The notes under the pieces were generated by a model. The model was given only the letters and a program-made list of their open reading frames with translations, ran no database searches and had not been told where the DNA came from. Positions 1-64,000 of a DNA stretch of 64,000 bases are shown here, piece by piece. The position numbers and the translations under genes were made by a program. The stretch comes from Beverwykella pulmonaria (Eukaryota > Ascomycota > Dothideomycetes > Pleosporales > Melanommataceae), in contig BCHH01000007.1 of NCBI GenBank assembly GCA_001599595.1, positions 2,436,719 through 2,500,718 on the forward strand. Direction: 5' to 3'. Position 1 is the stretch's first letter. Each line of letters begins with the position of its first letter.

Positions 1-920
1 TCTGTAGACCAGCGGCGACCTGGCGAACAAGTGTACGCCCTTGTCGTAAAGAGATGGTGCGTGCGGGATTGGATGCGTCAATGTAAATCTGCAGCCGTTG
101 GCTCAATTGAGAGCGGATACTAATTCATGTCGTGTTCTTACAGGCTGGTCCAAGTCGTACAATGGTTTGTCGAACATCCATGATAGCAGATCTTGCGAGG
201 GAATGGGGACGTGATCTTTCGCTAAGAAGGGCATGTTGGGGGGAGGGGAGGGGAGGGGAATTAAGACTGTTTAGGCGAGATCTGGAAACTGAGAGAGGGC
301 ATAGAGAAAGGTACATTGTGCCGATTAACCCAGCTTTATAAAGAGTTTCGCTGCTGGACTCAGCAGCCAGTGCGGCGTATCTCAAAGGAGATGAGAAATG
401 TAATCTCATCCGAGCAAGTAATCTGGAAGAGTAATCTGGCCTGGTGAGACAGCTCTGAGATGGATCTGACTAAAGAAGCCCGTGAGGGAGGCCGTCATCG
501 TCTTCCGCTTGAGAAGACATCCAAAGAGGACTAGCAAGTGCTACTCGCAAGAGGCATTCCCAATTAAGTGCAAGCGATGCAAGCGATGCAAGCGGTGAAA
601 GGGCGTGACGTTGAAGCGAGCGGAGCGGAGGTGCAGGAGCCTTGGCTGGTGAATGGGCTGCGTACATAAGCTGAGTGGTCCAAGCTCCCTCAGCCCCGCA
701 CATAGACATTCACCACCAAGTCGCCGACGCTTTTCTCCTCACGTGCGGTCCTTCTCCCTCCCGACGTTATATGCTCCGTCGCATATTCGGTCCCAGAACA
801 CTCTTCTACCGCATATTCGCTTCCAGAACACTCTTCTACCACATACCCACCACCGTCATTAGCTGCAGATTTGTGCATAGCGACCACAAACACAGACATA
901 CTCCCATCCGCACAACCACC
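1..920. other. Intergenic / 5' flank of the macro-domain gene
   Basis: No reading frame here looks like a real gene. There is a G-rich run near 238-260 and short repeats of GATGCAAGC near 570-590. The part just before 921 contains two near-identical copies of a 27-nt segment (from about 780 and 810) and is probably the promoter and 5' UTR of the macro-domain gene. Confidence 0.5.
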
Positions 921-1934
921 ATGGACGAATCCATTCCGCTTTCTGAGATCCCACTTTCTGAGATCCCTACGCTGAGTTTGCTGTACAAGCTCCACCACAT
1001 CAAGCCTGTCGAGGACCTCGACGCCGAGTCCACCGAGTCCCTCCCCGCGCCGAATGCTGCCTATAACGACAAGATCAGCGTGATCCGCAAGGATATCACC
1101 ACCCTCGCCGTCGACGCCATCGTCAACGCTGCGAACAACTCGCTACTGGGAGGCGGCGGCGTCGATGGCGCCATCCACCGCGCCGCTGGTCCCGACCTCT
1201 ACGATGAGTGCGAGACGCTCGGCGGCTGCGAGACGGGCAGCGCAAAGATGACCGATGGCTATGATCTGCCCGCGAAAAAGATCATCCACGCCGTGGGTCC
1301 AATATACTGGAGCACAAAGTCCGAGGGTAGGCACACGGAGCTGCTGAGCGGATGCTATAGGAAAAGCTTGGAGCTGGCTGTGGACCACAACTTGAAGAGT
1401 ATTGCGTTCAGCGCGCTGAGCACCGGCATGTATGGGTATCCAAGTGGCGAGGCCAGCCATGTTGCATTAGACACCGTGCGCAAGTTCCTCGAGGAGGGCA
1501 AGGGCGACGAGATGGAGCGCATCGTCTTCTGTAACTTTATGCAAAAGGACGAGGATGCCTATTTCAAGAACATTCCGTGAGTCACTCTAATTGGGCCAAG
1601 TTGAATTGGGCTGATTACTGACTGCGTTTTCTATAGGACCTACTTCCCTCCCGTCGTCACCGAGTCCGAGTCTAAGGAAAAGAAGACGGAAAAGACACCC
1701 GAAGACAAGTCTACCGATGGCACCGAACTTGCATCAACACTCCCAGACCCTCCCACCAACGAGCCCGGGAGCCCTGAGGCAGCACAGCCATCCTCGAAAA
1801 AGCAGAAAACGGATATAACAGACGAAGACTTCGTGGTGCTCGACAAGGAGGAGGTCAAAGAGGCAAAGGAGGCCGAAGCTGAGGCGAAAGCGGCAGAGGC
1901 AAAGGCGGAGACTGCTCCCAAGGCAGACCTTTGA
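921..1934 (+). CDS. Macro-domain protein (ADP-ribose-binding / O-acetyl-ADP-ribose deacetylase type)
   Basis: Two exons, 921-1576 and 1637-1934, with a 60-nt GTGAGT...TATAG intron; splicing gives 317 aa. The ATG at 921 is preferred over the upstream in-frame ATG at 675 because the family homology starts near residue 50 and the preceding segment is low-complexity, repeated sequence. Residues about 50-215 form a macro domain of the MacroD type. The hallmarks are [20 protein letters not shown], the AIHRAAG loop and an STGMYGYP segment, which bind ADP-ribose and its phosphates. Family members remove mono-ADP-ribose from proteins or hydrolyse O-acetyl-ADP-ribose or ADP-ribose-1''-phosphate; which substrate applies here cannot be told. 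The C-terminal about 85 residues are a low-complexity tail rich in Glu, Lys, Ala and Pro, with a basic SSKKQKTD patch that could be a nuclear signal (inference). Confidence 0.9.
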
Positions 1935-2618
1935 CCTAAGCATTGGACTCACGGATTTACGATCTGCATAATTACGAGGCAGGGCCATCTTTTGGAGTCT
2001 GGGCAGAAATTGCATGCATAGATTATACCCTGGTGCGAGTAGGTTGGGTCTTCCACCATCAACTCGAAATGGACGACTCTCTTGTTGACAGTGTCAGTCG
2101 GCGCTGATATTATGTCGATTGTGCATGCGCTGAACTCGATCCTCTTTACAATAGCTGTCGGGTGAGGTCAGACCGTGTCAGCTCACACCATTTAGTTTCA
2201 AAGAAATGTAATCCTTCGCATATACAAAGGTAGTCTACAATGGAACTTGATCACTTTGACTTCCCGCCACAGTTGCTGAGTATTCTTCGATACCAGAGCC
2301 TGCTTGTACCGTGGCTACGAGTGCGAGTCCTAACTTTGAGTAAATCGTTGGGTATAAGACAGGATCCCTGTACAGCTAATTTCATTTCTGGCCCAGGACG
2401 CAAATTTCTCCCCTGGAGTCGGTCCATTTCCTCTGTTGCTGACCATTTCCCTAGATTGTTAATTTTGGAATATGAGATGCGAATGCGAGCGTAGCGGAGG
2501 TATTTAGCACTCGGTATTGGATGCCACATGCTTACGCTAAAAGTTGGTCCACCAGCCACATCTCACTATCTCAACCTCAACATCAACCTTTGAATCTTTC
2601 GGGTTCTTTCAAGCGACG
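1935..2618. other. Intergenic region, no gene seen
   Basis: This is the 3' flank of the macro-domain gene and the promoter of the downstream SDR gene, both on the plus strand. Short open frames (for example 2240-2494) have no recognisable domain and unremarkable composition. The pyrimidine/CA-rich run at about 2560-2610 looks like the 5' leader of the SDR mRNA. Confidence 0.4.
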
Positions 2619-3638
2619 ATGATCATCTCCGTGCTATCCAACATCGCCTTCACTGTTGGTGCTGGAGTGCTGTTGCTCGCTGTATACCATGCCCTTCGTT
2701 TCGTCTACTTGTTCGTCTTCATCCCGGGCCCCGAGGTGCAACTACAGTCTTACAAGCATGCAATCATCCGCGGTACTGTCCCAGAAGCCTCAAAAGATGA
2801 AATACACTGGGCCCTTATCACAGGGTCGAGCGGTGGCATCGGCTTTGGATATGCGCAGCATCTTCTTTCTCTTGGCTTCGGCGTCATCATCCTCTCGCAC
2901 ATTGACTCCAAAGTGCAAGAAGCCGAAAGCAAGCTCCGAAAAGCATACCCTCGTGGCTCCATCAAGAGTATAGTGATGAACTGCCAAACCGCCTCCATCA
3001 CAGACATCAAAGCCCTTGTGACCGATCTTCAGGACCTCCCAGTTACGATATTGATCAACAACGTCGGCGGCATCCCTATGGAGTACCCGCATTTCCGGCC
3101 GTTCGCGGACTTCGAAGTTGATGGCATCGACAACCACTTCGATATGAACGCACGCTTCATGACGCACCTCACCCGCTTCATGCTACCCCATCTCACCCGC
3201 CACGCACACCCGCGGTCCTTGATCTTGAACATTACGTCCGCTGCCCGCTTTGGACTTCCTTATCTCACCATGTACAGCGCGACAAAGGGGTACGTGAGCG
3301 CTTTCTCGCACGCGTTGTCCCGCGAATTCAAGATGTTCAAGCAGCCAGTCGACTGCCTCCTCATCATTCCGGGGGACGTGGTCAGTGATGGGAATTGCAT
3401 TGGCGTTGAGCCCGGGTCGCCGAATGCAAAGGAGTATGCGAGGTTTGTGTTAGAGAGAGTGGATGGGGCGGTCGCGCAGGGACGTCTGGAAATTAGTCCG
3501 TGGTGGAAGCATGCGTTGCAGATTGGGGTGCTGGGGTGGATGCCCGAGAGTATTGTTGAGAGTGAGGTCGCCAAGGTAAGTTTGTTAAAGAGGGATCTTT
3601 GGGCTAGGGAGGAGGAGAAGATGATGAAGAAGCGGTGA
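2619..3638 (+). CDS. Membrane-anchored short-chain dehydrogenase (3-ketoacyl-CoA reductase / HSD17B12-like)
   Basis: Single exon, 339 aa from the ATG at 2619, which starts directly with a hydrophobic segment (residues about 3-35) and so fits better than the upstream ATG at 2544. A Rossmann fold follows: cofactor loop TGSSGGIG near residue 68, the NNVGG turn near 146, a serine in NITSAA, and the catalytic YSATK near 218. The N-terminal membrane anchor followed by an SDR domain is the architecture of microsomal very-long-chain 3-oxoacyl-CoA reductases and 17-beta-HSD-type enzymes, which reduce ketones with NADPH at the ER. A specific substrate cannot be assigned. The C-terminus is charged (EEEKMMKKR), like an ER-retrieval tail. 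Confidence 0.85.
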   Translation: MIISVLSNIAFTVGAGVLLLAVYHALRFVYLFVFIPGPEVQLQSYKHAIIRGTVPEASKDEIHWALITGSSGGIGFGYAQHLLSLGFGVIILSHIDSKVQEAESKLRKAYPRGSIKSIVMNCQTASITDIKALVTDLQDLPVTILINNVGGIPMEYPHFRPFADFEVDGIDNHFDMNARFMTHLTRFMLPHLTRHAHPRSLILNITSAARFGLPYLTMYSATKGYVSAFSHALSREFKMFKQPVDCLLIIPGDVVSDGNCIGVEPGSPNAKEYARFVLERVDGAVAQGRLEISPWWKHALQIGVLGWMPESIVESEVAKVSLLKRDLWAREEEKMMKKR

Positions 3639-3931
3639 GAATGTTTTGTGTGTGAGGGATGAGGGATAGAGGTGTGAGGGTACATGACTTTAATAATGGG
3701 TGGGATGTAACAGCGCGGTGTGCGCTTAGGACGATTTCGATAAATTCGTAGAGAGCAGGCTGGTAGAAAGAGTCGTATTCAATATGATAAGGTTGATCCT
3801 CTTGCCATCTACCTAAATTTTTCTCCATCCATGCTCTTCTCCTCGCACATGAGAACAGGTAGATTATGATGTTTGGTGGTACATTCGCCGAATCGTTGCC
3901 AGGATGTGAGCAACGCTCACCTATCATCCGC

Positions 3932-4795
3932 TCAGAACTTCAACCCCTTTAGAGCCGACACATCCACATCCACATCCACGATCCCCCCTCCAAATTCAGC
4001 CTCCCAGTCATCTTCATAATCGCTAGAATCTTCCGAGTCATACTCGCTGCTGTCGTCCTCATCCCAACTCTCATCATCCTCATCATTCTCCCAGTCCCCA
4101 TCGCTCTCCTCATCTCCATCATCCTCCCCATCCACACACGTGATCTCCGCATGATGCACTCCAGGCAACGCCGCCAACTTATCCACCCTCAACCCCGCCA
4201 GCTTCCCCGTCAGCAACTCTCCACCCGTAACCCAGTTCTTTTCCTCCTCTCCGGCCTCTCTAACCATCCGAATCTGCACAATGCACTCTTCTCCCCAGAC
4301 ATTCACATTGTCAAACCTGAGCACCTCCAGCGTGTGCCATAGCGGCAACTCCGTATACGTAAGCCGATGCACGATCGACCCCGGGTACAGAGCATCCCCT
4401 TTATACGAAAACAAAACCTCCAGATGGTTTAGTGCTGCGAAAAACTCGCACAGGTCATCTGCGGTAGTAGACGCAGCCGGCCTGTGCGTAAGCCACGCAT
4501 CACGGGTTCCCTCGCACAACTTTACGTATTTGACGTTGGAGGCATAGGAGGTGTTTGCAGTTACGGTGCGCAAGAAGAGATCCCAGCGGATACAGCAGTC
4601 AGTGAGGCTGATGTTGGTTGCAATGTGTGTTATGGAGATGCGTGCAATAGAGCGACAGGTGAGCGTGAAGTTGATGATGGAGCGGTAGAGGGAGGATGAT
4701 TGTCCAATGGAGGGATCGTTGACGGTCGGGCGGTCCGGTGTGAGATGGATGCAGATTAGGTGGAGGATGGGTTCTGGAAGAGAGGTGACAGACAT
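3932..4795 (-). CDS. F-box-like protein with acidic C-terminal tail
   Basis: Single exon, 287 aa. The N-terminus (LPEPILHLICIHL, then a spaced TCRSIARIS) resembles an F-box, the Skp1-binding module of SCF ubiquitin ligases, but the match is loose. The middle part includes LEVLRFDNVNVWGEECI, a typical fungal F-box-protein body without obvious leucine-rich repeats. Residues about 215-275 are almost entirely Asp/Glu/Ser, and a short hydrophobic end follows. It converges with the upstream SDR gene (294 nt between stops). The ATG is the first in the frame and sits next to the F-box-like segment. Whether it acts in ubiquitination is an inference. Confidence 0.65.
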   Translation of the reverse strand: MSVTSLPEPILHLICIHLTPDRPTVNDPSIGQSSSLYRSIINFTLTCRSIARISITHIATNISLTDCCIRWDLFLRTVTANTSYASNVKYVKLCEGTRDAWLTHRPAASTTADDLCEFFAALNHLEVLFSYKGDALYPGSIVHRLTYTELPLWHTLEVLRFDNVNVWGEECIVQIRMVREAGEEEKNWVTGGELLTGKLAGLRVDKLAALPGVHHAEITCVDGEDDGDEESDGDWENDEDDESWDEDDSSEYDSEDSSDYEDDWEAEFGGGIVDVDVDVSALKGLKF

Positions 4796-5201
4796 GATGA
4801 AAGGTTGGATGGAATTGCGGTTGGTGATGCAAATAAAAGTAAGTTGAACGCGTTGATGGTTGGGAAACGCGTTGTCGCGTTAGTTTGTAAGCTAGGCTGC
4901 AAACGGAAAAGTGTCACACATGACGTCATCTGGTCGTCTTCTCAGAGTGGTACCATACAATCCTTAGGCACGGTTTCAACAACACCGCTGCGGCCGAGAA
5001 GGCACTGTGAAGAAGATGGCGTGGCCAATCTTTTAGTTTGCTCCCAAATGGGGTGTCAGTGTTACACAAACGTACCGCACCATTTCATCGACCAAGAGAT
5101 AAACAATTAACTCGAGCTAGGAATTGAAGGAATTTTATTAACTCTAAACTATCCTGCTGCATCGATCATCACTTGCTATATCTTAGGAATGTCCTATTAC
5201 A

Positions 5202-5640
5202 TGTGGTAAGTCGTTGTAAGCCCAGGACACCATACAGTCACGTGTATATGGCACTTACTAATCAGTCCGTCATATATATACCAGCTATAGCTATACATAT
5301 CTCAAGCATATCGCACATACATATACACACAATACACATTTTGGTACCCTGACACACACACACACACACACACCCTGTTTACAGTTGTGGTATCCTACAC
5401 TGGGGCATGGAACTTGTTGAGATGTGACGGAGTAGATAGAAAGGAAGATGATTGATATTGATTCTATGGAGGAACTACCGAAAAGATATAGTCTTACCAG
5501 GCAAACTAGGAGCCTGCCAAGATAGTGAATCGCAAACATAAAGATGAGTCACATGAGCAAACACGGAAGTGAGTCACATGAGCAAACATGAAGTTGTCTC
5601 AACATGTGACACACAGGCCGACAGAACTGCAGAACCGCAT
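5202..5640. repeat. LTR-like dispersed repeat, most complete copy
   Basis: Starts TGTGGTAAG and contains CACGTG, an AATCAGTCCGTC core and a TATATATA box, then continues through GATTCTATGGAGGAACTACC to repeated TCACATGAGCAAACA units. The first part recurs reverse-complemented at about 17.96-18.05 kb and 52.74-52.85 kb. The last part recurs at about 48.40-48.60 kb and, reverse-complemented, at 57.02-57.22 kb. The TG start and internal TATA-like box suggest a solo LTR of a retrotransposon; no retrotransposon ORF is adjacent. Confidence 0.6.
5352..5373. repeat. AC dinucleotide microsatellite
   Basis: About eleven AC units in a row, lying inside the LTR-like repeat. Confidence 0.9.
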
Positions 5641-6437
5641 AATCTAGCGAGAACGTTGTCTTCTGATAAGGGTTAGACCAGGTTCCTAATAGACAGATCG
5701 CGGCAGCAGAAATGAGCTATCGTCCTGCGGCTAATGGGAAGGGCCTCCTTACTATATGATCTTTCGCGAAATGATCCGGTGTAGCGAATTGGTATATTGC
5801 AATGCCGTATGCATGAAGGACTCGGTAGTTCGGTTTCATCAACGTACAACTCTCTTGTATCTAATCACCATTGCAGTGCCTCACTTTGGTATTCCTTCGG
5901 CAATGTACAATTGTTCCTAATCAATTACCGAAGTGTCGCGCTGATGATTCGCTGAGCCCTTGCTCGTGAACCGAACGTTTTAGATCTAGCTCCTACGCCC
6001 GAAAAATATCCCTTTATGCCATTCCGATGTCGAGCCAAGCGCATGCCTAGCATCTCGGGTTTTGGGTCGGGAATGTGCTCTGAGGCGAAGTGCCCGTGAT
6101 CCTAAGTGCAGGGGTGTCGGCGCGTAACAGGCTGAGAACGGTGTTAGCTGCTTGGCATTCTCGCGTGGAAGAGGCCAATGATCTCAAATAAGCCCCGCCG
6201 GTTTGCGATATTCCAACAATTCGGGGGCTGTGAAGGCACAGCAAAGATGCTGATGCGGCACAGTCAAAATCTTAAGACGGCATAAGCAGGGCTGACGCTT
6301 GACTTAAGTATCTACGAACGTCGTGTCTTTTGGCCATTATCAACCAGCAGAACCATCAACAACTTCTACATTCTCTACATTCTTTTCAACTTATCCATTT
6401 TATCCACGCTCCTTCACCATTCCAAATTCCTGCTACT

Positions 6438-7079
6438 ATGTTGTCATCTGTGATTACCTTCTTCGTCGCTGCTGCTAGTGCAAGCATTCTCCCATACGAA
6501 GATCAAACCATCTTTCGGATTACGCACGATGCCGAGAAACACATGAGCGGAGCGGGCTCTAGCCAATGTGCTGGCGCATCTTCGATTCAAAGCGATATCT
6601 TCTCTATCTCCCAATTAGAAATGGTCCCCGAAGTACCTGGCGCGTATGTTTTGACTCCCATTTATTCAACTTCCCTTTCTTGATAATCGTTGACCCTCAG
6701 TAGTGACTACCTACACTTCACTCCCATCAACAACCACTATTCATCTGGCTCGGAAGACTCCCTCTCAGAATCCACAAAGATTCTCCTTGAACACAAGATC
6801 AACGGCCGAGAAGGTGGTGTTTTCTTCGAATTTTGCCAAGTTTCCGGCCCCGTCCAGCACACCGTCGTACAACAATGTCCACCGGAGAAGGGCGACGCGG
6901 TCGCGGAGGTTCTGGACTGGATTCTCTACGATATGCCTGCTGCGAACTACCCCTTCAAGTACATCTCGGAAACACCTGATGGAACAGGCATGTTCTGCAT
7001 CAATGGTACAACGTGGGACAACCAGTTCAATACTCCAACACCTGAGCTGAGCGAAGCGAACGAAGTGATTGAGTTGTAG
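6438..7079 (+). CDS. Small secreted cysteine-containing protein (effector-like, unknown function)
   Basis: Two exons, 6438-6643 and 6701-7079, with a 57-nt GTATGT...TCAG intron; 194 aa. The N-terminus MLSSVITFFVAAASAS is a clean signal peptide with cleavage likely near residue 16. The mature part has four cysteines (in SSQCAG, FEFCQV, QQCPPE and MFCING), enough for two disulphides, and the net charge is acidic. No known domain is recognised. Small size, secretion and even cysteine number resemble fungal apoplastic effectors or cell-surface proteins, but that is inference only. The ATG at 6438 begins the signal peptide; an upstream in-frame ATG at 6330 would bury it. Confidence 0.75.
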
Positions 7080-7665
7080 GACTTGAAGGCGATGGTGAAT
7101 CTTCTGAGACTAAGAACTGGGTGTTCTGTATATACTTTCTTTCATGTACGGGCTTCTTCAAGAGAGAGATGGAGTTTTGGTTTGTATCCCGATTGGGCTT
7201 TGGCTAATTAGTTGCCACGGATGGTTTGGCGCAACATAATTACCACATGGATGTATGGTCAATCTGCATGCATACACAGATGGTAGATTTTCATGCCTTT
7301 AAGGCCTATTTCATAGTTCAAAAACATTCCAAACAATGTTAGAAGCCTACCATGTGTCGCTTACCTTCCCTACGACGGTACAGAACATTTTATGAGAGAG
7401 TGTCGAAGACAGCTCGCTGATTGGCTGGGTGCGATAGAATATTAAGCGCCCGGATATGTGATGGAAATCCTTCTTAATTTTGGCCGTCAACGTCTATTTC
7501 TGGACGAATCTGAAACATGGGAGTGGAGAAGAACACTCCGCATGATCGTCGGGATTTGAAGGGCATCAAAGAAAGGTTTGTAGGTAGATTGTTATGCTTT
7601 GCCATTAAGTCCAGGCCATCCACTTCGCACGTGTTTTCATGGAGATATCTATCCTCTCATTATCA
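7080..7665. other. Intergenic region between convergent genes
   Basis: 3' flanks of the secreted-protein gene (plus) and of the seven-helix membrane-protein gene (minus). I see no supported gene or RNA. Confidence 0.4.
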
Positions 7666-8736
7666 TTACCCCTCTCTCCCCGCACTTGAAGTTCCCTTCC
7701 GCCACCACATCACCATTGCAGTAGCAGCGATCACAATCCCCAATGGCTCGAAAAGAGCTTGCACCACCGGAAACCCATTTGCCGTCGTCCTGTATCCTTC
7801 GAGAAATTCATACCCATCGCGAGAATAGCTGTATCCGTTGGCATTCAAGTCAAAAGTATAGTACCAATCCAGCCATCGTTTCTCATCAGAGACAACGCTC
7901 CAGTTCCAGAGCACATAGTGCGTAGCAACGATGACACGGAAGAATGTGGTGAGTAGAAGGCCCCCAGCAGCCACCAAAAGCCACATCTACTTCGTTAGCT
8001 TCATCCCTCAGCATCAGAACCAGAGTACTTACAGAACCCCTAGCAATACTCTTGCTTCTTCTCAGCAGTGAAACACTGACGATTACAAAGAGGAACGCCG
8101 CCAAGGCGAGAGCCAAGAAATCGGCTGCAACCCCAATCTTGATCTGTCTTCCCCTCTGAAGCTGCCAGCCATCCTCGCTGCCTGTATCGAGCATCTTCGT
8201 GTCGACATAGAATGGGCTCAAGGTAGAATCGCCATTTCGTAAAAGCTTTTCGATGCTGTACGCTGCACTAGTCAAGCCAGTATCACGATCGCTAAGTCGC
8301 CAGAACCAGGACGTGTCCTTGAAGTCGTTGAGCGCATAAGAGGAGATGACGAAGTCGAAAATGATATAGCTGATTTGAGAACAGCGTAAACACCTAGGAT
8401 CGGAAAGAAGAGGTTCTTGAATAGCTTTCCGGAGTCAATCGCAAAGACTCAAGCAAATATAAACACCATTCCGAGTCTTTGAAGAAGCACGACTACCGAT
8501 GATTCGAAGCGATACTCGATCGGAACGTCGCTCTCAGCTATGATCAGACCGAATCGAACGCAGGGGAAAATGTAGCTGATCAGAAACAGAGCGATAGCCA
8601 GTCGAAGCGCGTGCGCCTTGTTTTTGAAAGTTGGAATGAGTAGGGCAATCAGAGCGATGCTCCAGATACTGAACAAAGCGACTTGTCCGTAAAGCTCGGC
8701 TTGGGTGTAGAAACTGCTAGACGTGCTTCCGTACAT
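7666..8736 (-). pseudogene. Seven-helix membrane protein gene, probably broken by a stop and a frameshift
   Basis: Reading from 8736 downward, the gene encodes about seven hydrophobic helices: near QVALFSIWSIALIALL, LAIALFLISYIFP, VVVLLQRLGMVFI, LFFPILGVYAVL running into YIIFDFVISSYAL, LALALAAFLFVIVSV, LLVAAGGLLLTTFFRVIV and LGIVIAATAMVMWW. One clear 46-nt intron (7987-8032, GTAAGT, GCTAACG branch, TAG) joins the last two exons. Between the third and fourth helices the frame meets TGA at 8449-8451 and then needs a one-base shift near 8376-8382; the sequence on both sides still reads as good membrane protein. An alternative is a 70-80 nt intron removing this part, which would delete a helix. 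The topology recalls fungal RTA1-like or orphan 7TM proteins, but I cannot place it in a family. Confidence 0.55.
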
Positions 8737-9072
8737 TTCTTAAAGTCCAGTCGTGCAAGGGTAAGTGTAACTGCCACAGGTAGAAGATGAAGAAGAAGAT
8801 GTGCTGCCGCCTCCGCCTCCGCCTCTGCCACCTTTCTTTGGAGCCATGGTCGGGCGCTGCTTGACGGAAGCTGTTGTTGCTCTGGAGGCAGGACTGAAAT
8901 AAGCGGAATTGTGCCTTTCGCGGGTGCCGTTAAGTAATTACTTGTAGTCGCAGATGTTGGGGGCTGAAACCTCACAGCTGAATGTGGATCTCTCCAAGGA
9001 TTTTTTTTGTTGGAAATGATATTGAAGGCAAGCAGGATGAAATACGGTTATACGAGAAATGCGAGGGACACG

Positions 9073-10304
9073 TATATGGTGAGCGGTTAACGGGTAAAGT
9101 GCAATAGCTTTTGCAGCCGAGATTTACCCCGCGCACACCTTAATTTCTATCTCAACTCTGTGAACTAAACTGTACAACGCAGTAGAAACCTTCAAATACA
9201 TATTACATTTTTTTTTTCAATTATGCGTACAAGCTTCTTCCATCTAAAAATAATAAATCTAACCTCCTGTAGCAGGTGGCGGCTAGTATATTAACTTTGG
9301 CAGGACCTTATAAACTCCGTGTCACGAGCAAAGCTCCATACCACTCGGCCATGAACTACCAAAAAGGTGCAGTGAACCTGATAGGTGAACTGTGCATAGA
9401 ATAGCATATATACGCATGACACTCCGCCGGCCTCTGCCCCCTTTTTTTTCTTCTTCATGCTTCCTTCTGTCGCTAGATAGGAATACAATGCTTATTATTT
9501 GAGCCTCTTCTATCCCCTTACAGTCTCCTCGTCCTCATCCTGCTGGCAAGCCTGTTGGTGAACGTTCAACTTATTCAAGTTATACAATTTGTTGGTATTA
9601 CGGTGGTGTCGGTATACCCGCCCGTGAAATGGGAAGGTACTCTGGACGCTGTTAATCGACTGCCCGTGGGTTTCGCAGAACGCTAGTCCACGGCAGTGCA
9701 AGAGCGCAGGGTACAGTAGAAAGAGTATGGATTGCTTGTGACCACGAATCTTCTACGTAGCAAGGGCTAGCTCCTTCTAAATTGCCGGAGCCGTATATTT
9801 ATGCCTGTGCGGATCTCGCTCGCTTAATCCGCACAGGCATAAATATACGGCCCCGGCAATTTAGAAGGAGAACACACCCGAGAATCAAAACCTACAATTG
9901 GCAAGCTAGTAGAGGACTTCGACGTCGCTGCTAGCCCTTGCTACGTAGAAGATTCGTGGTCATAAGCAATCCATACTCTTTCTACCGTACCCTGCGCTCT
10001 TGCACCGCCGTGGACTAGCGTTCTGCGAAACCCACGGGCAGTCGATTAACAGCATCCAGAGCACCTTCCCATTTCACGGGCGGGTGTACCGACACAATTA
10101 GTGGTGGTGCTTAAAAGGCATTTAATTCTAAAAATAGCTTTCTATTTTATCTCTTTGTATAATTTATAAAATTATTATACTATCCTCTAGGATTTATAGT
10201 AAAGGCTGGTTCATTAAAAATTAGGATTGTGATTGTCGCGACTTTGATGTTCCTAGCCAAGAAAAAAAGCTATTGCACTTTACCCAATTAACCGCTCAGC
10301 ATAC
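9073..10304. mobile_element. Non-autonomous inverted-repeat element, about 1.23 kb
   Basis: The ends are inverted copies of a roughly 40-bp sequence containing GAGCGGTTAA and GGGTAAAGTGCAATAGCTTT: left about 9073-9112, right about 10266-10304. They match except for a small indel and a few substitutions. No transposase frame is inside. The interior is AT-rich and contains a large two-level foldback (9606-10095). A TA-type target site is possible but not certain. The right end abuts the decayed alpha/beta-hydrolase, so insertion or associated deletion may have removed that gene's 5' part (inference). Confidence 0.6.
9606..10095. repeat. Two-level foldback: 166-bp outer arms and 44-bp inner hairpin
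   Basis: Outer arms 9606-9771 and 9930-10095 are reverse complements over all 166 positions with only about half a dozen differences, all transitions. Nested inside, 9771-9814 and 9827-9870 form a 44-bp stem with one mismatch and a 12-nt loop. The whole could extrude as a long cruciform. Confidence 0.9.
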
Positions 10305-11179
10305 CCGGGGTGAAGGCGCCACTGCTAGCGCGTGTCTACGTCCCTGCAACCCCACACTGCCTAGCCAGAAAGACGCCCATTCTCATTGTCTGGGGCGGCG
10401 CAGATGCGCTGCAGGAGGAGCTTTTCTATATGCAGCCCATGGTGGGGCCTAAGCTAGGCTACGCCGTGTTGACATTCAAAGGCCCTAGCCAGGGGCTAAC
10501 GCTGTGTTGTAACCATGTTACCATGCGGCCAGATTGGGAAAACGTTGTTAGTCCCGTCATCAACTATGTGGAGCAGTACAGTAGTGAGCACGCCAAATTG
10601 CAGTTCAACACGTCCCGCATTGGCGTCACAGGCGCCTGGCATTTTGCCCTGCGCGCCGCAATGGACAAGCAGGTGAAGGCATGTGTGGCGCTGGACCCGT
10701 TGTACAGCTTCTGGGATTTTGCAACAGCCCACGTCAATTCAACCTTCCTGTCGGCATAGGCCAACGGCTGGCTCTCCAACGCCGTTGTTGACGCCATCAT
10801 GCGTTTAATGATGCGCCTCTCCTTTCAGACACGCTGGGAAGTGAGCATCGCGGGCACCTTCTTCGGCCTTGAGTCGCCAGCTCTAATCCTGCAGGAAATG
10901 CAAAAGTACACCTTCAACCTGCCCAACAGCTCGTCGCTGTTAGCCAAAGTGAAGTGACCCGTCCTGGCCTCAGGCGCAGCCCAAAGCCTATACTATACTT
11001 GGATGCAAACCACCACACTCAGCGCGTCTTGGCAGAGCTCGACCAGCTGAAGGAGGAACAACAGGGGGGGAAGCTGCAAGCCAAGGTGGGTGCCATGGGC
11101 CTCGTCAACCACCACACGTTTGCCTCTCTGGACGAGGCTTTGGGCATAAAGCGAGCCGCCCTACACAACATAGCTAGCT
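10305..11179 (+). pseudogene. Decayed alpha/beta-hydrolase (AYG1 / FrsA-like), nucleophile elbow deleted
   Basis: Coding traces are clear: ILIVWGGAD, then a strand ending KGPSQGLTL, RPDWENVV, then RIGVTG directly followed by ALRAA-type helix sequence, and at the end LQAKVGAMGLVNHHTF plus LDEALGIKR. This order matches fungal polyketide-shortening hydrolases of the AYG1 type and related DUF1100/FrsA esterases. Damage: no N-terminal third and no start codon; the GxSxG elbow expected after RIGVTG is missing (the sequence jumps to AWHFALRAA); TAG at 10757-10759; TGA at 10955-10957; and a frame change between about 10960 and 11030. The left boundary coincides with the end of the inverted-repeat element. 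No PKS gene lies nearby. It cannot be functional as a serine hydrolase. Confidence 0.8.
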
Positions 11180-11481
11180 AGTCCATGTGCTACACAGTGT
11201 ACTTGTACATAGCATGACTGCAAAAACTTGCTTCAATGCAGTACGAGCCCGATTTGTAAAGCTACCACAATGACTCTATTTATTAGCGAGGAAGGGAGAT
11301 GATCGCCCTTGCATGCGCCACCAACGCCACCATGCCCGCGGTCCCGCCGACACCACAAGAACGCCTTACGAGGCTTGGCTTGGTGTAGATCAGCCTCACC
11401 TGGCAGCTGAAGACAGCAGGCAGCTACATATATAGTGATTGCAACACCCCAGAATAGAGCGTGTTATCACGGACGAGCAAG
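11180..11481. other. Intergenic, promoter of the STAND gene
   Basis: No gene seen. The last part contains a TACATATATAG segment about 60 nt before the ATG at 11482. Confidence 0.4.
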
Positions 11482-14400
11482 ATGGACCCTTTGTCCATAG
11501 CTGCAAGTATTGCGGGTCTGCTGACTATCACGGGTGCAATCCTCTCTAAAGGTTATACTCACTTATCCCAAGCGAAGAAGAACGAGGGCGACATTGCACA
11601 TTTACTGAACGAAGTCGCATCCTTTGCCGGAATTCTCTTTGGCCTGAAATCTCAGTATACTGCAAGCGAGGAGTCGCAGGCCTCGCATTTACAACTGTTT
11701 GCACAAGACTCAGCGGAAACATGGCAGGACACTTTGCAGATATGCGAAAAGACCTTGACGGAGATAAAGGATCTAGTGGAATCCCTTGCGTCGTCGAATT
11801 CGGTCCGCTTAATGATTAAGGGAGTCTCGATGATCAGTAGAATAGAGAAGCTGTTGCCCCAGATTGAGCGGTACAAGAGCCTTTTCATCTTGTGTTTACA
11901 ACTTCAGAACAAGTCCGTACCCTTTCCCTCTCGAAGTTTCGCCAACTAAGAGTCTGCAGCGTTGATTCAAGGACTACTACTCGACTGACTGTCGAGGTGT
12001 TAGATCTTCTGCATCGTGTTGCTGATAAGCAGGACCTGTTGAGCCAGAAGGCAGAAGCCAGAGAGCAGGGTACGTGCGGCTGCTCTATCATTCATGTTGG
12101 TGGCATCGTGCACTGACGATCGATCGTGGGCTAGCTGAATTGCGCAATAAAATAATAGACTGGCTCGGACCTACAACTGAAGTTGTGCAGGACGATATCG
12201 TAAGAGGTAGAGATCCGCAGTCCTGCCAATGGCTTCTTGGGCGTTCTGAATTCCTTCGGTGGCTTGAGTTAGATGGTTTCACAGGCTTCTGGCTCTGGGG
12301 CATCCGTGAGTTGGCCTCGAATTTCTTTGCGTGCTCGCTGCTAATGGCTGGCTGTGTAGAGGGATCCGGTAAAACTGTCATGGTGTAAGCCTCGTCAAGC
12401 GATTCATTGCATTAGAACTCACTCATCCTCTGAATAGATCTAAAGTCATCGAGACCCTTGAAAGCGGCTTCCTTGAACGGGATGAAATAATGGTATATCA
12501 CTACTGTCAATTTTCGGACAGCGCAGCCTTGTCCTCGGAGAAAGTTATAGGAGCAATTGTTGCTCAGCTTCTAAGCAAGCTATCGGACAGCATCCCTCTT
12601 CCGGTACTGTTGAGCAAACTCTTCAAAAGACACCGATCTCCTTTGTACCCTAGTCTCAAAGAGCTACGAGAGGCTTTCCACGAGCTGTGTCAGCATTCCT
12701 CTCGAGTGTTTGTCATTATTGACGGTCTGGATGAGGTACTCGACAGAGCGGGGATTTTAGAATTTCTCACAGATCTAGAGGTCGTCGGCGGAGTTTTCAA
12801 AGTCTTTGTCGCAAGCAGACCAGAATTTGACCTGGAGACTAACTTTGAGTCATATCTAACTGTACCAATCACTCAGTCAGATGTGCAGCTTGACATGGAG
12901 GCATATGTGCGGCTGCGGCTGCAAAAGCTTCAAATTAGCGATGAAAAGGACATGAACCAAGAGGTCATAACAAACGAACTCGTTGAGAGGGCCCAGGGAA
13001 TGTGAGTCCCTGATTTACATCTGTCTCTTTCAGAAATCTCACTTTTGCCTCAGGTTTCTTTGGGCTGTGTGCCAGATCGACCACCTTTCCCGTATTAGGA
13101 CGGCCATCACCACGGATGTCCTCACTGCACTGCCTCAAGGCCTCGAGAATACCTTTGAGGAAATACTTCTCAAACTGGACGAGCAAGATCAAGCTTTGGC
13201 TCTGAACATCCTTAGAGTCATATCGTTTTCAGAGCGTGCATTGGATGTAGCAGAAGTCATTGAGGCGGTCGCCGTGACACCTGCGACTAGAAACTTACGG
13301 CAACTACGAAGTAACGCACTTCGGCGGCCTAATGATTTGTTTCAGTTATGTGGCAGTCTAATTCGAAAATCTAAGACCACTGGAAAGATCTCTCTATCGC
13401 ATTACTCCGTCAAAGAGTTTCTGTCTCACCCATTCCTGGGCAAGGGCCGTCGAAACCCTTTCTTTCTCCAGAAAATACTTTCACAGAAGTCCCAATTTGA
13501 GACGTGCATTTTGTATCTCAGCTTGGAGGACTTTACTTCGGAGACATTTCGCGAGACGCTTCGGCTTGCGCTGGATCCGCTGTATACCGATTCGGACCTC
13601 CAGGTCATGACTAGTTTTCCGTTCCTGGATTATGCATCCAATTATTGGGCGCCACACTTGAAGCACCTTGGCCCACAAGACTTTGAGGCAATTTGGACAC
13701 TTCTGGAAGGCTTTCTGGATGGCGAACAAGGGAGCTTTGACTCCTGGATTACGATTTCGCAGTACAATCATGGTGTCTACAAGTTCCCTCATGGGACAAA
13801 AGCTATTCATGTTGCTGCTCTACACGGCCTTGAAGTCATGCTAGCTGGCCTCCTAAGGGCTGATTCCGCCTCCCGCACTCAGCAGACCTCGGACGGTCGA
13901 ACACCGCTGCACATCGCTCTTGAGAACCAGCAGGAGGGAATAATCGATCTGCTGCTGCATTCACACATAAAAACGGATCCCATGATCAGGAAATTATTGA
14001 TGATTAAGGATGAAAGAGGGCGGGCGCCTCTGCACACAGCTATCGAGTCGGGTAGCGAAGCCGCAGTTGTACAATTGGTAACGGCTGGAGCAGATGTCAA
14101 CGTCATCCAGGCCGACGGAAGAACGCCAATATCTGTTGCAGTGGAGAATCAATGGGACTTGCTAGCTGAATTTCTATCGCAAATGGCTGACCCGATGCTA
14201 AGTCTCTCTGATGGTCGCTCTCTCCTTCACATAGCGGCTGAATCTGGGAGCTTGGCCTGGACTACGGCCCTGTTAAAATTCCACAAGGACGAGCTCATCA
14301 ATGCCCGAGATGGGAACGACTGGACTCCATTGCATTATGCCATGGATAGAGAACACTTGCACATCGCCCGCGCATTGGTTGAGTCCAGTTGTTTGATCGA

Positions 14401-16219
14401 AGTGTACGACAAAAATGGCTGGACGCCTCTGCATGCTGCGATCCGTCGCCGCAACCTAGAATGCGCCTCTTTGATTCTTAGGAAAGATTGGTCTGGGATC
14501 AGGCCTCGCAGAGCTAATCTGGGGCGGCGGGCCTCGTCGTTTTTAGGTGGGCCATTTGCATCTAGTCAAAGCACCGCAACAATCAGACGAGGAGCAGATG
14601 AACGCGTTTCCAGACAACCAACGCCTTCCCCTTCTCTCACGGGCAAGTATGCGGATGGGCGTCGCCGGAATCGTTCTTATAGATCATACTCTGCAGAATC
14701 TAGTGCTTCCGATCTATCCGATGTCTTCGATTTTCCGAGGCGTCGGAAACATTCACCACTTCACCTCGCGGTGACGGATTCCTACACTGAGGGCGTAGAG
14801 CTTCTTGCACAACATCAGGACAAACTTTCGCGGCTTGGTTCGCATGCGGAAGAGAAATTGAAGTGTCTCAATATAGCAATCGAGTCGGCGAACACCCAAA
14901 TTACCCTTCTGCTGATGAAGATGCTCAGCAAGGGGGAGCTGGAGGGGTCGTTGTTGAAACTGGTGGCGTTGTCCTCGGACCCCATCGAAGAACACTTGAA
15001 GACGATCTTTACGAGTGGCGATATATACGTAACCCACATACTAAAAGCAATTCTATCAAACATGGAGAGCATTATCCCATCAATCATCCGCATCTGGCCG
15101 GATGCCGACGACACGGCCATACACACAGCCATTCGAAAGCATTCTAAGCTTGCAAAGACTTTCATCAAGAATGGTATCGCGTCATCGAAGGTGCTGATGG
15201 AAGAATCCCAAGATCCGCTCTTGCATCGCGTGATCGTGGAACGAGATCTGGACTTTGTTCAGTATCTCATTGAACATGGGGCGAACTTTGAAGTTCGCAA
15301 CGGCGATGGAGAAACACCGCTTCTCGCTCTGGCCGGTTTACAGACCACTGCATTGTGCCAAAGAGAGCAGCAGACATGTCTCGATTTAGCGCAAGCCTTG
15401 GTCCTGCAAGGCGCTGATATCCATGCACTCGACCAGAGATTGCGCGGTCTCTGCCACAAGGCCGCATCAGCAGGCAACAGCAGGTTTCTGGAGTGGACTT
15501 TACAAACCCTAAAATCAGATCCCGGTTCCCGAGACAATTTTTCGCGAACGCCATTACTTCTAGCTGTAGAAAGAGGATTGACTGAGATAGTTCACCTACT
15601 GCTCAAGCACCTCGTGACTGTGGAAGAGGATGATAGCGCGGGCTGCGCACGCATAGTAGACGCTATGGAGTATGCCAACATGCGCAGTGCACCCTTGCTA
15701 CGGGCCATGTTGAAAAGACCGGAAAGAAAGGTTGTTATTGCAACGGCTCTGGTCGAAGCCGATGAGAAAGCTTTTCAAAAGCTTAGCCCGGCCCGTCAGA
15801 CAGACCTAACTAGCCTGCGAACGGCTTTCTACATTGAGGCGCTCACATGGGCTATCGACTGTAACTTCTCTGACGGCTTTATCTTCCTATTACCCAAGAT
15901 CCCAAAAGCTGCACTATCGTCCCACAGCAACCTTGACGGAGATACCATCTACCACGTAGCCGCTGCATCAACTAGTAATGAGTATCTCAAAACTCTTTTA
16001 CAGACATTAGCCAGCAAGGAAGACTTTGGCGGTAAGGCTTTCAACTCTCTTAACGTTAAGAAACAAACACCTTTGGATATCGTTATTGAGTGTGGCTCAG
16101 AAGAGAAGATTGCTCTTCTGCTGCTCCATGGTGTCAAGCCGACCGAAGCCCAGCTTTTGAAGGCGAAGGAAAAGGGAATCGCATCCTTGGCAGTTAGTTC
16201 GCTAAGGTTTCCTGTATAA
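11482..16219 (+). CDS. NACHT-ankyrin STAND protein (fungal NOD-like receptor)
   Basis: Exons about 11482-12069, 12135-12305, 12360-12384, 12438-13001 and 13054-16219; roughly 1,500 aa. The N-terminus MDPLSIAASIAGLLTI is the standard start of fungal STAND effector-like domains. After REQ the second exon gives WLGPTTEVV and a conserved FLRWLELDGFTGFWLWGI block, then Walker A GIQGSGKT is assembled across two introns. Walker B-like VFVIIDGLDEV and VFVASRPE follow, then the NACHT helical region (MFLWAVCQID, ALPQGLENTF). From about residue 750 there are many ankyrin repeats (DGRTPLHIALEN, GRAPLHTAIESG, GWTPLHAAIRRR and others), degenerating towards the end. Such proteins are signal-sensing ATPases in fungal non-self recognition and programmed cell death. 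Anomaly: within exon 1, near 11900-11945, the frame must change; either a 38-nt GTCCGT...CTAAG intron or a one-base frameshift explains it. Confidence 0.8.
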
Positions 16220-16595
16220 GTGTGCAAGGTGTAGGTAATCGTCCATGAAGCCTTACAAGGGCTTGTTCCTGTCTTATTTGCGAATTTATCTGCCGATCAG
16301 TGTAATTGTTAACAGCTCTGTTACGGTTATATCACGTGCATTACTATATCACGTGCCATTGTACTAGCTATATATAGGGGTCTTCTAGCCCAACCTTCTC
16401 TGATACACAGAGAGCTCAATTCACCTCATTTTAACTCCGATAAGCTCTCATTTTTGAAGGACCTGCTTACCCGGGAGATCAGTTAACTGTATTTTAATGG
16501 GGACTAGGGCCTCCGTAGCCATCTTCCTGATTGGAAATAGTTCTCCTGTTTAACAGGATTATTTGAAACGTGACCTGCGGGTTGTGGGCGGACGG
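16220..16595. other. 3' flank of the STAND gene
   Basis: No gene seen. It contains two close direct copies of TATATCACGTGC (about 16328-16355), i.e. E-box-like CACGTG sites, whose role is unknown. Confidence 0.4.
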
Positions 16596-16712
16596 CCGAA
16601 GTGTGGGTGATGGAGACGAGAAAGAGGGTGCTTGGAGATGAACATCCAGCTACGCTGACGGCCATGAGCAACGTCACGTTCATACTCAAATCCCAAAGCT
16701 GTAAAAATGAGG
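16596..16712 (+). pseudogene. TPR (kinesin-light-chain-like) fragment
   Basis: In one frame the sequence reads a single TPR unit: EVWVMETRKRVLGDEHP followed by ATLTAMSNVTFILKSQ. This is the very conserved repeat of fungal NB-ARC/Pfs-TPR and kinesin-light-chain-like proteins (consensus METRKRVLGxEHPDTLTSM). Neither flank continues the repeat, so this is an isolated gene fragment. It lies just after a STAND gene, and TPR arrays are themselves STAND sensor domains, so it may derive from a lost neighbour of that class. Confidence 0.7.
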
Positions 16713-16844
16713 TCATCTTACTAATAAAACCATGCGTTTAGCTACGGAGACAGATCCTTGGCCATTATCGTCCATGCACAGAGTCTTCACTGCAGACATT
16801 GAATGAGTGGCTGATGGACGGCCGACCCGCTCTGACCACAGGTG

Positions 16845-17665
16845 TAAGGTGTGATGACGAGCACGGTCTTTACTATCGTGGATGCTGAAGGCAAATGAAA
16901 GGATAAGTAGGCTCTATTTCAAGTACACTAGGATAGAGCGAGAAGAGGTTCTCAGGGAGAACGATCCTATATACAGAAGGGTATGGTCCGGGCGCAGCCC
17001 GACCGAGCATGTCCTGACAGTGGGACCCCCTGCCACCGTCGTCTCTGACACGTGTTCATGTGATGTGTGGTCGAGCTGGCGAGAAGCACCGTCATATAAG
17101 GAGACTGTAGGCAGGAGATCGAAATGTGGGTATAGAGTGTATTCAAGACGAATCCTTGAGGAGTACTCAGGAGTCGGAAGGTAGCTATATATAGATTGAC
17201 ACGTGACTGAAGATCACGTGGTCTGAAACCTGGCCAAAGGCTGCCTGAGGATGGCCCGGAGGGGAAGGTTGCTTGTGACAGAGCCCCCCTTTCTTAAGGG
17301 TTGTCCTAATCCTCTAATACAGGAAAGATTTAGGGAACCTACTAGACTTCCTTTGTGCCACGCTGGACAAGCGTTATGTGACGGTGCTGCTCGGCAGCTT
17401 GACCACACATCACATGAACACGAGTCAGATGCGGCGGTGGCGCACCTTCAGCTCCACCACGTCGGACCACATGCGCGCGCCACGCCATGCCACACTGTTA
17501 GGACATGCTCGGTCGGGCCGCGCCCGGACCCTTCTGTATATAGGATCGTTCTCCCTGAGAACCTTTTCTCGCTCTATCTTAGTGTACTTGAAATAGGGCC
17601 AACTTATCCCTTCATTTGCCTTGCGCATCCACGATGGTGAAGACCGAGCCCGTCATCACACGTTA
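16845..17665. mobile_element. Foldback element with long inverted arms, about 0.8 kb
   Basis: The two halves are inverted copies: left about 16845-17100, right about 17375-17665. Both ends read TAA(G/C)GTGTGATGACG inward. The inner parts share GTTCATGTGATGTGTGGTC and AGCACCGTCA. Arms differ by substitutions and small indels (for example an extra TATG near 16982). No transposase is encoded. It resembles a MITE or foldback element. Confidence 0.75.
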
Positions 17666-17954
17666 GCCATTTCCTTTCTATGCCTTAAGGTAGATTAAAC
17701 TCTAAAAAACTCTTTTTAGGAAATTTATATTAGGAGAAATACACCTAAAGCGCCTGGCAATAGAGCTGCAGGATCTCTATCCTAACACCTTTTGCTTTTA
17801 ACAAACAAACTACAGGTGTCATGAGATTGTATCTATAGTTTTCCAATATTCAATTGAGTCTTTATCCTCTGCTACAGATGCAATCTCAGGTGCGATGGAT
17901 TATTGTAAGCTGGAGGGTGGAGGAAAGAGGTGTCAAGATGTGTATTGTATGTGA

Positions 17955-18060
17955 TGTATGTACAGCTGATATATATATGACGGACTGATTAGTCAGTGGC
18001 ATATCCACGTGACATTATGGTGTCCTCGGCTTACAATTATCATACAAGACGTTGCGTAAG
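17955..18060. repeat. LTR-like repeat fragment (reverse orientation)
   Basis: Carries TATATATGACGGACTGATTA followed by a CACGTG and a GGTGTCCTCGGCTTACA segment, the reverse complement of the first about 90 nt of the repeat at 5202, with scattered differences. Confidence 0.65.
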
Positions 18061-18600
18061 GAGCTCGACCAGAGGTCCTTTGCGTTTAAATAAATACTTA
18101 GCATAATTTGTGCGTCAGGGGTTTAGTTCATGCGCGGGCTGAGCCCAGTTGGGGCTTGGTTAAGCATTTCAGGTTAGGTCGGCTAGTTGCCGAGCTTGTT
18201 GTTCAGAGAGTGTTGTGAGTAGCAGTACTGTGCCAACGGTCGTCACCGTCAGTGTACTGTGAGTCTCCTTACAAGGGGTGTGGGAAGGGAAGAGGTATAG
18301 AAAGTTAACAACTTTAACAAAGCTAAGCTTATTTAGCACTAGTCACTTGTCTCCGGGGGCAGCACAGGATCTTGTCCCTGGGGGCAACACAAGATCTTGT
18401 CCCCAGGGGTAACACAGGATCTTGTCCCCAGGGACAGCACGGGATCTTGCCTTTGTTAACCAGATTCTTGTGTCACGAGTAGAGGCGGAAGTCAACTGTC
18501 TGATGGAAAGTGTGTATAAAGAGTGAGAAAGCCGTGAAGAGCTGACTGCTCGCACGACGACTATATATACCCATGAAGGGTGAGCTAGCTAGAATAGGAC
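18061..18600. other. Intergenic with minisatellite; promoter of the DUF6594 gene
   Basis: Apart from the minisatellite I see no structure. CTATATATACC lies about 40 nt before the ATG at 18601 and is a plausible TATA box. Confidence 0.4.
18349..18448. repeat. 25-bp minisatellite, four copies
   Basis: Four head-to-tail 25-bp units, each ending GGATCTT or AGATCTT and beginning GTC(T/C)CC; units differ at 2-5 positions. The minus-strand frame through it is open but has no other coding sign. Confidence 0.85.
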
Positions 18601-18939
18601 ATGACTCCCAACTCCAACATCTTGGTCTACTCCGAAGGTGCAATCGCGAGAACCGCAAGAGCTTTGTTCATCGGCGTTTCCTCTTACATTCTCATAATTA
18701 GCATCGCAGTGCTCGGGCGCATACAGGACTACTTCCCTCGTATGCTTGCGGCGAGTGCCTTCGTCTTAGTATTTTCGGTTATCCTTTCTTCGACGAGGGC
18801 AAAAACGGCCGAAGTCGTCATGGCGGTCGCAGCGTACGTTTCCCGATTTGTTTCGACCGGATAGTATTTGTATTTAACATAACATAGGTACTCTGCGATT
18901 TTGGTTGTGTTCTTAGACAAGAAGAAAGAATCGGAATAA
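18601..18939 (+). CDS. Short DUF6594-type membrane protein (C-terminal region only)
   Basis: Two exons, 18601-18833 and 18888-18939, with a 54-nt GTACGT...CATAG intron; 94 aa. Splicing restores the end of the DUF6594 domain: two hydrophobic helices (LFIGVSSYILIISIAVL and ASAFVLVFSVIL), then the family hallmark AVAAYSAILVVFL split by the intron. DUF6594 proteins are usually 250 aa or more, with a long cytosolic N-terminal part that is absent here. This is therefore either a truncated copy or a relic with a secondary start. Function of the family is unknown. Confidence 0.65.
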
Positions 18940-19473
18940 AGAAACAAAGTTAGTGAGTTGGTCCAGCGTGGCAGGAAGAAATATCTATTTAGATGAACTC
19001 AGAGATGAAAGTTCAGTCCTCACACCTGTTGGAAGCAATTACAAAGAGTAGTCAGACCTATATAGCAATTTTCCCTTATCGAGTGAGGACGGTCATGGTT
19101 AAAGGGAGCCGACGATGCGGATCGGACCAGGTTCTCAGTACCATACAAGTTAGAACGCTGTTTGTACACAAAATTTGACACACCAATGAGAAGGAGTGCT
19201 GATGCGTTTGCTGCGGCATGGTTATGGCAGTCTAAATCCGTTGCTCTAGCTTGACACACATCGGAGAAAACCGTTAAAGCCGGCCGAGTTCGCGCAATCC
19301 TCTTTTAACACCGACCTATCACGACAGCGCTTGAGCTACTTGTATCTCGTCGGTTTAGTCTATGTATGTTTTCATATCTGCTCTTCCTTTCGCCATCTCT
19401 AACGCTCACTTTTCGTTTAATTTCCTTCGTTACTCTTCTGGGATAGATCTCGTCTCTTTCATCAATATTAAGC
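18940..19473. other. Intergenic region, no gene seen
   Basis: Contains the promoter of the isochorismatase-like gene. The cluster motif CCCCACATNCCGA is not present here. Confidence 0.4.
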
Positions 19474-20115
19474 ATGTCAACAACGGCAGTGGAGGCATAT
19501 CTAACAGCCGACATATCCTCGCCTGATTACTATGGACCGTCTCAAACCGCCCTTCTTCTCCTGGACTTTCATGCAATGTTCGTCGAAAGGGCCGCCAACA
19601 TATGCGGACCCACAGCTCTCCATGTTGCCGCCAAAACGAGGAATTGGGCATTGTCACGAGGCATTCAAGTCATCCATTGTCTCATAGATCTCGACGCCAC
19701 ACCATTTCTGACATGCAAGAATGCCGACAGATTTGCAGGCATAGTTTCCACCATGAAGTCGAATGGCGGGCATGAACCACCCGAGTTGCTACAAGACGAC
19801 GCTAACGACGTCACGTTCACGAGGAAACCCGGTCACATCTCCGCCCTGAAGTCGCCTGGCCTCGAGGAGTTTTTGCAGAAGAAAGGAATCAAGTCGCTCT
19901 TGCTTGCGGGCCTGAGCACGTCCGGATGTGTTCTAAGAACTGCATTTGCCGCTGGCGATGCCGAATACGTCGTGTCTGTTATCTCAGATGGCTGTGCCGA
20001 CTCGAAGGAAGGCGTACATGACATGTTGATTAAGAATGTGCTCAATTTGAGAGGATATGTCACCACTGGGGACGAACTTCTGGAACGGTTTTCAGATGCG
20101 AAGGGTGCGGAATGA
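19474..20115 (+). CDS. Isochorismatase-family cysteine hydrolase
   Basis: Single exon, 213 aa. The alpha/beta/alpha hydrolase has its full catalytic set: Asp31 in ALLLLDFH, a lysine in FTRKPGH near residue 118, and the nucleophile cysteine in GLSTSGCVLRTA near residue 152. The family hydrolyses amides or vinyl ethers (isochorismate, nicotinamide, N-carbamoyl compounds); nothing here fixes the substrate. The length is normal and there is no signal peptide, so it is probably cytosolic. It lies 1.2 kb from the end of the cluster P450 but lacks the shared promoter motif, so I place it outside the regulon. Confidence 0.9.
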   Translation: MSTTAVEAYLTADISSPDYYGPSQTALLLLDFHAMFVERAANICGPTALHVAAKTRNWALSRGIQVIHCLIDLDATPFLTCKNADRFAGIVSTMKSNGGHEPPELLQDDANDVTFTRKPGHISALKSPGLEEFLQKKGIKSLLLAGLSTSGCVLRTAFAAGDAEYVVSVISDGCADSKEGVHDMLIKNVLNLRGYVTTGDELLERFSDAKGAE

Positions 20116-21343
20116 AGCTGGTTAGTAGTTAGGAATTCCAAGAAACTCCCCTCTTCGTGGGTTCACTGTGCTTTCTCTATCGAGCATCGTCGTATAATCT
20201 AGAACGTGATGTTGATGATAATGACTGGCTGGCGCTTCGTCGAAGGCGCGATTGCCATTTCCTCTCTTACATTGATGTGTCTGTCGTCCGTCACCCCTTG
20301 AGGCTCTTCATCTGTTTATTGGTCGTCCCCGTCGTCATCCCCGTCCTCAGTGTCTCCTCCATTGTCCCCTTCTTCGACATCATCTCCCTCTTCCTCCAGC
20401 CAAGGGAGGTAAATATTTCTGGATCAATGATGAGCGCCTTCCGATTGATTGATCCTCTCTTCCGTAATATCTGGACCTATCCACCATTGTGTTGTGGAAA
20501 TACTCCTCCGCAGAACTATTGCAGTCTAAGTTACGGTCACAGCATCCCTCATCGCATAGCCCTTTTGGATCAAATCGGCCTACTCTATCAACGGCAAGAC
20601 GGCGCACTCTTGATTGTCTGTGCCGTCCATTGACACCCATCCCAGTATCCGAAGCGCTCACTATCTAAATCGTTTATATAGTTGATAGTCCCGGACTCGT
20701 CCTTTACCGAGTCAGTGGCTAGTCCGAAGGTAGTCATTTCAATCCTGGCGATAAAAGGTAGAATCCAGCTACGTTGCAAGTTTGCTCCAAAAACTTAGCC
20801 TCAATGTAATCTCTACCTATTAATGTGGAGAGCTACAGAGCTTCGGCATCATGATCCCGCTCGAACGCGTACACAAGCGCCTTGGGAGCTAGGATGGTGG
20901 TTTCATCTGAGAGTCAAGGGCCTCATTCCGGCTTGAAGGACGTGTTCCAAACAGTTTGGAAAGAATGGTGTTGATCCTGGAAACGACTTGTCTTTTCAAT
21001 GCACGGAAGAGTTCTCGAATAAGTCATGGGTCGTCTTGGAACACCTAGGAACTGGGCTTCTTCGTCCCTGATCTGAGACTCACATAGGCAAACCGACGAA
21101 TCGCTGTTGGTAGACTAACACTGAGGGCGATTAGTTGATAAAAGATTTGATGCCCACGTAGTCAGCCGAGCGCGTTGTTTTGCATGCATACTTTCTTGTC
21201 TACTTGCAGTTAGCTATAAATACATTTACAATAACTTATTCTTGAGTTGCGTACAACCTCCTCTGGTCTCCTTCACAATTTGTGGTGATCTTGAAAGACT
21301 CATCATCACCAAAAATCTTTTGTAACGCAAGCTGTCCCTCAGA
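20116..21343. other. Intergenic; weak minus-strand coding trace
   Basis: On the minus strand about 20320-20760 some frames look faintly coding, including one ending in a run of Glu/Asp (EEEGDDVEEGDNGGDTEDGD). The frames do not join without stops and no domain is recognisable. It may be a decayed gene, otherwise nothing. Confidence 0.3.
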
Positions 21344-23052
21344 CTATGTCCGCTCCCCACGAACCATGATCTTGACCCGAAAGTTCCTCGGCTTAACAAA
21401 CCAATAATTCGTCGTTTCCCATGGCTTCCGAACCAACTCACCATCGAGTACGAAATCAAAGTCCCGAACAAGAACCGGGATCAACTTGGACATTTCGAGA
21501 ATCGATATATGGCGCCCGATGCAGGTTCTCGAACCAAGGCCGAACTTTGCAAAACATTAGACCGCGGTTTCGATACAGGAGAAGGAGAGGAGGGATAAAT
21601 ATCGTACCGGCATCCAATAGCGATCCATGATGGCCAGCTTCTCTTTATCCTCGATAAGCCATCGGTCAGGGTTGAACTTGTTCGCGTCTGTACCAAAGAT
21701 AGAGGTGTTCTGGTGGGAGACCCATGTGTTGACTCCAACAATAGTCTACCAAAATTCAGCCTTGATACCATAGTGTAACACAAAAGCCGGTACTCACCCC
21801 AGCAGGGAAAAATCGACCACACATCGTCACTCCACCTTCAGGCACCACCCTCTCAAGAGGAAGGCCAGTCGCAGGATGCATTCGAAGTGCCTCTTTGATC
21901 ACCGCTTGGAGGTACGGCATATCTTGGCTGTCTTTGAATTTTATCTGCTGCGATATTTTGCCTCTGTTTTGATGCGTGTCGACTTCTCGTCGTAGTGAGT
22001 CGAAAGTTTGAGGGTTCTTGAGGAGGTAGTACAAAACCGCGGAGAGGCTGATTGCGGTTGTATCAGACCCGGCGACCATGTTTGACACGCATCCCATCGC
22101 CACATGATACATAGTGAATCTCTTCGGGTCCTCGGCATTCTTGGAGAAGAACTTAGTGAGGAAGTCCACACTGGCTGAGTGCTCCGAAGCATCTAGGGTA
22201 TCGACAGGAATAGCTTTCGTGGCCGACCTATGTTCTGCGATTCTATCTTGGGTGAACTTCATCACATATGTCCTTCCTGTACCAGACTTTCCAGCGAGCC
22301 AGTTCCTGATGGGCATAAGGTAAGGGTGCATCCAGGAGAAAATGCCGACCAGAGTCGCATACCGCAGGTGGACTTCGAGTGCAGCTATGACCCCATTGAT
22401 GTCATCCCCGCGATCCAGGAATCCTAGACGCTTGGAATAAGTGATGAGACCGATGACATCAAATGCGTAGCATTGGAACCAATGCCCCATATCAGCGAAA
22501 ATTCCAGCGGCCGCGATCTCGTGCAGTCGCTGGCTGAATAGGTCTGCACATTCATCGACAAAGGACTCGTAAGTGACGAGAGAGGACATGGAGTAGGCTC
22601 CCTGATATTGCCGCCGATTCTCACTGTGTCGTTTGATGTTCTGATCCGAGAATATCGACCATCGATCTGGATGTGGGTCGCTCCATGTCTTGTACCATGC
22701 TGACTTTGGAAACTTGGCGCCGTGACCATATATGATCTTTTGGGCCTCTGGATCATTGATACTATAGCGGTTTGGGCCATAGCGGACGACGGGTCCTTGT
22801 ATTTGGTCAGAGCTAGACACACGGTTTTCAACATGTTGTCAAAGTTGTATTACCGAACTCGTGATGCAGAGCAATGTTGTCCACTTCAAATTTTCCATTT
22901 CGAACCCGCCGGAAATACCATACATCATTGAAACGAGCAGCCAGGGGTCCGGGCACGTGCTTTAAAGGCGAGAAGATTCCTCGTAAAAAGGGAAGGAAGA
23001 TGCGCGCGAGGAGAAGTGCGCTCGCTGCTCCTAGCAGTATGGCGGTATGCAT
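21344..23052 (-). CDS. Cytochrome P450 monooxygenase (pisatin-demethylase-like clade by appearance)
   Basis: Four exons read from 23052: 23052-22854, 22795-21798, 21745-21608 and 21544-21344, with introns of 58, 52 and 63 nt; the spliced frame is 511 aa with no leftover bases. Features in order: an N-terminal membrane anchor, the HVPGPLAARF proline hinge, GPVVRYGPN restored by intron 1, I-helix AGSDTTA, K-helix ExxR in KEALRM, a PERF-type region NPDRW, and the heme loop FGLGSRTCIG whose cysteine ligates iron. It is a microsomal class II P450 needing NADPH-P450 reductase, likely hydroxylating or demethylating the cluster's substrate. Its promoter carries the cluster motif (one mismatch) about 170 nt upstream. 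Confidence 0.92.
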
Positions 23053-24079
23053 GCTTAGGATTCTGTAAAACTTTTAAGACTTCTGTGGGACTGTTCTTGC
23101 AGGTGCTAATGTGTTCGTAGAGTTATCTTGGCCAACGGTCATTATATCACTATAGGTGCATCTAAAGAGCTGGAGATGCGGAATTCCATTGCGGGGAAAT
23201 CGGAGCTCAAAGCGGGTGCGGGGTCGGGAAGTGGGGTTTGCCCGTTGTTGCTCCGATCATGGCTTTTGTCCCCTTCTTCTTCCGTTGGGAATATTTTCAG
23301 AATTTATAATAGAGCCTCATTTGAGATTGCCTCAAGCACTTCATAGAAGTTACAGAGAACCTCTCCACCACCAAATGTCAGAGATGCAATTCTTTGAAAG
23401 CCCAGAAAACAGACTAAACTCGGATTGTATCGGAAGCTCTGATGCCATATTAACATCCCCAAGTGTTTTCCGAGATTATTTCGACTCTTCACCGATACAA
23501 CTCTATAGTCACGGATTTGATCTTGATCCTCCACAACAACAATCAAATATTCCCTGTGACATTGTCTTAGCAAGCCAGAGTCCTCGGTCTATTCATCATA
23601 TTAGTGATAGAGCTCTAAGCCAATTGATGTCATTGATGTTGGTGTCTGTTTCGAGGTAATAAGCTTGACATATATACTTACAGCCCATGCAATAATTCGT
23701 TTCCGATCCGTCTACGGACTTTGTTCCCTATAAATTACTTCTGCTGTCCATAAAGAGTAAAAAAGGTTAATTGCTATTTAAACATACATGATCCTAGCAA
23801 ATACAATAGGGTAGCGTAGACTCCACTACCCATTTTCTCAATTTAACGTAAGCTGGCAATGTAAACGAATTCATGCACAGTCATGCCCCATAGTCTCATT
23901 TCGTACCCAAACCCTTCTGTCTGGCATAGTGATGACAGTATATCGAAATACTCCTTCGACAAACGCTCCAAATTGCGTTGGATGGTATTGACGTTATCAT
24001 GCCTTTCACCGCTTCACTTAGCGGAGTTGAAACAGTGGTCATCATTCGGCATTAACAACGAGCAACCCAATTTTTGTTC
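23053..24079. other. Intergenic between P450 promoter and FAH 3' end
   Basis: The first about 250 nt is the P450 promoter region. The rest (about 23340-24079) contains short open frames without recognisable domains; I see no supported gene. Confidence 0.4.
23223..23236 (-). promoter_or_regulatory. Cluster motif, P450 promoter
   Basis: Read on the minus strand the site is CCCCACTTCCCGAC, one mismatch to CCCCACATNCCGA. It lies about 171 nt upstream of the P450 start codon. Confidence 0.6.
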
Positions 24080-25351
24080 CTACGAAGTTCCTGAGTAGCG
24101 AGCGGGAAGTATCGTCCCAACACATTCTCCAAACCCCACACCATCATTACTATTCCCAACGACTCCAGTACACCTCACAACATCCCCATCGTTCAGGTAC
24201 CGTAACTCAGACCCATCATCCAATTTCCAAGGCTTCTTCCCATTCATAGTAAGCTCAAGCAAACACCCGTGTTCTTCATCCTTGTCACCTGACACCGTTC
24301 CACTAGCAACGAGATCCCCAGTCCGAATCCCGCAGCCACCAACAGTGTGATGAGCAAGCATGTGTCTAAACGTCCAGTACATAGTCTCAAACCCGACTTT
24401 GCAAGTTGTACTAGATGTGCCGTCTCTCACAAGCTCGACTTTCAAATCGATCTTGTAGTTTATGCTCTCTGGGTCATCCAAGAAATCGGCAACCGGTGAC
24501 AGGCGCGCCGGTGCGGGAGTCATGAAAGGCTGCAGGGCTTCCAGTGTAATGATCCAGGGTGATATCGATGTAGCAAAGTTCTTTCCGTTGAAAGGGCCAA
24601 GAGGATTCATTTCGAGACCTTGGATATCCCGCGCACTCCAGTCATTGACAAGGACGAAGCCAAATATATGCTGGTCCGCGTCCTTTGCCTTCAAATTGGT
24701 TTCAGGCGCAATTGGCCGTCCAATCACTGCCCCGACTTCTAGTTCATAATCTAGAGCTTTGCAAGGGCCGAAAATGATAGGTTTCGAGGGATCGCTGTAA
24801 TCCGTGAATTGCCCATGTGGGCGAGTCACGGGACTTCCAGAGGTAGTGATAGAGGAGCACCGACCTGCGTAGCCAACAGGGTATTTGTGAAAAGCTGGTG
24901 GAAATGATCGAATACCGAAGATTGCTTCTGCGGCGTTCTGAACATGGTTGGCGGAGGCGGAGAAGTCAGTGAAATCGCCAATTTGGACTGGCAAATGGAG
25001 AGTGATATCTTCAATGGATTCCGTGCTATCGTAGAGTTTCTTTTCTTTATACGCATTTTGGATGAAGCTTCGAACTTGTGTATGTGTATCTTTGGGCAAA
25101 GCCGCAAAAGCGTTGAGCGTGTTTTGTCGGAAGACGACTAAAAGTGGTTCTGAAAGGCCAATAAAGATATCGTTTTCTGCAAGTTCGGCTAGGAATATGA
25201 CAGTATTGCCAATTCGAGTTACGCATTGTGGCAGGGGATGGCGAGCGGAGCTGGCGATTCCATATGGTATGTTGTTAATACCAAAATGAGAAGCAAAAGA
25301 AGCGGACATAGTGACTGGGGGGATTTGAGACATTTGGAAAGTAGCAACCAA
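24080..25351 (-). CDS. Fumarylacetoacetase-family C-C hydrolase
   Basis: Single exon, 423 aa, the length of true fumarylacetoacetases with their N-terminal SH3-like domain. Catalytic and metal residues are in place: DFTDFSASANHV (Asp and the general-base His), the ALDYELEVGAVIG pair of acidic ligands, NDWSARDIQ, and GKNFATSISPW (Lys). The family cleaves carbon-carbon bonds of 2,4-diketo acids; in tyrosine catabolism it yields fumarate and acetoacetate. Placement in a ten-gene oxidative cluster rather than with homogentisate genes suggests a paralogue acting on another ring-cleavage product (inference). A later Met at 25309 is an alternative start. It shares a 240-nt divergent promoter containing the cluster motif with the cupin gene. 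Confidence 0.88.
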   Translation of the reverse strand: MVATFQMSQIPPVTMSASFASHFGINNIPYGIASSARHPLPQCVTRIGNTVIFLAELAENDIFIGLSEPLLVVFRQNTLNAFAALPKDTHTQVRSFIQNAYKEKKLYDSTESIEDITLHLPVQIGDFTDFSASANHVQNAAEAIFGIRSFPPAFHKYPVGYAGRCSSITTSGSPVTRPHGQFTDYSDPSKPIIFGPCKALDYELEVGAVIGRPIAPETNLKAKDADQHIFGFVLVNDWSARDIQGLEMNPLGPFNGKNFATSISPWIITLEALQPFMTPAPARLSPVADFLDDPESINYKIDLKVELVRDGTSSTTCKVGFETMYWTFRHMLAHHTVGGCGIRTGDLVASGTVSGDKDEEHGCLLELTMNGKKPWKLDDGSELRYLNDGDVVRCTGVVGNSNDGVGFGECVGTILPARYSGTS

Positions 25352-25427
25352 AATTGTTCACTGTTACACATATTTTGGATATCCGGCTCCGAGATGTTAC
25401 GTGCCTCGGGCGAATCGGCGCGTTCCT

Positions 25428-25441
25428 CCCCACATCGGAAT
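25428..25441 (+). promoter_or_regulatory. Cluster motif variant, FAH/cupin divergent promoter
   Basis: CCCCACAT is followed directly by CGGAATCTCCG, i.e. the CCCCACAT half plus an inverted CGG/CCG pair instead of NCCGA. About 77 nt from the FAH start and 150 nt from the cupin start. Confidence 0.55.
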
Positions 25442-25591
25442 CTCCGATTACCGCCTACTCCACTTCGGGACTGGGGAAAAATGCTATTGACTTCTTTTTG
25501 AGTAGTTTAGAGGCAGCGGCACACATTTTTATCGAACGTGTATACAGAATCAAGTCTCCCACTACGCCTTTCACATACCCTATCACCCATC

Positions 25592-26143
25592 ATGACTACA
25601 ACAAACGAACTACCAACGCTGAAGCGTTTCATCACAACCCATGATTCCAGCGGCCTTGCAATCTTTTCAAAGGCATTACCAGAAGAGAACGCATCAAAGA
25701 CGCTTCCAAATGGCGATGCAGCCTTCGCACTCGGATACACGACAAAGGGCTTTCCAGTGGATCTCAACCAAGAACAAGACGTTCGAATCTATAAATCCAA
25801 CCTCGAAACGCCCCCTGGACTTGTCCTATCTGGGGGAACCGTCCTTCGCTTCGTGGACATGTGTCCAGATCATGTTTCGCCGATGCATCGCACCGTATCT
25901 CTAGATTATGGAGTGGTGATTGAGGGAGACATTGAGCTCGTCTTGGACTCAGGAGAGACACGCCGGATGAAGAAGGGCGATGTGGCAATTCAGCGCGGAA
26001 CGATGCATCAGTGGAGGAATAATAGCAAGACGGAATGGGCGAGAATGATGTTTGTGTTGCAGGATTCCAAGCCCATTGAAGTGAACGGGAGAGTGTTGGA
26101 GGAGGACTATGGGAACATGGTAGGGGTTCCTAAATCTACATAG
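25592..26143 (+). CDS. Small single-domain cupin protein
   Basis: Single exon, 183 aa from the ATG at 25592 (MTTTNEL); the earlier in-frame ATG at 25538 is in the promoter. One cupin barrel: motif 1 around HVSPMHRTVSLDYGVVIEG, motif 2 GDVAIQRGTMHQWRN, with the motif-2 His and Asn kept. Motif 1 has Asp-Tyr where many dioxygenases have Glu, so the metal site is non-classical. Such small RmlC-like proteins accompany many fungal catabolic and secondary-metabolite clusters, and their reaction is mostly undefined (isomerase, cyclase or decarboxylase roles are known for some). It is co-regulated with the divergent FAH gene by position and motif. Confidence 0.82.
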   Translation: MTTTNELPTLKRFITTHDSSGLAIFSKALPEENASKTLPNGDAAFALGYTTKGFPVDLNQEQDVRIYKSNLETPPGLVLSGGTVLRFVDMCPDHVSPMHRTVSLDYGVVIEGDIELVLDSGETRRMKKGDVAIQRGTMHQWRNNSKTEWARMMFVLQDSKPIEVNGRVLEEDYGNMVGVPKST

Positions 26144-26595
26144 CAAATTCTACAGACCAAACAGCTAGTTTCGAGACAGCCAGGGGATCGGACAGTGAAT
26201 GATTAACGCGTATGTTTAACTTCTTCTAAAAAAATATCATGCTCTAGGTTCGCACTTTGAATTCAGGACTGAGATGACGAAGTCATAAAGTATATCCTTT
26301 CTGGACGGGTATAACCCCAGGACTTGAGAATTCGGACGAAGATTTACCCACAATTGCTAGGTGATAAGTCTTCTAGCATCAGCCGAGGCAGATTTGTACA
26401 TGCCCGAAGTTCTTTGCTCAGAGGTAACGCGCGTCGCCACGGAGACTATCTTTGAGCAACCAACCCCCACATCCCGAAGGCCCCACCAACCACCTAGTCG
26501 TAACATCCAGGGACCATACACGTGCTCACGCGCTAACACGTAAATACCACTTGATATGTTCAATATTCACAGCTATTTTGGAAAACACCACAAAC
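26144..26595. other. Promoter region of the CocE-type hydrolase
   Basis: Contains the cluster motif at 26465-26478. No gene seen. Confidence 0.5.
26465..26478 (+). promoter_or_regulatory. Cluster motif, CocE-type hydrolase promoter
   Basis: CCCCACATCCCGAA, an exact match, ending 118 nt before the start codon at 26596. Confidence 0.7.
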
Positions 26596-28439
26596 ATGCC
26601 CAACACCCTTCAAGACCTCCACACGGTGGACTTGACGTCCTTTCCGTACATCTTCGAACAAAACGCTTCTGTCTCTCTCAGAACCAGTGAAGGAACAGTG
26701 CGCTGCAACGTCTACCGCCCGAAACCGGCCAACGAGGAAGAAAAATTTCCGGTTCTGGTGACATACGGACCATATGGCAAAGACATTCACTATAAAGAGT
26801 TTGTTAGGTCTGGCGTTTGAATCTTTCTACTGCGCTAACATGATCGCATAGCTTCCATCCTAAGTCCTTCGCAGAAGTCAATCCCGAGCACCACTCCGCA
26901 CACTCCGCATGGGAAACCCCAGATCCAGGCTTCTGGACCACACATGGCTATGCAGTAGTCCGAGCTGACGAGCGTGGGCTTGGACAGTCACCAGGATTCC
27001 TCGACACCATGTCACGCGGCACATCCGAGGCCTTCTTCGACGTGGTCGAGTGGGCGGCCGAACAGCTATGGTCGTCTGGAAAGGTTGGCTTGCTTGGCAT
27101 TAGCTACTACGCGGGGTCGCAATGGCGCGTGGCAGCTCGCAGGCCAAAGGGATTGGCATGTATTGTACCCTGGGAGGGGATGTCGGATTACTACCGCGAT
27201 CGTTGCCGTCACGGCGGAATTCTATCAAACAAGTTCATCAGTTTTTGGTGGAATCGGCAGGTCATCACGAATCAGTATGGTAAGCCAGGGCGCCAGGCAG
27301 CGAATTGGGGGCCGGATACTATTGAAGGTGACCTCCTTGATGAAGAGCGCGCAAAGAATCGACAAGATCAGACAATCGATACTGGAGCCAACCGATTTAG
27401 AGATGAGCAATATTATGCAAGCAAGGAATACGACATGTCCGACATTGCCGTGCCGCTGCTGTCAGTTGGAAACTGGGGCGGCATCTTGTTGCATCTGAGA
27501 GGAAATATCGAAGGGTTCGTCCACGCGGGATCAGAGTTCAAGTACCTTCGCATGATTACCGGGCGCCACGATCTGCCCTTCTACTATTCTGAAGAGGTGG
27601 AACTGCAACGAAGTTTTCTGGATGCGTTTCTCAAAGACGAAGACCGGGTCGGATGGTCGGTTAAGGGCAAACTACCCGCCGTAGACTTGGTCCTGAGAAA
27701 GGGCGATGTTGGCTTCAATGATGCAAAAGCGGAGAAAGTTTACGAGAGGCGCACAGAGAATGAATGGCCAATTGCAAGAACGATGTATACCAAGTACTAT
27801 CTTACGCCCTCACAAACGCTCGAGAAATCCAAGCCATTGATAGAAAGACCCCAAAAGCTGAGCTACAAGGCTCTTGGAACGCTGGAAAAGCCGGAGATTT
27901 TGCAGTTCACGACTCTGGAATTTGACCAAGAGACCGAAATCACAGGCCATATTGTCGCGCATCTCAACGTTTCGCTCTCACCACACGCTGCAGGACCCAC
28001 TCCATCCGACATCGACCTCTTTCTTACACTCCGATATATTTCCCCGGCTGGCAAAGAAGTGTTCTACACTGGTACAGCCGGTGACCCTGTGCCCCTGACA
28101 AAGGGTTGGCTTCGCGTTTCGTTCCGGAAGACGAGCCACAATCACCCGAAGAATAGGCCGTATTTGCCATGGAGGGACTACTTCAGCACAGATGTTCAGC
28201 CGGTCATCCCCGGAGATGTGTATGCCGTGGACGTGGAGGTTTGGCCTACTAATGTTGTTGTTGAAAAGGGCGGGAAGTTGGTGTTTGAAATTAGCAGTGG
28301 TGATACGCAGGGAAGTGGCATCTTCCAACATGATGATCCGAAGGATAGGAGTGAGGAGAAGTTTGCAGGGATGAATCATATCCATTTTGGTCCGATGTCG
28401 TCGAATTGGGTCACGCTTCCTGTGATTCCGCCTAAATAA
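26596..28439 (+). CDS. CocE/NonD-type serine hydrolase (X-Pro dipeptidyl-peptidase S15 fold)
   Basis: Two exons, 26596-26807 and 26852-28439, with a 44-nt intron (GCTAAC branch); 599 aa. The N-terminal part has the alpha/beta-hydrolase fold: FPVLVTYGPYGKD, RADERGLGQSPG, and the nucleophile elbow GISYYAGSQW with Ser as catalytic residue. A likely catalytic His is in ITGRHDLPFYY. The C-terminal about 230 residues form the PepX_C jelly-roll. Relatives include cocaine esterase, acyl-ester and amide hydrolases; no signal peptide is seen. In this cluster it may remove an acyl or ester group from the substrate (inference). Tail-to-tail with the DODA gene. Confidence 0.9.
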
Positions 28440-28819
28440 GTAAATTATCCACAGGTTAGCGAGAATTAGACTCAAGTAGAATGAAATTTGAAGATATTGA
28501 CTAGACTGAAGGTTGAGTTTATGTTTCCTTGTTAGGACTAATGATGATGAAACTTTAAGCCTGGCTCTGAAGAAAAATAGTACAATGGCAGCCGATCGCA
28601 AAGGAAGCTATTAGCATATAAAAGCAGAAATTTGAAGAGACATTTCCATACTATGGAGGAAAAAAGGACCAACTGGGCACAACGTTGTCGTTGTGTATCT
28701 GCGAGGATGATCCGTTTATGAAGTCTATTTAGATGCGACCATCTTCGCCACGACTCGGAAACACTTATAAAAACGAGATGGATGCAAGATGATGCGTACA
28801 GTTACTCCCACAAATACTA
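28440..28819. other. Intergenic between convergent genes
   Basis: 3' flanks of the CocE-type hydrolase and of the dioxygenase. No gene or motif seen. Confidence 0.5.
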
Positions 28820-29680
28820 CTATTTCCATGACCCAATCGTGAACTGACTGTTACACATGTTGACCAGTTCCCAATCTTCAGCCCCAAGGACACAGTTCTC
28901 CCCTTTGCCATCCTCCAATGCATCAGCGACTCCTGCGACAAAGCATGCAGCCATGAAATGGTCGTCTGTTCCATGCGCATCCCTATACAATGGATGCTTC
29001 ATCAATCTCGTCACCGCTCCAGTCAGCCTTCCACTACCTGTTCCCGCATTCCTCACAAAGACATCCTCCACACTCTGGCGAAATTCTAGCATAGCATAAT
29101 CGGGTGGAGTAGGCTGTGCAAAGTTGTCCGAGTAGCGTAGCATCTGCAGCCAGTGATTCCGGTAGAGGTTGTGCACTGCGCCACCAGTTCCAATCAAAAG
29201 GTACCTCTCCTTCCGCAGTGGAGCCAGTGTTGCGCCGACGCGGGAGTGCAAGTGTGGGTCGAAGCGCCCATTCATACTGATCAGGGTGGTTGGCGGACAC
29301 TTGTCAGGAAACATGCGTATGAGGATGAGATATGTGTCATGGATCCAGTCAAAGGTCTCGTTTGGCCGGGCATCGAAGTTCGCGGCTCGCAAGAGCGAGA
29401 TGCACCGTTTTCCGGTCGCGAGATCTGGATTGAGGGCGTAGTCGGCGTACTTTGAGGGATGCACGTATGCGACGGGTGATTTGGAGGGGTTCGGGTTCAT
29501 GGCCACATCGATGCGATTTGTACCTCGTGCGTCCCAATGAGCACCCATCATGACGATGCCCTTGACACCGTGGGCAAGGGCGGCGTCGCCGCAAGCTTTC
29601 CAGTAGTCGGCCGACCGAGATTTCTCACCCAGCATCATGGTTGAGCCATGAGAGAAGAAGTGGGCGGGCGCAAGAGACAT
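28820..29680 (-). CDS. LigB/DODA-type extradiol ring-cleavage dioxygenase
   Basis: Single exon, 286 aa from MSLAPAHFFSHG at 29680; the frame stays open upstream to 29872 but that part is not family-like. Motifs of the class III extradiol (4,5-DOPA dioxygenase) family: FFSHGST with a metal His near residue 10, MMGAHWD (His), HDTYLILIRMFP, IGTGGAVHN (His) and the C-terminal GTDDHFMAACFVAG. The enzymes open catechol-type rings next to the hydroxyl pair using a divalent metal and O2. It shares a 427-nt divergent promoter with the transcription factor. Together with the flavin monooxygenase and P450 it points to aromatic ring hydroxylation followed by extradiol cleavage. Confidence 0.88.
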   Translation of the reverse strand: MSLAPAHFFSHGSTMMLGEKSRSADYWKACGDAALAHGVKGIVMMGAHWDARGTNRIDVAMNPNPSKSPVAYVHPSKYADYALNPDLATGKRCISLLRAANFDARPNETFDWIHDTYLILIRMFPDKCPPTTLISMNGRFDPHLHSRVGATLAPLRKERYLLIGTGGAVHNLYRNHWLQMLRYSDNFAQPTPPDYAMLEFRQSVEDVFVRNAGTGSGRLTGAVTRLMKHPLYRDAHGTDDHFMAACFVAGVADALEDGKGENCVLGAEDWELVNMCNSQFTIGSWK

Positions 29681-30107
29681 GGGGAAAACCGGGCTTTTGA
29701 AGCGAAATTTTATACTGCAGGATTGGGAACGGGTCGAGATGAGAAGGGACGTGAAACAGTGGTATGGTCTTGCGTGAAACAATTCCCAAGGACAAGTGAA
29801 GGATATATCACGTGGGGTAGAGCTCGGGCAGTTTTCACAGATAATGGAACTCCTGCTCCCAGATGCAGGCAAGTCATATCATTGCCAAAGAGGAAACTCT
29901 GAAAGGGCAAAACAGTGGTCATGTGACCAGAGAGCGTAGCTCGGGATGTGGGGCAATGCAAACGTCCCGAAGGCTAGCTTCTCCTCCACCTCACACCATC
30001 ATATCGACACCTCGCTTCCCCAGATTCTGCAGCTCCCCAGTTACCCCATACTCTGCGCGCCTGTGCTTCCCCAGACGCCCTCCACCTCGGGCTTTCCAGA
30101 CGACAGA
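29681..30107. other. Divergent promoter, DODA and transcription factor
   Basis: 427 nt between two start codons, carrying the cluster motif at 29940-29953 and a TATATCACGTG at about 29805-29815. No gene seen. Confidence 0.55.
29940..29953 (-). promoter_or_regulatory. Cluster motif, DODA/transcription-factor divergent promoter
   Basis: Minus strand CCCCACATCCCGAG, exact to CCCCACATNCCGA. About 155 nt before the regulator's ATG and 260 nt before the dioxygenase ATG, so the regulator may control itself. Confidence 0.7.
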
Positions 30108-32781
30108 ATGACAATGGACAGCGTGACTGAGCCCATAGCCAGCACCCTAATGTCCGAGGATACTCCACGGCACTTCCAATGTAGCACGTGTAAGCGCGCA
30201 TTCACGCGCGCCGACCATCTCACACGTCATGTGCGCGCACGCATGTTCACCCCTCCATCCGAGACACCACGTGACTAACGGTGATCAGACACGCGCCAGA
30301 AACCATATGTCTGCCCAACCTGCTCTAAGGGCTTCGCCAGAGTGTAGGTTCAACGTGAAGATAGCCTCTATAGTTACTCGACTGAATTTACCACACAGCG
30401 ACCTGCTTAAGCGACACGCGGCGGCCCACACCGCAGACGAAGACGGGCCTAACAAGCGCCAAAGACGAACGACGGTCCGCGCCAGTCGCGTGATACAGGC
30501 ATGTGAGTCCTGTGCTCAGAATCATCTTCGCTGCGAGCACGAGAAGCCGTGTAGTAGATGTCGCAGCAAAAATATCCAGTGTCAAGTCCCTTCAGCTGTC
30601 GATTTTTCCTTCGAGCACATGTCTTCAGAGCCGCTAGATTTCGAACATCATGAGGCCCAGCCTCAGTCCACCGGAGAAGATACTACCATTGATGAAGCTC
30701 TGGGAGATGATAGTGCAGGAGAACTTGCAACGAGCACAGATACAACCAGCGCAGGTGCCATGCCGCCCTCTTTCTTCCAAGATAACCAGATCCCTTCCCA
30801 CGATGCTCCTTCTACAGATGTGGGTGAAGGCTTTTTGCCCGACTATCTTCGCAATATGCCGCCTTTTGAATCCTGCCTTTCAGGAATTGCTACGCCTCGA
30901 GGTATCATGGACTTTAGCTTCAATTGGGACATTGACTTGAATGACATGGACATGGGATTTCTAGGCCAGTACAACCATCATGCCCCCTTTGAAGTTGAGA
31001 CTCCGTCTAGCGATGCTCATGGCACACTACAACAACTTCCATCTGAGCCTTCAGGCGACGGCGTTTCCGTACGACACGAAGCCTTCAAGAAAAGTATTTG
31101 GCGATACTTGCCTCAAAGCAATCGTGATTTTGGTGCCGCGGAGCAGCCAAATCTGGCCTTCGAGGATAGTGAACAGGGCAACAGCCGCCATCGATCACAT
31201 CTCACAACGCGCAGGGCCATACACGAGCGGCTTGATCGAATGACGCGAGACAGGCTTTTGGCTCTTGTGCTTGGGACGTGTAGCCCAGCGAATGTTGGCC
31301 GTATCGCAAGTGCATTTCCCACCATCGAACTTCTCGACGGCCTCATTCAGTACTTCTTGACCTCGCCATCACTTGATGCTAAAGCTTGGCTCCATCTTCC
31401 GACCTTCTCTCCATCTAAGCTCCGACCAGAACTCTTGGCGAGCATCATAGCTGCAGGTGCTGTGTCTACGCCTGATATACCACTTCGAAAACTTGGTTTT
31501 GCTCTCCACGAAGCGTCTCGGGCCAGTATAGCGCAAGCATTTGAAGCGGACAACAGCGCGATTCGGGATCTCCAACATGTGCAAACCCTCATGTTGAGCC
31601 TCGAAATTGGCATGTGGAGTGGAATGAGCCGCAAGATGGAAATCGCCGAAAGTTTTCTTCAACCATTAGTTACCATGCTGCGGCGGGGAGGCCGATTCCG
31701 GCGCTCTACGTGGAAAAATATCGTCCCTGAGCTCGCTGACGATGGACCCGTTCTGGAGAATAAATGGAACCAGTGGATTCTTCAAGAGCTGTACCTTCGC
31801 CTAGTCTTTAAAGCCTTCGAGCACGACAGACAGTCCTCAATGGCCTTGCTTAAACCACCACTAATCTCCTACGCGGAACTGCAATTACCACTGCCGCACT
31901 CGGACTCCCTTTGGAATGCAGCCTCAGCACAGTCGTGGAAGCTGGCGTATCTGTCTCGTCCTCAAAATGGTGCACGTCGACCATCACCCACGGATTGCTT
32001 GCTCGACCTGGATTCGCTCAGCTGCCACGAGTCAGCGAGTCTAGCTTATCTTTACATGGTGTGGGGGATGATTTGGGAGTACAGACAAATGGAATCTGTG
32101 GCCAGCAGGTTGCTCAGTTCCCAAACAAACAATTTGATTCTGTCTTCGCGCCACCAGGAGCTGTCCAAGTATTTCGAATACTTCCGTGTAACCAGCTCTG
32201 CGGCGTCAAGCCCGGGTCTCACGGTTCTTGTGGAGCTTATGCTCATGTATCTGAACACTCCGTTGGATGAAATACAGCTCTTTGCCGGCATCGAGGGTCA
32301 AGAGGAAGCACGACGTGTGTATCCGTCCTTGCAGCGTTGGGTCACGACTCCGTCAGCCAGACAGGCTCTTTGTCATGCTGGGCAGGTTTTGCGAGCCGCA
32401 AGAACATTGCCCAAGGGCCTCGTTCGCAACTTCAACGCTATTGCAGTGTATCATGCCGGGCTAGTGTTTTGGGGTTATGGATTTCTCAAGCGAGCTTTGG
32501 TCGACTCAGATCTAGGAACTAACAACAATTATGGCAAACCCGTATGTCTGGATTCTGACGCCGACATTGAATCTCGAAGATTCATTTCGCTAGATCGCGG
32601 CACGCCTGCCCTTAATGGACAAGAGTCTCAAGAGTCTCCCATATTGATCTGGGACATGGATGGAATCATGAACAATTTGATACGCTTGTTGAAGGCAAAT
32701 CACGACGTAATAGAAGGTCCTTGTCCCCCTCTTGTGGAAAACCTTGTACAATTAATGGAGGGGCTCAGAAGCACAACTTGA
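30108..32781 (+). CDS. Cluster transcription factor: two C2H2 fingers, Zn2Cys6 cluster, fungal TF domain
   Basis: Three exons, 30108-30240, 30289-30343 and 30399-32781; 856 aa in a clean spliced frame. Intron 1 appears to be GC-AG (GCATGT donor, GACTAACG branch, CAG), because only this join gives the linker HTRQKPYVC between fingers. Finger 1 is FQCSTCKRAFTRADHLTRH, finger 2 is YVCPTCSKGFARVDLLKRH (intron 2 lies within it). A complete Zn2Cys6 motif follows: CESCAQNHLRC, EHEKPC, SRC, RSKNIQC. The rest is an acidic linker and a fungal-specific transcription-factor middle homology region. Position in the centre of the cluster and the motif in its own promoter suggest the pathway-specific, autoregulated activator. 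Confidence 0.88.
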
Positions 32782-33164
32782 CAATAAAATGCGTCTCCAA
32801 AATACTTTCAGCAACCGAAGTGCTCACTGCACGGTTCAAGTTAAACAACTCACCCTGCCCTTTCCATCTGCTAGGTGCAAGATTTGGGAGTATCGGCGAT
32901 GTTATGGGAAAAGGTAAACTATACACAGAAGCGGGGTCCAAATGTTGCACTCCCAGCCATGAAAGAGTATTTTGGGGGGTAACATATTCAACCCCACATT
33001 CCGACCCCACAGGGTCCCCCAGTTAATTGAGCAGGGACCCGCTACATCCCCATTCTTTTCTATTAGGAGAGGCCATAACAGAGCCGTGCGGCACTCCTGA
33101 TACTCACACCACCTTTGAACCATCCTGAAGTCGTCTCCATAGTAGGGATCAACGCACATCTCCA
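32782..33164. other. Promoter region of the MFS transporter
   Basis: Contains the cluster motif at 32993-33006; no gene seen. Confidence 0.5.
32993..33006 (+). promoter_or_regulatory. Cluster motif, MFS transporter promoter
   Basis: CCCCACATTCCGAC, exact to CCCCACATNCCGA, ending 159 nt before the start codon. Confidence 0.7.
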
Positions 33165-34899
33165 ATGGCCGGTTACAAACACGCATTCACCCTGTCAAAG
33201 GCAGAGGTCGCCAATGCGACCCCACCTGGTACAGTCACGCTCATCGGTATGTTTACAGCCATAGTAGATTATCAGCCCTCCTCTCCATGGTCATCACTAA
33301 CTGAATGCTCATCATCAGAACATGTAGAATGGACAGCGTCTCAGCAGATCCACGATGAGCTCCGTTTAGTGCCCGAACCATCGGCGGATCCAGCGGACCC
33401 CTTGAACTTCGCCTGGTGGAGGAAAGTGAGCATTCTAGCTTGCATGTCGCTGTCACCATTTATCGTCAACTTTACCAGCTCTTCGATTTCAAGTGCGCTG
33501 CCAGTCTATGCATCCACGCCCGTCTTTGGATTTCCACCCACACCGTTTGCAGAGTTAACTCGTCTCATTGCGGTGAATATTCTCATGCTAGGTGCATCGA
33601 ATCTGTGGTGGGTTCCGTTGGCAAATACCTTTGGCCGGCGCCCCATTATGTTGCTGAGTCTTCTACTGTTGGTGTTTTCGTCCATGTGGGCCGGACTTGC
33701 AACGAGTTTCCACAGCCTGCTAGCAGCAAGAATCTTTATGGGTATCGGCGGTGGACCGGCAGATGCGGTTGCGCCCGACGTCGTTGGAGAAATATTTTTC
33801 GTGCATCAACGAGGCAGAGCGATGGTAAACCAAATTCAAGAACTCTTTGTATCTAGGTCTAAGATCTAACCTGTCCTAGGCCATTTATACCGTCTTTCTC
33901 GCATCTGGTTCTGTCACCGGTTCTATCTCGGGTGGCTACATTGTGGCACATGGGGGCCTTCGTTGGTTGCACTGGACTAACGTGATATTGGCTGCTTCGA
34001 CCTTTGTTTTGTGCGTCTTCTTTCAGCCCGAGACATTATACGACCGTCCCACCTCTGCGCACAGTATCAGTCTAACGGAAGACTCCGAGAAGCACACCAC
34101 GAAGACTACGGAAGAAATCCGAACAGCAGAAACAGTCTCGTCTACATACCGCCCATACACATTCGCTCAATCTTTTAAGATCGCTACCTTTAGACCAGGA
34201 GTTGCGCATAAATTTGTGGGGCCATTCCTAGCCCTTCGCCTTCCTGGTGTGTGGCTGGTCTCGTTCTGGTACGCAGGCCTAGTTGGAGCCACGGTGGCCT
34301 TGAGCACCCTCGCTCCTCAGCTTGTCTCCGTGCCACCTTATCTATGGGCCAAAGATGCTGGGCTTATCAATGTGGGTGGTTTGGTTGGAACCTTTTTGGG
34401 ATGCGTGTATGCGTACTTCATCGCAGACTGGACAACAAAACGCATGGCGAAGAAAGACTTGCACGGATTCAGCGAACCAGAGTCTAGGCTCCTGACCGCC
34501 ATGCCAAGTCTGCTTATCGCAACGGCTGGAATCTTGACCTTTGGCTTTGTGGCCCAGAATCCATCTCCTACCGGCTGGGTCGGTTTACAATTCGGCATCG
34601 GCATGGTTGCCTTCGGGCTCATGCAGGCACCTTCTGTTGGATTCAACTACCTAATTGAGTCGTATCCATCTGTCTCAGGAGACTGCTTTGTCGCTGTGAC
34701 TTCTGCTAGGGCTATTGTTGCTTTTGCGTACACCTTTTTCGTGGGAGAGTGGGCTACAAAGAAAGGACCGGCTGAGCCATTTGGCATCTTTGGCATGCTC
34801 ATGGGATTGTTTGGTCTCCTTACAGTGCCTATCTGGCTTTGGGGAAAGAGACTGAGGATTGCGACTGCGAAGTGGGTGCCTGAAGGCACTGCACTTTGA
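33165..34899 (+). CDS. MFS transporter of the cluster
   Basis: Three exons, 33165-33246, 33319-33824 and 33880-34899; introns of 72 and 55 nt; 535 aa. The 72-nt intron has no stop and is a multiple of three, so it could be retained. A soluble N-terminus is followed by about twelve hydrophobic helices, with the MFS loop motif NTFGRRPIMLL between helices 2 and 3, FMGIGGGPADAVAPDVVGE in the helix 4-5 region, and a long charged central loop (about residues 245-280). The pattern is that of fungal drug/anion-type carriers. It probably imports the cluster's substrate or exports an intermediate (inference). Confidence 0.88.
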
Positions 34900-35518
34900 G
34901 CGATCCCATGGGTTTGCACAAATGATGTACTATTCTGTCGTTCCCTGGTATTGTGGACCGGGCTAAGCAGATATTTATTATGTAATATGGTCCCTGAAGT
35001 AATGGATACTATGCTCTATGCACCCCGACATCTGCAAGCGCCCTATGTCTCTACTCTAATTGAATTGTTGAGCGAGAATGTGATAGATATGAGTAAAATA
35101 ACCTCGACCGATACGAAAGCACAGAAGAAGCCAGTTTCATGCCTGCAATCAGCCGACGAGCCCACGGAACGGTGACAATACGGTAAGCTTTGAACAAGAG
35201 AATCAAGCAATCAGAACCAAGTACTTCCACGAACTCTCCGACGAGGGTCACTGAAGAAATGAAGGTCAGAGGAGGGTTCGGCATGTGGGGGACTTGCTTC
35301 TGCGAACCAGTCGAAACGATCGGTAAGCGAGCCTTACCGGATAATATGCCTCTCGCACCTCGGTTCAAACGGGCCCCAACCAAAGGCATGAGGTGGTCCT
35401 GGAATGGTGATTGAGATGTCTCTGCCTATTTATCCTCATTCGTTTGTTAGAACACCCTTGTATCAACCCCACTATTCCCATTCCCATTGCTTATACTGAC
35501 TTCTTCACAAAGAAAAAG
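34900..35518. other. Promoter region of the monooxygenase fusion gene
   Basis: 619 nt with the cluster motif at 35277-35290. Short open frames only. Confidence 0.5.
35277..35290 (-). promoter_or_regulatory. Cluster motif, FAD-monooxygenase promoter
   Basis: Minus strand CCCCACATGCCGAA, exact to CCCCACATNCCGA; 229 nt upstream of the ATG at 35519. Confidence 0.7.
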
Positions 35519-37712
35519 ATGGACTTCACAACGACCAATGGAGAAAATGGTGTCCATAACACCTTCCACAATGATACCCCCAAACCTCTGAAAATAACCA
35601 TCGTGGGAGCCGGCATCGGTGGTCTCTCCGCAGCCATCTTCCTCCGCCAACAAGGCCACCACGTCACACTTCTCGAGCAATCGCGCTTCGCCAACGAGCT
35701 CGGTGCCGCCGTGCATCTCGCTCCGAATGCAAATGGCCTCCTCAAACGGATGGGGCTTTTCGCCGAAGAGACCGGCGCGAATGAAGCACTAATGATGACT
35801 CAGTACATGCCCGATGGCAAAGAAATGTTCAGTGTGCCATTGCAGAAGGTTTGCGCCATCTGGCAGCATAAATGGTTGCTGGCGCATCGTGTGCACATCC
35901 ATGCTGAGTTGAAAAGGAGGGCTACGATGTTGGAAGGAGGCGGAAAGCCGGCGGAATTGCGGACGTCGAGCAGAGTCGTGGATATGGACACGCAAGGGCG
36001 CGTCACGCTGGCTTCTGGTGAAATGATTGTAGCGGATGTGGTCGTCGGTGCGGATGGTGTGCATTCAAAAACGCGAGAGAAGCTGCCTGGTGCAGAGAAC
36101 ATCAAGACATTCGGCGCTGGGAAGAGCGCGTTCCGCTTCGTGATTCCGAGATCGAAAGCCCTTGCGGACCCGGAGACGAAACCTTTGGTCGAGAAAGACG
36201 GCCATTTGCAGATGTTCTTCGCCCGCGATCGCCGCGTTGTCATTTACCCGACTTCGAACAACGAGCTGCTCAACTTTGTCTGCATCCATCCAACCACCGA
36301 ATCTGAAACCCAGGCTCAGGCTTCTGGCGAATGGAATCAGCAAGGTCACCTTGGAAGGATGCTGGAAGTGTACAAAGATTTCGCACCAGAGATTGTCAAG
36401 CTATTGAGCATGGCAGACGAGGAGACGCTGAAAGTTTGGGAATTGCTGGATATGGAGAAGTTGCCGACGTGGACGGACGAAAAATTAGTGTGTATTGGTG
36501 ATGCGGCGCATCCGTTCACTCCTCGTACGTAATATTGCTTTTATGTCTGGAAGTCGCGCTGACCGTTTGATAGACCAAGGGCAAGGTGCTGGACAAGCTA
36601 TTGAAGATGCCGCCTCACTTGCCGCTGTGCTACCTCTCGGAACACCTATAGAAGAGATACCTAAGCGCCTCAAGCTCTATGAAAAGTGCCGCTACGAACG
36701 CGCCTCAACCATCCAGGAGTTTTCCCGACTTGCTGGGAAGGATCTCGGAGATGGCCCGCCACCCGATGCGAATAAGTTCACCGCCTACAACTTCGGCCAC
36801 GATGAATGGGATTACTCCACCCAGAAACTACGCGAATATTTAAAGGCAAAAAAGCCGCACATTTGGCAGCGCATGCCCCTTTCATTTGGCCCCATGCCCG
36901 GCCCGCGACAGGATGTACATGGGAATCCTTATGACGCACGTCAGTCTACCTTCACCACGGCATCGATCAAGTTTAAGACTTCCCGTACGTTGCTTCAAAA
37001 TCTTTTGCCTACATCCTCATTTAAATTCTCTTCTCCGGCCACAAATGCCTACGCAACGTTCAGTGTCACCACACTTGGCAATATGGAATGGCTAGGTGGA
37101 AAAGGGTACTCACACTTCGGACTCTACATTCACGACGTGGAGTACACTAGCGAGAGTGGCGATACAATCAGGGGTACCTATCTCCCCATCCTATTCGAGA
37201 ATCTCGCCGAGCCAATTGTAAGTGGGCGGGAAGAACTGGGGATGCCGAAGCTTTGGTGCGAGTTAGACATTAAAAGCGGAGCAGACGCAAATCCCGAGTG
37301 GAAGATGACTGCAGGATGGCTGGGCGAACAGTTCTGCCACATGAATATCTCAACACTCGAGGAGGTCACCAAACAACTGAGCACAAGCCCACCCGATCCA
37401 CAAGACCAAGGGCTTCTATGGTATAAATATGTTCCGAAGTCTGGCGCGCTGGCAAAAGACGGACATAGACAAGCAGATGCCGAGTACACTGTCTTCCTGC
37501 CGCACGCCGAAGAGGCAAAGGTAGAAAGAACGGTGGAGAAGGCGTGGAAGGGTACAGGTCAGATTTCGTTCGACGCTCTCGACGTGAAGAGACTACCTAC
37601 ATTGCATCATATTGTGGAGAGGTTGGTAGAAATACCTGTGTATGGGGTTGTGGAAGCGAAAGTTGTCATGGGAAAGGGAGTAAGCGATGTTTTCTCGGCG
37701 CGTCAATTGTAA
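35519..37712 (+). CDS. FAD monooxygenase fused to acetoacetate-decarboxylase-like domain
   Basis: Two exons, 35519-36524 and 36574-37712 (49-nt GTACGT...ATAG intron); 714 aa. Residues about 20-420 are a salicylate-hydroxylase-like group A flavoprotein: GAGIGGLSAAIFL for FAD, a DG motif in VGADGVHSKTR, and GDAAHPFTPHQGQGAGQ assembled across the intron. From about residue 480 to the end the sequence matches acetoacetate decarboxylase-like proteins, with REELGMPKLW placing a lysine where the Schiff-base lysine of ADC sits. The fusion suggests one polypeptide hydroxylates an aromatic acid and processes a keto-acid product, though the two domains could act on unrelated steps. No signal peptide. 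Confidence 0.87.
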
Positions 37713-37926
37713 GTATAGTTAGATGTCGGAAGGCGTTCAATTCTGTAGGCACACAGATGCGGAACACATAATGAGACTTCCTTGCCGCAATTAATGACGC
37801 ACGCAAATTCGCAAAGCGGTTCCAGGAGTAAATAATATTCTAGCAAAATTATATGTTGAGAGCGAGAGAACAAAAACTTCTATTTTCAGCTACATGTACA
37901 AATGAGATAAATAACTTCCGTCATAG

Positions 37927-38348
37927 CTACCACTCTCCGCCAATCTTGTATTGCACATTCCACACTTTACCCAACGTACTATGCCAAACCTTGGAAGCCG
38001 TCTATAAGTCAAGTCAGCACCCACTTTTCAGGCCAGTATATCCACACCATCCCCATTATTTCTACCTACCGCCTCGATGAACACGCCAGTGAACATTACC
38101 CCCACAAAAGCTCGCTCAATTCCATTCTGATAAACCCTCCGCTGGCTCTGGTCGAGCTGAGTATTTACAGGTCTGTACGCCGGAACGCGACGGTGGTTTG
38201 TTGGCCAGTTGGGAGGGTCATGAGTGGAAGGTGATGGATGCGCACTTAGTGATATGTCGAGCGGCTCATTCGAGTGGTGTAGATTGTAGTCTGCTAGCGT
38301 GGCCCGGAGACTGTATGTTTGTGTGTTGGCCGCCGTGGTTACGGACAT
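37927..38348 (-). CDS. Small uncharacterised cluster protein, 117 aa
   Basis: Two exons read from 38348: 38348-38070 and 38001-37927, with a 68-nt GTAGGT...TATAG intron that joins FIEA to TASKVWHS without a frame change. No signal peptide and no recognised domain. Composition is rich in Asn, His and Pro in the first half. The C-terminal half (FVGVMFTGVFIEA, then STLGKVWNVQYKIGGEW) holds one short hydrophobic stretch. It is divergent from the ALDH-like gene, with the cluster motif between them, so it is probably a regulon member. Function unknown. Confidence 0.65.
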
Positions 38349-38512
38349 CTTGAGAGAGAGGGAAGTTGGGGCGGAAAGAGTGAGATACGTATCAACACAT
38401 TAGGTGCATAGAAGGTGTTGTCGATGCAACGGTAGTTGTGAAATTCCAATTCTCCCTCCGGGACTACCCTGGTCCCCAGGCAGCTTGGCACAATAGCATA
38501 GTCTTTGCGGGG

Positions 38513-38526
38513 TTCGGGATGTGGGG
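38513..38526 (-). promoter_or_regulatory. Cluster motif, divergent promoter of small protein and ALDH-like gene
   Basis: Minus strand CCCCACATCCCGAA, exact to CCCCACATNCCGA; 129 nt from the ALDH-like ATG and 165 nt from the small protein's ATG, inside a 306-nt shared promoter. Confidence 0.7.
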
Positions 38527-38654
38527 AAGTCTTCCGCGGGCTGGTACGAGTCATACGGGGGATTGCGTTGCATTGTTTTCTCAGAATTATTTCTTTCGAG
38601 GGTTGAATGAAATGATACGAAACGGAATTCCATCTTCTCATTTCTCGTTCAACC

Positions 38655-40187
38655 ATGACTTCGTCGAGTACCTCCCCAATTTCCGCCCTCCAGGCCACCG
38701 CCAACACTCGCCAATGTCATAACGTCTTCTTCAGACAGCAACAACTCAAATCACTGCATGACATCTTGCGCGCCAAATCTTCGGACATCATTTCTGCCCT
38801 CAAGAAAGACACGAATGTCTCGGATGTCGAAGCCACCACCGAATTCGCGCTGGCGCTGTCTATTATCAAAGATCATTACAGCACAATCGATGAGTCAAGG
38901 GAGCGGGAAAATGACCATCGAATTTCGAATGGAAAGAACGCAAGAGATCGCCGAGTGCCCTGGGGAGTGGTGTATATCGAACCGGACCTTGGACATACGC
39001 CGTTCTTCTCTATCGTGGTGGCGCTAGGTGCAGCAGTGGCAGCGGGGAACTGTATCGCACTGAAGGTAACATCTCCAGACGCACATTTCGGTGAGGCGGA
39101 AGTTAACATGTCCGAAAACAACCAGCTAGAGAACAGTTTGCGAGTTCTGCCCTCTTTACTCCGAACTCTACTGCCACAAGCATTGAATCCCGACATCCTC
39201 GCCGTCGTTACTACCAACCCGACTCCAGAGTCTCTTGAATCGTGCATGACAGTGCTTCAAGCAACACTTGCATCAGATCCCACGTTTACCCAACTCTCTT
39301 CATCCTGTAGCTATGTTATTGGTATCGTAGACCGCACTGCCGATCTAGCCGTCGCCGCCGAACATCTTGTGAAGGCCCGGTTTGCATTGGGCGGAACGTC
39401 ACCGTATGCTCCAGATCTGGTCCTCGTAAATGAGTATGCGAAGAAAGAGTTCACTGAATTGGTGCTGCAGCATTCAATCCACTTTCTAGCCGAAACTACT
39501 GCGGCGGCAGACAGGAAGAAAAGGAATGACCAGGCGTCCACAAACTTAGTGGAAGCGGACAAGAATTGGAAGACGCGCATAATTACCCAAGGAGATGCTG
39601 GCGCAGTCGTAGAACTAGTCAATCAATCACGCAAACCAAAATCATTCCCCGCAAAGCAAGCCTGCCCATTATTCGCTATCTCCGCAATAACATCCCTTGA
39701 CCATGCCATCGACATCATCTCGAGCGCATCGGCCACCTCGCCTCTTCTTGCAGCCTATCATTTCGCGGCTCCATCGCATGCGAATTATCTCAGCCGCTTC
39801 GTGAATTCTGAGGCTACTTTTGTCAATTACGTTCCATGGAGACTTCTCCTTGGTCCTGCGGCGCCAGCGTTTCGTCCGTTCGATCTGGGGAGGAGATATA
39901 CTGCTGAGCAGTTTCTACGACCAATGCCAGCATTCGTATCCTCGGGGGGCCATTGGGAAGGCGGAAGCAAGACTCTTGAATCTGATAGGGCGGCTTCAGC
40001 ACTGCTAAGAGAGGCCGCAGAGGAGATCAAAGAAAAGAAGAGACAGGAATGGATGTCGTATGGATTCTTCGAGCAAGGTATCATGATCGGGGTGGGTTTC
40101 TATGGTATTCCGCTTCTTGCTTGTGTTAGTGCGAGTCTATTCTACGGTGTGCGAACAAGTGTACACTATTTTTCTTTGTTTTGGTAG
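38655..40187 (+). CDS. Aldehyde-dehydrogenase-fold protein without the catalytic residues
   Basis: Single exon, 510 aa. The fold is class 3 ALDH-like: VPWGVVYIEP, ALGAAVAAGNCIALK in the nucleotide-binding part, then DRTADLAVAAEHLVKARFA. Where ALDHs have the cysteine motif NAGQTC before APD, this protein reads LGGTSPYAPD, and the ELGGK segment with the general-base Glu is replaced by SCSYVIGIV. It therefore lacks both classical catalytic residues. A hydrophobic C-terminal helix (VGFYGIPLLACVSASLFYGV) suggests membrane anchoring, as in fatty-aldehyde dehydrogenases. This looks like a divergent fungal subfamily that may be a pseudoenzyme or use other chemistry. Last gene of the motif-bearing cluster. 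Confidence 0.83.
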   Translation: MTSSSTSPISALQATANTRQCHNVFFRQQQLKSLHDILRAKSSDIISALKKDTNVSDVEATTEFALALSIIKDHYSTIDESRERENDHRISNGKNARDRRVPWGVVYIEPDLGHTPFFSIVVALGAAVAAGNCIALKVTSPDAHFGEAEVNMSENNQLENSLRVLPSLLRTLLPQALNPDILAVVTTNPTPESLESCMTVLQATLASDPTFTQLSSSCSYVIGIVDRTADLAVAAEHLVKARFALGGTSPYAPDLVLVNEYAKKEFTELVLQHSIHFLAETTAAADRKKRNDQASTNLVEADKNWKTRIITQGDAGAVVELVNQSRKPKSFPAKQACPLFAISAITSLDHAIDIISSASATSPLLAAYHFAAPSHANYLSRFVNSEATFVNYVPWRLLLGPAAPAFRPFDLGRRYTAEQFLRPMPAFVSSGGHWEGGSKTLESDRAASALLREAAEEIKEKKRQEWMSYGFFEQGIMIGVGFYGIPLLACVSASLFYGVRTSVHYFSLFW

Positions 40188-41439
40188 CGTTTGTAGGATA
40201 AATTATAGAAACAAAGTACGCACAACTCGTGCCGGAGTCACGTGCGGTGGTGTAGCGCCCAGGAATCTCAACGTCTTACTACTATATCAACTTAATCTAC
40301 GGTGGTTGAAGCCCTATACAAACATCTATTATCTCGTGGTGTTGACCTTTTGCCACCTTGAAGAGATTCCGGCGACTTTACTGTGTAGTGGTGAATAAAC
40401 AAGGATTTTGCGTGACTCTAGAACTACCTGAGCGCTTGAGTAAGAAAGTAATGTCCATTTCCAGGTGGTGAGACGCCCTCCCTGACGAGACAAACCATAG
40501 ATACTTTGACTTCTAGTTACAGATGGAAGAAGCGCAAACCGTTGGTGCATCTGGCTTTAAGGGCCTGGAGGAAACAGGTTAGAGCAAGGAAGTTGGTCAG
40601 AGCAATTATTATTAATCTTCGAGACGCGCACTCGGAAGGTTGTTGCGACTAAGTACTTTTAGTTTCGTGACACCCTGCTAGACAACGGCCACAGCGAATG
40701 ATAGTCTGTCATAGCAAACACTAGTGGGTTATGGATTGTATACTTCACCCAAGACTCCCAAGGCAAACAGCACGCACGCCCCGTCTACTATAGGCCGCAA
40801 TCAAGCCTCCCTGTCATGTCGATACTTAGGCACTCACATGGGCATTAAGCTCCAGTGGGATTACCTGTCACACGTGATGTACTAGGTTAGAAAATTTAAA
40901 AGTGGCAAGGTTGTGTTCTATATTATAGCTTTGCTAAAGCCCATGGGAGTTGATCTGTCTGAGCTTGATAACTAAATCGACAAGGAGCTCGATCACAGAT
41001 CTGATTCTTAGATTAGATTAGATTAGACTGTTGCGCTTTATTTGACGTCATCGAGTCCTTATTGACTACTGTCTAATTATTGAATCCCCAAGGTGGTAAT
41101 ACAGCGCGCTTGCCGAGCCTCTGGTCAGCACTAAAATACCCCAGGAGATGCTACTAATCCCTCCAGATACCACTAAATTTCTAGAGTTGATTCTCATTTG
41201 CGCGATAACAGAGAGAACCTAGCTTGGTTCCCTATGCACGGATCATACCAACTGTTAAGCAGGGAAAGCTAGTGACTTGTCAGGAACCGACCAGATGCGC
41301 CTGTGGGGGCGATTTAAGGCAGATTGGTATATAGGTAGAGGGATATCCACTGACGCTAGGAATCGACAGCTAATTTTTTGCTACGATTGAAGCACTTTGG
41401 GAGCGACGACCGTGCTTCAACGCCCGCAAACTGCTTAAG
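40188..41439. other. Intergenic region, 1.25 kb
   Basis: No supported gene. It includes short GATTA repeats near 41010-41030. The cluster motif is absent, marking the likely right border of the regulon. Confidence 0.5.
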
Positions 41440-43059
41440 ATGAAGCTCGCGATCCTGGCTCTCCTCGCGCTGGCGACCGACGCCGTTCTCGGTGGAGAGG
41501 CCAAGTGCCCGAGCTCCAACGATCTCACAGTCGAAACCTCCACGGGCACCTACACGGGGCTCATCGATCCCGAGTTTCTGAACACGCGCCAATTTCGCGC
41601 CATCCCGTTCGCGAAGCCGCCCGTGGCGTCGCTCCGCTGGTTGCCGCCACAGAAGCTCTCGTCGTCGCCGAGCGAGCATCACTATGCGACGCGGTTTCCA
41701 CCGTCGTGCCCGCAATTCGTGACGGCCGTGACCTCGCTCTTCAATACGGACCTAACCAAGGGCAACCTTATTTACAACGGCCACCAGAATGACACGTCGG
41801 GGCTGGTGGGCGAGTCCACGTCTGAGGACTGCCTGTACGTGGCTGTGTGGACGCCAACGGCGCCGCCGCCCGCCGGCGGATTCCCCGTCCTCTTCTTCAT
41901 GACGGGGGGTGGCTGGGAGATCGGTGGCATCGATATCCCGTGGCAGATGCCGACGTCGTGGGTTGAGCGGTCGCAGTCCCACATCGTCGTGACCATCAAC
42001 TACCGCGTCAACATCTTCGGCTTCCCTAACGCGCGCGGGCTACCCGACGGCCACCAGAACCTCGGCATCCTCGACCAGCGCGCCGCTCTCGAATGGGTTC
42101 GGGACAACATTGCAGCCTTCGGCGGCAACCCGGGCCGCATCACTCAGTGGGGGCGGTCGGCAGGGTCCGCGACCACTGATATCCATGCCTATGCTTTCCG
42201 TGAGGACCCCATCGCCCAGGGTTACTATCTGCAATCAGGGACCGTCTTCAGCACCTCGCTGCCCGAGACTCCGGCGTATTCCAACTTCAGCTTCGTGGCG
42301 CGCCACGTTGGGTGCGCGGCCGCCTGCGGCGGCGGCGACGACGACGGCGCGGCGGAGCTCGACTGTATGCGCCAGGTGCCGTTCGCAATGATCGAGAACT
42401 TCATCGGCCAGTACGGCGATCGGGGCACGGCGCCCGCGCTGACCTTCAAACCTGTTGTCGACGATCGCATCGTCTTCGCCGACTACAAGGCGCGGTCCGA
42501 GGCCGGCCATATCGCGCGCGTGCCGGTCCTCATCTCCAACGTAGCCAACGAGTTCTCGTCGCTGGTCCCGTGGCCGGTGGACAACCTGACAGCGGGCCCG
42601 TACCAGCCGCCGGTGACCGCCTACGACATTGAAGGCTTCGTGTGTCCGACGTTCAACTCGACCGTCTATCGCAATCGGATGGGCGCCGACGTTCCCGTCT
42701 TCCGGTTTCAGCATGCGGGCACGTTTCCCAATTTGAACCAGTACAAGTGGCTCGGTGCGTACCACGCCAGCGACATTCCCATCTCCTTTGGGACATATCA
42801 TCTTCTGGATCACGTGGCGAAAACCACCAAATTCGAAGTCGACGTCAGCCAGTCGATGCAGGACCATATTCTTGCCTTCGTCAAGGATCCGTATCATGGC
42901 CCGCAGAAAACCATGGGCTGGAAGCCGATGGTTGCCAGTGACCCGCATGGTGGGGATCTCATCCGCTTCGGCGCCGACGGGAAAGTATCGCAACATATCG
43001 ATGGTGTCGAGGTGGACGGGGTATGTCTGGGAATACGAGAATACGATCCATTCCCGTGA
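41440..43059 (+). CDS. Secreted type-B carboxylesterase
   Basis: Single exon, 539 aa. Signal peptide MKLAILALLALATDAVLG. The type-B carboxylesterase/lipase fold is complete: FRAIPFAKPP, the first disulphide cysteine in SEDCLYVAVW, the oxyanion hole FFMTGGGWEIGG, the nucleophile elbow WGRSAGS, the acid in NVANEFSS and the histidine in GAYHASDIP. Enzymes of this family hydrolyse carboxylic esters outside the cell. The gene stands out: no introns, much higher GC than its flanks with G or C at most third positions, and large AT-richer spacers on both sides. This may mean transfer or only codon bias. Confidence 0.9.
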   Translation: MKLAILALLALATDAVLGGEAKCPSSNDLTVETSTGTYTGLIDPEFLNTRQFRAIPFAKPPVASLRWLPPQKLSSSPSEHHYATRFPPSCPQFVTAVTSLFNTDLTKGNLIYNGHQNDTSGLVGESTSEDCLYVAVWTPTAPPPAGGFPVLFFMTGGGWEIGGIDIPWQMPTSWVERSQSHIVVTINYRVNIFGFPNARGLPDGHQNLGILDQRAALEWVRDNIAAFGGNPGRITQWGRSAGSATTDIHAYAFREDPIAQGYYLQSGTVFSTSLPETPAYSNFSFVARHVGCAAACGGGDDDGAAELDCMRQVPFAMIENFIGQYGDRGTAPALTFKPVVDDRIVFADYKARSEAGHIARVPVLISNVANEFSSLVPWPVDNLTAGPYQPPVTAYDIEGFVCPTFNSTVYRNRMGADVPVFRFQHAGTFPNLNQYKWLGAYHASDIPISFGTYHLLDHVAKTTKFEVDVSQSMQDHILAFVKDPYHGPQKTMGWKPMVASDPHGGDLIRFGADGKVSQHIDGVEVDGVCLGIREYDPFP

Positions 43060-45369
43060 AAGGGTTTCAATTAATTATAAGCTCTACCAGATAGATTTCG
43101 TTGTAGTGCCTGGAGAGAGCTGCCGTCTCTTTGCAGTTGTTCATGTACGTCTAGTATGCTCAATTCGTGATCCAGGTCAACGTAACATGAACTGCTCGAG
43201 TGTTTCCGGACAATGGAGATGCGCTTCAACTCTGTCTGCCTCATCGCGGAGGCTGACCGGACGGCCTCGGTACGTCCATGTCCATCGCTTGGCTTCACAC
43301 TACTCTCATCTATCCGTGGCCGCGATGTATGCGCTTCTGAGGGCCGAGTCAATGTCATCAATTCCCTCGGGTGTGTACTTGCTGGTTGTGTCTCGGGCCT
43401 GCGAGTTGAGTGCTCTAATGCGTCGTTGAGGAAGCCGTCAGCTCGTCGGGTCGAAGAAGAGGTCGGTTTTGATGACAAAGAGGATGTCGACTACAGCGAA
43501 GGAAAGGAAATTGACTGTAAGGGTTGGCTGGGTGGGGGTTGGTTGCTCGGGCCTATCCCCTAGTTGGGAGTAGACGTGCCAGCAATCTATCCCGTTTCCG
43601 GGATTTTGCCCAAATGAGTACAAATGAGTACAACAGAGTGGATAGCCGCTCACTAGCGTGTTAAATATGTAGTGGTTTGAAATAGATTTGAGGAGAGACA
43701 GTAACTGTGTTGGTTGATAATATCGTATTTGGGTCAGCCCTTGTTGACGCGGCTAGTTCCCACCACCGAAGAAGGGGATTCAGCGGGAACTCAGGTCAGC
43801 GGGGCTAAAAAGCTCAGATGAGTTGAGTTCAAATCTCAGCGGTGCTGGACGTTAGACAGCCGGGGTATCGGTGTGTTTCTCAAGCCACTGTGTAGGTACA
43901 GGCCTGATCGGGCGTAGGAACGCAACGCAACTCAACTCAACTCAACTCAACTCAACTGTGTAGGCAAATCCACAGGCGAACTAACCGGAGAGCAAGTTGG
44001 TGAGTAGCGAAAGTTTGGTGGATGGTGTCCTCGCCCGACCTCCAGCTCTTCCGGAACCTCGTTCCTCTGGCATTGTCATATTGCCTAGCTCCACCACTCG
44101 AAGAAGACAAACGCCAACCGCTTACTCCATTCGCTCTGTATTTTCGTCCTGGTGGAACGAAGATTGCGTTGGCGGACTGAGTGGCAGTATAAACTGGACG
44201 GGGATTGGCCGCTGATGATGTGGGTTGGTAGAGCGTGAATGTGTTAACATCCAGGATTGCTCTGAAGAAGAGATGAGTTCTTGGCGCTGAAATGGAATGG
44301 TTCCATCCATTCTATTCTATGGTGGCGATGATGTAGGAAACAGTAACGGCAACGGGTTCTGCCAGGCACCAAGCCAAGCGGACACGTGCAGAGATCGCCA
44401 TCGACATTCATGGAATCTTACAATATTGTATTGTAATATGCTTATGAGCGGAATACGATACATGTTAAAAAAGTGTAAGACAGTCGCATGTAAGCAGGCT
44501 GAAATCTCCAACGCCAAGGCGGGCACGCTTGGTAGAGAGGCTAATCTGGAGTCCAGATCCCGTGATGTTTAAGGTACACTACTAACGTCCCTCCTATGCA
44601 ATACTTTTGAATTAACGCCCCTCCCTGCGTAACGGAAAACCCCCCCGTGTCACAAAATATAAGGGGTACTTTGACTTTGAGCGACTATAATAATGCAAAT
44701 ACGTAGATAATTATTATAATTCTCTATTAGTCGTGTGCTGTGGGTATCTTTAAACATTTAGAACTCTTTCTATATGAAAATTACATTATGCATTGTCGCC
44801 GTCAATCCTAATGCGTAGAGAGTCGTATCCTGTGATGAATCAGACTTCTTTCCCTATAGCACCACCTTCAGGCTCTAGCCGCTCTATAATACTTATAACA
44901 GTCTATCTAAGCCTAAGAACATTATTACGATATCAGGAAGTTATTATCAGCCTTATGTCTGCTGTCGCGCGCAAGTTTGTGCAAGGTCGCTACGCCGATT
45001 GGTATCACAGAGTGTAACTTACTTACAGTGGCTGTATGAAACCTTTCCCTCTCCTTCAAACGCCCGGCATATATAGCCACTAGCGATATCTCGAGCTTAC
45101 CTTGCGAGACTTCGCATTCTAGCGAGTTTCTGTCACAGTCAGAGCCCACAATTGAGGGGCATATTTTTTTGGGTGTAGATGAAGAAAGGCTTTGGGTTAG
45201 CCGTTGTTGCCTCTGTGCGGCAAGCATAGTCCCCAGTTATGACTGCTGCACTCCCCGCTGCTTGGTAAACCCGGGAGAACTTTATCGCGGCGACCCCGCA
45301 GAACCTTTAAGCTGCAAACCCAGCTGAGATAACGAGGCCTTCCACGTCCTCTATTTATGAACCCCAAAG
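43060..45369. other. Long intergenic region, 2.3 kb, partly AT-rich
   Basis: No domain is recognised in any frame. Contains a CTCAA pentamer array (about 43928-43957). The part 44560-45050 is AT-rich with many TA steps and looks like decayed repeat DNA. The last about 150 nt should hold the promoter of the gene at 45370. Confidence 0.45.
43928..43957. repeat. CTCAA pentanucleotide array
   Basis: About five to six perfect CTCAA units in tandem. Confidence 0.85.
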
Positions 45370-46265
45370 ATGGCTTCCACATCCGCTGAGATGCCTGGAT
45401 TCTCCACTGCAAGGACAGTCCCAGTACCTGACGCGACGCCGCTTCATTCCCACATCAGCTTCCGTGACATGGTGCGCATTACGCTTTTTTTAGTCATCCC
45501 CATCTACGCCCGAATCCACCTCTTCTCCCCAATATCAGTTGCCTTCGGACATGTTTATGTCATTGGCAGCACTGGTATTTGCATTGTCCACTTCAGCAGA
45601 GGGATTGTTAGTCTTGATTCGGTTTGGGACATCACCTACGGGTTATTGGCGTCTAGCTTTCCAAGCTGGAGTACCTCTATCCTACGGATAATCTGGGTTG
45701 GGTCCAAGATTGAAGGCTGGCGATGGGAGGTTATCTACTGGACGTTCGTTGCAAGACAGTTAACTTACCTCTTGCCGGAGTACTATGGGAGCGACGTTGA
45801 GGTAAGACAGTGTTGAGCTTTTCCTATATCATAATCACTACTAAATTTATGAACCGAGCAGGAACTCGTCAGAGAATACAAGCATGCTTATCCTCATTTC
45901 GAAATCTATGTTAGCATAATTTCTGGGGCTATCGTCTACTTTGCGCTCTGGCCAAAAGGATGTCCGTGGTACGACGCTCTTCTTATGCTGGGGATCATCA
46001 GCTCTTTCATCGAATACGGATATCTAGCATGCCTGAATTATGCGTAAGTTCTGCTAATCTTTCTCACGGCGAGAAGATATTTTTACACTAAAGTAGCAAT
46101 CTCCAGAGATCTGGAAAGACCGTGCGACAGGATTCATGGCCTTATAGGGACATGTATACGAGAAAGTGGGCGTATAATGAACAAGGCAACCCAATACGCA
46201 TCAACCACACGCTTGAGGAATGGGTTCGATACCATTCAACCTATGATATAAGGGCTAGGAGTTAA
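45370..46265 (+). CDS. Uncharacterised polytopic membrane protein
   Basis: Three exons, 45370-45801, 45862-46043 and 46094-46265, with introns of 60 and 50 nt (GTAAGA/GTAAGT donors); 261 aa in frame. About five hydrophobic helices: MVRITLFLVIPIYARI, AFGHVYVIGSTGICIV, an interfacial one near YGLLASSFPSW, VSIISGAIVYFALW and LLMLGIISSFIEYGYLA. The C-terminal about 60 residues are soluble and charged. No catalytic motif or known family is recognised. Clean splicing and a full-length frame argue that it is functional despite lying next to a transposon graveyard. Confidence 0.7.
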
Positions 46266-46509
46266 GCACAGTCAACGCTGCCGGTATATATAGAAATCCG
46301 AATCCGGAACAGTGACCAAAGGAAACGGATGACCGCTGGACAGATCCTTGAAGTACGTAGCGTCCACTTTATTACAGTTGGACCGCAAAAGTATTTGTGC
46401 ATTTGAAAATCGCTGAAAATCGTTCAAATTTATTGAGTATCTCAATTGAGTATAAAGTGCTATACATGTCTAATTTGTATACAGTTTCTTGGTGTTTTAG
46501 ATGCTTGAA
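46266..46509. other. Spacer between membrane-protein gene and transposon relics
   Basis: No gene seen. Confidence 0.4.
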
Positions 46510-47900
46510 GGAACCCCTGAGCTTAGTATTTGGTTTAGTAGCCCTTTGCCTTCTGCATGGCTGCTAAACCCCTAGGTATGGACAATATGAGGTTGCGGAT
46601 TAGTGTATTAAGTATCTTCTGCTAGGCCTCCTTTAAAGCCGCATGCAGGGCGTCCCATGCCTTCTGTGAGTCGCTCATACTGTTAAGCTTAGGGTGGAGT
46701 TTGTGTATGAGCTTTTTTAGCGCCCACCAAAGGTGCTTAATTAGCGTGTGCAAATATCGAGAACTTTCTTGGCGATGTCGGCAATTCTGATTCCACCCCC
46801 GAATCCCCGCCAAAACGTCGATTTCTGAGAATTTGTACCATCTCGAGCGTTCCATGAGCGAAGGCTGTTGAATTTTAAGTGAGGCTGTGAAGTTGACTGC
46901 AGAGGCCTATACTGACGCGATTTCTGGTGTTGTACTTGCGTTTCTGAGTACTCAACGCGTTTGCCTACAGAAGGTCCACTATGCCTCTAAAAGCTGCTCC
47001 TACGCCTTAGTCTGTTTAAGTACAGAAGGTTAATCTATAATGCACTAATTAATTGTCTAGTACAATACATACAGCTCTCCCTATCTGCCAATTAATTGCA
47101 GGGAGCAACTTAGTCTCTAGCCAATATACTACATCTGCAAATTTGAAATACCCTTCTTTTATACCTGTACAGTCTAGGTAACTATGCTAGAGAGTATGGG
47201 CAGGTAAGATAGAGTATAACCGCCCTCTATCTATGTTACCAACCTACTAACCCTCCAATTCTCCTTACTAATAGGCCTGTAAGCACAACACCTCCACCCC
47301 GTTTTCGCACAGAAGATTGACTTGTTGATAAACACTAGCTTATTAGAAGTATACTAGCTCATCGCCTAGCAATAGTCCTCGCGCAGATCCTTACTACAGT
47401 TAAGGGAGAGTAACCACAGAGTTTTCTTGTCTTGATACAACATAGAGTGGCTCACGCTAACGCGCTTCTTAATATCCTTAAAAGATTGCCAAAGCATGTA
47501 TATTTTAGAGCCCTTATAGGCGTAGAGCTGACTGTGCTTTAACAAAAGAGGGGGACTAATATGCTCATGAAAAACGGGTATAGGTCAACGCTTTGTGCGA
47601 ATAGGAGCTCTGCTTAAGGCGGCAGCAAACATGGTACTACAACTCTAGGAAGAAGTTAGTATAGGCCCTCTACACGTAAATATACAGCATCACTTTTGTA
47701 TCAACAGATCTCAGTAGGATGTTGGTTGAAATGGCGCAAATTCTCATAAATCGACGTTTCGGTGGGGATTCGGGGGTGGAATCAGAATTGCCGACATCGC
47801 CAGGAAAGTTCTCGATATTTGCACACGCTAATTAGGTTAAGGTTGGGGGACGGAGAGTTTTGCGCTACCTCGCTTATGCTCCGCCCCATACACACACCAA
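46510..47900 (-). pseudogene. Tc1/mariner-type transposase relic, split by a younger element
   Basis: Minus strand. The part at about 47835-47900 reads SPNLNLI, and after the inserted element the reading resumes from about 46743 as KHLWWALKKLIHKLHPK, then ALHAALKEA, a TAG in place of the expected Trp codon, then NTLIRNLILSIPRGLAAM. Together this is the C-terminal SPDLNPIEHLWW...SMPRRL region of Tc1/mariner transposases. The N-terminal part is not recognisable. The nonsense codon fits a TGG to TAG transition. It is inactive. Confidence 0.75.
46744..47828. mobile_element. 1,085-bp element with 98-bp terminal inverted repeats and 6-bp target duplication
   Basis: Termini GCGTGTGCAAATATCGAGAA at 46744 and its complement ending at 47828; arms 46744-46841 and 47731-47828 match over 98 bp with a handful of differences. 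The flanks are TAATTA on both sides (46738-46743 and 47829-47834), a perfect target duplication. Removing the element plus one TAATTA rejoins the interrupted transposase as NLI-KHLWW in frame. The interior is AT-rich and has no recognisable transposase, so the element is non-autonomous or badly decayed. Confidence 0.85.
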
Positions 47901-47989
47901 CTTTAACCACCGACTACACCACGTAAATAAGGTCATTTGGCACAGGAATTTCAGACAACCGCAGAGGAAAGGAAGAGTTTTCAGAAAAA

Positions 47990-49240
47990 GCGCACACAGT
48001 TATCTTAAGTCATGCGTTGCGTGGAGAAAAACACCAGGATATCAGATGAGATTAGTTGCAATAAATCTACGGTGACGCGCACTTTCAATACCACCACGTC
48101 ATTAAAGCGCTCAGGGCGGCAAATGGCTATTACGCCTCGCGAGGAGCATACAGTGTATTGGCAATTACGAAATCCGTCTAAGATCACATACACAAAGCTC
48201 ATAAGGGAAGCTAGCCTCTGTTCACTTACCACTACCTGCAAAAGGCCACCTAGTCATTTAACCCTCTATCGCACGCTCAAGAAACCAGGCTTGAAAAAGT
48301 TCTGAGCAACTACAAGGCCTAAATTAAAGCCTGAGCATGTAGTCCTACGCCGTCAATTTGAGAAGGACCATCGTCATTTTAAATAATCTCGACAGATAGT
48401 GAAGTTGTTAAATGAGTGTGTTGTGATGTGACGAAGTTGAAGCTGATTGTATTGATTCTACAGAGGAGCTACCGAGGAAATATCTATAGTCTTACCAAAC
48501 ACGCTAGGGGCCTGCCAAGATAGTGAAAGCAAACATAGAGGTGAATCACATGAGCAAAATAGAGGTGACTCATCATGCGACCCACGGGCCGACAGAGTGC
48601 AGTGTTAAGAGAGGTTCTGGGTAAGAGAAGGAGTGGGTATTTCGCTTCCCACATAATAAATATAACTATGAGATGATTACAGCGAAGGAGAAGGATAAAA
48701 GATGCGACAGATGTGTATATAGCTTGACGCGAGGGGGAGGCCACAGAGGAGCCCGCTGGCAATCATGGATTGCAACTGCCATGTAAAGAAGCAAGGCTAC
48801 TTAGGCTGCTCATATATCAAGACTCTTAAGAATGGTCTATTGCCTCACTACAACCCTCTACAAGCTTCTGTACAGGATAATGCGCCAATCCACAGTTGCA
48901 AGGAACCTAAGAAGTGACTCGAGTCGCACGGGATCTGGGTCTTTGAATGGCCACCCTACTCACCAGATCTCAACCCAATCGAGCACCTCTGGTGGAGGCT
49001 CAAAAAAGCTACTCTACGCTCCCTACCCTAAGCTTTTTGAGATGAAAGACTCTAAGGATGATTTGGCTGCGTTGAGGGCTGCTTTTAATGTTTGCTGGAA
49101 GATGATACCTAGATCGTTAATCGAGAAGCTCATTATCTCTATGCCGTGCCGACTAGAGGCAGCTAGCAATCTAGGATACTCTGAGGATCAAGGCAACACA
49201 GTTGTTATATGTCAATCTAATCTAGGCAGCATTTATGAGT
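47990..49240 (+). pseudogene. Second Tc1/mariner-type transposase relic, interrupted by LTR-like sequence
   Basis: Plus strand. The N-terminal helix-turn-helix part is at about 48030-48385 (ISDEISCNKSTVTRTF, then SGRQMAITPREE and RPKLKPEHVVLRRQFEKDH). The C-terminal catalytic part is at about 48800-49240: QDNAPIHSCKEPKK, a stop, GIWVFEWPPYSPDLNPIEHL, WWRLKKATLRS, a frameshift, then LFEMKDSKDDLAALRAAF and SLIEKLIISMPCRL. Between them 48395-48780 is foreign, including a copy of the LTR-like repeat, and the first catalytic Asp region is missing. Inactive. Confidence 0.8.
48400..48600. repeat. LTR-like repeat fragment inside the transposase relic
   Basis: Shares GATTCTACAGAGGAGCTACC, GCCTGCCAAGATAGTGAA and the ATCACATGAGCAAA / GGGCCGACAGA region with the last about 230 nt of the repeat at 5202-5640. 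Confidence 0.7.
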
Positions 49241-50359
49241 GTTGATAGAAGTGGTAGTTTATTACGATTTTCCGCTGTAAAAAATTTGAGGTGCAACACT
49301 ATTGACATGGGACTGTTGTCTTTTAACGTTTTAGAGGAGTGTATTGGCTCATTGTCTTACATGAAAATGTGCGCTGGCTCGTAGTAAGGGAGTAGTCCTT
49401 TGTCTATTGTTTTGCAGTACACGTTCATGGAGCATTTAAATGTTGTGAAGTTTATACTGCAAGATGGTCGCCAATTGGACTTCCTTAATGAGCTGACGCG
49501 TTATGGACTATATTACTTGCTGGACAAGTTCAAGGTATCGCCACACCATCTTCTCGAGGATTAACTATGAAAACAAAAACTTAAGCCTGTAGCTAGGGTT
49601 CATACTTGAGAAATAGTAAGAATCGTGGAATCCATACAATATCACATACCCAATACAAAACTAATTCTCTTGGATAGGAAGGGAAACTTCGAATTCTTAC
49701 TTCTACACTGCAGCCTTACCGATCAGTCCCTAATTTTAGGCTCGCCGGAGTTTGAAGGTGAACTGCAAGAAACATACTGCCATGCGAATCCTTTAGCTGC
49801 AACATAGTGAGCCTGCGCCGGGGGTTACAGATCGGCCCCATATTGACATCTTTTACGATCCAGTAAGCGCTGTACAGGATGTTATTTCTCAACGGAAATG
49901 GAATGCACCGCCTTAGTTTGCAACCGTTCCTACAAGGCTGGCCCCAATTGGGGGCCGCATAAATCCGTATTGCTCCTCGAAACGGTGTGCTGCATATTTC
50001 TCCTAAGCTAGTTAGATTGTAGCCTATAGGATTGCGTTTCGAACAGAGGAGAGTACTCTTCTCGAATAAGACGACAATATTAACAAGGCTGTGTGCATCA
50101 ACACAACTTCTCTTGATCTAGCCACCCAATGAACCCTAATTTGAAAGGTGCAGTATTTAGCACACCGACATCTTTAGTGATTCATTTGCCTTCCTCGTAC
50201 ATGAGGGCGTAGTGCCATACATTGAGATCTATAAGATCAACCCGATCTTCTCTCCTCCAGGTCATGCTCGTCTGGCCACGATCGGCTACCCTCTGCGAAC
50301 TTTCAGCCTTGTCCCTTACTTCTAGTAAAGCTTAGAGATATTGCTCTCCTTTAATAAAC
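49241..50359. other. Intergenic, 1.1 kb, weak coding trace
   Basis: At about 49418-49563 one frame reads 48 ordinary-looking residues (for example FMEHLNVVKFILQDG ... KFKVSPHHLLED) directly after a TTTTGCAG acceptor-like site. I can find neither an upstream exon nor a family, so I do not call a gene. The rest shows nothing. Confidence 0.3.
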
Positions 50360-52261
50360 ATGCAACTTCACATTCTTCACGCTGCCCTCACTTGCCTTGC
50401 AGTGGCGTCGGCGTCTGATATCAATCTGAAGCCGGCGAAACGACATGATGCTCTGACCAGAAGAAGCAATGAAATTTTCTTAGTTGATAAGGTTGAACTA
50501 ACATATGCCGAAGGTATGGGACTTCTCTTTCAGGAATCGATTCGTGTATGCTTCAACTGATACCAAATTCAATGAAGATGTGGGACCGCATGTCAGCGGA
50601 AGAGTCTTCAAGTCTCACTTCGGGCTTCAGGCGGATCAGCCAGTTCTACTTCTCGAAGACTTCGATCACCTCTTCCAGCACGTGAAATGTACTGGGTCGA
50701 TTATGGCAATTACTATGCTAAGCAGTCACGTCTACGAGAAAGCCCGGACTTCATGCGAACCGTTGAAGGGCGGTCTACTCATTTCATCGCACTTCTCTTG
50801 TAGCGAGGACAATAAACATTCATTCTATCGGTGAGGAAACCTACTCATTCAATCAAAGGCTATACACTGACTAGGCTAGTGTGATTGACCTCAGCTTCGA
50901 CGACACTACCTTAAGCATAGTGCTCGAACTTGAAAGTCGTCCTTTTGAGGAATCTTTCCATTCCATAACCTTTCATTTGAGTCAATCATTCGAACGAGCT
51001 GCAGTACATCAGCATGATCGTTTATTCAGGCGACAGGAAGGGCCAACAAGCTCATCGGCCGGCGGAATTGCAACCTCCACCGCACCCCCGAATGCCATAG
51101 GTACTCATACAAGTACTATGCCTCTCAACTTCACTAACACAAACTCGTCTTTCCTAGACTTCCTAGATCTTCCTATCGACTTTGGTTGCAGTAATTGCAG
51201 TGCGACTGGAGAGCTCGTCTTAACCACTGTCGATTTGTCCCTAAATAACCCTTTCGACACCAACGATGATGACCCAGTGAAGACTGGATCTATAGAGTTT
51301 GATCTCAAGGGCTTTGGTTTATCGATTGGACTGAGGGCCGTTCCATCTAAAACTTTCCAGACGGTCATTCCTATTTTTCGATCCCCTAGGTTTGGGTTTA
51401 ACGTAAGTACTGTACATGATTGCATTACGGGAAGCTTGAGCTCACCAACCATGCTAGGTAGGACTCGTCTCGGCCGGCGTAGATTTCGGCGTGGGTATAG
51501 ACTTACAGATTGAGGCGTCTGGAGGCGTCGAGTTGGGGTTTGGTTTTGATGTTACAGTGAGTCATATTTCGCTTCCATGTTGTATCTTCTTATGACATAC
51601 TAAGCTGAACAAGGTGCCTGACTCTACACTCCGTCTCGATATTGCTGAACTTGAAAACTCCTACATCTTAGGCCTCAACGAAACAACCATAACCCCCAAA
51701 ACCCTCTCCGCAAACACCTCAAACGTTGAAGTCAGTCTCGTCGCTGGCCTTCAACCAGCCATAACTTTCGGCATCACACTCGGCATCATCAATATCGATG
51801 CGGGTCCGTACATGGACCTACCACGACTCAACATGACTGTCACTCAACTCGCGACCGACAACGTTGGGGCAAACTGTGAGTCCAACGGCGACACAGATAT
51901 CAAGTTCAAAGACGCTTTCCAGAACCTCACACATGTCGGTTTTGATGTGGACTTGGCCGCGGGCTTAAAGGCAGACGTGGGACTGTTGTTCCACCCGCAG
52001 ACTGATTTGCTGTCCACAACGATTCCGGTTGCGACACAATGTCTGGTTTGGCAGAGCGAGGGAACGGTGACGCAACTTGCTCCTGCTACGGCTGTCTTAG
52101 CAGCGATCACTGCACCGCTTTCGCCTTCGGGCCGTCCAGGTGGGAATGGGAAGACGAGTGAGGCGGTAGCGCTTAATCCATCTATTGGCATTTTCGGAAT
52201 GGGTCTGCAGGTCTTCCTAGTAAGTCTTTGCGCAATGGTTTTTATTTCCACGATTGGTTAG
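50360..52261 (+). CDS. GPI-anchored surface protein (DUF7029/DUF7223 type)
   Basis: Five exons, 50360-50545, 50631-50830, 50880-51402, 51458-51556 and 51614-52261; introns of 85, 49, 55 and 57 nt; 551 aa with an exact frame. Signal peptide MQLHILHAALTCLAVASAS. The N-terminal part (ELTYAEGMGLLFQESIR joined by intron 1 to ADQPVLLLEDFDHL, VKCTGSI, then HSFYRVIDLSFDD) has the look of DUF7029. The C-terminal half (beta-rich, VGLVSAGVDFGVGIDLQIEA, ending in VATQCLVW) has that of DUF7223. A Ser/Gly-rich stretch and a final hydrophobic helix (GLQVFLVSLCAMVFISTIG) form a GPI signal. N-glycosylation sites are frequent. Function unknown; such proteins sit in the cell wall or plasma membrane. Confidence 0.78.
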
Positions 52262-53391
52262 TAAAGGTCTTATATGAGCAGGGTGTAGGTAAAAGGGTAT
52301 CAAGATATTGCGCCGTAGCGGAGAGTAAGTTTGCCCGAATCCACCTTAGGCGGATGGTTGGAAGCTTGGATTCATGGCGTTAGGAGGAGTCTTGGCTTTC
52401 CTTCAGCTGCTTGTTTCGTCATTATCCAATATGATATATATTCAGCTAGGATGGACATACCAGGAGAAAAAAAACGAACAAAAGACACACACCCCCAAAA
52501 ACTAACGAGATCACGAACGATTCTACTCTCATTCTGCACGTACTTATATATATATATATATATCTCCTTTGGTAGCTACATAAAACGAAATTGCAACAGA
52601 TTGCTACAAAATCTCATCTTCATCGTAAACGCGGCACGAAATTTGATGTCGTCACCTCAGTGCATTGCTTCGGACATCGTATGGCTGCGACTCGCCTCTA
52701 CCCTCTAATTCCTTTATCATCCTTTTACTCTACCTTAATATGTATTGGGTGTGTGATATGTACAGCTGATATATATATGACGGACTGATTAGTCAGTGCC
52801 ATATCCACGTGACTGTATGGTCTCCTGGGCTCACATTACCACAGCAGCGAAACTTGGGCTTTGTGTCAGCAATTGGCCGAAGAATTACTCTATGTAAGCA
52901 CAGGAGAACAATTGATAGGAGGGTAGCCAATGTCTCAGCATTCACCTTGGAGGGTCGTTCGTATAATTCAAGGCTCTGAATATACCCACAAAAGTCAAAG
53001 CCGGACTGACAATCGAAGTGGTGTACAGCTACATCTTCTACATGCTAGACCTAGTATCTTGGCAGATATCAGTCATGCTATCGCTGCGCTAGCAGCTTGC
53101 TATGCAATGACAAGCATCTAGACAGTGATGTATGAGAGAGAGTTGGCGAATCTTTTGAGAGATATCATGGTGATCCAATTGTATGCACTTCCAAGCAGCG
53201 GTATTCTAGTTCGCTATCAGTTGAGTTCAAGACGAAGCTCTATTCAAGCCCACATAGAGGTCACCTCGGCCATAACTAGAACTTGCAACCACACTCCAAC
53301 ACCGATGGTGGATACCGCAGCAAGCGCATCAGTAGATCCTCCCCAGATGAACTATCCAGAGTATGACATAAGGTTATAGTATAGAGAACTA
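52262..53391. other. Intergenic with TA array and LTR-like fragment
   Basis: Holds a TA dinucleotide array (about 52546-52563) and an LTR-like repeat fragment (52740-52850). 52900-53390 could contain the unrecognisable start of the decayed permease; I see no firm coding signal. Confidence 0.45.
52740..52850. repeat. LTR-like repeat fragment (reverse orientation)
   Basis: Contains TATATATGACGGACTGATTA, a CACGTG and ends ...ACATTACCACA, the reverse complement of the TGTGGTAA start of the repeat at 5202. Very similar to the copy at 17955. Confidence 0.7.
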
Positions 53392-54585
53392 GGCTTCTAC
53401 ACAGTAATAGAACTTGCTGTCATTTTCACCACTCTCCTTGGATGTTTATTCTCAAGCCTCGAGGCAGCAGCTTTCGTGCTGCATAGTCTCCGCTTCTTTG
53501 TCATTTTCATCGTCGTCATATACCTCGCACCAAAGACTAATCCATTTGTGGTATTTCGTACGTTTATGAGCGGTGGTAGATTCTCGAGCGCTTAATCAGG
53601 ATTATAGATGCGGTCGGTACAATGTTTGGATTTAATAGAGTTGATGTGACGGTTGATGTGGGTTATTTTCCCACTCGGTGGCCTGTCAGTAAGACTGCTT
53701 GAGCTAACTCATCCTCAGCAGAAGAGATTGAGAACGCGGCAGTTGTAATACCGCGCCCCCTCATAAGAACTTTCATAATCAGAGGTGTCACTGCATGGTC
53801 GCATGGGAAGAAGTACTTACTTTGAGGGTGTCTTTCACTTTCATCTCCATCTTCTTTAAGATTACTAGCTTGAGGACTGGTACCACTTCTCATAGGCTAC
53901 GTGACCCTCACTTGTCAACTTGATGCTGAATATTTGTAGGTATCGGTCACTCTAGCGCCGTCAATGTTTTGTTTCCATCGGAACTATCGCAACGGCTTCG
54001 CGCATGCTGTGGGTCTTTGCTGTGAACCTTCGTGCGAAAAGACGGCGTTCCCCTCTGGACCTACGTCTCCAAGGTCCACTGCACTCACCCATAAGCTCAT
54101 CTCAACAACCAACCTACCTAAGGTCGAGGCTCACTCAGCTCTAACCCTGTACTCAATCAGCACAACGGCAGCAATTTCCCTCCTCCTTGCCTTGCTCAGC
54201 TTCGACTCCACAACTGCCTTCCAAGCGCTCCTAGGTCTCACAATTAGTAGCTTTTACTCGTCCCCCATTGTCGCCACATGTATACTGTTGTATCGCAGGC
54301 TCTCTATGCCATCGTCAGCGATAAAGTAGGACTATTCCGGTTAGGAAGAGTTGGCATGCCGGTCACCATGCTCGCGATCGTATATAGTGCCGTTGGTTTG
54401 TGGTTTTCGTTCCGGCCAAATACCGCTAACGTAGATCTGAGGACGTTCAATTCGTCTTCAGTAGTGTTTACTGGTGTTTTGAATTTGGCTATAGCTTGGC
54501 GGGGCGTGAGGGCATGGTCTACGCATACAAGACCGAAGATGGAAGTTGAAACAAGAGCGCTGATGACGTCATTGAGAAGAAACTT
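53392..54585 (+). pseudogene. Decayed amino-acid/choline (GABA-type) permease
   Basis: Successive pieces in different frames follow the order of fungal APC-family permeases: VIELAVIFTTLLGCLFSSLE and RFFVIFIVVIYLAPKTNPFV (helices before the F-x-x-F loop), then SSAEEIENAAVVIPRPLI, IGTIATASRMLWVFA, a shifted DGVPLWTYVSKVH, ALTLYSISTTAAISLLLALL with STTAFQALLGLTISS, and finally FRLGRVGMPVTMLAIV with the last helices. At least three frame changes and several stops are needed, and the N-terminal third is missing or unrecognisable. It cannot make a transporter. Confidence 0.82.
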
Positions 54586-55251
54586 CGTCAACTTTGATGC
54601 CTCATCTTCCCATGCCATTCTTTCTGCGGCAAGCCCTGCCTCGGTTCGGCGTCCAAGCTTGTTGATGAAGCTCGTGAAAGGCGGGGCCCCGCATGGGCAT
54701 CCCTGCAAGGCACCAGCACAACCTCGCCAGGCACATGTCGTAATTTTCGAAACAAAGCGGAGCTTTGCATGCTTCCGGCATAGTTCATGCAGATCCTATG
54801 GATGAGCTCCGAAACGTGGATATGTCGCCGATGCCGTGACCTTGACCTCACCGCTGCGGACATCCCACTCGAAGCTTCACGGGTGTCTACAATCTTACTA
54901 GCCGAGGAAACGAGACGAGCTACAAGGATGCAATTGGTCCAGAGTGTGATGGAAAGGTTGGACGGCACATGATAGCTCACATTTCTGCCACAGATGGACC
55001 TCAAGTGCTCACGGAGCGAGTGCAGACTACGACTTTGTCCTTTCCTGTCCTGAGCCCCGAGCCTCCCATCCTAGCATGCTTGCACCCCTTCTCTCCAGAC
55101 CGAGATCATCAAAGCCTCTTGCGTTAGACCTAACTTTGTGGACGTGAGCAAGGCAAGCCGCAGATGCAGGCTTAAATACCTACCTCATCCGCCTCTCATC
55201 GCCTCTCTTTACGCCCTCATAACTCCATTTCGTAGCACTGCGAGTCTCACA
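54586..55251. other. Intergenic, promoter of HsbA gene
   Basis: No supported gene. Pyrimidine-rich stretches lie just before the ATG at 55252. Confidence 0.4.
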
Positions 55252-55881
55252 ATGCGCTGGCTCAAGTCCATCTTCCCCCTCCTCCCCCTCTTCCCCTTCA
55301 CCTTGGCCCTCCCCCAATTTCGCCCGCACCTCGTCAACCGTGCCACTGATCTCGGCACCCAAGTACGCGCCCAGATCGATGTCCTGAATAGCTCCGTTAT
55401 CGAGCTCACAGCAGCGGTCAACAACTTCGATGGCAGCCTACTCGGCGTACTGCCACAGTCTCTAGCCGTCATTAGCGCCGAGACAAAGCTCGATGCGACT
55501 ACCTTGAAGACGACTTTTCTTACTAAGCGAAGCTCCAACTTCACAGAGGAGGAGAGTTCCAGCATCGTGACGACTTTGGCGACTTTGATCACGCCCATTA
55601 CTGGGAGTATTGGGGCGTTGACTGCAAAAGTGAGTCCCTGCACTCAGATTTCCGCGTCTTGGGTAGGATGCTGATTGATGCTATAGTACCCCGAGTTCAA
55701 GAAAACCCTTGAGGCACCCATCGTGTTACTTGACCTGAAGACATTGAAAGCGCACACCGATGACCTTATTGTAGCATTGGGAGCGAAGGTCACGGCGACC
55801 TGGGCGCCGTATCTGACCCTGGGCCAGGGTATCATCGATCAGGCATTTGATAGTGCTATTGCAGTGTACGGAGATCTTTGA
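55252..55881 (+). CDS. HsbA-like hydrophobic-surface-binding secreted protein
   Basis: Two exons, 55252-55629 and 55687-55881, with a 57-nt GTGAGT...TATAG intron; 190 aa. Signal peptide MRWLKSIFPLLPLFPFTLA. The mature protein is all-helical with no cysteine-rich part: LGTQVRAQIDVLNSSVIELT, VNNFDGSLLGVLPQSLAV, ATLITPITGSIGALTAK, then the exon-2 helix VLLDLKTLKAHTDDL and the GQGIIDQAFDSAI end. This is the HsbA domain pattern (PF12296), known from secreted proteins that coat hydrophobic surfaces and recruit esterases, and from cell-wall galactomannoproteins. The start at 55252 begins the signal peptide; the longer frame from 55138 would hide it. Confidence 0.85.
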
Positions 55882-57402
55882 TTGAATGAACTATGCCGAG
55901 CTACGCGATGCGTGCTGGTTCATAGTTCGAGCTCCTAAGGCTTTATTGACGCCTTTCAATGAAATAAAAGAACTTATTTACCTTATTCTTTATGAGTATA
56001 CGTTCGACCACCCAGAAAAGCGACTTGTTTCTCCTACTATTCCCAATACCAAATGGTGCATTCATCAGCTTTCTGTTTGAACATACCGCTTCTTGCTATT
56101 CCGCGATGCTCTTCAGCACAAAGGCTCGTCCATATGGGTGAGAAGACATTTAAGCCAAACATTGAAGGTGCACAAAATTTACCCATCTCTTTATACTTAT
56201 GCGCTTCGCGATGTAGGACAAACGTGTGATCTTCATCGCTCATATCGCAGGGCGCTAATGCCTACGGCATTGCTTCGCCGCCAAAACACCAAAAGGTCTG
56301 TTAGCAAGATCCGCCTAGGCTGGGCGACGGGGCATCGGGGTAGAGAGATACTCGTAGGCGATTTAGAGAGAGGGGAACAAGTTAGGTCTAGGACTTGGTC
56401 TATGCACATGACTTGACTATCTTGTATATCATTGGCTAAAACTTGGACAGGATTTATCGAGACCAGAGACTTGGACCTTAATTCTCCGTCCGGTGATTTC
56501 GAGAACTCTTCACCTGAATCCATTGGCGATGGAGAATAGAATACCTAGCACTAGAATTGGTGATTAGAAGAGCATCCTTTACAAAGAGTTGTAAACTGCG
56601 CTGATGCAAACAACGGAAGTGGCAATCCGCTATTTGAAGGGAATTAAGTTAGGACAGAGAATAACTTGCGGTAATGTTGATTCTAGCGGGTACGATAGTC
56701 CAGGTGTTGTGAAACCTTTTCTACAGCATATCATACTTTATAAAACCATACAATAATTTCGACGAAACTATTGCTTTACTCACAAGTAAAATCCTGGCAT
56801 AGCAAACCAGTTTAACATGGTTAAGGACAATTAAAAGGCTTCTTTTGTCTTGTATTCATATCACCTCCGCCAGCAGAGAGGGTACTGAATGGTATTTGCC
56901 TCAATTTTCGCTGCGTTGGTTTTAGAGGTCGCCCGTTCTGCGCTGTGGGTCGGGGGAGCCCTTAAATACCTTCGGATAACGATTCTTCAATTTTCAGGGT
57001 TGACCCAAGATCTGTACTTCCATAACCCCGTGTCGGCCGGTGGGTCACATGATGAGCCACCTCGATGTTTGCTCATATGGCTCACTTCCATGTTTGTTAT
57101 GACTACCTTGGCAGGCTCCTGCCGTGCCTGCTAAGCCTCTAGATATTTCTTCGGTAGCTCCTCTGTAGAATCAATACAACAACAATTGTCACTCTCTATC
57201 TACTTCGTCACATCACGACACCCCGCTTCGGTGAATTTTCATATTCTGTTTTGACATGATCTCTTCCTTTCTGCGGTTTAAACAGCGGAAATTGATGGCC
57301 TCTTCCAAAAAGTGTTGTATTCATGCCTCAATGATATGCTCTCAAACATGAACTGTTGCGTGTCTATTGAAAAGAATTTCTTTACCTGTCTCAATTTGAA
57401 AC
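55882..57402. other. Intergenic, 1.5 kb, with LTR-like fragment
   Basis: No supported gene. Contains the LTR-like fragment at 57015-57225. Confidence 0.45.
57015..57225. repeat. LTR-like repeat fragment (reverse orientation)
   Basis: Reverse complement of the last part of the repeat at 5202-5640: GTCACATGATGAG, TGTTTGCTCATATGGCTCACT, GGCAGGCTCC and GGTAGCTCCTCTGTAGAATC, with many scattered differences. Confidence 0.7.
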
Positions 57403-58308
57403 TCATCTCGCGCTACGCCTTCTAATCAACCAGCCGCTAGCCAGCACTGCAATAGCTACTAGAGGTATCGCACCCACTGCTACTGCTAAAATTGTGATAG
57501 CAACGGTTGTAGGAGAGAGGCGGTGATGAACAGGTGAAGGGGCAACAGGCGTTCCTGGCATCCCATCAGGGTTGTATACGTCATACACAGATGGGAGGTA
57601 GTTCCAAATGTGGACTTTCTGGCAAGTCTCGTTATAAATAGCATAAAGGGCTGAATGAGGTTGGGTTTTGACACTGCCTTAATGTGTTCGCGAAAACTTA
57701 CAGGGTTTTCCGTACATAGCTGCATGAGAGAAAGTCGAATTTGCACCAGTGAAGAGCTATAGCTCAAATATGCCCAGTCATTCGCCTTGTTTGCCACAGC
57801 TAATGCCCTCCAGGACGCCGTCACTGAGAGTATAGCAAATACCGAGGCGATTCCGTATCTAAGGTCTCAAATTATTACGTGGCATGTAGAACCAGTCTCT
57901 GCGCATGCCAAGTTCGGCCAGCTCAAATTTGCGTCTCTTCAAATTCGCGGTCGTGTGTTAAAATGCCTACCTAGGAGGCATGAAGATGGTGACGAACGTG
58001 GATATGACCCAGTCGCTGAGGCTCCGACTAAAACGAGAGACATCACAAAGTTGGGCACTGTTCAGCTCTTTTACGATCACGAAATAGGACCCGTACCATC
58101 TTGTGTATCAACCGCCAAAGGAATCGAGCGCTGGGACGACCCCGTACATTGTCTGCTCCTCTGAGTTGAAGTTAGTGAGCAAGTGGCTAATCAACTGTCG
58201 GAGAACATAACAAGAATCGAAGAGAATAAAATTGAGGATCTTTTCTGTCTGGCAGTGAGGCAGCTTGAGAAGGGAGACTTTTATCGGGTCGGATTCGTCG
58301 CCATACAT
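57403..58308 (-). pseudogene. Decayed gene for a secreted/membrane protein with a C-terminal helix
   Basis: On the minus strand a long protein-like sequence is broken by stops: KVSLLKLPHCQTEKILNFIL and VVPALDSFGG, stop, WYGSYFVIVKELNSAQL and DWVISTFVTIFMPP, a frame change, FELAELGMRRDWFYMPRNN, stop, GICYTLSDGVLEGISCGKQ, stop, then FSHAAMYGK joined by a GTAAGT...TTCAG intron (about 51 nt) to SLYAIYNETCQKVHIWNYL. It ends with a clear transmembrane helix (VAITILAVAVGAIPLVAIAV) and a basic RRRSAR tail. I do not recognise the family. At least three in-frame stops make it a pseudogene, though alternative introns could remove one or two. Confidence 0.6.
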
Positions 58309-58997
58309 CCGGGTTATAGGGGCCAGGGATGGCTAGGGGCTTTTGAACAAGCAGAAGAGAAAACTATCACTATCGTTTAGACAATAATTGCCGGGACGCT
58401 TTTGAGATTTAGACAATTTCGGGGCTATACCGTCAAGTAGTTGAAGCCAACTTAGGTCTAGAAGGGGTTATTTCAAAAGAAGAAGAAACGGCGGCACAAA
58501 AATACAGAGTGAAGTGATAGATATCATATTTAGAAACTAGCACTACATATATTAAGAATACTGCCTTCAAATGTGATAAGAAAAGCGCTCTACGGAGAGA
58601 CTTTTATTGCCGTCAGCCCTTTCCACTACCCAGTCTAACCTTGCTGCCCTCACAATCTTCGTCCTTACTCTCGTTCTTGCATCGACAGAATCCGGATATA
58701 CCTCGGCAGCTCCAGAAACACCCGCACCTTCTTCGAGTTGCACGAAGAAAGAAGAAAGGGCTTCGCGTCCGTGATCCCATTCAAAATTATGGTTCTGGTT
58801 TAATCCGCTCGGGATCACCTCACGTGCTGCTATGATCGCGTGGTCCCGTGACAAGGCCGCCGCCTCGATAAAATTTATCCTCTATAGAATCTAGACACTA
58901 GGAGAAAACCGTACCACTGAATGAAGTGAAGGTTAGTTATAAGGCTCATATCCCAACATTCGGAGGAGGGAGCATGCGTTGACGCAAATTTGACGTT
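58309..58997. other. Intergenic region
   Basis: A 95-codon minus-strand frame (58854-58567) is open but has no recognisable domain; I do not call it a gene. Confidence 0.35.
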
Positions 58998-60296
58998 CTA
59001 TCCAAGATGCGGTATAAACCTACTCCATTCCACGGTTTCGTACGATCCCACTGGCAGCGACCGTAAACTAGAAAAGGCTTCGGCAATGAGATATATCCTT
59101 GCGACTGCATAGGGTATCCATATACTCGTATTCATCACAACGCCAACGGCCCTTCCTATATCACCGCTCGAGCCGCTTTCCGTCCCGAGATCGTTTCCCA
59201 AGTTGCTACATCTACGCGGAAAATCAGCACTCCAAAGTCGGGTAACGCCAGCCCGCTCGAGCGCAGCTGTCACAAGGAGTCCAGCTAGCATAACGAACGT
59301 CGATAATCCAGATGCTACACGCCAAAAGACTTGTTCGTAATATGTTGGAAAACTGAAACCCCACGCTCCAAAGTGGATTCCGCCAAATACTAGGCAGAAT
59401 ACCGTGGTAGTGAGCACGAGCTGCTCAATCCGTATATTCCCATCAAAGCAGTCGTTTGGAATGCGACCCAACTTCGAGACGTGAGAGCGTGTTCCATCCG
59501 ATGCCGAGTCGAAAGCATCGAGGGGCTTGTTCGATAGTCCGGACTCAAAGGCTTGGCGTTGACCGAATAGTTGCTGCTTGGTTATACCAGCTTCATCATC
59601 ACCGCTACAGCGCAGCACGATCTCAGTCGGGGTGCTGACTTCGAACGGCTTATTCCACCAAAACACGTAATTCGCCAATGCTGTTGCTACAAAGGCAATC
59701 GTCGACAGCTCGAGCGTCGAAATCGGCAATCTCTGCAGTGTTCGTCCAACGCACTGTAAAACAAGCCACAGCGCTTGTACACAAGCCAATCCCTTGACGA
59801 ACCAGTCTGCCTTGCTCTTGTCATTGATGGCTTTCGCACTCAAGTCCGTAGAGTGCGGTATCAAGCCACGCTGCACTAGTGTGCTGAGTCCATTTGCGTC
59901 TACCGGGCCCGCGTAACATTTGCACGTTATTGAATCTTCCCACGATGCTTTCGAGCACCCGGTTCGCGTGACCATGATTCCGCCCATGTTCGCATAGAAA
60001 GCGTGCGTCTCGTTGTACTCGTCGAAGCCTAGCTTCGCCATGCGGTGCGCGAATTTCTTCGCTGACAGCCATTGCATAAACGCACCCGTCGTAACCATCT
60101 CGGGCGCCAGCGCGGTGACGACGGTCCATTTGAGTTTGCGGAGGAGAATGGTGACGTGTGTGTCACGTCGCGAGGGGACGTTTTGGTGAAGAGTGGCCCA
60201 AACGCAGATAAAGAGTGTGGAGAGGCAGCTCCAGATCAGACCAAGAGTCCCACGACCGTCGGGGTCAGGGGTCCAGCCTTGACGGGGCGATGCCAT
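58998..60296 (-). CDS. Fungal-specific six-helix membrane protein
   Basis: Single exon, 432 aa. The N-terminus has the signature of a large uncharacterised fungal family: GWTPDPDGRGTLGLIWSCLS, TLFICVWATLHQNVP, then LRKLKWTVVTALAPEMVTT. A soluble part follows with AFYANMGGI and three cysteines (two in ITCKCYAG), then helices near FVKGLACVQALWLVLQC, LSTIAFVATALANYVFWW, LVLTTTVFCLVFGGIHFG, LSTFVMLAGLLVTAAL and IWIPYAVARIYLIAEAF. The end SLRSLPVGSYETVEWSRFIPHLG is also typical. No function is established for the family. Confidence 0.82.
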   Translation of the reverse strand: MASPRQGWTPDPDGRGTLGLIWSCLSTLFICVWATLHQNVPSRRDTHVTILLRKLKWTVVTALAPEMVTTGAFMQWLSAKKFAHRMAKLGFDEYNETHAFYANMGGIMVTRTGCSKASWEDSITCKCYAGPVDANGLSTLVQRGLIPHSTDLSAKAINDKSKADWFVKGLACVQALWLVLQCVGRTLQRLPISTLELSTIAFVATALANYVFWWNKPFEVSTPTEIVLRCSGDDEAGITKQQLFGQRQAFESGLSNKPLDAFDSASDGTRSHVSKLGRIPNDCFDGNIRIEQLVLTTTVFCLVFGGIHFGAWGFSFPTYYEQVFWRVASGLSTFVMLAGLLVTAALERAGVTRLWSADFPRRCSNLGNDLGTESGSSGDIGRAVGVVMNTSIWIPYAVARIYLIAEAFSSLRSLPVGSYETVEWSRFIPHLG

Positions 60297-62769
60297 TTCC
60301 GTCCTTGAAAATGAATGTATAGCTATATTCAGCTTAAAGCGACTAAGAGTTTGGGTATCGAATGGCCCTCAGGCGATGCGATGCCCGTCTTCTGGATGAC
60401 ATATCATCTGAATCTCACACTGATGAAAGCTATTATATATAACTCCCTGTGGCGACAAGGCCTTCGTTGTTGCAACTGCATATACGACGGACTACATTCC
60501 TCCTTGAAGTTCTCATCGAAAACTATTCTAGGAACCAATAGAAGCGGCAGTCGCCCCCAACTTGGCGGCGGGTGATATCGTGATCTGGCCAATGGCAGGC
60601 GCGGAAAGTGCGGAGCTGAAAGGCTGTGGCTGAACCCTGAGACCGCCTTGTTCTTGGAGGGCTTGGCATTAGGCAGGGCGGAATGACATATAGAAGGACA
60701 AATAGCAATTTCCGATGTTGCAAGACTGAGAGCGGGCGAAGATAGCTCCACGAATAAAGTCGGCATTGTGGGATGTGATATAAAGATGGTGGTACAGAGC
60801 GGTGGGTCACCAATGTTCTCTCGCTCCAATTTCTTTGTGAGATGACATGCGATGGTGGTATAGAATTGCGCAAACTCTGCTCTACTTTTGAATACCGCTC
60901 TCAGAGGATCCTGCTGCTCTACTCCTTTAAGTATCTCTGTTGGAGTTTGTGGTCACGTTATATGGACGAGATAATAATGAGGGACTGAGTTGATTCAGAA
61001 GCTATGGAGATCAACGAGCATATATATCCAGCCATGACTAATCAAGACGTGTGACCCAGCGTACAGTACACGTGATATACCGTGATAACCTCTTTCGACT
61101 ATGATAGCTTCTCCTGTGCGTCCACGACGCTAAGCCACCACCTTGGAAATCGGAAATTCTGATAACAATGACTAAGCAGCTGAACATGTTGACAGCAAGC
61201 TCGAGGTCAGTTTTGAATTATTTTGTGTAAGTAACCGAGCTAAGAGCCATTTTTCTAGAAGGTTGAGCCCACAGACCTTGACTGACGAGTTACGGAGCCA
61301 CCACAGCTGTCGCATTTAACCTGAGACATGCCACTCTGCTTCTTCCTCTGCCATCCTGCTCTAGCTTTTTTAGAGTAAAAAGTCCACCTTAATCGTGCGG
61401 AATATTAATCTTGGCATTAACAGATTCAGCCCATAATACTTGGCGGTATTCGTTGAGATATATAGAATTCCTTTGTTATACTCCGTTTTGTATAGAGCAA
61501 AAAAGTATCATATGCATTAAGCACCTCATGATATTATTAGTAGAGATCTTTTAGTTGAGGGGGTGGAACACCAAACGTTTCCCGAAAATTCTCCAGGCGG
61601 ATATTTCGCACCTCCACAGCAATATAGATCTGTCTAATATATCTGCACTTTGTATGTTGCAGGCTGTGCGAGGACTGTAGTGTAGAGAGGAAGATGCTGT
61701 GAACTAAATCTGCGAAGCCACAAACAGGAACGAAATGTCCTTACGCTCTGCAAAGGCAGAACCATTAGTTACATAAGCCGTCTCTGATTGGTGGATACAG
61801 CTACGCGTATGGCGCGTTGCCTAATGCGGAGTAGCGTGGGCGGCTTCCCACCAAACCCCGCACACGTGCCATACTTATAGTTTCCGACTTGGACAAAATC
61901 CATCAACGCTCCCGCACATGCGAAGCTCTTACGCCGCGTCGCTTGGAATCCCCACTCCCGCTCAACAGCACACGAAATTACTCCCGGCGCGGCGATGAGA
62001 CATCTGCACCACTGAAGCTTGTTGCCGGCCTAAAGTCTTGGACAGAATGCTTTTCTAAACCCCTTCTCCGTCGTGGTCATGTTGTTCAATGACTCCGGCG
62101 ATGACTCCATCCAGTTTAATGCTTTTTGCGAGGCCGCTCCACAAATGGCGCTGCGTCGCTCGACTGGGACTTAAAAGTCGCATTCTCCCGGATGAGCTTT
62201 CAAGTCTTGGCCCGAGCACGGATTGCTGCACATATGCTTGCAGCCTAACTCGTTGAACAAGACCGTATCTATTTTTGCCAATCTATCTCCCAAAGTGACA
62301 TCTACTCGTTCAAGAAGCTAAGTCCACATACTCGGGGGACTTGGCTTTTATAGCGAGTGGCAAGATTGGCTGCTGGAAGCTGCAGCTACGTCTCCCTCTA
62401 TTGCCACTCCCATTCAGGTTAACAATTCGCAATCACTGTTAGCTTCACTTCATATACCGGGAATATCACTTAAATGAACAGCCATCCCTAGGCGACCCAA
62501 CCCGGCGCGCAATTGCCCGCTTCCTGCTGATATTGATGAGGCTCCGGGTTTCCGAAATAACGCAATGGCATGTAAATGTACCCCATTGGTCGGAACAATC
62601 CCGTTTTAATCTACTGTTGCATACAACGAACTTCTGCGAAAGTGGAGTGGTATAGAGAACTGCCGCAAAGTCTTCCCAGCAACCAAGTAATGGAATCCCT
62701 TATAATGTCTCCAGAACTCGTTCTGCTGGTCGATTTCAAGCTTCTCCATTGACGTGTCGCATCGCTATC
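60297..62769. other. Long intergenic region, 2.5 kb
   Basis: Open frames here (for example minus 60404-60829 and 60523-60873) have biased composition and no domain. I see no RNA gene or repeat. The last few hundred bases should be the promoter of the sugar porter. Confidence 0.45.
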
Positions 62770-64000
62770 ATGGGACTCATCAGCCAGATCAAATCCGGGG
62801 GCGCAAAGGGCGCGGCCGGCGACCCGGTTCTCTCCCGCATTGTGGACGAAGATAAAGTGTCCTGGATCCGGAAACCGAATTTGCGAAACCTTTATCTCCT
62901 GCTGGTTCCTGCCGCGATTGGGATTGAGATCACGTCGGGGTTTGATTCGCAGTTGATCAACGCGCTTCAGATCGTACCGTCATGGAAGACACGTACGGCG
63001 CTACAAGCTGCACTTCAGCGAACAAGTTATTTTAGCTAACTCTGCCTTCTAGATTTCCACCATCCGGAAGGTTCGCTGAAAGGAATCATCGCCGCAGCGT
63101 ACTCACTCGGTGCCATCCTCTCGCTACCTTTCATCCCCTGGGTTGATGACAAAGTTGGCCGTCGCGGATCTATCTTGGTCGGTTCGACCATTATGATAAT
63201 CGGAGCCATTGTCCAGGGTTTTTCCACACACGGTACACCTCTTTTCTTCCCTTCTATCCCTCACCGCTGATGAAACCTCCCTCAAGTCGCCATGTACATC
63301 ATTGCCCGCCTCATCCTCGGCTTCGGCATTCCCGCCTGCATCGTTGCTGGCTCGTCCCTCATTGGCGAACTCGGCTACCCCAAAGAACGCCCTATCCTCA
63401 CCTCCCTCTTCAACGTGTCGTACTTTGTCGGCCAAGTCATCGCCGCGGGCATCGTCTTCGGCACCAACAGCATTAACTCGGACTGGGCGTGGCGCATTCC
63501 ATCCCTACTTCAACTTGCACCTTCACTACTGCAAATCTGCTTTGTGTTCCTGCTGCCCGAAAGTCCGCGCTGGCTCATTAGTCATGACCGTGTTGAAGAG
63601 GCGGAAGCTATTCTTGTCAAGTACCACGCAGAGGGGAATCCAGATTCGGAGTTTGTGAAGGGCGAGATTGAGCAGATCCGTGCGGTCATCCACCTGGAGG
63701 CTGAGGCAGCGAAGCAGTCGTGGCTAGATTTGCTTGCGACCAGTGGGATGAGGAGACGGACGTTGATTACGTCACAGTTAGGGCTATTTACGCAGTGGTC
63801 GGGGAACACTCTTATTTCGTGCGTTCACAACTGACTCCCCGCATTAATTAGTTACTTACGATGCTCGTTAGCTATTTCTTCGGCGACCTCATGACCATGA
63901 TCGGCATCGAAGACAGCCTCACCAAGCAAAAGCTGAACGTCGGGTATGCCTGCTGGTCGCTCGTAACCGGTGCCGCCGTCGCGCTCGTCGTCACCCGCTT
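62770..64000 (+). CDS. MFS sugar porter, 5' part (cut by window end)
   Basis: Exons 62770-62992, 63053-63232, 63287-63818 and 63872 onward, with introns of 60, 54 and 53 nt; truncated at the window end, so about half of the protein is seen. The ATG at 62770 (MGLISQIKSGG) is used; an upstream in-frame ATG at 62749 is possible. Helix 1 is LLLVPAAIGIEITSGFDSQL, with QLINALQ as in lactose/hexose permease-like porters. DDKVGRRGS is the helix 2-3 loop motif, RLILGFGIPACIVAGSSLIG helix 4, and PESPRWL the sugar-porter motif after helix 6. A large charged loop follows, then SQLGLFTQWSGNTLIS and YFFGDLMTMIG. It likely imports a mono- or disaccharide. Confidence 0.88.

Follow-up and report, generated by a model that had tools for sequence, protein, structure and literature searches.

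The cluster and its shared promoter motif

The window, by which we mean the whole 64,000-nucleotide stretch of Beverwykella pulmonaria DNA that was analysed, contains a cluster of ten genes whose role is probably the breakdown of aromatic compounds. The cluster begins with two minus-strand genes, which encode a cytochrome P450 (21344..23052; 511 aa; four exons, 21344-21544, 21608-21745, 21798-22795 and 22854-23052; PF00067, E 2.5e-71) and a fumarylacetoacetase-like hydrolase (FAH; 24080..25333; 417 aa; PF01557 and PF09298), followed by plus-strand genes for a cupin protein (25592..26143; 183 aa; PF07883) and a CocE/X-Pro peptidase S15-type hydrolase (26596..28439; 596 aa; two exons; PF02129 and PF08530). 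A LigB-type extradiol dioxygenase (28820..29680, minus strand; 286 aa; PF02900) is divergent from the cluster regulator (30108..32781, plus strand; 856 aa), a protein with two C2H2 fingers, a Zn2Cys6 cluster and a Fungal_trans domain, encoded in three exons (30108-30240, 30289-30343 and 30399-32781) of which the first is followed by a GC-AG intron. Next come an MFS transporter (33165..34899; 535 aa; three exons; PF07690) and a fusion of an FAD monooxygenase with an acetoacetate-decarboxylase-like part (FMO-ADC; 35519..37712; 714 aa; two exons; PF01494 and PF06314), both on the plus strand, then a small protein of 106 aa (38028..38348, minus strand), a gene model with no Pfam family, and an aldehyde-dehydrogenase-like protein (ALDH; 38655..40187, plus strand; 510 aa; PF00171). 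In the portions of the open-licence literature available to us, we found no published match to the pathway of this cluster.

Five exact copies of the motif CCCCACATNCCGA are present in the cluster and, as an earlier note on this DNA had claimed, all five are intergenic, here under our own gene models. CCCCACATCCCGA occurs at 26465..26477 (plus strand), 119 nt from the ATG of the CocE-type hydrolase, at 29941..29953 (minus strand) in the divergent promoter of the LigB and regulator genes (261 and 155 nt), and at 38514..38526 (minus strand) in the divergent promoter of the small protein and ALDH genes (166 and 129 nt). CCCCACATTCCGA, with CCCCAC directly after it, lies 161 nt from the MFS start codon (32992..33004, plus strand; the copy had previously been placed at 32993), and CCCCACATGCCGA lies 229 nt from that of FMO-ADC (35278..35290, minus strand). 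The P450 promoter contains the one-mismatch form CCCCACTTCCCGA on the minus strand, 172 nt from the ATG and followed by CCCCGC; this variant was reported at 23223 and occupies 23224..23236. The divergent FAH/cupin promoter has an irregular site (25428..25447, plus strand) composed of CCCCACAT, CGGAATCT and CCGA with a spacer of 8: CCCCACAT is indeed found at 25428, but it is followed by CGGAATCTCCGA, with CCGA eight bases off, and the second half-site thus departs from the standard spacing. By subtraction, the sites lie 95-261 nt from the start codons of our gene models, rather than the 77-260 nt given before.

Seven of the intergenic regions between or beside the ten genes bear promoters, and each of the seven carries a site when the variant at 25428 is included, which agrees with the coverage claimed by the earlier note. 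The motif is found in neither of the two tail-to-tail intergenic regions (28440-28819 and 37713-38027), and a window scan found no exact or one-mismatch site at the flanking isochorismatase-like and carboxylesterase genes. This is the distribution expected of a pathway-specific, co-regulated cluster, with the motif in every promoter region (six regular, the seventh irregular) and neighbours that do not have it. Accessory CCCC[AG]C boxes adjoin four of the six regular sites. A lone CCCACA half is located inside the tail-to-tail region 28440-28819.

Enrichment of the motif in the window and the genome

The exact motif occurs at only nine places in the 45.6 Mb genome, five of them in the cluster and four outside the window; at the rate taken from the outside places, ∼0.0013 exact copies would be expected in 15.3 kb. 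Moreover, when promoter regions were compared without using the motif, CCCCAC-N3-CCGA was the sole 6+gap+4 word common to six of the seven, while resampled controls reached a maximum of 2 or 3 regions in 60 runs. This resampling test rejects a chance origin of the motif, and the recovery of six of seven regions with no prior knowledge supports the proposal of a cis element restricted to the cluster and common to its ten genes.

Relaxing the pattern quickly erodes its specificity. In the window, matches with at most two mismatches exceed the shuffled controls only modestly (10 versus a mean of 4.34; 3 of 100 shuffles reach 10); four of these, at 17119, 22666, 31607 and 58952, have two mismatches. 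Across the genome, there are 230 places with at most one mismatch, compared to 186 for the reversed pattern, and we reject a genome-wide regulon defined at one mismatch. Thus, of the genome-wide scan proposed earlier as a check, the exact form proves infrequent but the one-mismatch form unspecific. One exact site outside the cluster lies on another contig, where the phenol hydroxylase gene at C1:990 kb begins ∼375 nt downstream of it; the regulon may thus extend beyond the cluster.

The cluster regulator combines two kinds of DNA-binding domain

The earlier note did not mention that the cluster encodes a dual-domain regulator that fits the two halves of the motif, or that a sister cluster outside the window has the halves at an altered spacing. 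Pfam matches in the regulator are zf-C2H2 (23-45), zf-H2C2_2 (37-62, below the cut-off) and Zn_clus (96-127); the second finger was read from the sequence and pattern-matched. The protein thus has the dual-specificity architecture, in which the N-terminal region contains two adjacent C2H2 fingers and, after them, a lone Zn cluster. The finger contacts R,D,H,R and R,D,L,R are found in all 31 homologues whose finger pair could be parsed, drawn from 120 of the 233 matched, several of which are named C6 transcription factor RegA. Among the Pleosporales, close regulators are encoded in Bipolaris, Pyrenophora, Alternaria and Lentithecium. The Adr1 structure 2adr is among the PDB matches of the regulator (E 1.1e-14). 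A lysine in the Zn2Cys6 loop of Gal4 contacts CGG; the corresponding loop here is CAQNHLRC, with a histidine at the position of that lysine.

We consider it probable (about 0.68), from motif and protein sequence, that the motif is a composite site for this two-domain regulator. Read as 5'-TCGG-N-AT-GTGGGG-3', the site would offer GGG to finger 1 (R,D,H,R) and GTG to finger 2 (R,D,L,R), with CGG further 5' for the Zn2Cys6 domain, which is C-terminal of finger 2. The half-sites would then come in the same order as the domains, as the antiparallel course of C2H2 fingers along the G-rich strand leads one to expect. With one site per promoter-bearing gap, three sites would each serve a divergent gene pair, the site in the regulator's own promoter would provide autoregulation, and the ten genes would be activated together to take up an aromatic compound, probably one with an ester link, and to cleave its ring. 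The FAH/cupin site, which has no normal second half, and the histidine at the Gal4 contact position count against the composite reading.

Might the motif instead be bound by a regulator encoded elsewhere, with the in-cluster dual factor acting on other targets? The exact site upstream of the phenol hydroxylase gene would suit such an arrangement, but the regulator's own promoter has a site, the predicted finger specificity suits the half-site, and each of two paralogous dual regulators is found inside a motif-bearing cluster; we regard this explanation as very improbable.

A sister cluster on C3 carries the same half-sites with a different spacer

The second of these regulators is encoded on contig C3. 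Its finger contacts, read from the frames, are the same as those of the cluster regulator, although, unlike the latter, it has a lysine at the Gal4 contact position. Without prior knowledge of the motif, we found CCCACAT-NTT-CCGAG in three of the four local promoter regions, that is, the same halves as in the window with a spacer of 3 instead of 1; no exact site was found in the C3 MFS promoter. A 7+5 word occurred in three regions in 0 of 100 resamplings, while looser 6+4 words also reached three of four regions in 6 of 100. The spacer-1 form has 5 of its 29 genome places at the window cluster and the spacer-3 form 3 of its 18 at C3. By eye, over spacers of 0-11, these are the only two clusters with same-spacer groups of at least three copies within 15 kb.

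The C3 paralogue would thus read unchanged half-sites across a spacer of 3, and we propose that spacers of 1 and 3 keep the regulons of the two paralogous regulators apart. The de novo motifs predicted for the cluster regulator and the C3 paralogue are TCGGNATGTGGGG and TCGGAANATGTGGG, respectively. We rejected the idea that linker length sets the spacer, as the linker from finger 2 to Zn2Cys6 differs in the wrong direction (24 residues in the cluster regulator, 21 in the C3 paralogue).

The C3 sites also bear on the carbon-catabolite repressor CreA, a global regulator with the consensus SYGGRG. Under this explanation, the motif would be a CreA site, alone or overlapping the site of a second activator. 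GTGGGG (CCCCAC on the reverse strand) matches SYGGRG in all six regular window sites, as do the accessory boxes beside four of them, and the genome encodes a protein (L035) that we take from its sequence to be CreA-like. However, a 6-bp CreA site leaves the fixed AT-N-CCGA unexplained, the concentration of five of the nine exact copies in one cluster does not fit a global role, and SYGGRG is broken in two of the three C3 sites, where CCCACAT-N3-CCGA is kept. We reject CreA alone, since SYGGRG is not present in every site (six of six in the window, one of three at C3), and consider a CreA site in any form quite unlikely.

A further dual regulator in the genome, L056 on C1, has the contacts R,E,H,R and R,D,L,R, which are Adr1-like, and rules out that only two such factors exist. 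No local motif group was seen at L056 by eye over spacers of 0-11, and its nearest one-mismatch sites (C1:2277671 and C1:2284579) are inside long open frames 12-22 kb off; the composite-site rule is thus not shown to be general. Zn2Cys6 was not seen in the inspected stretches of the C2H2 matches L034, L035, L037-L039, L041-L049, L051, L054 and L059. L055 has one finger of the same kind. At L049, CCCCACATGCGG was rejected as a site, as it sits in an apparent finger-coding exon.

Comparison with known regulators

Gal4-type and AflR-like Zn2Cys6 regulators are pathway-specific factors inside their own clusters, with a CGG triplet in the site, and in these respects resemble the cluster regulator. 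They differ in that a second CGG/CCG at a constant offset is missing from the six regular sites here: apart from the core CCG, no triplet within 40 nt had the same offset in more than one of the six window sites or more than one of the three C3 sites. A classical Zn2Cys6 dimer site is therefore rejected. Adr1, whose fingers we take to be RQEHLKR and RRDLLIR, presumably shares similar contacts in its C2H2 pair and also has a G-rich half-site; we know of no Zn2Cys6 part in Adr1. The S. cerevisiae Adr1 site, TTGGRG, is listed as the pair TTGGRG-N(6-38)-CYCCAA in PMC2536678, in contrast to the composite motif found here. CreA/Mig1 sites are likewise similar in the GTGGGG of the window and different from the extended fixed motif.

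PMC5415576 describes factors, such as the Cmr1/Pig1-type melanin regulators, in which a single protein combines C2H2 fingers with a Zn2Cys6 cluster. According to this paper, dual-specificity factors account for 1-4% of transcription factor repertoires, the C2H2 and Zn cluster type was present in 140 of the 191 fungal genomes examined, and A. nidulans has nine proteins with a pair of C2H2 domains ahead of a single Zn cluster. The cluster regulator shares this combination with Cmr1/Pig1, but sits in a catabolic rather than a melanin cluster. Removing the Zn cluster of Cmr1 is reported to have stopped melanin production altogether, and losing the C2H2 part only to have lowered it (PMC5415576). 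This result, like the histidine at the Gal4 contact position, could mean that the in-cluster regulator uses only its fingers or only its Zn2Cys6 domain, with the other half bound by another protein, for example a partner Zn2Cys6 factor. We consider this rather unlikely, given that both halves have a fixed spacing in each cluster (six of seven regions here, three of four at C3) and that their order matches the domain order within one protein.

PMC8637145 assigns two separate motifs, one to each domain. In the open-licence literature, as far as its texts were available to us, we found neither a composite site for C2H2 and Zn2Cys6 factors nor an account of how the two domains share one site. We give about even odds to the broader idea that fungal C2H2-Zn2Cys6 factors read one continuous site, with the fingers on GTGGGG and Zn2Cys6 on CGG, and that duplicated regulators separate their regulons by a spacer of 1 or 3 bp over unchanged half-sites, a spacing code that would be set by one polypeptide rather than a dimer.

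Together, the window and the sister cluster yield a concrete prediction of 13-15 bp. If it is true, the regulons of other dual factors would be findable from sequence, and the two clusters would show how duplicated catabolic clusters may keep separate control.

Motif sites in the cluster and in the genome

A scan of the window (C7:2436719-2500718, in a genome of 45.6 Mb and 31 contigs) finds CCCCACATNCCGA exactly at 26465, 29941, 32992, 35278 and 38514. At 23224 there is a one-mismatch form, CCCCACTTCCCGA, and the copy at 25428 is irregular. The sites of the earlier note are real, but two of its positions were off by one. Its claim that the sites (S1 to S7, in order) cover all promoters of the ten genes is borne out, since each of the seven promoter-bearing gaps holds a site or the irregular copy; neither of the two tail-to-tail gaps does. 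By our gene models, the sites lie 95-261 nt from the start codons. The sole irregular site, CCCCACAT in the FAH/cupin promoter, has CCGA at a spacer of 8. Within 25428-25450, this sequence continues into an inverted repeat, ATCGGA-ATC-TCCGAT.

The exact motif has nine copies genome-wide, five of them inside the cluster; at the rate outside it, a stretch of 15.3 kb should hold 0.0013 copies, which gives five a Poisson P of about 4e-17. A motif-blind search over the seven promoter regions (any 6-mer, gap 0-8, 4-mer; the P450 region limited to 1000 nt) gave a single word common to six, CCCCAC-N3-CCGA, while in 60 first-order Markov resamplings the top word reached two regions (49 runs) or three (11 runs). 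Two of the four copies outside the window (L002 and L003) are inside open reading frames, and a third (L004) is in a stretch without any frame of 90 codons. The fourth (C1:989696-989708; stretch L001, 1501-1513, and L081) precedes the first ATG of a phenol hydroxylase gene, identified by two open frames with FAD_binding_3 and Phe_hydrox_dim, by about 375 nt. This copy is also inside a doubtful stop-to-stop frame of 119 codons. It is possible that this gene is an unlinked regulon member, or that the site is there by chance.

Predicted recognition by the cluster regulator

The cluster regulator (30108-32781, plus strand; 856 residues) has two C2H2 fingers, a Zn2Cys6 domain and Fungal_trans, based on the gene model and Pfam. 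Its recognition helices are RADHLTR and RVDLLKR, and the contacts at positions -1, 2, 3 and 6 (R,D,H,R and R,D,L,R) are identical in all 31 homologues with a parseable finger pair, among 120 homologues of 233 matched (the other 89 are unscored). Two of the 31, P0037 and P0051, have no Zn2Cys6 pattern after the finger pair. The window's spliced genes and its fungal homologues point to a filamentous ascomycete, and many of the closest named homologues of the regulator among the matches listed are Pleosporales. A GC-AG intron (30241-30288) falls within the final codon of finger 1, and a second intron splits the second finger.

According to the finger code, the contacts of the first finger would read GGG and those of the second GTG, together GTGGGG. 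Adr1 has similar contacts. The Adr1 site is given as TTGGRG in PMC2536678. Because the fingers lie antiparallel to the G-rich strand, the Zn2Cys6 domain, C-terminal to the second finger, should fall on the 5' side of GTG on that strand, and this is where the motif has CGG; thus, each half is matched to a domain in the right order. One protein would occupy both halves of one predicted site, with the fingers on GTGGGG and the Zn2Cys6 domain on CGG. The cluster regulator has a histidine at the position of the CGG-contacting lysine of Gal4, which counts against this reading of CGG. A Gal4-type pair of CGG triplets is a different reading, but, besides the core, CGG or CCG occurs at any fixed offset within 40 nt in at most one of the six regular sites, so it was rejected. 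Dual C2H2 and zinc cluster factors are already known from PMC5415576, PMC12426039 and PMC8637145, and by reference mention in PMC10617112; a literature search, mostly at the level of listings, found no composite site for them.

A sister cluster with a different spacer

The top genome match of the cluster regulator, besides itself, is a paralogue on contig C3 (about 1.961-1.964 Mb), whose translated frames contain fingers RADHLNR and RRDLLLR, with identical contacts, followed by a Zn2Cys6 cluster; two of its C-terminal frames have no Pfam match. The intron that splits the second finger is likewise found here. Its neighbours by Pfam are an FAD monooxygenase, a PhyH protein and a CocE/S15 hydrolase. 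Sequence reading alone adds an MFS-like transporter and a second PhyH-like protein without a Pfam match in the frames tested.

In 30 kb at C3, searched with gaps of 0-12, there are three CCCACAT..CCGA pairs, every one with gap 3, compared to a spacer of 1 in the window. One stands 47 nt from the ATG of the paralogous regulator itself, one between the divergent FMO and PhyH genes (281 and 145 nt from their start codons) and one between the divergent CocE and PhyH2 genes (196 and 179 nt); the MFS promoter is without such a pair. In a motif-blind search, the top 7+5 words are all parts of CCCACATNTTCCGAG and occur in three of four promoter regions, a number reached in 0/100 resamplings (6/100 for looser 6+4 words). 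CCCACATNCCGA has 29 genome places versus 16 for the control, 5 of them in the window cluster, and CCCACATNNNCCGA has 18 versus 19, 3 of them at C3. Besides these two clusters, inspection of the genome lists by eye (gaps 0-11) found no group of at least three same-gap copies within 15 kb. Among the gap-11 matches, CCCACATTCTATATACTCCCGA is present in many genome copies and is probably part of a repeat element.

If the G-rich half were instead a CreA site, every site should fit SYGGRG; this is so for the six regular window sites, but for just one of the three C3 sites. Four of the six regular sites (S1, S3, S5 and S7; 23218-38526) have an accessory CCCC[AG]C box that follows CCGA at 0-3 nt, as do 3 of the window's 447 other CCGA. 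The box, noticed post hoc, may be the mark of a second protomer or of CreA.

Linker length does not account for the spacer and was ruled out as the source of the difference. A further dual C2H2 and Zn2Cys6 regulator (C1:2261221-2264433, L056) has Adr1-like contacts and no local motif group that we found; the spacing code is thus seen in two regulons and is unproven as a general rule.

Predicted functions of the cluster genes

Nine of the ten modelled genes have Pfam families. Besides the regulator, these genes encode an FAD monooxygenase fused to an acetoacetate-decarboxylase-like (ADC) domain in one 714-aa protein (35519-37712), a LigB extradiol dioxygenase, a cupin, a fumarylacetoacetase-like hydrolase, an S15 esterase-like hydrolase, a P450, an ALDH and an MFS transporter. 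Elsewhere in the window, a 1078-aa open frame (12983-16219) contains ankyrin repeats. The regulator is fused with an MFS transporter in seven homologue gene models (P0069, P0077, P0080, P0090 and P0096-P0098) and with an ALDH-like protein in P0105, which suggests conservation of these neighbours across species. Judged from its predicted proteins, the gene set fits the catabolism of a putative aromatic substrate, possibly ester-linked.
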